The notes under the pieces: generated by a model
The model's input: the letters and a program-made list of their open reading frames with translations, nothing else
The model's database searches: none
Told to the model about the DNA's origin: nothing
Position numbers and translations under genes: made by a program
Assembly: GCA_964036195.1 (NCBI GenBank)
Contig: OZ038460.1
Span: 14,325,504-14,389,503, forward strand
Source of the DNA: Sphaerolaimus hirsutus
Lineage: Eukaryota > Nematoda > Chromadorea > Monhysterida > Sphaerolaimidae
Reading direction: 5' to 3'
Length of the DNA: 64,000 nt
Part shown: piece after piece, positions 1 through 64,000 of the stretch
Numbering within the stretch: the first letter of the stretch is position 1
How the letters are laid out: each line of letters begins with the position of its first letter

Positions 1-1142
1 TTCCGTGATGCATCGATGATTAGAATGCTTATCAAATTGACTCACTGCCGAGGAGCAGCCAAAAACTCATTCACCATTTTGTCACATCATTCAAGAGCTC
101 GCACGCTTCACGGTCACACTTAATCACATCCGCCGCCCCAACTAAACCACTCACACACGCAGCAGCCGCTAGCGCGGCGCTTATCAGCCGGCGACGGGGA
201 GGGCAGCCCGCCGCCCGCACAATCGTCACCCACGAGCGGCGGCGTCAAAAAGGCGGCCACTATGCCGCGCGCCGCCAGAGATAGTGCGCAAGTGGCTGGT
301 CCGAAAACTAGGCCGGCCCTTGTGCGCATCCGGGACAGGGTCCGGCAGGCATGCACCATCCTGTAGGATTTGCCCGATGCCTTGTTTTGGGTGGGATTTG
401 TTTTTTTTGTACTTTTGAAATGGTGCCAAATATTTACCTAGGATGGTCTTGCTTGTGACCTAGTTTGTTGGTCTTACGGTGTTGGTTTTTTGTCTGGGTG
501 GAGTTTTGCGGCCTTCAAATGCGGGGTCGACTTCGAGTAACATGTGGAATATGCAGTTGGCGCTCGATCACATTAACTTGATTTAGCAGCACTTTTCGAT
601 CATTTTTTTATAACACTGTAGTACCGTATGATTTGAGGACGAGAGATATCGTTTTACTGTAAAACAAACGAAATTGATCCTGTTGTGTTAAACATCTGAA
701 AGTTTCAAAACCCAATAATCAGTTTCGAACACATATGAGTTCACCGGAATGACCCATTTTCGATCAATTGCGTCAACTGTACTTGACGGATTCTTTATTC
801 CGGCAAAAATAAATATGTCCAAAGCTAATTATACAGTTTCAAAAAAGCTGACCATAAACTGAAGGCACAATAAATTTTATGGTAAGGAACCTAGCATCAG
901 AGTATCAGACTGCCGGTGTACACACATACTTTTTTATTTTTCTACTCTCAAAATATGTACCAGTGCAAACTCAGCTGCTCATTTATATGAAATTACACTT
1001 CGGGTCAATTTTTGTTTGGGATGAAAACTGCTGCATATACAGCACCCACGGATATCGGATGCCAACCGAAAAAAACAATGTTGGTGAAATGTATTTTACT
1101 TGTTTGGGACGTTAAACAATTGTTTGTCACTTTGGATCGCAA
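1..1142. other. Intergenic, no gene recognised
   Basis: Positions 120-340 are GC- and CpG-rich compared with the AT-rich remainder and contain short overlapping open frames on the minus strand. None shows a recognisable motif or a convincing splice context. The rest is AT-rich with no recognised gene, RNA or repeat. The GC-rich block could be a first exon or promoter of a gene lying to the left, but nothing here confirms that. Confidence 0.4.
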
Positions 1143-1255
1143 GGGGGCACTCCCAGACCCTGTAAAATGTCAAATGCCATGGAAAGTGTCAAAATCATGG
1201 AAAATGGCAAACGTAAGATGTTACAGGGCTTTTTACAGGGTCTGGGATTGGCACC
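1143..1255 (-). mobile_element. Introner-like MITE, copy IE1 (intergenic)
   Basis: Short TIR element. The left end reads GGGGGCACTCCCAGACCC and the right end GGGTCTGGGATTGGCACC. On the minus strand it therefore starts GGTGCCA and ends GTGCCCCC, the same polarity as the copies acting as introns in the K2P genes. Inside are the family's motifs TGTAAAATGTCAAATG and AGTGTCAAAATCATGGAAA. It lies in no recognised gene, which shows that the family is mobile sequence and not merely intronic sequence. Confidence 0.8.
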
Positions 1256-1782
1256 TGTTCTGCATTTGCCACTTTTACGTCACGAGGAAGGTGTAGGTGT
1301 ATTGCCGCACCGCAAACTCAAAAAATGGCAATCTGAATTCGAACGTTCTTAATTACGCACGGTCGTAACTCTAAAGGTGGTTCGAACGATTTGAGTTACG
1401 ACAAGACGGAAAAACTACTGAAATTTTGTTCAGTTCGGACGATTTGAGATACGATCGTTTTTTATTTATGACTTTACAAAAAAAAACGTTCGAATTCATA
1501 TAGCCAATTTTGAGCGTGCGGTGCGCCATTGGAGCGCTACTTGCTAACTCGCACTGCATCATTTATTAGATATTAGCTGTTTTTTTGTTTGTACCGTAGT
1601 GTGCTCATGCTGAAAATCTAATCCAATATCATCTAATCAAATCCGATCAATTTATTCGATGCTATGCATTCATGTTTTAAGATTATAAAAGTTTCGTTGT
1701 TTTTCGATATTTCGTTGAAGCAAACTTCCTTGGATAATTTAGAGATTTCATAGTCATTTTTAACATTTAAACATTTAGTTAG
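1256..1782. other. Intergenic, nothing recognised
   Basis: AT-rich sequence. Two short similar pieces near 1350-1450 (TTCGAACGATTTGAGTTACGA and GTTCGGACGATTTGAGATACG-like) suggest an old direct repeat. No coding, RNA or TIR feature could be supported. Confidence 0.4.
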
Positions 1783-2208
1783 TGATGGAAAAATGCGCCA
1801 AGACTCCACAACGAGAACAAGCTGGTCGACAAAACATTTGCTCCTGTATCGCGCTGTTGGCCTTACACACTAGTTGACAACGACACCAAATGTAAACTGG
1901 TCCCGATCCCAATTCAAAGATTGCTGATGAGCTACATTACGCATTATATTGTATAGACATATACTTGTTTCCGCCCTTGTACATTGCACATCACCGCAAT
2001 AGTTTTAAACACTACAGCTTCATTTGCAACAAGATTAATCGCTTTCTCTTGTGAAGGTCCTTCGTCGGCTCGTCAGCTAGCTTTGAATTGGGATCTGAAC
2101 CAGTAGACATTTGGTGTCGTTGTCAACTAGTGTTTGTAGGGTCATTGCCAGGCTAGAAAAACACCCACGTGCCATGGCACAGTCTACAACAGCGCCCTTC
2201 CATCACTA
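1783..2208. mobile_element. TAGTGATGG-type MITE with inner palindrome
   Basis: The ends are AGTGATGGAAAAATGCGCC on the left and its approximate inverse, GCGCCCTTCCATCACTA, on the right. This is the TIR of the GGCGCC-rich family seen at 45502-45645. Inside is a long imperfect palindrome from about 1868 to 2134. Its arms contain CTAGTTGACAACGACACC and GGTGTCGTTGTCAACTAG, then CCCAATTCAAAG and CTTTGAATTGGG. It is probably one element nested in another. Confidence 0.6.
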
Positions 2209-2423
2209 AATTATCATCCATTCATACACACAAATAGCAGACGTGTTATAAATACTTGAATAGGGTACTCGACTAAATGTATTTCTTGTTCAATGGCCTG
2301 ACATCAATACTAGCCTCTTTGGACATTCTTATAGTAATTTAGCAAGCTGTTGTCATAATTCGAGGGGGCGGGCAATTGTGATTTGTGTCAAATTTTCAAT
2401 CTTGAATCACGAATGTGCCTACA

Positions 2424-2652
2424 CTCACTAGTTTTCACCGTGACTTCGGTGAAAACTGAAAATTTTCAAAATGCAGATTAATCAACACGGTTGAATTATT
2501 TAATTTTACTTAAATGTTAATTTAAACCAATGAAAGCTTAAATTTGAAAACTGAAACACATATACCTAGCATACAATAAGAGTAGGCTGAATGTCGCCAT
2601 GTGGCCATTTCAGTTTTCACAGAAGTCACGGTGAAAACTAGTGTGTGTAGAG
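2424..2652. mobile_element. Short TIR element
   Basis: Imperfect inverted ends: CACTAGTTTTCACCGTGACT on the left against AGTCACGGTGAAAACTAGTG on the right, enclosing about 190 bp of AT-rich sequence with no open frame. This is a MITE-like structure of unknown superfamily. Confidence 0.6.
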
Positions 2653-3182
2653 CCAATGTGTGGGTGCTCGGTGTCGAAGTCATTTTTGGGAGTCACGTTT
2701 AGTCAACTGAAGCTTTGTGAAGTCGTTTGTGGGTTCAGTATACGGTACATGCATTATTATACTTGTATTTATTCGTTATGGTAATTAGCACACATTTATG
2801 CATCTGGTGCTTGCTCGAAACATCATATTGCGGTAAAAAATGAAATAGAACAATGCTTTGTTCTGGTTGTTTGTTGTAAATCTTCACTACTTTTTAGTTA
2901 GAGTGGGTTTTGCTGTGTCCATCTTGAGGATTAACCTTCAAACCTTCTAAGTTCTTGAAAATGCAATAAAGATTACGCTGTTTATCAGGGCAGACGGGGT
3001 TGAGCAAAAGTTGAAAATAAAAAGTTTACATTTACATGTGAATTCCCGGGCGAGGTTTCAGTCACTTGAAAAAATGCAGACTCATATTTCTGGCGCTTTT
3101 TCTGATTTGGTGATAAAAGCTCTCCTCTAGCATATAGATCATTACATAAAATGGCCCCAAGTTGAATTTTTACGAATATATT
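2653..3182. other. Intergenic, nothing recognised
   Basis: AT-rich DNA. No coding potential, RNA gene or repeat end could be supported. Confidence 0.35.
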
Positions 3183-3559
3183 TACCGTAAATCCTCGAAT
3201 AACTCCTCCCTCGAATGACTCCCCCCTCGAATAACTAGCCCCTCTTGCGAGCATGAGGAAAAAATAAAACCCTTATGATCGATACTGCAAATGAGTCGTT
3301 TCACATTTTAAAAAAAAGATGAAGCCAGACAGGCCAAAAAAGCAATGGTCTCATTCATCTGCAGTGCAGCGTAGAAAAACACAAGAATGTTTAGCTTTGG
3401 CGGCAACCTCAATTCAACCTGTTAACACAACAAATCAATTGCAAACTTTCTTGAATATTCCTACGAAAAAATAACTCCCGCCTCGATTACCCCCCCCCCC
3501 CTCGAAAAATTCTGACGAAAAAATAACTCCCCCAGGGACTAATTCGAGGATTTACGGTA
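3183..3559. mobile_element. CCGTAAATCC-type MITE (TA target)
   Basis: The left end is TACCGTAAATCCTCGAATAA and the right end is the inverse, ATTCGAGGATTTACGGTA. Subterminal C-rich then G-poor pyrimidine runs (CTCCC/CCCCC) are typical of this family, which recurs at 12221, 17087, 27946, 33354, 34471, 36151, 52675, 53254 and 58020. The outer TA fits a TA target duplication (Tc1/mariner-like), which is an inference. Confidence 0.75.
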
Positions 3560-3581
3560 TATAAATATAAACACGATTTAT

Positions 3582-3900
3582 TTACGCCGGTTGCCTACCC
3601 ATCAGATTTGGTCACTGTAATAACGTGAGCAGTTTAAGGTAAATAGGAAGCAATTATCAAATTAGCACAGTGATGTGTCACTTCTATAGGGCGCCTAGCT
3701 GCGACAAAGTTAATGCGGTGAACGAAATTTGCACAATTTTGTCGTCGCACCGAGGAAAGTCGATTGTTCTCATTTTATGCACGGATATTCGGCGGTTAAT
3801 TGTGGCTCATTCGACAGGGCTTTATCAGAAAAAGCTGCAGTGTCCCAATTTTATGGCTGATGTTTTGTCGGATCACTCTACATCCAACTTCAACGACAGG
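3582..3900 (+). other. Probable 5' untranslated exon of K2P copy A
   Basis: This block is strongly conserved between units A and B (11163-11471) and ends in both at a good donor, CAACGACAG|GTAAAT. The next exon begins right after TTTTAG, one base before the ATG. An open frame of 77 codons exists in unit A, but the matching frame is stopped early in unit B, so I read the block as untranslated leader. The true 5' end and promoter are not determined. Confidence 0.45.
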
Positions 3901-4023
3901 TAAATATGAACTGTCCACTGAAATGATCTAGATCGCAAATCCCTATAGTTTGATTCGCTGCTTTTTTACGGCCAGTAATTGGCCTATTTTAACGGCCTAA
4001 ACGGAATCGCTCTAGATTTTAGA

Positions 4024-7000
4024 ATGTCTACCGCCGTTTATGACAGTTCCCATGTGCCAGCGCGCACTAGAACGCCGGGTGAAACCGGAAAACTTCTGAC
4101 CTACTACATTGACAAAATGTTTGGCCACAAAAGATGGTCGAGCGAGACTAATATGAGCCAAATTAGCATAGCCGCGGTAATTTTACAAAACATAAAAAGC
4201 TTCCGTTTCCATCAAAATGCATTTTCAAACAAAATCAGGCGATGACGACCACAAACGATACTGCAAATGGAGCCACGAATGGAACTGCAGCACCAGGGAC
4301 CACATTTCATTAGGCTGACAGGCTTTTTTTGCGGTAGCTCGATTCATTGCAGCTTCAATTTTAATTTGCTACGTCAAAGTGGCAGCATCGCGGTGAATCT
4401 CAAAAAAAAGATAATTTTCGCAATTTCGCGATCGACAGAAACTCGACTCATGGAAAAAGATACAATGATTCGGGTTGCCCGATAATTCCTGTCGGGCTAA
4501 TTAAATTTAGCACCAGGAAAAGATACAGAGCACGGCCTGCGTCACTATTGGACATTCGCAGTGAAATGGGGCAAGATCATTGGACAATCGATGCTCACTT
4601 ATTGCGGCCTGACCATCGCCGTGCTCATTTACGTGGTCGTCGGTGCATTTGTGTTCCAAGCGATTGAAGGTCCTCGGGGTCAGAAAATGAAAGATTTGGC
4701 GCACAATGAAAGTGTGCTCGTGCATCAGAAGGTGTGAGGATTGATCGCTATATTAGCTTTCATTTGGTGTGAAATTGAAATGTGATATTAAAATGTGAAA
4801 TTGAGATGTAAAAGGCGCCAAAGCAAAATAGCACCGGACAGGCGCCAGTGTCAGGCGCTTTTTTCTACGGCTATGGAAGTATAGCGCCAAAAGCCCAATG
4901 GCGCTTTTTTGAACCCCGGAACTAAGCGCCAATGGCTCAAGCTTCATGGCGCCTTCCACCTTGGCGCTGGCGCCATGGTGCTTTAACATCACTAACCCAA
5001 CACATAAAAAATTATACAAACCCTCAATAAAACCAAATGAAGCCTCCTCAAATCACACTAACCCTCCCGCAATCGTATCCAGTGGCAGTCGCTAGCAAAC
5101 AAGCTGTCCGCCTTCAGCTGCATGCCGAACTTCACTGGGCATGCGCAAGAAATCATAGATGAACACCTGGCTGAGCTACACGTTGCCATAGAACAATATG
5201 GCTACAAGGGACAGGCACCCGCCAGTGAGAACAAGGTGAATGGCGATTGGTCATTTGCCAGCTCGTTGCTGTTCACTGTCAGTGTGGTCACCACTATTGG
5301 TCGGTTGTCAGTTGAAAATGATTGTGGGTGGAATTGCGTGGTCCAATTATAGATTGCCAAATCTAACAGGTTACGGCAACGTTTCACCAATTACGTCAGT
5401 GGGGCGGATGGTGTTGATTGTGTACGCACTGATCGGCATTCCACTGATGCTCATGTTCCTGGCCAACATTGGCGACTTATTGGCCACGTTGTTCAGGACC
5501 GCATACAGTTTGTAGTTTTTCTATCTTGATGTTTGTGTTTAGGTATATTTTCAATAAATAGTTTGCAAAGTTGGTAGATATTTTCATTAATTCTAAATAG
5601 GTACTTATAAAAATCGTTCCAATCACACGATTTCCACTAATTTGTCAATTTACCCAATAACACTCACAATGGTGTCAAACCAGGCCAGGGATGCTGCTAC
5701 CTTTGCAACTGGCGACGCAAAAAGGAACTGGCTTTGGCGGAGGCGTACAAAAAGAAACACGGACAGTTTGCAACGGAGCAAGACAGGAAAAGGTTAATAA
5801 TTATAACTCATTTGCAATAAAAAGTGAATAGATATGAATATAGGTCAATAATTATTATTCACACAGTGAAATTTGATAAGCATTTGATAAAATAAGCATT
5901 TCATCATCTATTCAGCGCAATTTTATTACCGTCGACGCAGACCGAAACGCAGTCGCCGATCACGTCACCGGCGGTCGCGATCGCCCGGCGACGATGACGA
6001 CTACAGGGACAGGGACGGCGACTCCTATTACAGGGACAAGGAGAGAGACAGGTGCCACTCCCAACCCTGTAAAAAGCCCTGTAAAATGTTTAATGTCTTG
6101 CAAAGTGTCAAAAGTTATTTAAAATGCCCTTCAAAATGGCAAACGTACGTTTGCTATTTGGCAGGGCATTTTCCATGACTTATGACACTTTGAATGACAT
6201 TTGACATTTTACAGGGTTTTTACAGGGTCTGAGAGTGCCCCCAGGCCTCGCCGCAGTAGGCCGGCGCCCTCGCGCGGCAGACCCCGATCTGCCTGGGATA
6301 CCGGCTCAAATGGTGCAAGAGTGTAAAATTTTTAAAGTTTTGGAAAGTTAATGGAGACTTGCAGTTAACTGTCATTAACCAGTGGTCAACTGAAAAATAT
6401 ATTTGAAACGCGTTTTAATGAACAGAAAAAATGCGTTTTATGTACTGTACCCCTGTACTTATTTAAATAAGTATTTAAAGTATTTAAAGTAAATAAGTTG
6501 ACAAGTATTTAAATATACGTAATAATGAAAAACTACATACTTTTTGGGAGAAAACGTAAACGTATTTGTTCATTCTTGTGTTGACATTGAATATATATTT
6601 CCTAAATACTGTATCCTGTGTGGAAGGACCAGACCTTATCTTGGTTGTCCCTTATGTATGAGTAATTTTTTTCAATTGCTTGTATGTTGATCCGCTCTAC
6701 CCTTAAATTGAATTAAATTACTCGGTACTCTAGTATGTGTATTTTTCGAGTAAAATTAAATACATTTTCGCAACTGTGAAGCAACGCAGCACCAGTTGAC
6801 ATCACACCCTAAATACAACCCAGCACAGGCAGTCGAAAGGACCTGATAAGCGGTAACCCAGCCGACGACCCGCTGGGCAACGACGGGCAATTCTGCACCA
6901 TGGAAATGATTCTGGTGCCAGTCACAGACCCTGTAAAATGTCAAAAGTCATGCAAAGTGTCAAAAGTCATGGAAAATGCCCTGCAACTCGGTTGCCATTT

Positions 7001-9140
7001 TGCAGAGATTTTCCCATGACTTTTGACACGCTGCATGACATTTTACATTTTACAGGACATTTTACACGGTCTGGGACTGCCCCCAGGAGGAACCGCCGGT
7101 GGTGTACGTGCCCGTGTCGTTGACGCTCACCCTGATCGTGTCCTACATGATGATGGGTGCCATACTGTTCGCCGAGTGGAACGATTGGAGTTGGACGACC
7201 AGCGCATATTTTACATTTGTCACACTGTCTACTGTGGGTCGGTTTTGGCATCGATTTAATATTCGTGGGTAAAATTCATTTTTGGTGAATATCCACGCGT
7301 TTTTGACCCTTCACCCGAAATCGCGAGTGCGGAAGACGAACAGCCTTCAGAGGGGGGGGGGAGGGTTTTCATTAGTACAAAAGTGCATTCGTACAACAGT
7401 AGCTTTTGTACAACAAGAATGCTCATTACGACAAAACGTGCTTTCTTACAACACTAATCCCGATTGTACAACACCTGTCGCATTTGTACAACACATGTCG
7501 CTTTTGTACAATAAGTGTTGCTTTTGTACAACATAGTAAAGAATGCATCCATCATATAATGTCCTTATATTTCACATGCAACATACTATTTTGTCCACTT
7601 GGGTTTCCCGCACCTGTCAGAAAAAGACCAAATGAAAAGTGACATCAGTGCTTTAATCAAGCACAAAAAATTGAAGTGGCCAGATGTTGCAGTCATTATG
7701 ATTAGTTCAAGGTGTAATTTTCTGCAGCCTGATGCAGCCGTGCCTATGGCAACACAAACTGTATGGCTGCGCTGTGGTGCAGCACATGCAGCAGCTGGTA
7801 TGCATGCACCAGATAAATGTGCCAGCACCTACTGTACAGCATGATCTGTCTGGTGCTATTGGTGGTGTAATTAGGCTGGAAATATAGCATTTGTTTTAAA
7901 AATCATTCTGTCTGCCCTAATCTGCTGTTATCTTATATCTGCTAAATTTTATTACCTGTCATTTAATAGTGTTGTACTAAAGCAACATTTGTTGTATGAA
8001 TGCGACATGTGTTGTAAATACGAATGTGACACATGTTGTACAATCAGGATTACTGTTGTACGAAAGCACATTTTGTACTAATGAGCACTTTTGTTGTATA
8101 AAAGCTACTTTTGTACGAATGCACTTTTGTCCTAACGACGCACACTCTCGGAGGGAGTTGAAAGCATTGGTTACCTATGCACAAAAATAAAATTTTTAAA
8201 GAGAACGCGCTCAGCTGAAAACAACGACGTTTTGACATAACTGGACAAAAGTTTTGACATAGGTACATAAACTGGACCAAATAGTTGCAGCAGATCCGAA
8301 AACGGAGGCCAATGTCGGCCACTGAAGGCTTAGGCCCATTTTACAGTGCACTTGTGTGATGGCAATATATCTTACTTGGCACAGACCTTTTTGTGATGAC
8401 AAATCTATTTTTTAGCAGATTTTCACGAGTGCGACGACTGGTCGGCCTCGTTATTGGCGACAAGTAAAATACCAACGATTTTTTCCCCATTCTCACTGTG
8501 ACGACTAGATCAAATATTTCACTCCGGGCTCCGACAGTGGCAAAAAATTCAAAATGTCTATAACTCTTGAACAACAAGGAGAATTCATCTGAAATCTGTC
8601 ATGCATATACACCTATTTGGTATGTATACTTAACCACATTCACTCACGAATATGGAACTTTTCACTCGACTTATGGAACTTTTTCAAGTGTTGTCAGAGT
8701 CGTCACAAAAATGCAGTGCAAACGCTGTCTAAGGCGTCTTAATCGAAGATTACTCGAATCAGCAAGCCCCCAATCAATCAAAGTTCGTCACCCAAAAACA
8801 TGGCAGGCTTCGGCGACCTGGTGCCCGGCTGGTCGGAAGTGGACATCGGCTCCGAGCAGGACAGCAGCGGCAACGTGGAGCTGGGCGTGGGCGCCGCCTA
8901 CATCGTGGTCGGCCTGGCCATGCTGTCCATGAGCTTCAACCTCATGATGGAAGAGATCGTGCTCAAGGTCAGGCTGCTCGGCACCCAGTTGGGTAGGTTT
9001 ACAATGCGGCGCAGTGCAGTGCTTGTGGGCTTTGTTGGGGCAGTGTGCTCTGTTCACTGTGCAGTGCAATACACTCAGGCATAATCAAGGAGGAGGAGCC
9101 GGAGGAGGATGTTGCGCAGACGGATGCTTCCATTGTGTAG
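4024..9140 (+). CDS. Two-pore-domain potassium channel (TWK/KCNK type), copy A
   Basis: Spliced model, 12 exons: 4024-4176, 4239-4296, 4517-4731, 5083-5299, 5370-5507, 5684-5792, 5941-6051, 6245-6312, 6829-6914, 7087-7237, 8807-8992, 9079-9140. They sum to 1554 nt (517 aa). K2P channels are dimeric plasma-membrane background K+ channels. TM1 is near residues 100-122, and pore 1 has the filter TTIGYGN near 212-218, split by a phase-1 intron. TM2 has YALIGIPLMLMFLANIG, TM3 lies near 393-415, pore 2 has VGFGD near 435-439, and TM4 is SMSFNLMMEE. A cytosolic RS/D-rich linker (RRSRHRRSRSP) joins the halves. Sequons NES and NFT lie in the extracellular cap region. The ATG directly follows an acceptor. 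Two introns are introner-like elements absent from copy B. The exon 2/3 junction needs a GG-AG intron; all other introns are GT-AG. Exons 1-2 are the least certain. Confidence 0.85.
4297..4516 (+). mobile_element. CACCAG-type TIR element forming a non-canonical intron
   Basis: The segment is flanked by a direct repeat (CACCAGG at 4291-4297 and 4511-4517) and has inverted ends: ATTTCATTAGGCTGACAGG on the left against CCTGTCGGGCTAATTAAAT on the right. Removing it exactly restores the reading frame from GTAAP to GKDTEHG. Whichever phase of the direct repeat is chosen, no GT-AG pair results; the best is GG-AG. The first GT donors lie beyond stop codons in all frames of exon 2. A relative lies at 33861-33978 in an FRMD intron. 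Confidence 0.6.
4796..4995. mobile_element. GGCGCC/CATGGCGC-rich MITE in K2P-A intron
   Basis: Dense GCGCCA, TGGCGC and GCCATGG motifs, ending in the inverse of TAGTGATG (ACATCACTAA near 4985-4994). The left terminus is eroded. Same family as 45502-45645. Unit B has a corresponding copy at about 14780-14942, so the insertion predates the duplication. Confidence 0.55.
6052..6244 (+). mobile_element. Introner-like element IE2, a complete intron of K2P-A
   Basis: This 193-bp element interrupts an exon that is continuous in copy B. The left junction is GAGACAG|GTGCCACTCCC and the right is GAGAGTGCCCCCAG|GCCTCG. Copy B reads straight through (GGGACAGGCCGCGC near 17560-17575). Inverted ends (TGTAAAATG ... 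CATTTTACAGGG) and an inner palindrome centred on AAATGGCAAACGTACGTTTG mark it as a MITE. It carries its own GT donor. The acceptor CAG equals the CAG left of the element, so it may be a 3-bp target duplication. The intron is phase 2. Confidence 0.88.
6915..7086 (+). mobile_element. Introner-like element IE3, a complete intron of K2P-A
   Basis: This 172-bp element of the same family lies in the exon preceding TM3. The junctions are ATTCTG|GTGCCAGTC and GACTGCCCCCAG|GAGGAACC. Copy B has the uninterrupted codons ATTCTGGAGGAGCCG at 18452-18466. The left target triplet is CTG and the right one CAG. If CTG was duplicated, a T-to-A change on the right made the AG acceptor. The intron is phase 0. The left half carries TGTAAAATGTCAAAAG and the right half the inverse (TGACATTTTACATTTTACAG). 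Confidence 0.88.
7372..8135. mobile_element. TIR element in K2P-A intron (pore 2)
   Basis: The ends are TTAGTACAAAAGTGCATTCG and the inverse, CGAATGCACTTTTGTCCTAA. Subterminal regions are built from repeated TGTACAAC/GTTGTAC motifs on both sides. The core (about 7600-7900) has no transposase-like frame. Unit B lacks it, so it inserted after the duplication or was lost from B. Confidence 0.65.
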
Positions 9141-10056
9141 ACAACGTGTGATATGTTTATGAAGACACTTTATAGCTGTGATTATGATGTAATATTTGTT
9201 GCAAAAATCTCGCCAAACGTAAAATTTTTGTAATTTTTGCGACGACTTCAGCGTACATTGGTGTTCCAAATATTACAGCTATTGAGATGAAATGGAAATA
9301 TGTAACGTAAAAAATAATTTTACGTTCCATCAATTTTACATCGGCCATTGCATGCAATGACTTGAACGTAAATTCGATGGAACCCGGGATAAAATTCTAA
9401 TTCACGTTGCATTTTACATTTGATCTACTGTAGGTAAATAAAGTTGAACACCAATATTCGTAAAGTGTTCGCAAAAATGACAGTAACCTCAGCTTGGCGA
9501 AATTTTTGCGACAATCACAATTTTACACAACACGATCAAGCTGTAATTATACGTTTACCAGGAACAAAATGTTTTACTCCGACTGATATTTTCTGGCCAA
9601 CCAGATTCAATTAATGAGCAATTATACATCGCCTAATGGTTCGAATTGGCAGTTTATCAAAAGAACATTAAGTGGGGTGGGGTGCCTTATAATCTCTCAC
9701 TGTATGGATCGAGTTGCCGGAAGTAAACCCACTGGGCAGATTGAATTTTAAACTCCAGATTGGAAAATTATCGATCACGTGAATTATTTAATACTTATGT
9801 GGAGAATTGAGGCGATGGGCGCATTAGTGAGTGGAATTTCATTTGCGTAGCAAAATGGCAGCGATAAAAAAATGAGAAATAAATATTACGTGGCAATCAA
9901 GGATTATTATACAACAGACAAGATAAACAGGGAAAAATTACCCGCAGCAATGTGAGATTTCTGGCAAGAGATGCTCCTCACTTTATGCAAAAAAACTGAA
10001 ATGTGGGTGTGAGAAATTGCATTGTTAGAGGAATCAAGATGCAAATTTGAATTTGA
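9141..10056. other. K2P-A 3' flank, duplicated non-coding DNA
   Basis: This stretch follows the K2P-A stop and aligns with 19448-20268 of unit B (shared motifs such as AAAATTTCGCCAAACGTAAAA and GATTTCTGGCAAGAGATGCTC). No gene was recognised. It probably includes the K2P 3' UTR. I could not assign a polyadenylation site. Confidence 0.5.
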
Positions 10057-10468
10057 CCCCGTTTACACGGATTTTTTGTGACGACTCGACAACAATAAAA
10101 CGTTCAATAAATTGAGTAAGAAGGTTCCATATTCATGATAAAAAGTGGTCAACTTTACTATCTACCTAGGCGAATATGCATGCAAAACTGCAGAATTGTG
10201 CTTGTTATGCACAGTTATATACATTCGGAAACATTTTGCTATTGTCGCAGGCTGTCGGAAGTTGTCCGACAACTGTCCGACAACTGCAAAAGTTTTCAAA
10301 CGCCTTTAACTCTTGAGGTACAAGCACGATTGTGCAATTTGACATGCATGTTTGCCTAGGTAGGGTGTATAATTGACCACTTTTTGTCATAAATATGGAA
10401 CCTTTTTACTCAAATTTTTGAACTTCTTAGTGTTGTCGAATCGTCACAAAAAATCCGTATAAACGGGG
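10057..10468. mobile_element. TIR element specific to unit A
   Basis: The ends are CCCCGTTTACACGGATTTTT and the inverse, AAAAATCCGTATAAACGGGG. The next inner layer is also inverted (TTGTGACGACTCGACAA against TTGTCGAATCGTCACAA), and the interior has inverted TAGGCGAATATGCATGCA / TGCATGTTTGCCTA segments. Unit B lacks it at the matching place. Confidence 0.7.
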
Positions 10469-10546
10469 CCTTAAGTAAAAAATGGCGAAAGTTGTAAATA
10501 CAAAAGGTGACAATCTCGTATTCAAAACTCGAACCTGCGAAAACGC

Positions 10547-10858
10547 TTAGTAATTATCATCCTGCAGCACATATTCAGCACCATGAATCTCTATACATGC
10601 GGCTATCAAAATCAACGCTTTCCTCAATCTTCTATTGATCGCTGCCAATTGTTTGTCGCTCAAAACTGGATAAGTCGGATCCAGGGCGAGCCACTCATTC
10701 AAAAGCTGAGCAAAGTTCACCTCGGAATATCGGAGCAACATTTGGTACATTCTAGATCTGACTTGACAGCACTGATAAATGGGCGCCAAAATCGTCAGTT
10801 CATCAATTTCTGGGTGCCGAAATGCCTTCCCGTTATCCAATAGGATGACCATTGGCGT
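10547..10858 (-). CDS. Duplicated orphan last exon of FAM20B
   Basis: The exon runs from an intact acceptor (GCGCAG|ACGCCAATG on the minus strand) to the stop. It encodes the final 103 residues of a FAM20B-type kinase: the metal-binding LLDNGKAF, then the family signature ILAPIYQCC. It is the unit-A counterpart of exon 10 at 20792-21103. The peptides differ at one residue (E/D after HP), while several silent nucleotide changes separate the copies. No copies of exons 1-9 accompany it. It could be skipped DNA or an alternative last exon reached by splicing past exon 10. Confidence 0.8.
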   Translation of the reverse strand, partial: TPMVILLDNGKAFRHPEIDELTILAPIYQCCQVRSRMYQMLLRYSEVNFAQLLNEWLALDPTYPVLSDKQLAAINRRLRKALILIAACIEIHGAEYVLQDDNY

Positions 10859-11582
10859 CTGCGCATGAAAATGTCGTTATAAAACATCTCGCTCAGTTGC
10901 ATAAAAACAATGCAGAGTACATACTAGAACGCAACAAAAACACTAGAGTATAAAAAAGCGGAAAAGCATCGCGTCATGCATGGGCTTCAACGATTTTCAA
11001 ATAGTATACCTACTCCGCGTACCGCATGCTATACATTTTTCTGAATGAAACACTCCATCTTGAATTTATCATAAATAAAATGAAAATTGTTCCAATTTTT
11101 TTGAAGTTTTTCAAGCACGAAATATATTTAGGATATAAACAGATTTCTTTTCGCCGGTTGCCTAGGTACCCATCAGATTTGGTCACTGTAATAACGTGAG
11201 CAGTTTAAGGTAAATAGGAAGCAATTATCAAATTAGCACAGTGCTGTGTCACTTCTATAGGGCGCCTAGCTGCGACAAAGTTAATGCGGTGAACGAAATT
11301 TGCACAATTTTGTCGCCGCACCGAGGAAAGTCTATTGTTCTCATTTTATGCACGGATATTCGGCGGTTAATTGTGGCTCATTCGACAGGGCTTTATCAGA
11401 AAAAGCTGCAGTGTCTCAATTTTATGGCTGAGATTTAGTCGGATCACTCTACATACAACTTCAACGACAGGTAAATATGAACTGTCCACTGAAAGAGATG
11501 AACTGTCCACTAGATCGCAAATACCTATCTTTTGATTCGCTGCTTTTTTAACGGCCTAAGCGGAATCACTTAAGATTTTAGA

Positions 11583-14500
11583 ATGTCTACCGCCGTTTCT
11601 GACAGTTCGCATGTGCCAGCGAGCACTAGAACGCGTAGTGAAACCCGAAAACTTCTGACCTACTACATTGACAAAATGTTTGGCCACAAAAGATGGTCGA
11701 GCGGGACTAATATGAGCCAAATTAGCATAGCTGCGGTAATTTTAAAAACATAGAAAGCTTCCGTTGTCATCAAAATGCATTTTCAAACAAAATCAGGCGA
11801 TGACGACCACAAACAATACTGCAAATGGAGCGACTAATGGAACTGCAGCTGCAGGGACCAGATTTCATTAGGCTGACAGGTATTTTACGGTAGCCCGATT
11901 CATTGCAGCTTCAATTAGGTATAATCTGCTGAGTCAAACGAATGTGGAAAACCACGCGGCGAATTTCATATACCTACCGTATTTCCTCGAAATACCCCCT
12001 CAAAATTCTCACTCTGAAAAAATAAACCACCTGGGAGGAAATACGGTAGATATAAAAGACAACTTTCGCGAACTTCAGACAATATTTATAAAAAGAAATA
12101 CAGCAAATCCTCGCATAAGACCACCCTCGAATAACTCCCCTGTTGGTGAGATGGGAAAAAAACTTCCCCTCGAATAAATCCCCCCTCTGTATGAAAAGAA
12201 TACAATGCGAAAATACATACCGTATTTCCTCGTGAAAATTTTGAGAGAAAAACGTGAAAAATGCAACAATAACCACCATTTAGAAGTTTTTACAGCCTTA
12301 TATAAGGATGTACCTAGTAGGTATAAACGATTTTCTAACGTAACACAGTATTTATTTATTTATTTATTTATTGTCAACATGAGATGTAGGGCCATACCCA
12401 TTGCTGGGTTCCGCCCCTCTCTCTCCTACCATCGCCAAGGCTAGCCCAGCTGGGCCCAGCCTCAACCTGACGCAATCAACATTGATAAGTACTTACACCT
12501 ATGAGTGAGATTCATCGATCTGTTATTTGCACCACGCATTCGCGTATCATACTATCGATACCCCTTCTATGAGCATGGCATAGTTTAGCTCCAAGGGGAT
12601 TTACCCTCCAATCACATGGTATAGAGCATCGTATTTTCTTCAGATTTTCACGGTCCTTTATATTAGCTTGGCACACATAAAGAATGTGATGCAAATTGGC
12701 AACTATTTTCACACTGCTGTTTGAGCAGCACTTACAGACTTTTCTTTTAACACCACTCCTTGTACGCAGAGCATTATATCTTGCAGCTAACCAATTCAGC
12801 TCGTTATAGTAGATATTTTTGATTTCTACTTGGTCTAGCACATCACTTCTGTTTGTAACTGCTGTTTCTTCCTTGAGTCTATTGCGTGCAGTCGTCATCC
12901 GTTTTTGATGTATATAATTTTTTATATCTGATCCTCTCAAGTTCTGGATAACCGTGTTTATCTGTGAAGACTCAATGCAATGGTTGACCAGTGTCTTGTT
13001 GGTATTGTCAATTTTCATATGTGAGTTACCTGATAGCAGCTTGTCGGTTTCATGAGCTCTCACCAACCATCTGGTCCTACAAGCACGTTGCATGTAGTTA
13101 TCGTTAGTCAATATTAGTTGGTTATATTTATCGGACGGCAGTATACCATTAATGTCATACAGCAGAGAGCTGCTGCTGCAACTGATTGGCAGCCTAGCTG
13201 CCTTTTTCATTGTTTGCATGTATATCTTGTCCATCTCTGTTAGTTGGCTCTTGTCCAATCCGGTTATCTCTACTCCATACATTGATCCAGGTTCCACATA
13301 GGCCTTCCATGTGATGTTAGCTGTGTGAAGGGGTGTATATGTCCCTTTGGCAGCACTTAGTGGTAGTGTACTTAACCTTTTCATTTTGGTTAGGACATTG
13401 GATTTGTGTGCTTTAAAGGGATCTACACCGGTATTTATTAACACCCCCAAGTATCTTATCTGATCCGTTTCTTTTATTATTTCCCTCTTGCTGTTTCTTG
13501 AACCCCCTACATCAATATACCATTTTCTTTTTGCAATTTTACTATCGCCCCATCGAAGCACTTCACTTTTTGATGTATTTATACTCACGCTCCATTTCCA
13601 GGCCCATGAGCTGAACACACTCATAAGATGTTCAAGTTCGCTATCTCTTGATGCCATAATAACAATGTCATCAGCAAAGAATAGTGCTGGTATTTTCTCG
13701 TTTCCCAGACCACATTTAGCTCCCATTTTTGTTTTTAATAGCTCTGTTGCAAGATCATGTATATATATTGCATAGAGTGTCGGGCTCAGGGCACAACCCT
13801 GTGCCACACCAATTGGGTAGGCTAGCGTGTCACTTTCATACCCTCCATATGTCATCACCGCTTTTGTCTTTATGTAGACATTTGCTATTGCTGTAACCAG
13901 CATGCTTGGTACGCCCATCATTGTCATTTTTTTCCATAGTTTTTCTCTGTCCACGCGGTCAAAAGCTTTAACCGCGTCAATGAAACAGGTAACAAATGGA
14001 TTACCATTCACTTGAGCATAGTTGTAACATGTCTTTAATATCTGCACATTATCTAGTGTTCGCCTACCCGGGCGGAACCCCCCTTGCATCCTAAGTAAAT
14101 ACCTAAGTGTTTTGAACGTCTGTTATGCATTTCCGGGACCACAAATTCATAGTGCCAATTTTGAGGGGGGTATTTCGAGGAAATACGGTAAGAATATTAG
14201 CCTATAGCAGCGACAGCAAATACATGCAGATGTGTATGCAGTGTATACACATGTTTTTGTTGTTGTTGTTGGACGAATACCTGAATTACATAAGTTGACA
14301 GACTGCATCCATACAATGAATTCAGTCCAAGTTTTCTGAGGAAAAAATAACTCCCCCCTTGTATAGGTCCCCCCCTCAAAAACTTCTGGCGAAAAAATAA
14401 CTGCCCGGGTCTTATTCGAGCATTTGGTGTACAATGACTCGGGCTGCCCGAAAAAATACCTGTCGGGCTAATTAAATTTCCCACCAGGAAAAGACTCTGA

Positions 14501-17500
14501 GCACGGTCTGCGTCACTATTGGACATTGGCAGCGAAATGGGTCAAAATCATTGGACGATCGATGCTCAGTTATTGCGGCCTGACCATCGCCGTGCTCATT
14601 TACGTGGTCGTCGGTGCGCTGGTGTTCCAAGCGATTGAAGGTCCCTTTGATCAGGGTATACAAAATTCGGCTCACAATGAAAGCGTGCTCGTGCATCAGA
14701 AGGTGAGAGGATTGAGCGGCAGTTCTCATCTAGTGTGAAATTGACTACCCCAACTAAAGGTGTAAAAAGCAAAAGGGGTCGCAACTTTGACGCCACGCGC
14801 CTGCGACAGGCGTTTTCGTTCCAGGCGCCATGGAAAACAATCGCCAAGCACCAAAAGCGCCATGGCGCCAGTGCAAAACGACACTAAGCGTCATGGCGCT
14901 TTCCACTTTGGCGCTACGGTCATGCCTTTTTTACATCACTACCCCCAACAAATAATACAATACAAACCCCCACTAAAACCAAATAATGCCTCAAATCACA
15001 ATTTTCCTCACCCGAAATCGTGTCCAGTGGCAGTCGCTAGCAAACGAGCTGTCCGCCTTCAGCTGCATGCCGAACTTCACTGGGTATGCACAAGAAATCA
15101 TAGATGAACACCTGGCTGAGCTACAGGTGGCCATAGATCAATATGGCTACAGGGGCCATGCACCCGCCAGTGAGAATGGAGAGGATGGCAGTTGGTCATT
15201 TGCCAGCTCGTTGCTGTTCACTGTCAGTGTGGTCACCACTATTGGTGGGTTGTTCATTGTTGGCAGTATTGTTGAATGAAGGTACTGAACTTTTTTCAAA
15301 GAAAACATAAATGTAAAGTACCTACCTATTTATTTTTTACTCACCGCTGAGTACAGAAAATGTATAGTAAATTTTTTTTCGTTTACTCATGAGTAGTGAT
15401 GGAAAAAGCGCCAATGTCGCTAGGGCAATATGGCGCCAAGCGCCAGAAGCGCCATGGCGCTCTTTGCTTTGGCGCTAGAGCCAAGCGCCAGCGAGCACTC
15501 GGTACCAGAGTTGCGAAAGCGTATTTACGCTTACCCGAAATACCCGGGTAAATGGGTATTTATACTTACGCTTACGCTTACGCTTTCATAAAATACCTGT
15601 ACGCTTGATTACGCTTTCCCAGCCAAAATACCCGGGTACTAAAAGCGTAATTTTTTTTTCACATTGTCCGGTTTTACACTTTCGAAAAAACGCGCTAGTA
15701 GTGTAAAACTACAGAAAAGAAAGAGAATGAAACTGCATACCAAAAAATGACCGCATGTGTGCAGTAATGCACTGAAAATAGCGGCACATGTACAAATTGT
15801 GTCGCATTATGAATGTCTGTTAAATACTGTGCCGTGGAGCAAAATATTTATATGGCTTTAGATGGCAATGGCTTTAGAATATAAATTTTGGGGCCAAAAT
15901 GCACACGTCCTAGTTCGAAAATGAAAATGACTTGACTGTATCTTATGTTTACGCTGTTAGAAGAAATACGGTAAGTATTTATGAGAATACATCGCAAAAC
16001 TCGACAGCATAAAGTCAGAGTTCGAAAATGAAAATGAGTTAACTCTTGCTGCCAATTAACTGCCATCAACATCTAAGGCCAGACTACAAGTGGACATCCG
16101 AAAAAGGTCGCTGAAAGCTTGATTTGGAACGAATTCACTGGGCAAAAACTCCCAGGAAATTTTTTACGCTTACGCTTTATTTTACGCTTTCCCAGGTATT
16201 TAAAAAATACCTTACGCTTTTAGTATCCACACTCAAAATTTAGAAAGTGTATTTACGCTTACGCTTACGCTTTCCAAAAATACCGGTATTTTAACAACTC
16301 TGCTCGGTACTCGAGTATAGGTATTTGTCGGGTAAACGAAAATACGTTTGAACAACTATGGTGTTGGAGGATGAAAATGATTGTCGGCGAAGTACAGGTT
16401 GCCAAATCTCACAGGTTACGGCCATGTTTGTCCAATTACGTCAGTGGGGCGGATGGTGTTGATTGTGTACGCACTGATCGGCATTCCACTGATGCTCATG
16501 TTCCTGGCCAACATTGGCGACTTATTGGCCACGTTGTTCAGGATGGCATACAGTTTGTAGTTTTTGTTTCTTGGAATTTGTGGTACTCTTGATATTTGTG
16601 TCTATTGGCGATGCACACACTGCAATAGTTCACTAAGGGTAAACTTATAATTTAGTAAACTCATTGTCCATCTTCTGAGTGCACCTGAGTTTACCGGAAG
16701 AAGCTGTTCGTCAACTGCAGTTGACGGAGATTAAATATAACACATTCCGGCAAACTCAGATGCGCTCAGAAGTTGAAAAATGAGTTTACGGGTAGTTTAC
16801 TAACGGTAAACTAAAAATTGGTGGTGTGTGCTGCGCCATTATAAATAGGCAGGGTTGCAGGGTAGACATTTTTTTATTAATCCACAATAGTTATAATAAA
16901 TGTACAATTAGACGATTTGCACTTATTTGCCACTTAAATCACATTCACATTTGTGTCAAACCAGGCCAGGGATGCTGCTACCTATGCAACCGGCGACGCA
17001 AAAAGGAACTGGTCTTGGCTGAGGCGTATAAAAAGAAACACGGCCAGTTCGCAACGGAGCAAGACAGGAAAAGGTCAATACCTAATTACGGTATCTGCTC
17101 GAATAATTCCCCCGGTGAACTATTTTTTTGAGGTGACAATTATTCAAAGGCAAATATTTCGTCAAAATTCTCAAGCATGCTTCTATCAAGTTTATGTTTT
17201 ATTAAGACAAAAACATACCATTTTTGTTCAAATTGGACATAACAAATTGATCATATGCATTACGGTAGGGGGAATCATTCAAGGGGATATTTTTTTTCAC
17301 ACTCGTTTTACACGGGGTAATTATTCAAAAGGGGGAATTATTCAAGTGGAAACTATTCTAGAGGGAATTATTCAAGCAAATGCGGTATTTTACTTATTTG
17401 ATCTTTGCATTCAGCGCAATTTCATCACGCGCGGACGCAGGCCGAACCGCAGTCGGCGCTCACGACACCGGCGGTCGACGTCGCCCGTCGACGATTCGTT

Positions 17501-19447
17501 GCGCCGCCGCGACGACTACAGGGACAGGGACGGCGACTACTATCACAGGGACAACGAGAGGGACAGGCCGCGCCGCAGCAGACACGCCAGCAGGCTGGCG
17601 CCCTCGCGCGGCAGACGCCGTTCGGCCTGGGACACTGGCTCAAATGGTGCCCGCGGGCACGTGTTTTTACAACAGTTTTGGAACGCTAATGGAGACTTCT
17701 TACCTACAGTGATTCATTAACTGTCATTAGCTAGCGGTCAACTGAAAAATACATTCGTATTATACATTTGAAAATACTTAAGTCAAACGTAAGGCAAATG
17801 TTATGACGAAAAATAAGATTCGGATACAAAAATAAGACACTTGACTTTACATGATAATTGACACTTTACTTTGCATTTGACAATTTACTTCACACTTTAC
17901 TTTACATTTGACACTTTGCATAATAATTGACATTTGACTTTACATTTGACACTTTAAAGGGCTTGGGTCCCAAGCGGGTTCGGGTAGTAGAGTGGGTTCG
18001 GGTATCGGTTTTCGGTTCCAAAAAGTGTGCGGGTATCGGGTTAGGGTCGGGTCGGGTTCCCAACCATAGCTTGGGACGGACCATGACCACTTTACAAGTA
18101 TGAAAGTTTACAAGTAACAAAAACCTGAAACTTTACAAGTAATTTCATACAACTTTACAAGTAATTAGACCCAAGTTTACAAGTAGATATCAACTGCATT
18201 TTTGCGCGCACTTTACAAGTAAACCACCAATCTTTTCAAGTAAAAAAGCGCACTTAACAAGTATATTATGATGTAGTGATTGGTGTGACCACTACTTTTA
18301 AGGAAAAGCACTGGCTTGTTTTTAGTTGACATCATACTCTACACGTCACCCTATTTACAACCGAACGCAGGCAGTCGGAAGGACCTGATGAACGGTAGCC
18401 CAGCCGACGACCCGCTGGGCAACAACGGGCAATTCTGCACCATGGAAATGATTCTGGAGGAGCCGCCGGTGGTGTACGTGCCCGTGTCGTTGACGCTCAC
18501 CCTGATCGTGTCCTACATGATGATGGGCGCCATACTGTTCGCCGAGTGGAACCACTGGAGTTGGATGACCAGCGCCTACTTTACCTTTGTCACCCTGTCT
18601 ACTGTGGGTTGGTTTTGACGCTGCTCAAAAATTTGTGGGTTAAGTTCATTTTGGAAATTTGATAGGGGGTTTAACGAGGGGTGTTACTATTTCGCCAAAA
18701 ATTTCTTAAACTCCCAGTACTGATTTGTTTGGTTGTAACGTACGCAGACGTAGAAAAATGCAAAAATAAATGCAATGTATAGAGTCTATAGACTTCCATT
18801 TTGAGGAGTGGTATTTCGAGGAAATACGGTATATAACTAGACAAAATCGTGGGAGCAGATCCAAAAATCTAGAACAATATCAGCCACTCAAAACTTCCAA
18901 ACCAAAAATCGTAACTCTAGTCATCCAGCCCCACACCAATCGCAGGCTTCGGCGACCTGGTGCCCGGCTGGTCGAACGTGGACATCGGCTCCGAGCAGGA
19001 CAGCAGCGGCAACGTCAAGCTCGGCCTCGGCGCCGCCTACATCGTCGTCGGCCTGGTGCCAGTCCCTTTAAAATGCCCTGTAAAATGTCAAATGTCATGC
19101 AGTGTCAAAAGTCATGGAAAATGCCCTGCAAAATGGCCACCGCAGGGCATTTTCCACGACTTTTGACACTTTGCGTGACATTTGACATTTTACGAGGCAT
19201 TTTACACGGTCTGGGAGTGCCCCCTGGCCATGCTGTCCATGAGCTTCAACCTCATGATGGAGGAGATCGTGCTCAAGGTCAGGCTGCTCGGCACCCAGTT
19301 GGGTACGTTTCTGCTGAGCAGTGAAATGGTTGTCGGCTTTGTTTGTGTAGTGCGCTCGGTTTATTGTGTAGGGTAATACACTCACGCATAATCAAGGAGG
19401 AGGAGTCGGAGGAGGATGTTGCGCAGACGGATGCTTCGATTGTGTAG
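11583..19447 (+). CDS. Two-pore-domain potassium channel (TWK/KCNK type), copy B
   Basis: Exons: 11583-11735, 11797-11854, 14488-14702, 15028-15244, 16415-16552, 16965-17073, 17441-17646, 18371-18607, then 18946-19055 and 19227-19302 split by IE4, and a last segment 19386-19447. All landmarks of copy A are present: TM1, GYG filter, IGIPLMLMFLANIG, RS/D-rich linker (9 codons longer), GFGD filter, TM4 and the SIV C-terminus. Exons 7 and 8 are intact where copy A carries introner introns. Two lesions appear at the 3' end. IE4 interrupts TM4 coding and ends in CTG, not CAG. The acceptor before the last exon reads CTCAC where copy A has CTCAG. The copy may be decaying, use alternative acceptors (GGGAG|TGC in IE4 restores frame with three extra residues), or tolerate unusual splice sites. 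A 2.6-kb intron, enlarged by a LINE, separates exons 2 and 3. Confidence 0.75.
11975..12048. mobile_element. Very short CCGTATTTCC-type MITE
   Basis: A 74-bp unit with inverted ends TACCGTATTTCCTCGAAATA and GGAGGAAATACGGTA. It is probably an internally deleted copy of the family at 12221-14190. It lies in the large intron of K2P-B. Confidence 0.6.
12346..14100 (-). mobile_element. 5'-truncated non-LTR retrotransposon (LINE)
   Basis: The fragment contains the RT open frame and, beyond its stop, a 3' tail of tandem AAAT units (plus strand ATTTATTTATTT near 12349-12371), as found at the 3' end of several LINE clades. The 5' end is cut at about 14100, inside the RT domain. Confidence 0.75.
12512..14089 (-). 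CDS. LINE reverse transcriptase, C-terminal part
   Basis: 525 codons uninterrupted on the minus strand. RT motifs appear in order: GGFRPGRRTLDNV (motif 1/2 region), FIDAVKAFDRVDREKLW (motif A with catalytic Asp), GVAQGCALSPTLYAIYIHDL (motif B region), and FFADDIVIM (the ADD catalytic pair, plus-strand 13665-13678). The C-terminus has a Cys/His cluster, C-x-C ... H-H-x2-Y-x-C, as in LINE RT-linked zinc knuckles. No endonuclease domain remains because the element is truncated; the ATG is simply the first Met after the break. The intact frame suggests fairly recent insertion. The clade (I/Jockey/CR1-like or other) is not resolved. Confidence 0.85.
   Translation of the reverse strand: MQGGFRPGRRTLDNVQILKTCYNYAQVNGNPFVTCFIDAVKAFDRVDREKLWKKMTMMGVPSMLVTAIANVYIKTKAVMTYGGYESDTLAYPIGVAQGCALSPTLYAIYIHDLATELLKTKMGAKCGLGNEKIPALFFADDIVIMASRDSELEHLMSVFSSWAWKWSVSINTSKSEVLRWGDSKIAKRKWYIDVGGSRNSKREIIKETDQIRYLGVLINTGVDPFKAHKSNVLTKMKRLSTLPLSAAKGTYTPLHTANITWKAYVEPGSMYGVEITGLDKSQLTEMDKIYMQTMKKAARLPISCSSSSLLYDINGILPSDKYNQLILTNDNYMQRACRTRWLVRAHETDKLLSGNSHMKIDNTNKTLVNHCIESSQINTVIQNLRGSDIKNYIHQKRMTTARNRLKEETAVTNRSDVLDQVEIKNIYYNELNWLAARYNALRTRSGVKRKVCKCCSNSSVKIVANLHHILYVCQANIKDRENLKKIRCSIPCDWRVNPLGAKLCHAHRRGIDSMIRECVVQITDR
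15394..15505. mobile_element. TAGTGATGG-type MITE, left part
   Basis: Begins AGTGATGGAAAAAGCGCC and is full of GGCGCC/GCGCCA motifs. It is cut by the hAT-like insertion that starts at 15506. No clear right end was found on the other side of that insertion. Confidence 0.5.
15506..16302. mobile_element. hAT-like TIR element, CAGAGTTG ends, 8-bp TSD
   Basis: Starts CAGAGTTGCGAAAGCG and ends with the inverse, CAACTCTG. The 8-bp sequence CTCGGTAC is present on both sides (15498-15505 and 16303-16310), as expected for hAT insertion. Subterminal arrays of TTACGCTTACGCTT lie at both ends. No transposase frame, so it is non-autonomous. It lies in K2P-B intron 4, the intron that splits the GYG filter codons. 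Confidence 0.8.
17087..17387. mobile_element. CCGTA-type MITE in K2P-B intron 6
   Basis: The left end is ACGGTATCTGCTCGAATAAT and the right is the inverse, ATTATTCAAGCAAATGCGGT. Inner GGGGGAATTATTCAA motifs match other members. K2P-A lacks it in the same intron. Confidence 0.6.
17720..18365. other. K2P-B intron with degenerate short repeats
   Basis: 17840-17960 is a loose repeat of TTGACACTTTACTTTACATT-like units. 17960-18070 is rich in GGGTTCGGGT/GGTCGGGTC. 18080-18260 repeats ACTTTACAAGTA. No gene was recognised. The first tract shares its vocabulary (TGACACTTT, TTTACATTTGACA) with the introner interiors and with the satellite at 50190. Confidence 0.45.
18650..18830. mobile_element. CCGTATTTCC-type MITE, truncated
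   Basis: The right end GGTATTTCGAGGAAATACGG and the interior (TTTCGCCAAAAATTTC, GTACGCAGACGT) match the family. The left terminus is not visible. It lies in the K2P-B intron between the two halves of the second pore filter. Confidence 0.5.
19056..19226 (+). mobile_element. Introner-like element IE4 inside a K2P-B exon
   Basis: A 171-bp family member inside the TM4 exon. The left junction is GGCCTG|GTGCCAGTCCC and the right is GAGTGCCC|CCTG|GCCATG. Copy A reads GGCCTGGCCATG without a break (8913-8924). CTG is on both sides, fitting a 3-bp target duplication that does not supply AG. Read through, it meets a stop (TTT TGA near 19165). Splicing at the internal GGGAG (19213-19217) would keep the frame and add three residues. 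Either the gene is damaged or this is an intron at an early, imperfect stage. Confidence 0.85.
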
Positions 19448-20268
19448 ATACTAAGTGGTTCTGTGTTTTCGATCGGACTTTATAGCTGCGATACAGCTAG
19501 CTAACTTGTGTTGCATAAAATTATGATGTGATGTGTCGCAAAAATTTCGCCAAACGTAAAACTATTGTCATTTTTGCGGCTACTTCAACGTACAACCCTT
19601 ATTACATTATTTTTATAAAATGTACCTACGAAAATTTTTTACTTTTATCAATTTTACGTTGGACATTGCATGAAATGACTGATGTAAAATTGATGGAACA
19701 CGCGTTAATGTTGTAACTAATGGAACGTAAAGTTATATTTTAGGTAAATTTTTTACATTTGATTTAAACTGTAAATAAGGTTGAAGACACTGCAATACAC
19801 CTACATTGACTTTGTAAAAATGACAATTAAATTAACTTCAAGCTTATCGAAATTTTCGTGAAAGAGATTGGCAGCAGGTCAGAAGAACATTAAACTGGAT
19901 ATATTTTATAATCCCCGACCTGAAAAAATGGAGTTAACCGAAGTAAAACTTGTCGGGCTGATTCAATTTTGAACTCCGGATTTTAAAATTATCTATCATG
20001 TGTGTTATTGATATGGAGCAAATGGCACACTAGCGAGTGGAACTTCATTTGCGTAGCAAAATCGGCAGAGATAACAAAATATGAAACATAAATATTACAT
20101 GGCAATCACAGGTTACTATACAACAGACAAGATAAATAGGAAAAAATCTACCCGCAGCAATGTGAGATTTCTGGCAAGAGATGCTCTTAATTTATGCAAA
20201 AAAATATTCAAATATGTGAGAAATTGCATTGTTAGAGGAAGGAATCAAGGTGCAAATTTGCATCAAGT
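19448..20268. other. K2P-B 3' flank, duplicated non-coding DNA
   Basis: Counterpart of 9141-10056. Shared non-coding sequence between the convergent K2P-B and FAM20B genes. No further gene was recognised. Confidence 0.5.
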
Positions 20269-20712
20269 CAGGGCCGTATCCAGGGGGGGGGGGGCGGGGG
20301 GGGGGGCTGCAGCCCCCCCCCTCCCGGGGTGAGACCAGAAAGTGGCCGGAAAATGGCACTTTTTCAACATCAGCGTAAAAAATTTTTGCGCGCAAGCACG
20401 CATTTTTCGCCAGACATCATGTATTGTCGGCAGATTTGCTCCCTGTGGCCGAAATCATTATAAATATGCTCAATTATGTGCTGTTTGCTGTATTTGTATG
20501 TATATTTACATACATATACAGCGTTCCATGGCGCTGGCGCTAACGCCAATGGCGCCATGGCGTTGCGCCTACTAGTGGCGCCAGCGCCATGGCGCCATTC
20601 CGCCACTCTGTACGTAAAATTTTAGGGGGGGGGGGCTGAGCCCCCCCCCCCCGCTCGCCGGCCTCCGTAAACAAGCAGCCCCCCCCGCTCAAAAATCCTG
20701 GATACGTCCCTG
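20269..20712. mobile_element. hAT-like MITE, CAGGG ends, 8-bp TSD
   Basis: The ends are CAGGGCCGTATCCAGG and CCTGGATACGTCCCTG. The 8-bp CATCAAGT lies on both sides (20261-20268, 20713-20720). It has long G/C homopolymer runs under the ends and a GGCGCC/CATGGCGC-rich centre. Unit A shows the site without this insertion. Relatives with their own 8-bp duplications are at 22509, 37127 and 48050. Confidence 0.85.
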
Positions 20713-20791
20713 CATCAAGTAAATAGTGGCGAAAATTAAAACAGATAAAAAGTGAAAATCTCGTATCCAAAACTTGAACCTGCGAAAACCT

Positions 20792-23700
20792 TCAATAATT
20801 ATCATCCTGCAGCACATACTCAGCACCATGAATCTCTATACATGCGGCTATCAAAATCAACGCTTTCCTCAATCTTCTATTGATCGCAGCCAATTGTTTG
20901 TCGCTCAAAACGGGATAAGTCGGATCCAGGGCGAGCCACTCATTTAAAAGCTGGGCAAAGTTCACCTCGGAATATCTCAACAACATTTGGTACATTCTAG
21001 ATCTGACTTGGCAGCACTGATAAATGGGCGCCAAAATCGTCAGTTCATCAATGTCTGGGTGCCGAAATGCCTTCCCGTTATCCAATAGGATGACCATTGG
21101 CGTCTGCGCATGAAAATGTCATTATAAAACATCTCGCTCAGTTGCATTTGCAGTTGCAAAGTAAATGCACAAACGCAACAAAACACTCCAGAGTGTATAA
21201 AAGCGGAAAAGCATCGCGCCGTGTATTGGCTCCAACGATTTTCACATAGTATACTCCGCGGACCGATTGACTGTATTTTCCGTCCGGCCTATGGCTTGGC
21301 TTGGGTTGCACGCGGGAAGTTTTTTATAAAGAGTCGCGTCTGCTGACCAAATTGCACGCATGTGGTTGACTTTAATGAAAAACACGACCCCCACACTGCA
21401 CGCGTATTTAATTGCGCCGATTGAATTGACACTTTTCATGCCAACAATTTTGTGCGGAATGGATCAAAGGCTGTATGCGATCGGATTAAGCGTACATTTA
21501 GCGTAGATCGTTCCCGTTTTTTGTTACATCATTCAAAGTTTACATCAGAATAGATACTTGACAGTGGTGAATTCAGACTTTTACAAAAATACATTTTATA
21601 AATACATCTACAAAATTTTGACGTAAGTGGATATGTAAAAACAACATTTGAAGAGTGAGAATTAAAATTGTATGTAAAAAACGACGTAAACTTGTTCTTA
21701 TCATAAACACCTTCCCGGTCAAGTTTGTTGCGGCAATTTATTCACTACAGCGGATTATAGCGAAAGGCAAGCCATGGGCGGAGCTTAGGGACCTTTTGAT
21801 TTTTGTGTGCCCACCGTAATTTGTCTTGGAATGGTTTATGCCTTGGAATGGATGTTTGAACTTTCGTTTGCATTTTGGGGGTCAGAGCGGGATGCATCAA
21901 AGGGCACCCACACGTTCTCAAATTGATGTATTTAATTAGTTCTAATGAGAAGTTTTTTGTAGTTTTGCCGTCAAGTTAGCTACCCATTTTTTATTTCACT
22001 TCGGAAGCTATATCTCGGGCTATGGTGAGGTTATAGTGCTGAAACTTTGTCATCAAAGCAGAGCACATCAAATATTGCCACACATCGCTGATCAAGATTA
22101 GGGTTGGAAAAAAAACGTTTTTTTTTAACTCGATGTTTTTTTTAAAAAAAAAACGTTTTTTTTTAAAAAAAAACGTTTTTTTTTAAAGCTCCCAGATATG
22201 ACCTAGTGTCAACATATATAGGTATGTCAGACACTGGCAATACTCTGTGATGTTAAATATGACCATATAATGGCTGTGGAGCCATGGGATAGCATTATAA
22301 GTGGTGATTTGTGTCAAAAATATCCATTTTTCGTCGACATATCGTTCGTATATCGCCTTATAGTCGAATGTTTGTGACTTCAGGTAAAGTTTGGCACGGA
22401 ATGGTGATCAAACAAGGTTATAAAAGGAGGTTGTTACTTTGGGAGTGAAGTCACACACTGTGGAGGTACATGGAAGCACATTACCTCAATATTATATATT
22501 ACAGCAACCAGGGACGTAGCCAGGATTTTTGAGCGGGGGGGGCGGATTGTATACGGAACCCGGCGAACGGGGGGGGCGGCGCCCCCCCCCCTAAAATTGA
22601 CCCCTGTTGTAGGGGAATGGCGCCATGTTGCTGGCGCCATTCGCAGGCGCCACGCCATGGCGCCACTGGCGTTGGCATTGGTGCCAAAACAGCAGTATAT
22701 GTCTGTTTTTTACAGGCATATACAGCGACATGGACAGAAATTGAGTCCATTGTCACTGGCTTTTAGGCCGCAAGGACTGGTCAGCCAAAAAGATATGTTG
22801 TAATGGGAGAATGCGCGCTTGCGCGCAAAAAAATTTCAAACTGTCGACAAAATCGTCGTCTGAAAGTGCCATTTCTGGCACATTTTTTGGCCCGGCCCGG
22901 GAAGGGGGGGGGCGGCCGCCCCCCCCCTGGCTACGTCCTTGACAGCAACATATGTCGGCTTATTCACCCATGGTAGCACATAGAAATGGATGTTATGATA
23001 CTAAAAATGCAACAAAACCAATGAAAACAACCACCAATGTCAATTTGAGTGTGAAATTGCGCGCTTGCGCGCAAAAATTTTGCAAAATACCTAGTGCTTA
23101 GTACTAAAAATTTCGGCCGATGTTTTTTTTAAAAAAAAAACATTTCAGACGTCATGTTTTTTTTTAAAAAAAACGTTTAAAAAAAAAAAAACGTTTAAAA
23201 AAAAACATCGGCCAACCCTAATCAAGATCATCAAAATTCTACCGGCCACAAGTATTTACACACAAATTAAAGCCACCACACCCAATCTGAGCAATAATCC
23301 CGAGTGAGTCCAGAGTTAATCCCATGGCACTCAACCTTTGATCCATTCCGACCCCGACCTGAGTTCATCATCAAGGCGGGGTCAATGCCTAAAAATATTC
23401 CCAAGCGCAAGCGGGCAGCGTGCCAAGCCGGACGGAAAGTAGAATCTAGCCCGCGGACCGCATGCTATACATTTTTCTGAATCAAACACTCCATCATGAC
23501 ATCATCAATTATAAAATAAAAATTGTTCCAAAAAGAAAAAATAATCTCAGATACGAAACATATTTTGTTTGTACATATTTAGTCGACTCCGCCTTGTTAT
23601 AAAATTTTTTTTTGAGAACACGCGTACATAAGTATCCTGCTCACGCGTGATCGAATAAGACATAAGTGGTCTGTCGAGCATAGAAATTTGCAAACTGTGA

Positions 23701-26700
23701 AAGTGAACGCATGCAATGCTGCCTTCTCGAGAACGAAATCAAAACCCTGATGTAATAACAAATTCTAAGCACTTCTAATTCCGACGCACCTGTACACCAT
23801 GAAAAATTTCCACATGATGTCTGTCCGCGTTGCCCATGATCCAATCAAAGAGCGCAGTGTCCATCATGTCCAAATAAATTGGCGGATTGCCAAAAATTGT
23901 GTGTCTGCGCACAGTGAGCTCGCAAAAATCGCGCCGACTTTCCCACGTGGCCGATTTGCCAGATTCTGCGACGGCAGTTCACATTCACAGCGAAAGACAG
24001 GTCAGTGAAAATTTAAAGGGACTGGGGTATCGGGATTTTTGCCCGTCATTTTCGTCGCGTGGCAGTGCAAAGGCAGCTAAATTGCCACAAACTTTCAATT
24101 TCATTTGCTGGCTCCGCGACGAGACACAAATGCCTGGTATTTATTCATTTTGATTTGTCGGGACCCAGGTAGATCGAAATCTTCCCGTTTCACTTCATTT
24201 TACCCGACAACGGTTAATATCACCGTTAACAAGACTAGGGTTGGCCGATGTTTTTTTAAAAACGTTTTTTATTAAAAAAAACGTTTTTTTTAATAAAAAA
24301 AACATGACGTCCGAAATGTTTTTTTTTAAAAAAAACATCGACCGAAATTTTTAGTACTAAGCACTAGGTATTTTGCAAAATTTTTGCGCGCAAGCGCGCA
24401 ATTTCACACACAAATTGACATTGGTGGTTGTTTTCATTGGTTTTGTGGCATTTTTAGTATCAAAGTATCCATTTATATATGCTACCATGGGTGAATAAGC
24501 CGTCATATGTTGCTGTAGTATATAATATTGAGGTAATGTGCTTCCATGTACCTCCACAGTGTGTAACTTCACTCCCAAAGTAACAACCTTGTTTTATAAC
24601 CTTGTTTGATCACTATTCCGTGCCAAACTTGACCTGAAGTCACGAACATTCGACTATAAGGCGATATACGAATGATATGTCGACAAAAAATGGATATTTT
24701 TGACACAAATCACCACTTACAATGCTATCCCATGGCTCCACAGACATTATATGGTCATATATAACATCACAGAGTATTGCCACTGTCTGATATACCTATA
24801 TATGTTGACACAAGGTTATATCTGGGAGCTTTTAAAAAAAAACGTTTTTTATTAAAAAAAACGTTTTTTTAAAAAAAAAAACATCGAGTTAAAAAAAAAC
24901 GTTTTTTTTCCAACCCTAAACAAGACCTACCATAACTTCTGATCCACGGACTCGCGATGCGCTCCAGCGAGCTGTACGAATTCCACAAAACTATGGCGCC
25001 AGGTAGATTGCCAGAAGCATCCGCGCACACGGGGCTAGAGGGGCGGCAGTAATGGCACTTGCCGTAGAAGCACCTGGGTTCGAAAAAAATTAGTAAGTTT
25101 AGTCAACTTGTCTACTCGAACTGGATGCTGATCAGCTAGAACGGCAGCGACCGTCAATTCAATAAGAATCAACAATCAAAATCGACCCTGTGCCGGCAGC
25201 CCTGTAAACCCGCTGGCCATGTAGCGTCAAAAATTTCTATTTTTGACGTTTCTGGTCACTTTTCACTTTTTAAAGTGGTGAACACATTGTGGTGAGTAAA
25301 GTCAAATATGATAAGAAATGCCATTACTTATAATATTTGATTTTATTCAAATGTGTTCAGCACTTTAAAAAGTGACTAAAAACGTCAAAAATGTCTATTT
25401 TTGATGTTTTTTTGTCACTTCACACTTTATAAGGTGAAGATATTCCTTGAATAAAGTCAAACTATGATGAGTAAAGATTTCTCATCATATACATGGGTCT
25501 ACGTTGCCGTGGCGTAGAATTACATGTCCACCCGGTCTCTACATGGCCAGCGGGTTTACATGGCCAGGGAGCCTACGTCTCAAAATCCACACTGCACACA
25601 AACCAGCGCTTAGTCTGTTTATCCTTGTAAAAGGTTGCATTCAGCTTGGGGTCCATCACCCGCGGCAAGGCCTCCTTTTGTAGGTCAATGCTGCGACCGA
25701 CTGCGACCGGCGTCCGCGGCAGTTGTAAAAGTATGCCTGCGCGCAAATGGAGCATCTCATGCAATTCATTCACACTGGAGATGGTTCCGTTTTAGCATTC
25801 CGGGCACTTCTAGACCCGGCAAATGTCAAACCATGCTAGCCATTTTCTAGGACATTTTACATGACTCTTGACACTTTGCGTGACATTTGACATTTCACAG
25901 GGTCTGGGACTGCCCCCAGTTGACACACAACTACATACATAGCAACAAACTGAGGTAGAAAGCGGCGATCTCCGCCGCGTGTCTGTCCGGCCCGGCGTAG
26001 GGGGTGTCGCTGGGCGCCATCTTGTCCCTGTGCAGCAGCTCAGGCTTGAACAGAGCGTACTGGCCCCCGCGCAGGCGCAGCGCCAATTTGAGCTGTTTTT
26101 GAGATGTTGGGCGGAGAACCAGGAAATATAATTCGAAACCTTTTTTCATAGCACCATACGAAGAAGCCTATACTCGACGGACAGCACACCTAGCATGAAA
26201 ACCTACCATAATTTAATGAATAAAATTTCGTGAAAAATTTCGTGATTAATTATTTCACAGTAAAATCGCAATATTATTATGAAAAAACTGTATAATTTTT
26301 GGTTCATTATTCAGACGGGTTATGGTAGGTTTTCATACCAAGTGTGATGTCCTCCGCGTATACAAGAAACTGACTTGAGTGCCCTTTTTGGGGGTGCCAA
26401 TTTCATCGATGGGTGCGGTGGCCACAGCGCGGACGACTTTCGTCATTTCTCGCATGGTGAGGTTGTGCGGCGCTAGCGCCCTACTGTGCGTCCAACTATC
26501 GATGTTTTTCCATATTGCCTGTGACACGAATCGATTGCCACCTTCATGTGATAGGAATCTACAAATTCTTCTTTACTGAATATTACCGCACATTGACGGA
26601 TGATAAATTATTTTGGGAAAAAATGACGACGGTGAAAGCATGAGAAATATAATGCAATTGACCAGCTACGTACCATGTAAAAAATTGAGTGCTTTTTACC

Positions 26701-28507
26701 GATTACCGACATCTTTACCGATTTTTACATGAGATCCCTGGAGCGCTGACAATATTCGACAGCTCTTTACGAATTATGGCAAGTAAAAAACAACGGAAAA
26801 TACCAAGCCCACCGACTTGCAACTGGCTGTCACTTAGTGGGTCAATTTCTTCATCCCCATCCTCAAAATACTTTGACGGTTTTTTCTCAACGGAAAAAGT
26901 ATTCGGCGGCAAATTGCGCATTCTCCTCTCCACCAAATCGGCTACAAAGTCCACCTGGGCTCAAATTCAATTAAAACGTAAAGGTGCACGTAAAGCGACC
27001 CACACGTGAATAAGAGCCCACACACACTAGTTGACATTTTTTGTGTCAAATTCGTGACAACTGAATGTCAACTATATATGACAAGGCTGTCTTAAAAGCG
27101 TCACTTGACAGAAACAATGAAAATTAAGTGTCACAATTAAGTGTTCAGTTTAAACCTCATAATTTACCAAAATTTAGTTGACACGAATTTTGATGGCAAC
27201 TAGTTTGTGCGGGTCTTAATCCCACGAAATTGTACACTTTGGACGCCTCACATGAACCTTCCACTCTATCTAATTGAATTTAGCACCTGGGGCTGGGGCG
27301 ACCCCATCGGGGGGCACAGACCGCTGCACGCATCCGAGTCCGTGTCTTCGTTCAATGGGCCACCGTGTATAGCCTCGGCGTGCTCCACCAAGCGATCCGG
27401 GTCTTTGAGAAGATTCGGGGATAGTTATATACTGTATTGATTTGGTCAGAGTACCGGGTAATCGGTACTTTATTTTTACACAGAGCCTTAACTTTTGCAT
27501 TCAAATAGAGCATGGTACTGTGTGAAATCAAACGGATGATTTCAAAAGCGAAAAAAAAGACAAGACCAAAAGTTTGGGCTTCACAGCCTGCCCTGGCTAC
27601 AAACTTGACCACCAATATTTAAAACAAACAACAAACGAATTCCCTTAAAACTCGAAAGTAAACCACAACAAACCCAATCCCGCCCTCATAGCCCTAACAA
27701 CCCTCTTTTCCTGTCTCAAAGTCTTGTCAGACTTGAACTGATTAGCATTTTTCAGCCCGCCCCTCTCGATGACGCCTCCGTGGGAGGGATGGTGGAAACC
27801 AATAAGGTCGCTGTCCACGGACATGTCTAGCTGCAGCGACGGGAGGGAACGGCTGGGGGAGGGTAGTTTGGTGTGATGGATTATTAGAGGGTGGTATGGT
27901 AGGCACTTCGATTTTTTTTTAAACTGCAGTCATTATCTATTTGGTTACCGTATACTCTCGAATAAGACTCCAGGGGAGTCATCATTTCGTCAGAATTTTT
28001 GAGGGGAGTTATTCGAGGGAGTGTTTTTTAGTCCTCAAAGACTTATGACTTAGTTCATTGTATGAATGCTGTCATTCATGTAATCCAGGTATTGTTCAAC
28101 AACAACAAAAAGGTGTATACACTGCATACACGTGACGCATCTGCGCCCGATGCCACATGATAAGAATCTTTGTATTTTCATTGATCGTGTTTGTAAATTT
28201 TGCAGCATCTTTTACACTCAGAGGGGGAGTTTTTCAACGGGGGGGCTATTTTTCCTCACCTCCCCAACAGGGGGCAGTTATGCAATGAGAGAGTTATTCG
28301 AGGAGAGTCTTACTCGAGGATATACGGTATGTGAAATCACCTAGCGGCGATATTCATGTACACGTTGAGGGCGGCGACGAGCAGCGCCATGGTGATCATG
28401 GCGGCGGCCAGGTGCTTGAAAGTGACCCGCTGCGTCTGCGCCACCAGCGGCGTGTGCTGCCGGCGGACGGCGCCGAACGGCAGGTTCGGGTCCAGGTACG
28501 ACCGCAT
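20792..28507 (-). CDS. FAM20B-like: Glycosaminoglycan xylosylkinase-like (FAM20B family) secretory kinase
   Basis: Minus-strand spliced model, 10 exons: 28507-28341, 27852-27674, 27402-27287, 26954-26817, 26518-26375, 26092-25939, 25736-25598, 25073-24931, 23965-23790, 21103-20792. They total 1668 nt (555 aa), phases all agree and every intron is GT-AG. In other animals FAM20B phosphorylates xylose in the proteoglycan linkage region in the Golgi. Seen here: a type II signal anchor near residues 33-55, GTQ/LKLALRLRGGQYALFKP with the ATP-site Lys near 264, YAGPDRHAAEIAAFYL, VGRSIDL, CFYGKCHYC near 347-355, GNADRHH with catalytic Asp near 441, LLDNGKAF with metal-binding Asp near 460, and ILAPIYQCC. 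It is longer than vertebrate FAM20B (about 410 aa), mostly in the N-terminal stem. Exons 2-4 are the least conserved. Convergent with K2P-B; a second last exon lies at 10547. Confidence 0.9.
22099..23220. mobile_element. hAT-like element, TAGGGTTGG ends, 8-bp TSD
   Basis: Starts TAGGGTTGG, ends with the inverse CCAACCCTA, and is flanked by ATCAAGAT on both sides (22091-22098, 23221-23228). Subterminal poly-A/poly-T blocks separated by AACG repeat at both ends. It is interrupted by the CAGGG-type element at 22509-22941. A shorter related copy sits at 24236-24918. Confidence 0.85.
22509..22941. mobile_element. hAT-like MITE, CAGGG ends, nested
   Basis: Starts CAGGGACGTAGCCAGG, ends CCTGGCTACGTCCTTG, with ACAGCAAC on both sides (22501-22508, 22942-22949). 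The interior has GGCGCCATG-rich sequence and GCGCGCTTGCGCGC. It inserted into the TAGGGTTGG-type element; the uninterrupted equivalent is at 24236-24918. Confidence 0.85.
24236..24918. mobile_element. hAT-like element in FAM20B intron 8
   Basis: Starts TAGGGTTGG, ends CCAACCCTA, flanked by AACAAGAC on both sides (24228-24235, 24919-24926). It is essentially the reverse complement of the uninterrupted form of the element at 22099. Its end lies only about a dozen bases from the exon 8 donor at 24930. Confidence 0.85.
25200..25569. mobile_element. TIR element in FAM20B intron 7
   Basis: The left end CCCTGTAAACCCGCTGGCCA is answered on the right by TGGCCAGCGGGTTTACATGG. The interior has paired CAAAAATTTCTATTTTTGACG and AAAAACGTCAAAAATGTC segments. 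No coding content. Confidence 0.65.
25802..25919 (+). mobile_element. Introner-like MITE, copy IE5, within FAM20B intron 6
   Basis: The right end GGTCTGGGACTGCCCCCAG is well kept. The left end (GGGCACTTCTAGACCC) is worn. It carries the family motifs CTTGACACTTTGCGTGACAT and TTTACATGAC. It lies wholly inside a longer GT-AG intron and is antisense to FAM20B, so here it does not define the intron. Confidence 0.75.
26189..26345. mobile_element. Short TIR element in FAM20B intron 5
   Basis: Inverted ends ATGAAAACCTACCATAATTT and GGTTATGGTAGGTTTTCAT, with an AT-rich interior. Related pieces at 34985-35165 and 56945-57110 share ACCTACCATA and TTTGCGGTCC motifs. Confidence 0.6.
27946..28329. mobile_element. 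CCGTATA-type MITE in FAM20B intron 1
   Basis: The ends TACCGTATACTCTCGAATAA and TTACTCGAGGATATACGGTA mark a full-length family member. It starts a dozen bases from the exon 1 donor (28340). A direct TA flanks both ends. Confidence 0.7.
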
Positions 28508-28559
28508 CGCCGCCGCTGACGCATGAAAACAGCGCCGGTCCACGCGGCAGCCAGTGGTG

Positions 28560-29285
28560 GACTATTCAACTGGCGGCCATTTTTGTTGGGGCCCTGTGAA
28601 CGAAATTGCGGCTACACTGCGCCGTGTAGCGGCCGTGGCGAGAAAAAACCGCGCGACTTGAATTGAAGGTAAAATGAAAATTGCAAAGGGGTATCCTCCA
28701 CCCGAAGCGGTCCGAAAAAACGATGGGTCAGCTCGTCAATTGTGGTTTATTGTTTGTATTTACGTCGGAGATAATCAAGCGTAGATATTTCACCGCCCAG
28801 CTTTTACCATTTCATAGCGACAACATTCAACGTCATGTGCTGATCATTGTACTATTTAGAATACAATATATATTTACTAAAGTTTATGAGACTTAAAATC
28901 GGAGTATGAGTTAAAATGAGTATTTAAATACCTTCTGTATGTGCACTAACTAAAATTTTGTTTATTTCTAAATAAGTATTTGTTGAACTTGTATTCACAA
29001 CAACTATACGTTTAAGAACCGCTTCCATAGTCTGCAGCGCAGAAAAGCAAAAAGTGCACCCAACCACTACTATTTAAATATAGTATTTGAAAAATCATAT
29101 CCAAATTACCATTATCGGGGCCAAATTTCTTGATTATTCGCCCAATGAGTAGCCAATTATAGGTAATTATCGATAGTAACTATTACTGTGAAAATTAAGT
29201 AACAAAATCATTTTGGTGTAGAAATCGACACTGCCAAAGCCACGCGGAAACCGGACAGAGGTAATAGGCAAGAACCCCTGTCCTG
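28560..29285. other. FAM20B 5' flank
   Basis: Upstream of the FAM20B start on the minus strand. 28560-28660 is moderately GC-rich and could hold the 5' UTR and promoter, but no core promoter element stands out. The rest is AT-rich with nothing recognised. Confidence 0.35.
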
Positions 29286-29449
29286 GGGGCACTCACAGAC
29301 CCTGTAAAATGTCAAATGTCATGCAGTGTCAAAAATGCCATGTAAAATTCCCAGTAAAAAGTCAAACGACGTTTTGTTATTTTACTGGGCATTTTACATT
29401 AGTTTTGACACTTTGAATGACGTTTTACATTTTACAGATTCTGGGAGTG
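29286..29449 (-). mobile_element. Introner-like MITE, copy IE6 (intergenic)
   Basis: The left end is GGGGCACTCACAGACCC and the right is ACAGATTCTGGGAGTGG. On the minus strand it ends GTGAGTGCCCCCAG, the same acceptor-like terminus as the K2P introns. The inner palindrome is centred on AAACGACGTTTTG. It lies between FAM20B and FRMD, in no recognised gene. Confidence 0.8.
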
Positions 29450-31162
29450 GAACCCGCAGACAGCAAAAAGCATCTTAGAAGTAAAAAAGACAACAATTCA
29501 AAAAACAGTACCCATTCGCCTCAAAACTTTCTTCCAAATAAATAGTAGGTGTTCTAATGAAAAAGTGCAATTTGTTGCAAAGACAAAAGGTCATCAGTCG
29601 ATAAAGTGCAGAGGTCCAATTAAATATCATGTGACGCCGTCGCGACAGATGCAAACAGATATTCGAAAAATAAATTATAAGCACAGAGCAAACTGGAAAA
29701 GTGCATATTTGTCCAATCAGGTACATCAATTATGATGTAACGCAGTTACAGATGAATAAAATATACATTGAACATGTTGGCTGACTAGTTCACGTAGTCC
29801 AGGAGTATTCATGAAATATTTTTGAATAACGAATCGATTATAGACTGCGAGTCGCATTTTACAAATATGGACTGTTTGAATGGACAAAAACATTTACCAG
29901 TCTGCGTGGCCGCATAAAAAAGTGGTGCAAATAATTCGTCAATTTCTGCGACACAAACTCCAGCTCCAAACCAATCACCACAGCAATGTTTCACAATCTA
30001 GATTACAACGATATGCTATCACAACACGATTTATCAAATGCCCCCAAGCCCCTGTAAACGATTCACCGTTTAGCCACGCCCACTTTTACGCAATTAAACA
30101 GGAATGACCTTTTGCTCACTACCCAAAATTTGAAACTGCAATACAACCCCGTTAAGATAGACGCAAAACACAAGCACGGCAAAGTACGGGACAACACCTC
30201 AGAAAAGAGTTCAAGACAATGTTAGAACATCAAAACCACTCATATTAGACGAAAAACTTGCATTATGTTTTCTATGTGGGAACAGAATCGTGAAGTGCAT
30301 GCAACCCATAAATATGTTCTAATCATAGCCATCATTAACTACAAGTTGATCAAATTACATCACTAGCAATTTGTTTTCTTATACTTGTTTGCACAGCGTT
30401 GAAGGAAGAGACACAAGACACGTGTGGACACGAACCAAATTAACCTACAATTCGCTATTTGTAGCCGATCGAAATTGTTAGTAGAGGTTGGCAGTGACCG
30501 GGCACTTTGCCAGGACATCTCGTTAAACCTTGGCCACGTGCCAACATCGACAAATACAACACAAATTCAATTATAGTATAGTATGGCATGCATGATTATC
30601 ATGTGATGTGGATTCTAATCCTCTGCGATGGCCATGATCCATGGTCAGCATCCTGGACGAAATGTCTGATAATGAAAAAGGAAGTAACCAATCCCATTAT
30701 AATCATGGCATGCAGATAAAAGAAGGTGCCAAACAGCCAAATTGAACAGTGTTGAATGACTTCTCATTGGAGCTATTTTTCAACAGACAATTTTGAGGGG
30801 CTAGTTATTAAAGGTTCTTATTCAAAATATGACCACTCACAATCCGTCTCAACTTGGCTGAGTGGCACTATGTTACCTACACAAGTACACAACGCATGCA
30901 CGTACTTACTTAGAGCCGACAACTTTGTGTCTAAGCGGCTCATAGCAAAAGTGTCTAAATTGGTGTGTGCCGGGCACTGCATCCAGCCACGCGCGCATGC
31001 TGGCGCTCGTGTCGCAGACCTGCGAGCGCATACGAATGTTTGGATTTGAGGAAAATTGTTAATGGCCCCATGCACAATGGTTGACAGACGAAACTGATAA
31101 ATCAGCTTTGACCACATTTGAGTTTACCAAAATGAATCACTCTTCAAAATTTGTCGAAGGTT
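29450..31162. other. Intergenic, no gene recognised
   Basis: Between the FAM20B 5' side and the FRMD 3' side. Several short open frames lack motifs or conserved splice context. No repeat ends could be fixed. Confidence 0.4.
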
Positions 31163-31171
31163 GTTGACGAT

Positions 31172-31583
31172 GGCGAGAACCCGGCCGTAAAGTAAACCCG
31201 GCCGTAAAGTAAATCCGGCCGTAAGGCATAGTTGTACAAACGTATTTACGTTTACTCGATAAATACGTATACTCTAGTGCTGCGTAAATACGTTTACGTT
31301 TCCTCCCGAAAAAATACCGGTACTCAGTTACTCGCGTACTTTTTGAAAGTATTTCGCGAGTATTTACAGATACTTACGTTTACTCACCTTTTACACAGCG
31401 TAAAAGTAGAAAAAATTTACTTTACGTTTCTTGTATTCAGGTGTGATTACAAATAAAATACTTTACGTTTACGTTTACTTTGAAAAAAGTTCAATACTTT
31501 AAACAACTCTGCCGTAATGATGCCCGGCCTAAATAGCACCCTCTACTTTACGGCCGGGTTTACTTTACGGCCGGACCATCCCC
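31172..31583. mobile_element. TIR element with 9-bp TSD (CGGCCGTAAAGTAAA type)
   Basis: The flanking duplication GTTGACGAT lies at 31163-31171 and 31584-31592. The ends carry repeated CCCGGCCGTAAAGTAAA and its inverse. The interior repeats CGTAAACGTATTTACG-like motifs and includes GTTGTACAAACG ... TTTAAACAACTCTGCC. A second copy in inverse orientation is at 44389-44811. A 9-bp duplication suggests a Mutator-like source (inference). Confidence 0.8.
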
Positions 31584-31772
31584 GTTGACGATAGTGACCC
31601 ATGATAGTAAACTCAAACGAATATAACAGATGTAAATATCAGCTTTGAAAGTTTGGGTTGTCAACTAGTGTGAATGTTGGCTATGAATTGTATTTAGAAG
31701 CGTTCTTGACAAAGAAATGAATTAATCAACGAAAATAGACCTGCGAAAAGACACATTTCAGGCGCCAGTATG

Positions 31773-47385
<15,613 letters not shown>

Positions 47386-47589
47386 GGTGCCAATTTGCGT
47401 GCGGTAAGACTGCGAATGGATAGAGTAAGAGTGTTGTGGTTTGAAACGTGGCGGTGTGTGCATGCAAGTTTCCATGATTCGATTATAAGTAACGAAAATA
47501 GAATTGGGGAACCGATCCCAGAGCGTGAGAGAAACTAAAAAAATTTCAAAGTTGTGTGTGTGTACAAAAAACACCCGAAAAACGCACCT

Positions 47590-48041
47590 GCAATTATCCC
47601 GATTAAAGGTTTAGTCGCAGATCCACCCGGTCGGCGACAAAATATCGACCCACCGATTAAAAAAAATCACTCGGCTAGATTAGCACGTTCGATTAGCTTA
47701 GCACTAGTTTATTGTCAATTCGCCGTTGTAAAGCATCTAGGCTTCAGCGCACTTCAACTGAATACAAAAATACGCCTCTACGGGCGGCGGCAGTAGGCTT
47801 CTATAGGCGACAGCTGGGTGCTATTGGATTTACGCGCCGTTTTTCGCTGCAAATGACAAGTGCGCATGGCGGATTAGAAATGTGTCGGTAAAAAAACGCA
47901 TTTTAGTTTGACGTTTGATGGTAGTGGTCGAGAATTCAACGACATACTTTCGGTAAATACTTTAAAGTCAGAAATGTGGCGCCGCGCTGACAGTTATATT
48001 TTGCCAATTTTGGTGCAGCGTTGGCTACAAACGCAACAACT
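47590..48041. other. FRMD 5' flank
   Basis: Upstream of the FRMD start on the minus strand. A small GC-richer block at 47770-47850 contains a CCAAT motif (minus strand, near 47823) and could include the promoter. No clear TATA or initiator. Weak support. Confidence 0.3.
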
Positions 48042-48049
48042 GTGACACA

Positions 48050-48405
48050 CAGGGCCGTATCCAGGGGGGGCGGGGGAGGGCTGCAGCCCCCACCCCCTCC
48101 CGGGGCGAGACCAGAAAGTGACCAGAAAATGCCACTTTTTCAACGTCAACGTACAAAATTTTGCGCGCAAGCGCGCATTCTTCACCAGATATAAGGTATT
48201 ATAATCAGATTTGCTCCATGTGGCCGCAAATCATTAAAAATGTTGTGCTTTTTGCTGCTTTGTATGTATATTTACATACATATACAGCGTTCCATGGCGC
48301 TGACGCCAACGCCAATGGCGCCATTCCGCCACTATGTAGCCATTCCGCCGCCGGGCTCCGTAAACAAGCAGCCCCCCCCGCTCAAAAATCCTGGATACGT
48401 CCCTG
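48050..48405. mobile_element. hAT-like MITE, CAGGG type, 8-bp TSD
   Basis: Starts CAGGGCCGTATCCAGG, ends CCTGGATACGTCCCTG, with GTGACACA on both sides (48042-48049, 48406-48413). Internal GCGCGCAAGCGCGC and CATGGCGC segments as in 20269-20712. Confidence 0.85.
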
Positions 48406-48413
48406 GTGACACA

Positions 48414-50189
48414 GCGCAAAAATCAAAGTCAAATGTTTTACTGATGCCCCATGATGGCAACATTTGTTTCTGGCACATCCGCTAGGAATCTGAGCAGCAG
48501 CGAGTAATAAATAACTTCCGGTAGAAAAAAATCCGCCGCAAAGACACCTGTACACGTCAAAAAATGTCAGCGAGCGCCAACGCGTAAAAACAAAAGATCC
48601 ATCATTAAAAAATTAATCTGAAACAGGGCAAAAAGCATAGACATAAAAAGTAAGATACAAGCTGGCAGCAAAAGCTGCTATTTAACGCGAACCAGATGCA
48701 GTTGTTCGCTGCAGATTTAGCTGAATTTTACTGGCGCCCATTCAAGAAGCTTCAGAAAGGCACGCGTCATGCCAACGCGCGAAAAAAAAACAAAAGAATA
48801 CAGAAAATGGAGAAAAAAACCTTAGCCTGGATTTCAATTCTTTTTCGTATTTTACTAGCGCAGACCTACATGCATAAAACCAACAAAAAAAACATGCAAA
48901 AAGCACCTCGGCGAGAAAACCCATTTTTATCCATGTATCAATCGCGAAAATCGGGAGGGCCACGTTTGGATACTGGCACTTTGCCAGATAATCGATGTTT
49001 GGATACCCATTTCGATGGAACCCCCTTCTGGGAGATACAACTGAAATACCCGGCAAAAATTTCACTCCAAACTGTTAACACAATTCATATTAAGCGGTGT
49101 TTTTGCTCATTATTTGCATCTCTGAATGAGTATTTATCGAGGTGTATGAAAAGAGGCCAATAAACAGTGCTGGGTATCCAAGTGAACGGGGTTATCGCGA
49201 CACTTGTGCGGATCGGTCTAGGTAAGTCAAGTAATCATTGTTTTAGTTTACGATAAACGTGAGCGGCAACGTATACGGACTGCGATATTCGTCTAGATCG
49301 ATATTCCTCGTTCTAATATCGTGTTTTTTTCAATTATTTTGAAAATACAGCGATAAACGTCTCTACATGCTCATTGAATCTTGTGTAGGAAATACTGGCA
49401 TTCACGCAAGTTGTTAATTATATGGCTGGAACGAATGATTCATTGTCCCAATAGTTTTGGAACGACGCCAGCGCCAAGCCGTTCGATTTCGAAATCACAA
49501 CTGGCAATCGGGTGGGCGCGCCAGCGCCATCCCTCGCTGCCGAGGGAGGGCGCAAGCGACCCACCCATAATATGGTCAGACACACCAAAATGCGGAAATC
49601 GCAAATTTAAAATCGCAATAACTTCGGAACGCAATGCGCTAGTGCAGAACCGACTGCAGCATTGAAAAGCCAGTGTCGAAAAGTACCACCATGCAAATTT
49701 TCAGATCCAACGGTTGAGTTCGGAGGAAGTTATTACGCATTTTCTTTTTCAAGTAGTGTTGTTGTTGTTGTTGTTGTTGTTCTTGTTCTCCCGAAAATCT
49801 TCAAACTGCAATAACTTCCTTGAAACACGACCGATTTTCATGGTTGATGGCTCATTTGAAAGAGAATATGATGCCATTTCTTATTTTCGGGATTTTTTTT
49901 CACAGGCTCCGCCCACTTTGGTACGGTATCTGTTTGGAATTTTCAAACCTCAATAAATTTAAAATTTGAATACAAATGGGGCAATAAAAAAAATTTGTTG
50001 ATGTGTGCCATGACTAGAGCTTTCAAATGAGCCTATTTTTGGCAATTTTGGTACAGATTTACAAAAGTTATTCAAGTTTGCTTATTTTGTGTAAAATGCG
50101 CAAACATGCCTGAACTACTGCATCATGTGATACTGATCATGTGACCTTGCATGCTGATTACTAAATAAATGGGTCATAAATGTCTAGTG
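48414..50189. other. Intergenic, no gene recognised
   Basis: The longest open frame (48696-49163) is Lys/Asn-rich and lacks any recognisable motif. A GTT microsatellite lies at about 49757-49781. No RNA gene or repeat termini could be fixed. Confidence 0.4.
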
Positions 50190-51360
50190 GTTGATGTCAA
50201 GTCAAATGTCAAGTGATAAATGTCAAGTGATAGATGTCTAGTGATAAAATATTAAGTGATAAAATATCAAGTCCAATATCAAGTGATAAATGTCAAGTGG
50301 TAGATTTCAAGTGAAATGTCAAGTGATAATTGTCAAGTGATAAATTTCAAGTGAAATGTCAATTGATAAATGTCAAGTGATAGATAGTTATAAAATATCA
50401 AGTGATAAAGTATCAAGTCAAATTTCAAGTGATAACTTTCAAGTCAAATGTCAACTGATAAATTTCAATTGAAAATGTCAAGTTTAATGTCAGATGATAA
50501 ATGTCATGTCAAATGTCAAGTCAAATGTAAAGTGATAAATTTCAAGTGAAATGTAATGTCAAATGTCATGTCAAATGTCAAGTGACCCATTTCAAGTCAA
50601 ATGTCAAGTGACAAATTTCAAGTGAAATGTCAAGTTTAATGTCAACTCATAAATGTCAAGTCAAATATCAAGTCATATGTCAAGTCAAATTTCAAGTGAT
50701 AAATGTCAAGTCAAATTTCAAGTGAGAAATGTCAAATCAAATGTAAAGTTTAATGTCAAGTGATCAAATATCAAGTCAAATGTCAAGTTATAAATGTCAA
50801 GTCTAAAGTCAAGTCAAGTCAAATGTCAAGTGATAAATGTCAAGGTGAACATACAGTGATAACTTTCAATTGAAATGTCAAGTCAAATGCCAAGTGATAA
50901 ATTTCAAGTGAAATGTCAAGTAATAAATTTCAAGTGAAATGTCAAGTCAAATGTCAAGTCAAATGTCAAGTCAAATGTCAAGTCAAATGTCAAGTCAAAT
51001 GTCAAGTTAAATGTCAAGCTTAATGTCAAGTGATAAATGTCATGTCAAATGTCAAGTTTAACGTCAAGTGATAAATTTCAAGTGAAATGTCAAGTTTAAT
51101 GTCAAGTGATAAATGTCATGTCAAATGTCAAGTAATATGTCAAGTAACAATTTTCAGGTGATACCTGTCAAGTTGTTTATGTCAAGTGAAAACTATCAGG
51201 TGAAAAAATGGCAAGCAGTTCATGTCAAGTCATAAATATCAAGTGATGCCATTCAGTCATAAATGTCAAGTGGTTTATGTCAAGTTATTGTCAAGTGGGT
51301 AATTTCAAGTCATAAATGTCAAGTGATAACTTTCAGGTTCTAAATGTCAGGTTGAAAATC
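50190..51360. repeat. Degenerate tandem array of TGTCAAGTNATAAA-like units
   Basis: About 1.17 kb of 10-14-bp units built on TCAAATGTCAAG and TGATAAATGTCAAG. The phase and unit length drift. The most regular stretch is near 50935-51010 (TCAAGTCAAATG repeated). No coding content. It is a satellite-like low-complexity array. Confidence 0.85.
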
Positions 51361-51485
51361 TTTTGAATCTTAGTATTTGGCTTCTTCTTGACTATAGATT
51401 GTATTGCTCACTGCCATATTTGGCATTTGCTTGATTTGCAATAACTTATAAACTTTTGGGCCTGTGGCCCACAAAAAGAAGTATA

Positions 51486-51979
51486 TCTGATAAAAAATGG
51501 CTAAGGCCAACAAAAAGTGGACACTGCACCTAACCATGTGTATGCTTTTGAATGCACAAAAGTAATATATCATATACCATGCCATTTTCTGATTGAGCTA
51601 TCAAAAGATGTATATCAAGGGAAATGTACACAAATACTAATAATATAGGCTATCAACACATCAAACTGCATCACAAGAAACAATTTCACCAAACTTTTGC
51701 ATGACAGCGTGAGCTTTTTGTATCTTTTATGTTTGCAGCACTTTGACACAGCTCACGCTGCCATGCAAAAGTTTGGTGAAATTGTTTCTTGTGATGCAGT
51801 TTGCTGTGTTGATAGCCTATATTATTAGTATTTGTGTACATTTCCCTTGATATACATCTTTTGATAGCTCAATCAGAAAATGGCATGGTATATGATATAT
51901 TACTTTTGTGCATTCAAAAGCATACACATGGTTAGGTGCAGTGTCCACTTTTTGTTGGCCTTAGCCATTTTTTATCAGA
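51486..51979. repeat. Near-perfect inverted repeat, two 230-bp arms
   Basis: Arms 51486-51715 and 51750-51979 are reverse complements with only a couple of mismatches seen and no indel, around a 34-base spacer. Example pair: GATAAAAAATGGCTAAGGCC and its inverse GGCCTTAGCCATTTTTTATC. Similarity stops at both outer ends. It could be a foldback element or a recent inverted duplication. Confidence 0.85.
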
Positions 51980-52674
51980 TGGAAATTCAACTCAGCGTGC
52001 TTGGCTCCAAGTGCCAGTCGCTTATTTACCTTCGCATTCCATCGCAACTCGTGTGTTTCCGGGCATCAAAGTATGATCATGATTAGCATGGGAAAAAAAT
52101 ATATAATTTTTTTAATACCTATTTGTATTAAAATATGAATCTCCCAGAGATTTTTCACTGCTAATCATATGATTGACTCACGAATTGTGCAACTGTATTG
52201 GTGGAGGCTGTAGTAGCAGTATAAAATGGGGCTATTGCTTTGAAATTGGCACGTGAAAAATTTGAATGCCATATGGCTCCTTGGCTCCTAACATGCCAGA
52301 TGGTTATTGCCAATTAAATTTGTCAAACTCTAACTCTTCAATTGCACGTTCAAGTGTCGAATTTTGGGGTGTTTCACAATCATGATCATGATAGCTGCAG
52401 GTGTTTTAAGGATGTTTTTATGTTGTTTTTTTTAATACACACAGATTAGCACCAGCACACTTGATTTTCAGTAATTCTTTTCAGACGCCCCGCCCAAAAA
52501 AAACACGACAACACAGAAATAGCGGCGTTGGTGCGAAATCAAGCTAACAATTAGCACCTGCTTCATTCACGTATTTATATATGTCCCATTATTCCGTGTA
52601 TTTTTCACCTGCGTGTTATGCTTGTTATACGTGTTAGTCACAAACGATATCGGTACAAAGATTCATTGAAATTA
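51980..52674. other. Intergenic, no gene recognised
   Basis: AT-rich. An imperfect ATGATCATGATTAGCATG-like motif occurs near 52070 and 52380. Nothing else could be supported. Confidence 0.35.
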
Positions 52675-53064
52675 TACCGTATTACCTCGAAATACCCCCA
52701 GGGGGTTTATTATTTCGCCAGCAAAATTTTAGGGGGGTATTTCGAGGGGGGGTCTATTATTTCGCCAGAAATTTTTGGAAATTCCCCATACTCAGACGTA
52801 AAAAAATCAAACAATTACATAGATGTGTATGTGTTTATAGGCATCTAAATATAACTGTATATACGCATAAACCTTTCCCTAACGTCACTCAATCATCGGT
52901 TTTAACGTGTGTTCTGCATTGTACAGAACACAAACTGTTGTATTTGTCATGTACGTTCTCTTCACATTCAATTTTAGGGGGGTATTTCGAGGGGGGGTTT
53001 GTTATTTCCTCAGCCGAATTTTAGGGGGGCATTTCGAGGGGGGTTTATTCGAGGTAATACGGTA
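52675..53064. mobile_element. CCGTATTACC-type MITE
   Basis: The ends TACCGTATTACCTCGAAATA and TTATTCGAGGTAATACGGTA are inverted. G-rich subterminal repeats (TTTTAGGGGGGTATTTCGAG) occur twice near the right side. Confidence 0.75.
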
Positions 53065-53253
53065 GCTTCATTAGCTCAGTTGTTGCTAGAGTAAATGGAA
53101 CACAACCCAAGTTTCAACAACTGACTGACGTAACCTAAATAGGAACATATTATAATTAATTCCTGTCTCAAACAGGTTCTGCGCATCTGCGCTACCCCAT
53201 AATCTGACAAATGAGCGAATCAAAGTCAGGTGTTAAAAAGACAAATATCGAAC

Positions 53254-53694
53254 TACCGTATTTCCTCGAAATACCCCCGGGGGGTTTATTGTTTCAGAGT
53301 GAGAATTTTGAAGGGGGGTTAAACGAGGGGGGGGGGTATTTCGAGGGGGGGGTTTATTATTTCGCCAGAAATTTTTTGAAAACCAAGTACTAAATTGTCG
53401 TCTGAAACGTACGCAGACGTCGAAAATGCAACAAAAATCGTTATTTATAAGACTCTAAAGACTTGTATAAGTGTGTAGACGTATAATCACTGTTCTCACA
53501 TAACAGAGTCATCGTTTTTAACGTTTGTTTTTCATTACCCAGATGACAAACCGCAGCCTTTGTCATTTACGTTCTCTATACACTAAATTTTGGGGGGGGT
53601 ATTTCGAGGGGGGGGGGGGTTTATAAGTTCATAGTGTCCATTTTGAGGGGGGGGTATTTCGAGGGGGGGGGGGGTATTTCGAGGAAATACGGTA
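53254..53694. mobile_element. CCGTATTTCC-type MITE
   Basis: The ends TACCGTATTTCCTCGAAATA and TATTTCGAGGAAATACGGTA are almost perfect inverses. The interior includes the family block ACGTACGCAGACGTCGAAAA. A second MITE of a related type (TACCGTATTTCTTCCAATAG) abuts at 53701. Confidence 0.8.
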
Positions 53695-53700
53695 TATTTA

Positions 53701-54028
53701 TACCGTATTTCTTCCAATAGAAGAGTGCCGTTCTATTTTTTCGTCAACTTTTTTACCTGCCATTCTATTGGGGTGTGCGTGCAGCTCTACTTTTCACCAG
53801 TTTTCACATGATTTCCATTTGAACCTAGTGTAGCTTTGTTTTTTGATGAATCTTGGGAAATGTTTTCATATCAGACCATTAGTTTGACATTCATCATCTA
53901 TTTGAATGTGTTGAACATTCTTGCGCCATTAATTTTTTTGTGTTTTAACAGTTTTCCACTTAATTCCTCCCTGTCATTCAATAGACACTGCCATTCTATT
54001 GGAGGCTGTCGCTCTATCCTCCTCTATG
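53701..54028. mobile_element. CCGTATTTCTT-type MITE, interrupted
   Basis: The left end TACCGTATTTCTTCCAATAG is followed by inner CCATTCTATTGGGG and, later, CCATTCTATTGGAGG. The element at 54037-56008 has inserted into it or next to it. No right terminus was identified. Confidence 0.45.
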
Positions 54029-54036
54029 GCTGAATC

Positions 54037-56008
54037 TAGGGTGTCAAAAAAATTTTTTTACGGAAAACGGAAAGGTAAAATTTTTTCACTTTACGGAAAA
54101 CGGAAAGGTAAAAAAAAATTTTCTGCCGGAAAACGGAAAGGTAAAAAAATTTCACTCAGCGGAAAACGGAAAACGGAAAGGTAAAAAAAAATTGTCGGCC
54201 GGAAAACGGAAAACGGAAAAATGAAATGCCGGAAAACGGAAAACGGAAAGCAAAATTTTCACGGAAACGGAAAAAAATAAAGTGAAATTAGCACGGTAAT
54301 AGACAAATTTGCAGAAAGAAAACCTGCATGCAGGTTTGCCTGTTTGGCTTTGATTGTGGTAGTTGTACATTCTGCAACTATGGATCATGCCTGTAACTTC
54401 ACTTGTAGTTCAAGCTTAACTGAACCAACAAAAAATCATCAAAAAGTAGCCATAGTGGCCATAGGAAAGGAAACACTACGACAATTTCACAGTCTAGAAG
54501 CAGTGGGAATCACTGATGACCCCTATGCAATTGATGACAACATTGCAGAGGAGATGATAATAAATAGCATAAAATTCCACGACAACAACAAACGATACTA
54601 TATTGACTGGCTGTATAAAGAGAGTATCAGTGACCTGCCCACGGGAAAAGCAGAAGCCTTGGTGCAGTTTAAATCACTGATAAGAAGATTCAACAAAGAT
54701 CCAAACTTATTCGAACAATACTGGAAAGTTTTGGACGACCAACTAGAAAAGGGAATAATTGAGATCTGTGATGACAAAACAGACAACAAGGGGATTCATT
54801 ACCTGCCACACCAGCCAGTAATCACGCCGGGCAAATCGACATCATGCAGAATCGTGTACGATGGGTTGGCAGGTAAGCCCAGTTTCAACGAGTGTCTTTT
54901 TAGAGGACCAATTACAACACAATTAGCACTGGGCCTACTCCTGAGGTTCAGGGCAGGCAATCTAGCATTAATTGCTGATATTGAAAAGGCATTTTTGCAA
55001 ACAGGATTGCATGACCAAGCTAGAGACTACACACGATTTTTCTGGCTGAAAGATGCCTCAAAACCAGTAACTGAAAATAACTTAATAGTACTTCATTTTA
55101 AACGCGTACTGTTTGGACTTGTCTGCAGCCCAGCAATTTTGGGAGCAGTCATAAAATATCATTTAAATGTGACAATAAACAACATGAATGAATATGAAGA
55201 AAATGAAGGGGAACAAAACCAGTTGGCAATGATAATAAACAACATTTATGTCGATAACTTCATCATGAGTGTCACGAATGAAGTTGAAGCTTTAGAACTA
55301 TATTACAAAGTCAAAGCTTTATTTAACCAATGTTTTATGAACATGAGGGAATGGCTGTCAAACTCCAGATCAGTCATGAATGAAATAGCAGAAAATGACA
55401 GGAGTCCAAAGGTGAATAAAATTGTCGCAGTAATGGGCATGAAATAAAATCACCAAACAGACATGCTGGCAATATCAACACCAAAATTGCAAATTGACAG
55501 CATCACAACACCAACCAGATGAAGCTTGAATAAATTATTGGTGTCAGCATATGACCCAATTGGGTTCACAGCACCTGTTTCACTGACCCTGAAATCCTAG
55601 TTGTCAATGCTGCTCCAAGAGACACAAACAACACAATGGGATGAGCCAATTGAAGATAAGTACGGATTGGAAAAACAATGGAAAAATGCCAGAAAATGGA
55701 AAATCGAGCCAGAAAATGGAAAAATGGCCTGGTAAAACGGAAACGGAAAGGTAAAAAAATTTCAGCCGGAAAAACGGAAACGGAAAGGTAAAAAATTTTC
55801 AGCTGCCGGAAAACGGAAAACGGAAAGGTAAAAATTTTTCGGCTGCCGGAAAACGGAAAACGGAAAGGTAAAAATTTTTCGGCTGCCAGAAAACGGAAAA
55901 CGGAAAGGTAAAAATTTTTCGGCTGCCGGAAAACGGAAAACGGAAAGGTAAAAAATTTTCCTGCGGAAAGGCAGAATCGGAAAACGGAAACGGAAATTTG
56001 ACACCCTA
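54037..56008. mobile_element. hAT-like composite element carrying a BEL/Pao fragment
   Basis: Starts TAGGGTGTCAAA, ends TTTGACACCCTA, with GCTGAATC on both sides (54029-54036, 56009-56016). At each end there is an array of CGGAAAACGGAAAGGTAAAA-like units (about 54058-54280 and 55680-56000). The interior is a BEL/Pao reverse-transcriptase segment with no LTRs. The element therefore looks like a non-autonomous DNA transposon that captured retroelement DNA. Confidence 0.8.
54344..55447 (+). CDS. BEL/Pao retrotransposon RT fragment (captured)
   Basis: 367 codons uninterrupted. The N-terminal part has the linker typical before the Pao RT (LRQFHSLEAVGI, then NNKRYYIDWLYKE). The RT core has LPHQPVITP, RIVYDGLAGKPSFNECLFRGP, IADIEKAFLQ (motif A with Asp) and LFGLVCSPAIL (motif B). 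The motif C position reads IYVDNFI where the family has YVDD, so the second catalytic Asp is Asn. Protease, RNase H and integrase are absent. Downstream DNA (55450-55640) keeps RT-like words but with stops. It is a remnant and unlikely to be active. Confidence 0.8.
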   Translation: MALIVVVVHSATMDHACNFTCSSSLTEPTKNHQKVAIVAIGKETLRQFHSLEAVGITDDPYAIDDNIAEEMIINSIKFHDNNKRYYIDWLYKESISDLPTGKAEALVQFKSLIRRFNKDPNLFEQYWKVLDDQLEKGIIEICDDKTDNKGIHYLPHQPVITPGKSTSCRIVYDGLAGKPSFNECLFRGPITTQLALGLLLRFRAGNLALIADIEKAFLQTGLHDQARDYTRFFWLKDASKPVTENNLIVLHFKRVLFGLVCSPAILGAVIKYHLNVTINNMNEYEENEGEQNQLAMIINNIYVDNFIMSVTNEVEALELYYKVKALFNQCFMNMREWLSNSRSVMNEIAENDRSPKVNKIVAVMGMK

Positions 56009-56035
56009 GCTGAATCCAATATTACATATGGTCAA

Positions 56036-56600
56036 TATTACAGTCTGTATCCCTATACATATTTACACGGATGGCAATATCACTGTCTGTTACCCTATAC
56101 ATACACACATGCGCTGTTACCAGTCAAGGAGGTGCGATATACATACAAGCGGGTGGTGTTCTGGCATTCCATGTGTCACTGAGGGGTTTCCAGCTGGTTT
56201 GACCACAGGGAAAGAACCATTTATACTTCTACTAGTGTAGATAAGCCCAGTCATGTCTCCAAGTGAAGCCTCAACAACACTAACAAGAACTAACCCAGTC
56301 ATTAAAGTGTGGAAATTGTACAAAAGTTAACAAGAGGCACCCGGTTACTGTGTACATTGTGTAATTTTTTCCAAATTTACTTGCATTTAAATACATCCCT
56401 TCAAATTTTCAGTGATGTAAATAAATTTATAATGAATAGAAAGATCAATTGTAAATTGTCAAATGTAAATATGTCACATGCGCACGGAATTTTGTAACAC
56501 CGCCTGCGTGTATGTGTATCGCACCTCCTTGACTGGTAAGAGCGCATATAGCATAACAGACTGTGATATTGCCACCCGTGTATGTATAGGGATACAGACT
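56036..56600. mobile_element. Imperfect palindromic element
   Basis: Inverted layers: ACAGTCTGTATCCCTATACA (56040) against TGTATAGGGATACAGACTGT (56583), TACCAGTCAAGGAGGTGCGA against TCGCACCTCCTTGACTGGTA, and TGGCAATATCAC against GTGATATTGCCA. The centre is AT-rich. Unknown superfamily. Confidence 0.65.
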
Positions 56601-56624
56601 GTATTATTGGCTGTATTTATGTAC

Positions 56625-56812
56625 CATCCTCCGATTTTGTGGCAATTTGTAAATCAGTTATGGCAAGGCGCCTACACATGGCGCCACTGCCATACTGAAC
56701 CATTTATTACAGGGAAGAAATTTTATGGAGATGGGTGCCCACCCTCCGTTCACCCGGCTCTGTATACAATACTCCGCCCTCCCCCACTCAAAAATCCTGG
56801 CTACGTCCCTGC
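56625..56812. mobile_element. CAGGG-type hAT-like MITE, right part
   Basis: The right end TCAAAAATCCTGGCTACGTC followed by CCTG matches 37127-37557 and 22509-22941. The interior has GGCGCCTACACATGGCGCC. The left terminus is missing or replaced by the neighbouring palindrome. Confidence 0.55.
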
Positions 56813-56819
56813 CGTCAAC

Positions 56820-57423
56820 TTTTCGATTTGTGATTTTTTTTGTCGAGTCAGTGCATTTGGACGTAGAATCGTATCGACGTAGAATTTTTGCTTCTCTGTG
56901 ATATGCTTAGGCCATCATCTCATGTATTTTTGTTAATAAGTAGTATGTAGGTACTACCATATCCCATCTGAATAATGAGCCAAAATTTTTACAGTGTTTT
57001 CATCATAATATTTCGTTTTTACTATGTAATAACTAATTACGTAATTTGTCACAAGATTTATTCATTAAATTATGGAGGATTCTGCGCATACTTTGCGGTC
57101 CGCCGAGTATAAGCATGTATTTTTATTGAAAATATTTGTGAAGGCTTTTGCAGATATAATAACATTAAAAACGGAACTCGGATATCATAATCGGGATCGG
57201 TGCTGAGGGGCAGGCGCTTTGGTTTCTCCCGGTCCGGCCCAGAAGATTCATTTGAATTCCGGTCTGTGAAACTTCACCTGACAGGATCGGGATCGGGTTG
57301 GGTCTGTGTCGGAAAAAGCAAAAATCATAATTTATAATTAATGGGTCACTGCGCTGAGGTACTATGCTGGTGCGATTGATTTCCCACAGGCATAAGCGCC
57401 GGTGTGCTGTCGTACAGCGGGAC
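56820..57423. other. Intergenic, no gene recognised
   Basis: Contains a fragment of the ACCTACCATA-type element (about 56945-57112). Otherwise mixed AT-rich DNA with nothing supported. Confidence 0.35.
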
Positions 57424-57640
57424 TAGTGATGGAAAAGCGCCATGACGCTAGCGCCAAAGCGAAAAGCGCTATAGCCCTTTTGTCGCTCTTTTGCTGTGGC
57501 GCCATGCCTTAGATAAGCGCCATGGCGCTTTTGGTTCTTGGCGTCATAATCTTGTAGCGCCATTGGCGTCCGGCGCCCATAACCGGAAATGCGTCATGGC
57601 GCTTGGCGCCAAAAGCCTGGCGTTTTTTCCATCACTGAGG
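57424..57640. mobile_element. TAGTGATGG-type MITE
   Basis: Starts TAGTGATGGAAAAGCGCC, ends TTTTTTCCATCACT. The interior is a dense series of GGCGCCAT, AGCGCCATGGCGC and TTGGCGC words. No exact flanking duplication was found. Confidence 0.7.
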
Positions 57641-58019
57641 GGCCCAACGTGCAGTTGATGCAGATGAATACCGATGAACAGAGCACTTTAATTATCGCAT
57701 ATCGTGACCGTGCCGTGATATTTTGTAACTTTTATCCCCAACACAATCGTTTTTAACGAGCTAACATGTACAGATATTATGTAATTCCATAAAATAAAGT
57801 CAGTCCGTGAAGGCCAGCCATGCAAGCTCTTTCTTTCGGACAGATAAAAATCTACCATCAAAATGCCAAATGTTTAAGATGGAGATTAAAGATGATTTTG
57901 GGCGACCACGCTTCTGCATATATTTACGTATTACATAAAAAGCATCATTAAATAAGCTGCGCTGCGTGATCATCACGCGTGACTAAACAATATTTTTCGA
58001 TAGGTTTGCCGATTTTATG
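57641..58019. other. Intergenic, no gene recognised
   Basis: AT-rich DNA without supported features. Confidence 0.3.
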
Positions 58020-58458
58020 TACCGTATTACCTCGAATTATCCCCCCTTGAATTAACCCCCCCTCGAATTAACCCCCCCTCAAAATGGGCTGGGGAAATAA
58101 TAAACCCCCCCCCCTCGAAATACCCCCCCCCCTTCGGAATGATGTACGTCATGTACATAATAAGTACGTCATGTACGCAATGTACATGATGTATATTACT
58201 GTTAATTCGCATTGCAGCTACACATAGAGTAGTTTGTGTAGCTATCTACGTTTTTATGTCCAAATATATCCTGTTTGGACACATTTATTACCTATTTTGG
58301 GTACGCAAATGCCTACTATTTACTACGATCCTCACGAAAATTTCTGACGAAATAATAAACCCCCCTCGAATAACCCCCCCCCTCGAATTAACCCCCCCCC
58401 TCAAATTTTGCTGGCGAAATAATAAACCCCCATGGGGGTATTTCGAGGTAATACGGTA
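58020..58458. mobile_element. CCGTATTACC-type MITE
   Basis: The ends TACCGTATTACCTCGAATTA and GGTATTTCGAGGTAATACGGTA-type are inverted. C-rich subterminal runs (TTAACCCCCCCT) are repeated on both sides. Confidence 0.75.
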
Positions 58459-58529
58459 GGTATTTACCTAAACAGGTACTATTTAGTCCAAGTAAACTTG
58501 CTATTTTAAGATGATGTTATTGCCAAACT

Positions 58530-60869
58530 ACCGTATTACCTCCAATATAATATATTGATTTCGTCAGCTTTTTTCAGTGTTTTTTAGAGGTATACCTTAT
58601 ATTGTTTTCGCCAGATTTTGCAAACATATTTCCAGCAGTGAACAACGACGAAATTTATTTTATCACACTGGAATGTAACAATATAGTGAACCAGTGTGAG
58701 CAAAAGTGGGTGTCCAAAAATTGTAAAATTTCAAAAATTTTAAGCGTAAATGTATATATAGTTCACTTAATGAATTTATGTAGAGGGTTGTTTACACTTC
58801 CGAGCTTACAACAATTTAAACATTTCAGTTCTACTTCGACGATGGTTTTGGGCGATTCGGTGGGCGAACGTGGCGTTGACGTTTTCGGCTACGTCGCTGC
58901 GCTACGTTGGCAACGTGGCAACGTGCATTTCCGTTTTTCCGGTGCCCCATTGTGTTATGTGTGTTTTTTCTGGCCAAGGAAAGGATTGGAGGTATTGAGG
59001 ATCTGACACAAAGTTGACGCTGTGATGTAAATAGTTGTTTTTATTTGTTCAGATTTTTTTAATTAGGTAGTTTTTTTTAAGAAAGTGAGACAAGTGAATT
59101 GGCAACAATTTTAATTGTGACAGTTTAATTTAAAAGTAATTTTTTACTAGCGGTTTGGATTGCATAACAAAGTTTCAGTTATTTTCTCTAAGTAAAAAGA
59201 GTGACGCTGCAGTTACGTGTCGTAGTGCGTGAATGGTCAGTGATAACTGAGGGCACATAGGTTGGATTTTGACTAACTTTCGTTGCATTTTTTTTACGTG
59301 AGGGTCGCGGCTATTGATCTAGTATGTACTGTGCATTCCTGCATTTCCGGATTGGGAAACAAAAGTTAATTTACACACGATTTTACAAAGGTACACTGAT
59401 TATAGAGGTGCGATGATGATTGGTGTTGAAAATGAGAGGTAATTAAAAGAATCGAGTCTAACTCGACAGGCATGATCGCATGTCTAAATGCCTACTCCCT
59501 TGGCTTGTTGTGAGAACAGCCCAGTCCGCCGATCTCATCGAAACAAGCACCCATACAGTGACAAGTGTACCTATTTTTGAGTGAGTTGAGCAGTTCGGTA
59601 TTTTCGGGGTGTGGTTTTTGCACAGTGCGTATGGGATCAAAAAGCCGTGGCTGACTAATTAATATTCTGGTAGCAGAATGAGTGGTGTAGCAGCGAGAGT
59701 GGTCATTTTCGTGATAAGTGCCTTCGGTAGTTAATGGCTGTTGCGTTTCGGCATGTGGCAGTGGATTCACTTGAGTTTGTTTTTTTTTTTGTTGTTTTAA
59801 ACTTCAAAAAGTCATGCAATCTAAACATGCATTTAAGCTACAAAGATTGAAATTTATAAACTTTCAAGTTGCCAATCATTTGCGTTCGTATTTCTGTTAA
59901 GCGTTATACCGACTTCATATTCATTTTAACTTTAGGTTTGGTAGGGAATAGGTAAAACTCGAGTATGCTAATTTTTATTTGATTTTACGTTTGCAACTTC
60001 GCTATTTTTTTATCTACCTAATCCTAGATTGATTTTTTTTTGTATTTCCCTTTCCCCTAGAAAACTGATAACTTGACATTTGGATATTTAGGAATTTATG
60101 CAAATTTCATGGTTGATCTTTATTATACAAAGAGATGAAATAATAAGCCGCTTATTTTTCCTGTTTTTTCCCCGAATATTTTGATAAGTGTAAAGGTGAT
60201 CTGATTTGAGTGCGTATTTATTTAATCACTCTGATAGAATTTCCGCTAAGAGTCTTTAAAACGGTACCGTAATTCATTTTTTCCTTGACAGTCAGTGTGA
60301 AAATTAATTTCGTTCGCCTTACCGGTATCCTAGTCTTATCATGGATTATCCCGCTTACGACATTTTTTCGTTGTGCATTAATAATACGTGTGCTTCTTAC
60401 GCTTTGGATATCAACGTCATTTTCGTTTATTATACGCTCTTTTTGCTGATGGGATTACTGTTCGCGTGTTTATTTGTTTCGCTAATTGCTGTGTGTTTCC
60501 CCGTTCGTGGAGGTGGTTTTGGGATTTCGGTAGAGTTCGCTGAGTAAAATTTGAATCGCCCGCCATTTTTTTTTCGCGCTAAAACAGGTTTTTACAGTAT
60601 CTCGTGTGTTTTTCCTGTTCTTTTCATTCTTGTCGCATTCGTTCATTTTCTTATTTTTCTATTTTTATCCTCGCTCTTGTTCCCAACCCGATTTTTGGCG
60701 CGTGAATTCTTTGTGTTTTTGTGTAGTTGATCGACGTATCCTGTAAACTGACGCCGTGAATAATTTTAGGTATGCCCGTTTTAAAATTCCGTGTGTCTGT
60801 AAAGTCGTTTGTAAGCATGCTTCTCGTGGTATGTGGAAGTGTTGTCTGGACTTGGCTTATGTTGTTGCG
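58530..60869. other. Region before the LTR promoter, partly U3
   Basis: A MITE left end (TACCGTATTACCTCCAATAT) lies at 58530 without a visible partner. The sequence from somewhere after about 59000 to 60869 should include the U3 part of the 5' LTR, but I could not fix its start without the 3' LTR. Short open frames here show no motif. Confidence 0.4.
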
Positions 60870-60910
60870 TATAAAAGCGTACCGTAATTTAGAGTAGGGG
60901 TCGATTCAGT
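60870..60910 (+). promoter_or_regulatory. LTR core promoter: TATA box and initiator
   Basis: TATAAAAG at 60870-60877 is followed by an initiator-like ATTCAGTCG (TCAGT at 60906-60910), with the presumed +1 A about 38 bases after the first T of the TATA box, slightly long for a standard spacing. It lies upstream of a polyadenylation signal, a primer binding site and gag in the correct order, so it is read as the U3/R border of a 5' LTR. Confidence 0.55.
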
Positions 60911-61040
60911 CGAAATTGCTTCGGTTTCATTTTCTTGAAGTTTTTTCGAAGGTTTTGTGCCGCTGGTTAGAAACTCGCTCTCAGTGTGTTCCCTGTGTTC
61001 TATCTAAATGTGTGAATTCTGAGTCTAAAAAATCGCCTAA

Positions 61041-61046
61041 AATAAA
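61041..61046 (+). terminator. LTR polyadenylation signal AATAAA
   Basis: AATAAA about 130 bases downstream of the presumed LTR start site, as expected in the R region. Used in the 3' LTR copy, which lies outside the window. Confidence 0.5.
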
Positions 61047-61339
61047 ATCTCTTCTAAAAACTTCGGACCCCTTGGTGTAAATTAGACATTCAACTAATTG
61101 CTGGTGCGTTGATAAAAACGCCATTCGCTAAAAAGCTAACTTAATTGACGTAGCGTACACCTGTGATATTCACTTCGGTGAATTCACCATTGTGCGTTGC
61201 GAATTCAATCGGTAGTCGCTTTTCCGTTGCCTTACTTTGTCGCTCATCCAACGAGTAGGTGTGAGATCGGTAAAACTTGGCAGTTTGCCATAGTGGAATT
61301 TGGTTGAGTAAAAAGCAGCCGGTGAAAATTCATGACAAC

Positions 61340-61358
61340 TGGTAGCAGCGAGTGGTTT
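61340..61358 (+). other. Primer binding site for initiator Met tRNA
   Basis: TGGTAGCAGCGAGTGGTTT begins with the TGG complement of the tRNA CCA end. It closely matches the complement of animal initiator-Met tRNA 3' ends (TGGTAGCAGAG... pattern followed by GGTTT). It lies just after a plausible LTR end (GACA|AC). This fixes the 5' LTR end at about 61337-61339. Confidence 0.7.
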
Positions 61359-61862
61359 GTTTAAGATTCCCAGTGAGTTCAGGCGACTGATCACCGTTTG
61401 ACAATCGCTGGTGAGAACAAACGAACCACCGCCCGGCTGGAGGAACGGAAGGCTACCCGATCGACGCAACCGATAAGCACGGATATTTTTGTTTTGGGAC
61501 GCGAAACTGACGAAATTATTAGTGGGCAAAAAAGGGAAAAGCGGAAAAGTAAGAAAAAATCGAAATCAGTTCAGTTCAGTACGGACGCGCACTGTTCTGA
61601 ACCGGGAACCGCTGAGTTGAGTGACGAACCTAACGACTTTGACGTCAACTGCTGGGTGGACGCGGAAGGACCGGTCCCTGAAAGAGGTGCGGAGGAGTCA
61701 TTCCCGACCTGTGAGCAAGGCAAGCCAAGTGCGGGTGCGGAGGTGCCATTCCCGACCGTAGGGCAAAGTAAGTTAGGGCACCGAAGCGCGAGTGCCGGGT
61801 ACCGAAGCGCGAGTACCCAGTCGTCGAGTGAGTGTGTGTTTTTCCGGTATTCTACCTTGAGT

Positions 61863-64000
61863 ATGGCGCATGCGAGCGGCAGTGGTGTGAACACGGGTCC
61901 CGATGTGGTGCAATTGTTGATTCAAGCGAAAAATTTGACTTTGAACCAAATTAATTCGTCGATAGTGGGGAATTCGGTTCAGGGGTCAGAATGGAACCTT
62001 AGTCAGGTTGTGACTCAAACGGTGAGTATTGCCGCTTATTTGTATAATCAGCGACCCATGAGTTCTTTGGAAAATGGGAACATGAGTGATAATGACGAAA
62101 AATTAGTGTCATTAGTAAAGTTAGGTGTTGACTGCTATAATTTGCGAAATGATGTGAGTCAAATTGCGGACGCGATTAATGCATTTGCTGAGTATATTCA
62201 TTTAGAAAAGCCTGATATGCAAGCGATTAATTCTGTAATTAGCGCTGTTTCTAATTCGGGAGGGTGCTCTACCGCTACCACACCACCTATACCTGCTGTG
62301 AGTATGATTGCTACTAGTAGGGAGGGTTATGCTGCTGCCATGACCGCGCTTACTGGACAGGTGATACCTTTTAAGGGGCGCGCTGATGATAAATTTGCTG
62401 ATTGGCGTAAAAATTGGGACGCAGTTTGTGAGGCGTTGCAAATTCCGACGGATGAGCGAAAATCGCTGCTTCCGGTTTATTTGCGTGACAGCGCGCGTTC
62501 GATTTACATGTCGCATAAGAGTGAATTGATTAATTTAGATTATGAGGAGTTTATGGACACTTTGGAACGTTATTATACTAACCCCATTTCGGAGCATCAT
62601 GCGCAAAGGGAAGTGATTAGTAGTGAGCAGGGCGAAGATGAAGATGTGTTAAATTGGTCAGTGCGGCTGGAGAAGATTATAAAACGCGCTTTTCCGAAAC
62701 TTTCAAAAATTGAACGCGAAAAGATGGCAGTGGCGAAATTTGTCAGTGGATTGTATCCTGACATCCGTAGGAATGTATCTATTACTGCTGGGGCTAAGTT
62801 TCAAGACGTAGTCAATAATGCGCGCACGCAAGAAAGTTTTCTGGAAATTGATAAGGACAAAGTGGGTGGTAAGAAAAAGTCAAAATCCAACGCTGAATTA
62901 GTTTCAGAAGCCACCAATTCGGTAATCGAGCGAATTTTTGCTTTAGGGGGTGCGGGAGCTTTTGGAAATTCCCCGCCCGTTCTGGCGGCGGCGGAAAATC
63001 CAAAGTTTGAGGAACAGCGAGTGAAATTGGAAGAACTTTCTAGGCAGTTAGAGGATAAGGATAAGCGTTTAGTCGACTTGGAAAAGCAATTGATAGGTAA
63101 CAATGCTGCGAAACCAGTTTCCAAATTTAGGCCGCGTAAATTTGATGAGGGTTGTTATGAATGTGGGGCAGATGATCACTTTCGTTCTGATTGTCCTAAA
63201 TTGACAGAAGAGGAAAGAGCGCGCTTTAGAAATTTTTGGCGCGGGCCGCTGCAGCGACCGATGAATAACTTCAGAGGTCCAGCGAATATGATGCGCTCTG
63301 CACAGCAACCTGTATATTCCATGCAAGCGCCGCCTTACCTGTATTATCCCTCTCCCGCGCAAGTGTCAACTACTAGTTGGTCTCCAGTGCAACAAGTTCA
63401 ATCATCGCAAATGGCCATTGCGGCCCCTCCGTCAACTGAATTGACTGCGTTAAATCCGACGCGCGTGTCTGCGGACTTAGTGAATCATGCACGCAGCGTG
63501 CAAGAAAGTAAGGAATATGTGCGCATGATTAGGGTTGTACCGGGTCTTGAAAGTTCAGATGAGGAAGCAGAGGATCCATGCAATCCGCCTGAAATAACGC
63601 CGCAAGAACATCAATTCATGCTCGAAAGAGAGGCTTGGATTATGCCTTGGGTTTATGCGCGTTCGTTAGATAGCATGATTTTTCGAACAAAGTGGTGGGC
63701 TCAATTGCAACACATGGGTTTGCAGGGGTTGAATATAAGCGGGTTTTGTGAGCATGCTGATGAGCATCCGCATGATGACCCTGAGGACACGTTGACGTAC
63801 GTTAAGTTAGAAGCGCTGCTAGAATTGACCATGCATACATTTATGTGTGAACTGCCGGACATTAGTTTGTCGCGAACGTCATCTGACTCTGAATTGTATG
63901 TGTTGTCCGATTATTGTGAAGCGAGCGTGCCGACTTTGTACCGAACGTGGTCGGAACCGAGTATGTTGCCCAGTGTGTTGAACCGTGTGTTTTTCCTGTG
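61863..64000 (+). CDS. gag: LTR retrotransposon Gag (Ty3/Gypsy-like), open at window end
   Basis: Frame open from 61377 to the last base with no stop; the first ATG is at 61863. Gag is the structural protein forming the particle that packages element RNA. A capsid-like Retrotrans_gag region spans residues about 165-300 (VIPFKGRADDKFADWRKNW, then FMDTLERYY, then AVAKFVSGLYPDIRRNV). A coiled-coil-like stretch follows (KLEELSRQLEDKDKRLVDLE). There is one CCHC knuckle, C-x2-C-x4-H-x4-C, at residues 431-444 (CYECGADDHFRSDC), with a basic run before it. The last 270 residues are Pro/Gln-rich then acidic and unrecognised. Upstream in-frame codons without ATG (61377-61862) are Lys/Ser-rich. Protease and pol must lie beyond the window. 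The intact frame suggests a young element. Confidence 0.85.
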   Translation, partial: MAHASGSGVNTGPDVVQLLIQAKNLTLNQINSSIVGNSVQGSEWNLSQVVTQTVSIAAYLYNQRPMSSLENGNMSDNDEKLVSLVKLGVDCYNLRNDVSQIADAINAFAEYIHLEKPDMQAINSVISAVSNSGGCSTATTPPIPAVSMIATSREGYAAAMTALTGQVIPFKGRADDKFADWRKNWDAVCEALQIPTDERKSLLPVYLRDSARSIYMSHKSELINLDYEEFMDTLERYYTNPISEHHAQREVISSEQGEDEDVLNWSVRLEKIIKRAFPKLSKIEREKMAVAKFVSGLYPDIRRNVSITAGAKFQDVVNNARTQESFLEIDKDKVGGKKKSKSNAELVSEATNSVIERIFALGGAGAFGNSPPVLAAAENPKFEEQRVKLEELSRQLEDKDKRLVDLEKQLIGNNAAKPVSKFRPRKFDEGCYECGADDHFRSDCPKLTEEERARFRNFWRGPLQRPMNNFRGPANMMRSAQQPVYSMQAPPYLYYPSPAQVSTTSWSPVQQVQSSQMAIAAPPSTELTALNPTRVSADLVNHARSVQESKEYVRMIRVVPGLESSDEEAEDPCNPPEITPQEHQFMLEREAWIMPWVYARSLDSMIFRTKWWAQLQHMGLQGLNISGFCEHADEHPHDDPEDTLTYVKLEALLELTMHTFMCELPDISLSRTSSDSELYVLSDYCEASVPTLYRTWSEPSMLPSVLNRVFFL

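Follow-up and report, generated by a model that had tools for sequence, protein, structure and literature searches.

A NuwaI-like hairpin transposon family as a probable source of introns, some possibly ending in TG, in the nematode Sphaerolaimus hirsutus

The interval that splits an exon of a two-pore potassium channel gene (K2P-A) of S. hirsutus at positions 6052-6244 is probably an introner, namely a non-autonomous hairpin element with terminal inverted repeats (TIR) that is NuwaI-like (PIF/Harbinger-related), inserts at CWG, preferably within CCWGG, and, as we infer from the sequence, is spliced out. All positions refer to the window, the whole stretch of 64,000 nucleotides that was analysed. 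Features shared with introners are a single family whose copies are similar up to their borders, exonic sites that are empty in homologues, and a target duplication together with TIR, so that the interval qualifies as a putative intron of transposon origin. We see about an even chance that GT-TG introns form a regular class in this animal, originating from a NuwaI-like introner whose symmetry was broken (GGGG to GTGC), with CWG as acceptor and possibly with the help of a diverged second U2AF1.

K2P-A, whose named database matches are TWiK-7-like and other two-pore potassium channels, and its paralogue K2P-B (Table 1) share 89.5% protein identity, with a dN of 0.055 and a dS of 0.187; the resulting dN/dS of about 0.3 indicates that both genes are under constraint. 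The initial annotation had interpreted the interval as a filled site in K2P-A facing an empty site in K2P-B, and this was borne out, as the homologous K2P-B exon (17441-17646) is whole. Exact excision at GACAG^GTGCC...GCCCCCAG^GCC (^ marks a border) yields one open K2P frame, again as proposed. The view that all 193 bp of the interval belong to a TIR element has to be amended: the hairpin is real, with an 84.8% match to its own reverse complement across 184 columns, but the element proper comprises 190 bp (6052-6241) and the CAG at 6242-6244 is the second copy of the target duplication. In addition to this copy, we found two exonic copies absent from that annotation, at 6915-7083 and 19056-19223, each of which is empty in the other paralogue. 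All three copies lie in sense orientation and differ from the family consensus by 8.3-9.1%, a divergence that would fit insertion around or after the duplication of the K2P gene. When the elements and one copy of each duplication are removed, the frame stays open to the stop for 448 codons in K2P-A and 457 codons in K2P-B. The last K2P-B intron (19366-19386, placed by homology) ends in CAC where K2P-A has CAG, which may represent a lesion or, alternatively, a further acceptor other than AG.

Table 1 Features of the K2P gene pair and of the element family in the window.
Feature	Positions	Strand	Remark
K2P-A (TWiK-7-like), gene model of 10 exon pieces, 5' start provisional	4513-9140	+	Single open frame once copies 1 and 2 are removed
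K2P-B, paralogue, 9 exon pieces, 5' start provisional	14484-19447	+	Single open frame once copy 3 is removed
Putative introner copy 1 in K2P-A, 190-bp hairpin element, 5' GTGC, 3' CCCC	6052-6241	+	9.1% from consensus
Copy 1, target duplication CAG, 5' copy, exon side	6049-6051	+	
Copy 1, target duplication CAG, 3' copy	6242-6244	+	Would supply AG acceptor
K2P-B exon homologous to the exon split by copy 1	17441-17646	+	Unbroken; empty site GACAG^GCC
Putative introner copy 2 in K2P-A, exon just before M3, GTGCC...GCCCC	6915-7083	+	Empty site in K2P-B, 18451-18464
Copy 2, target duplication CTG, 5' copy	6912-6914	+	
Copy 2, duplication, 3' copy, CAG and not CTG	7084-7086	+	Gives AG acceptor
Putative introner copy 3 in K2P-B, M4 exon, GTGCC...GCCCC	19056-19223	+	Empty site in K2P-A, 8905-8922
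Copy 3, target duplication CTG, 5' copy	19053-19055	+	
Copy 3, target duplication CTG, 3' copy	19224-19226	+	Exact removal would be GT...TG
Shorter relative of the element	1143-1255	-	Outside K2P exons
Truncated relative	25802-25919	+	
Relative with GTTCC end	29286-29459	-	Outside K2P exons
Decayed relative	47035-47201	.	

The genome of 348 Mb holds thousands of copies of the element. Its mobility had been deduced from two relatives outside genes, at 1143 and 29286, both of which do lie outside the K2P exons, and the copies in the genome exceed chance: CAG plus the 24-base 5' end gave 3757 matches with up to one mismatch and a strict two-ended pattern gave 481 copies, whereas the backward-read control patterns of both searches gave 0 matches each. 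The hairpin is non-coding and mostly 165-192 bp long. For detailed analysis we used 90 of 100 listed places, all of them on C1 and C2. In the region of the OSCP1 gene (L043 and L044, C1, approximately 3590486-3594497), the element is present at least four times over a span of about 3 kb. The window also contains a long degenerate satellite (50194-51353) with units of 12, 26 and 38 bp such as AAATGTCAAGTC, whose words, judged by eye, are much like those in the arms of the introner (AAATGTCAAATGTCATG); the arms may derive from such satellite repeats. Retroelement-like frames are present at 12515-14122 (minus strand, RVT_1), at 54281-55444 (RVT_1 match below cut-off) and at 61377-63998 (PNMA match just below cut-off); there was no match to phage DNA, and a search against Rfam returned nothing at gathering score within the window. 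The COX1 of this assembly (L129, a contig of 14,754 bases) is 91% identical to one database sequence and approximately 69-70% identical to many arthropod and priapulid COX1 sequences.

The 189-nt consensus pairs with itself in the predicted fold except for a 5-nt loop and the four terminal letters, which read GTGC at one end and CCCC at the other (GGGG on the reverse strand). Since the palindrome is broken at these last four letters alone, GT is found at one end only. One end of the inserted element reads CWG^GTGC and the opposite end GCCCC^CWG. As the pattern behind the 481 copies itself demanded asymmetric ends, the symmetric forms were counted separately; at the same search stringency, the combination GTGC/GGGG occurred 481 times, GGGG/GGGG six times and GTGC/GTGC ten times. 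A search by similarity within the DNA regions analysed gave 33 rows, 28 of which were readable at both ends, and 22 copies were left after removal of six repeats (overlapping loci or copies already selected by the pattern). Nine of these 22 copies end exactly in GGGG/GTGC, in five GTGC faces a sequence that is one or two letters away from GGGG, and eight have other ends; GGGG/GGGG or GTGC/GTGC was seen in none of them. A palindrome in which inequality is retained only where one end reads GT is the outcome expected from selection for a splice donor.

With regard to affiliation, transposons of the NuwaI group of PHIS transposons are described, in the available parts of the report by Han et al. 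(2015, PMC4482050), as duplicating 5'-CWG-3' and ending usually in GGG. The S. hirsutus element shares with this group the animal host and the CWG duplication (CAG/CAG in 32 and CTG/CTG in 29 of the 90 copies, the remaining 29 being imperfect); its tips agree with the group in part, one end reading GGGG and the other GTGC. It differs in being a non-coding hairpin and in that no transposase is linked to it. The duplication is preceded by C in 50 and followed by G in 51 of the 90 copies, which points to a CCWGG-like target. Autonomous members of the NuwaI group encode a DDE transposase together with a Myb/SANT partner. The genome contains 163 matches to the Harbinger-type transposase domain PF13359, and in none of the 30 loci examined (L009-L038) was the transposase accompanied by both introner ends within about 1.5 kb. 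The abundant family represented by these loci was therefore rejected as autonomous partner, with one end near a single locus, L028. Members of this family are close to each other: compared with L033, 27 of the 29 other loci are at least 97.1% identical over the aligned stretch, L015 is 89.0% identical, and L024 aligns in two pieces of 99.2% and 96.6%. Stops inside most of the PF13359 matches look like transposase introns. The element resembles a NuwaI MITE in its duplication and in one of its ends, but as no transposase is linked to it, we label it NuwaI-like. The initial annotation knew of no description of this family; in the open-licence literature, introners and Harbinger were named together in fungal work only, with one mention of Harbinger in the accessible text, although novelty of the family is not provable in this way.

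In order to assess the coding potential around the insertions, we fused the two flanks of each of the 90 loci at the duplication and calculated a codon-usage score for all six frames across the joint. The score exceeded 10 at 35 joints, 32 in sense and three in antisense orientation of the element (L042, L057, L070; one-sided binomial 2e-7 for the sense excess), where the 32 sense joints are not wholly independent because L094 and L095 are near-duplicates. Sorted by the 3' copy of the duplication, sense and antisense joints number 10 and two for CTG, and 18 and one for CAG. Because loci of the same sample had served to seed and refine the first codon model, a control model was trained on K2P-B alone, and it gave 14 sense and no antisense joints at score 10, and 21 sense and one antisense joint (L080) at score 8. 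Thirty joined frames, picked by coding score or by eye and derived from 29 loci among the 90, were submitted to Pfam; 16 had a match up to an E-value of 0.01 and 14 had none. In nine of the 30 frames, all nine in sense, a domain above cut-off spans the joint: CNOT9 (Rcd1), OSCP1 twice, an AMP-binding enzyme, a xanthine/uracil permease, trypsin, an Srx-type receptor, an E1 dehydrogenase and a COMM-domain protein. Judged by element lengths and stops, retention of the element would cause a frameshift or a stop at each of these nine joints. CNOT9 was found at one locus in the genome, on C1 at 10595728-10596412, its two parts abutting at the element. Weaker spans below cut-off, also in sense, were obtained for L123 and L066, and matches that do not span the joint for L073, L099, L071 and L063. 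Some results speak against the introner reading, namely the three antisense calls by codon score, for which no Pfam match was obtained in the frames tested, the antisense call L080 of the control model, and L058, where a GDT1 match in antisense stops short of the joint. The length of open reading frames does not separate the strands either (35 sense versus 27 antisense at 60 amino acids) and was dropped as an indicator of coding direction, the antisense frames being open, too.

A duplication of CTG leaves a border without AG, which raises the possibility of a GT-TG introner, a point absent from the initial annotation. With the GT donor, exact removal would end in TG in five of the nine Pfam-supported copies (L065 in CNOT9, L043 in OSCP1, L056, L053 and L055), i.e. 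in CNOT9, one OSCP1 site, the permease, the receptor and the E1 dehydrogenase; all five have CTG/CTG and end in GGACTGCCCC, whereas L044, L095 and L076 have CAG/CAG and L069 has CTG/CAG. It is unlikely, though well worth considering, that only GT-AG introns are involved, in the sense that the CAG copies are introns and the exonic CTG copies are harmful recent insertions, matches in decaying genes or users of a nearby AG. In favour of this, CAG/CAG is slightly more frequent than CTG/CTG among the 32 sense coding joints (14 versus 10), window copy 2 and L069, both exonic, combine a 5' CTG with a 3' CAG, and copy 3 in K2P-B has an upstream GGGAG that is in frame and would add three codons. However, compared with the 39 loci scoring below 4 (eight CAG/CAG and 11 CTG/CTG), the ratio at coding joints suggests that AG is at most mildly favoured, and mismatched duplications outside exons (one CTG/CAG and two CAG/CTG among the 90) are too few to judge. 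The in-frame acceptor GGGAG^TGCCCCCTG is missing from all five Pfam-supported CTG/CTG copies, one of which lies in the sole CNOT9 locus found; these copies are 3.6-9.1% from the consensus and thus hardly all recent, and the constraint on K2P-A and K2P-B argues against decaying genes. GTAAAA donors and TTTTACAG acceptors inside the element were also considered and rejected, as they shift the frame (worked out by hand on the consensus).

A second alternative, which we hold to be distinctly less probable, is SOS splicing, a spliceosome-independent process that detects inverted repeats paired with each other and cuts the element from the mRNA, after which RTCB joins the ends. SOS splicing is triggered by the pairing of inverted repeats, and the near-perfect hairpins of the family, whose consensus is predicted to pair up to the last four letters and the loop, would suit it. 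As the element would be cut out and the ends rejoined by RTCB, no AG would be needed, in agreement with the CTG borders. The process is known in animals according to the accessible part of a review (PMC13247085). On the other hand, removal by structure alone should, as we reason, ignore the orientation of the element, yet 32 of 35 coding joints are in sense, as are all 14 at score 10 under the K2P-B model, and the GTGC/GGGG asymmetry kept by the family would be left unexplained.

Precise somatic excision from the DNA, as for the internal eliminated sequences of ciliates or for mPing, whose excision sites are reported to be precisely repaired (PMC4561436, in the portion available), would account for the exact restoration of the frame whichever the duplication, but it should not track the direction of transcription and the copies remain in the assembled DNA, so that we consider it very improbable. 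Least credible of all is that ancestral introns were lost from one paralogue, for although a filled and an empty site by themselves give no direction, the family is mobile with target duplications, the three sites are split 2:1 between K2P-A and K2P-B, and the empty sites carry an unduplicated CWG. The origin from an introner-like TIR transposon, as put forward in the initial annotation, is thus favoured by the three insertions split between the paralogues, the CWG duplications, the genome-wide copies and the sense bias.

For the preferred introner reading, we propose that insertion at CWG duplicates three target bases, that the GT carried by the element would serve as 5' splice site in sense copies, and that the second copy of the duplication, following CCCC, would serve as 3' splice site. 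A CAG target would produce a GT-AG intron, as for copy 1 and, by means of its 3' CAG, for copy 2, and a CTG target would produce a GT-TG intron, as for copy 3, CNOT9 and others. The weak TG site might be aided by the hairpin, which would join the ends, by TTTTACAG, located 19 nt upstream of the intron end in the consensus, and perhaps by a second U2AF1 gene. U2AF1-like pieces were found on C14, on C720 (with the same pattern as C14) and, more divergent, on C16, the last being nearer to U2AF1 than to ZRSR2; strong matches to U2AF2 were confined to one place, C6. The second, diverged U2AF1-like gene is a hint toward non-AG splicing, not proof of it. Searched against the whole genome, human ZRSR2 matched U2AF1-like loci only, and the factor for U12-type 3' sites may be missing from this genome.

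Several known systems share parts of this arrangement, each described here as far as the available text of its report goes. The introners of Chrysochromulina (Gozashti et al. 2022, PMC9860276) are likewise exonic introns derived from transposable elements, with a carried 5' and a co-opted 3' splice site, but they have 4-bp duplications and no TIR, as opposed to a 3-bp CWG duplication and a full TIR hairpin here; rare GC and GA 5' sites are described for them and TG 3' sites are not seen in that text, whereas the host is an animal here and TG as well as AG ends are predicted. In the tunicate Fritillaria borealis (PMC13326754), the triplet before the 5' splice site recurs as the final triplet of the intron, as it would in the S. 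hirsutus family, and non-AG 3' ends, predicted here, are accompanied by extra copies of U2AF1 and U2AF2. An extra U2AF1 gene may be common to both animals; the Fritillaria introns are mainly AG/AC and AG/AT as opposed to GT/AG and GT/TG here, where U2AF2 is found at one place. Amoebophrya introner elements (PMC7789003) resemble the S. hirsutus family in their inverted-repeat hairpin and in direct repeats overlapping non-canonical borders; they differ in their protist host, in variable borders and in the lack of family-specific inverted repeats, compared to one family with fixed ends here. Human TG 3' splice sites (Szafranski et al. 2007, PMC2374985) belong to U2 introns that end in TG with an AG nearby, as predicted for our case, where the AG lies 19 nt upstream. 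The 36 human sites are alternative ones, which in the part of that survey available occur solely as options beside an AG no more than 28 nt away, and a class of many constitutive TG acceptors made by a mobile element would be unusual by comparison.

The introner reading connects the origin of introns with a kind of transposon that already has a name, and it outlines how this may happen: the preferred target, CCWGG, is similar to exon sequence next to introns, a difference of two letters at one tip would provide the GT, and the duplication would provide the opposite end. The natural pairs of CAG and CTG copies, together with the contrast between sense and antisense copies, can separate removal by the spliceosome from SOS splicing. 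Should the CTG copies prove to be spliced, mobile DNA would be loosening the AG rule in an animal, which would make S. hirsutus a case comparable to Fritillaria.
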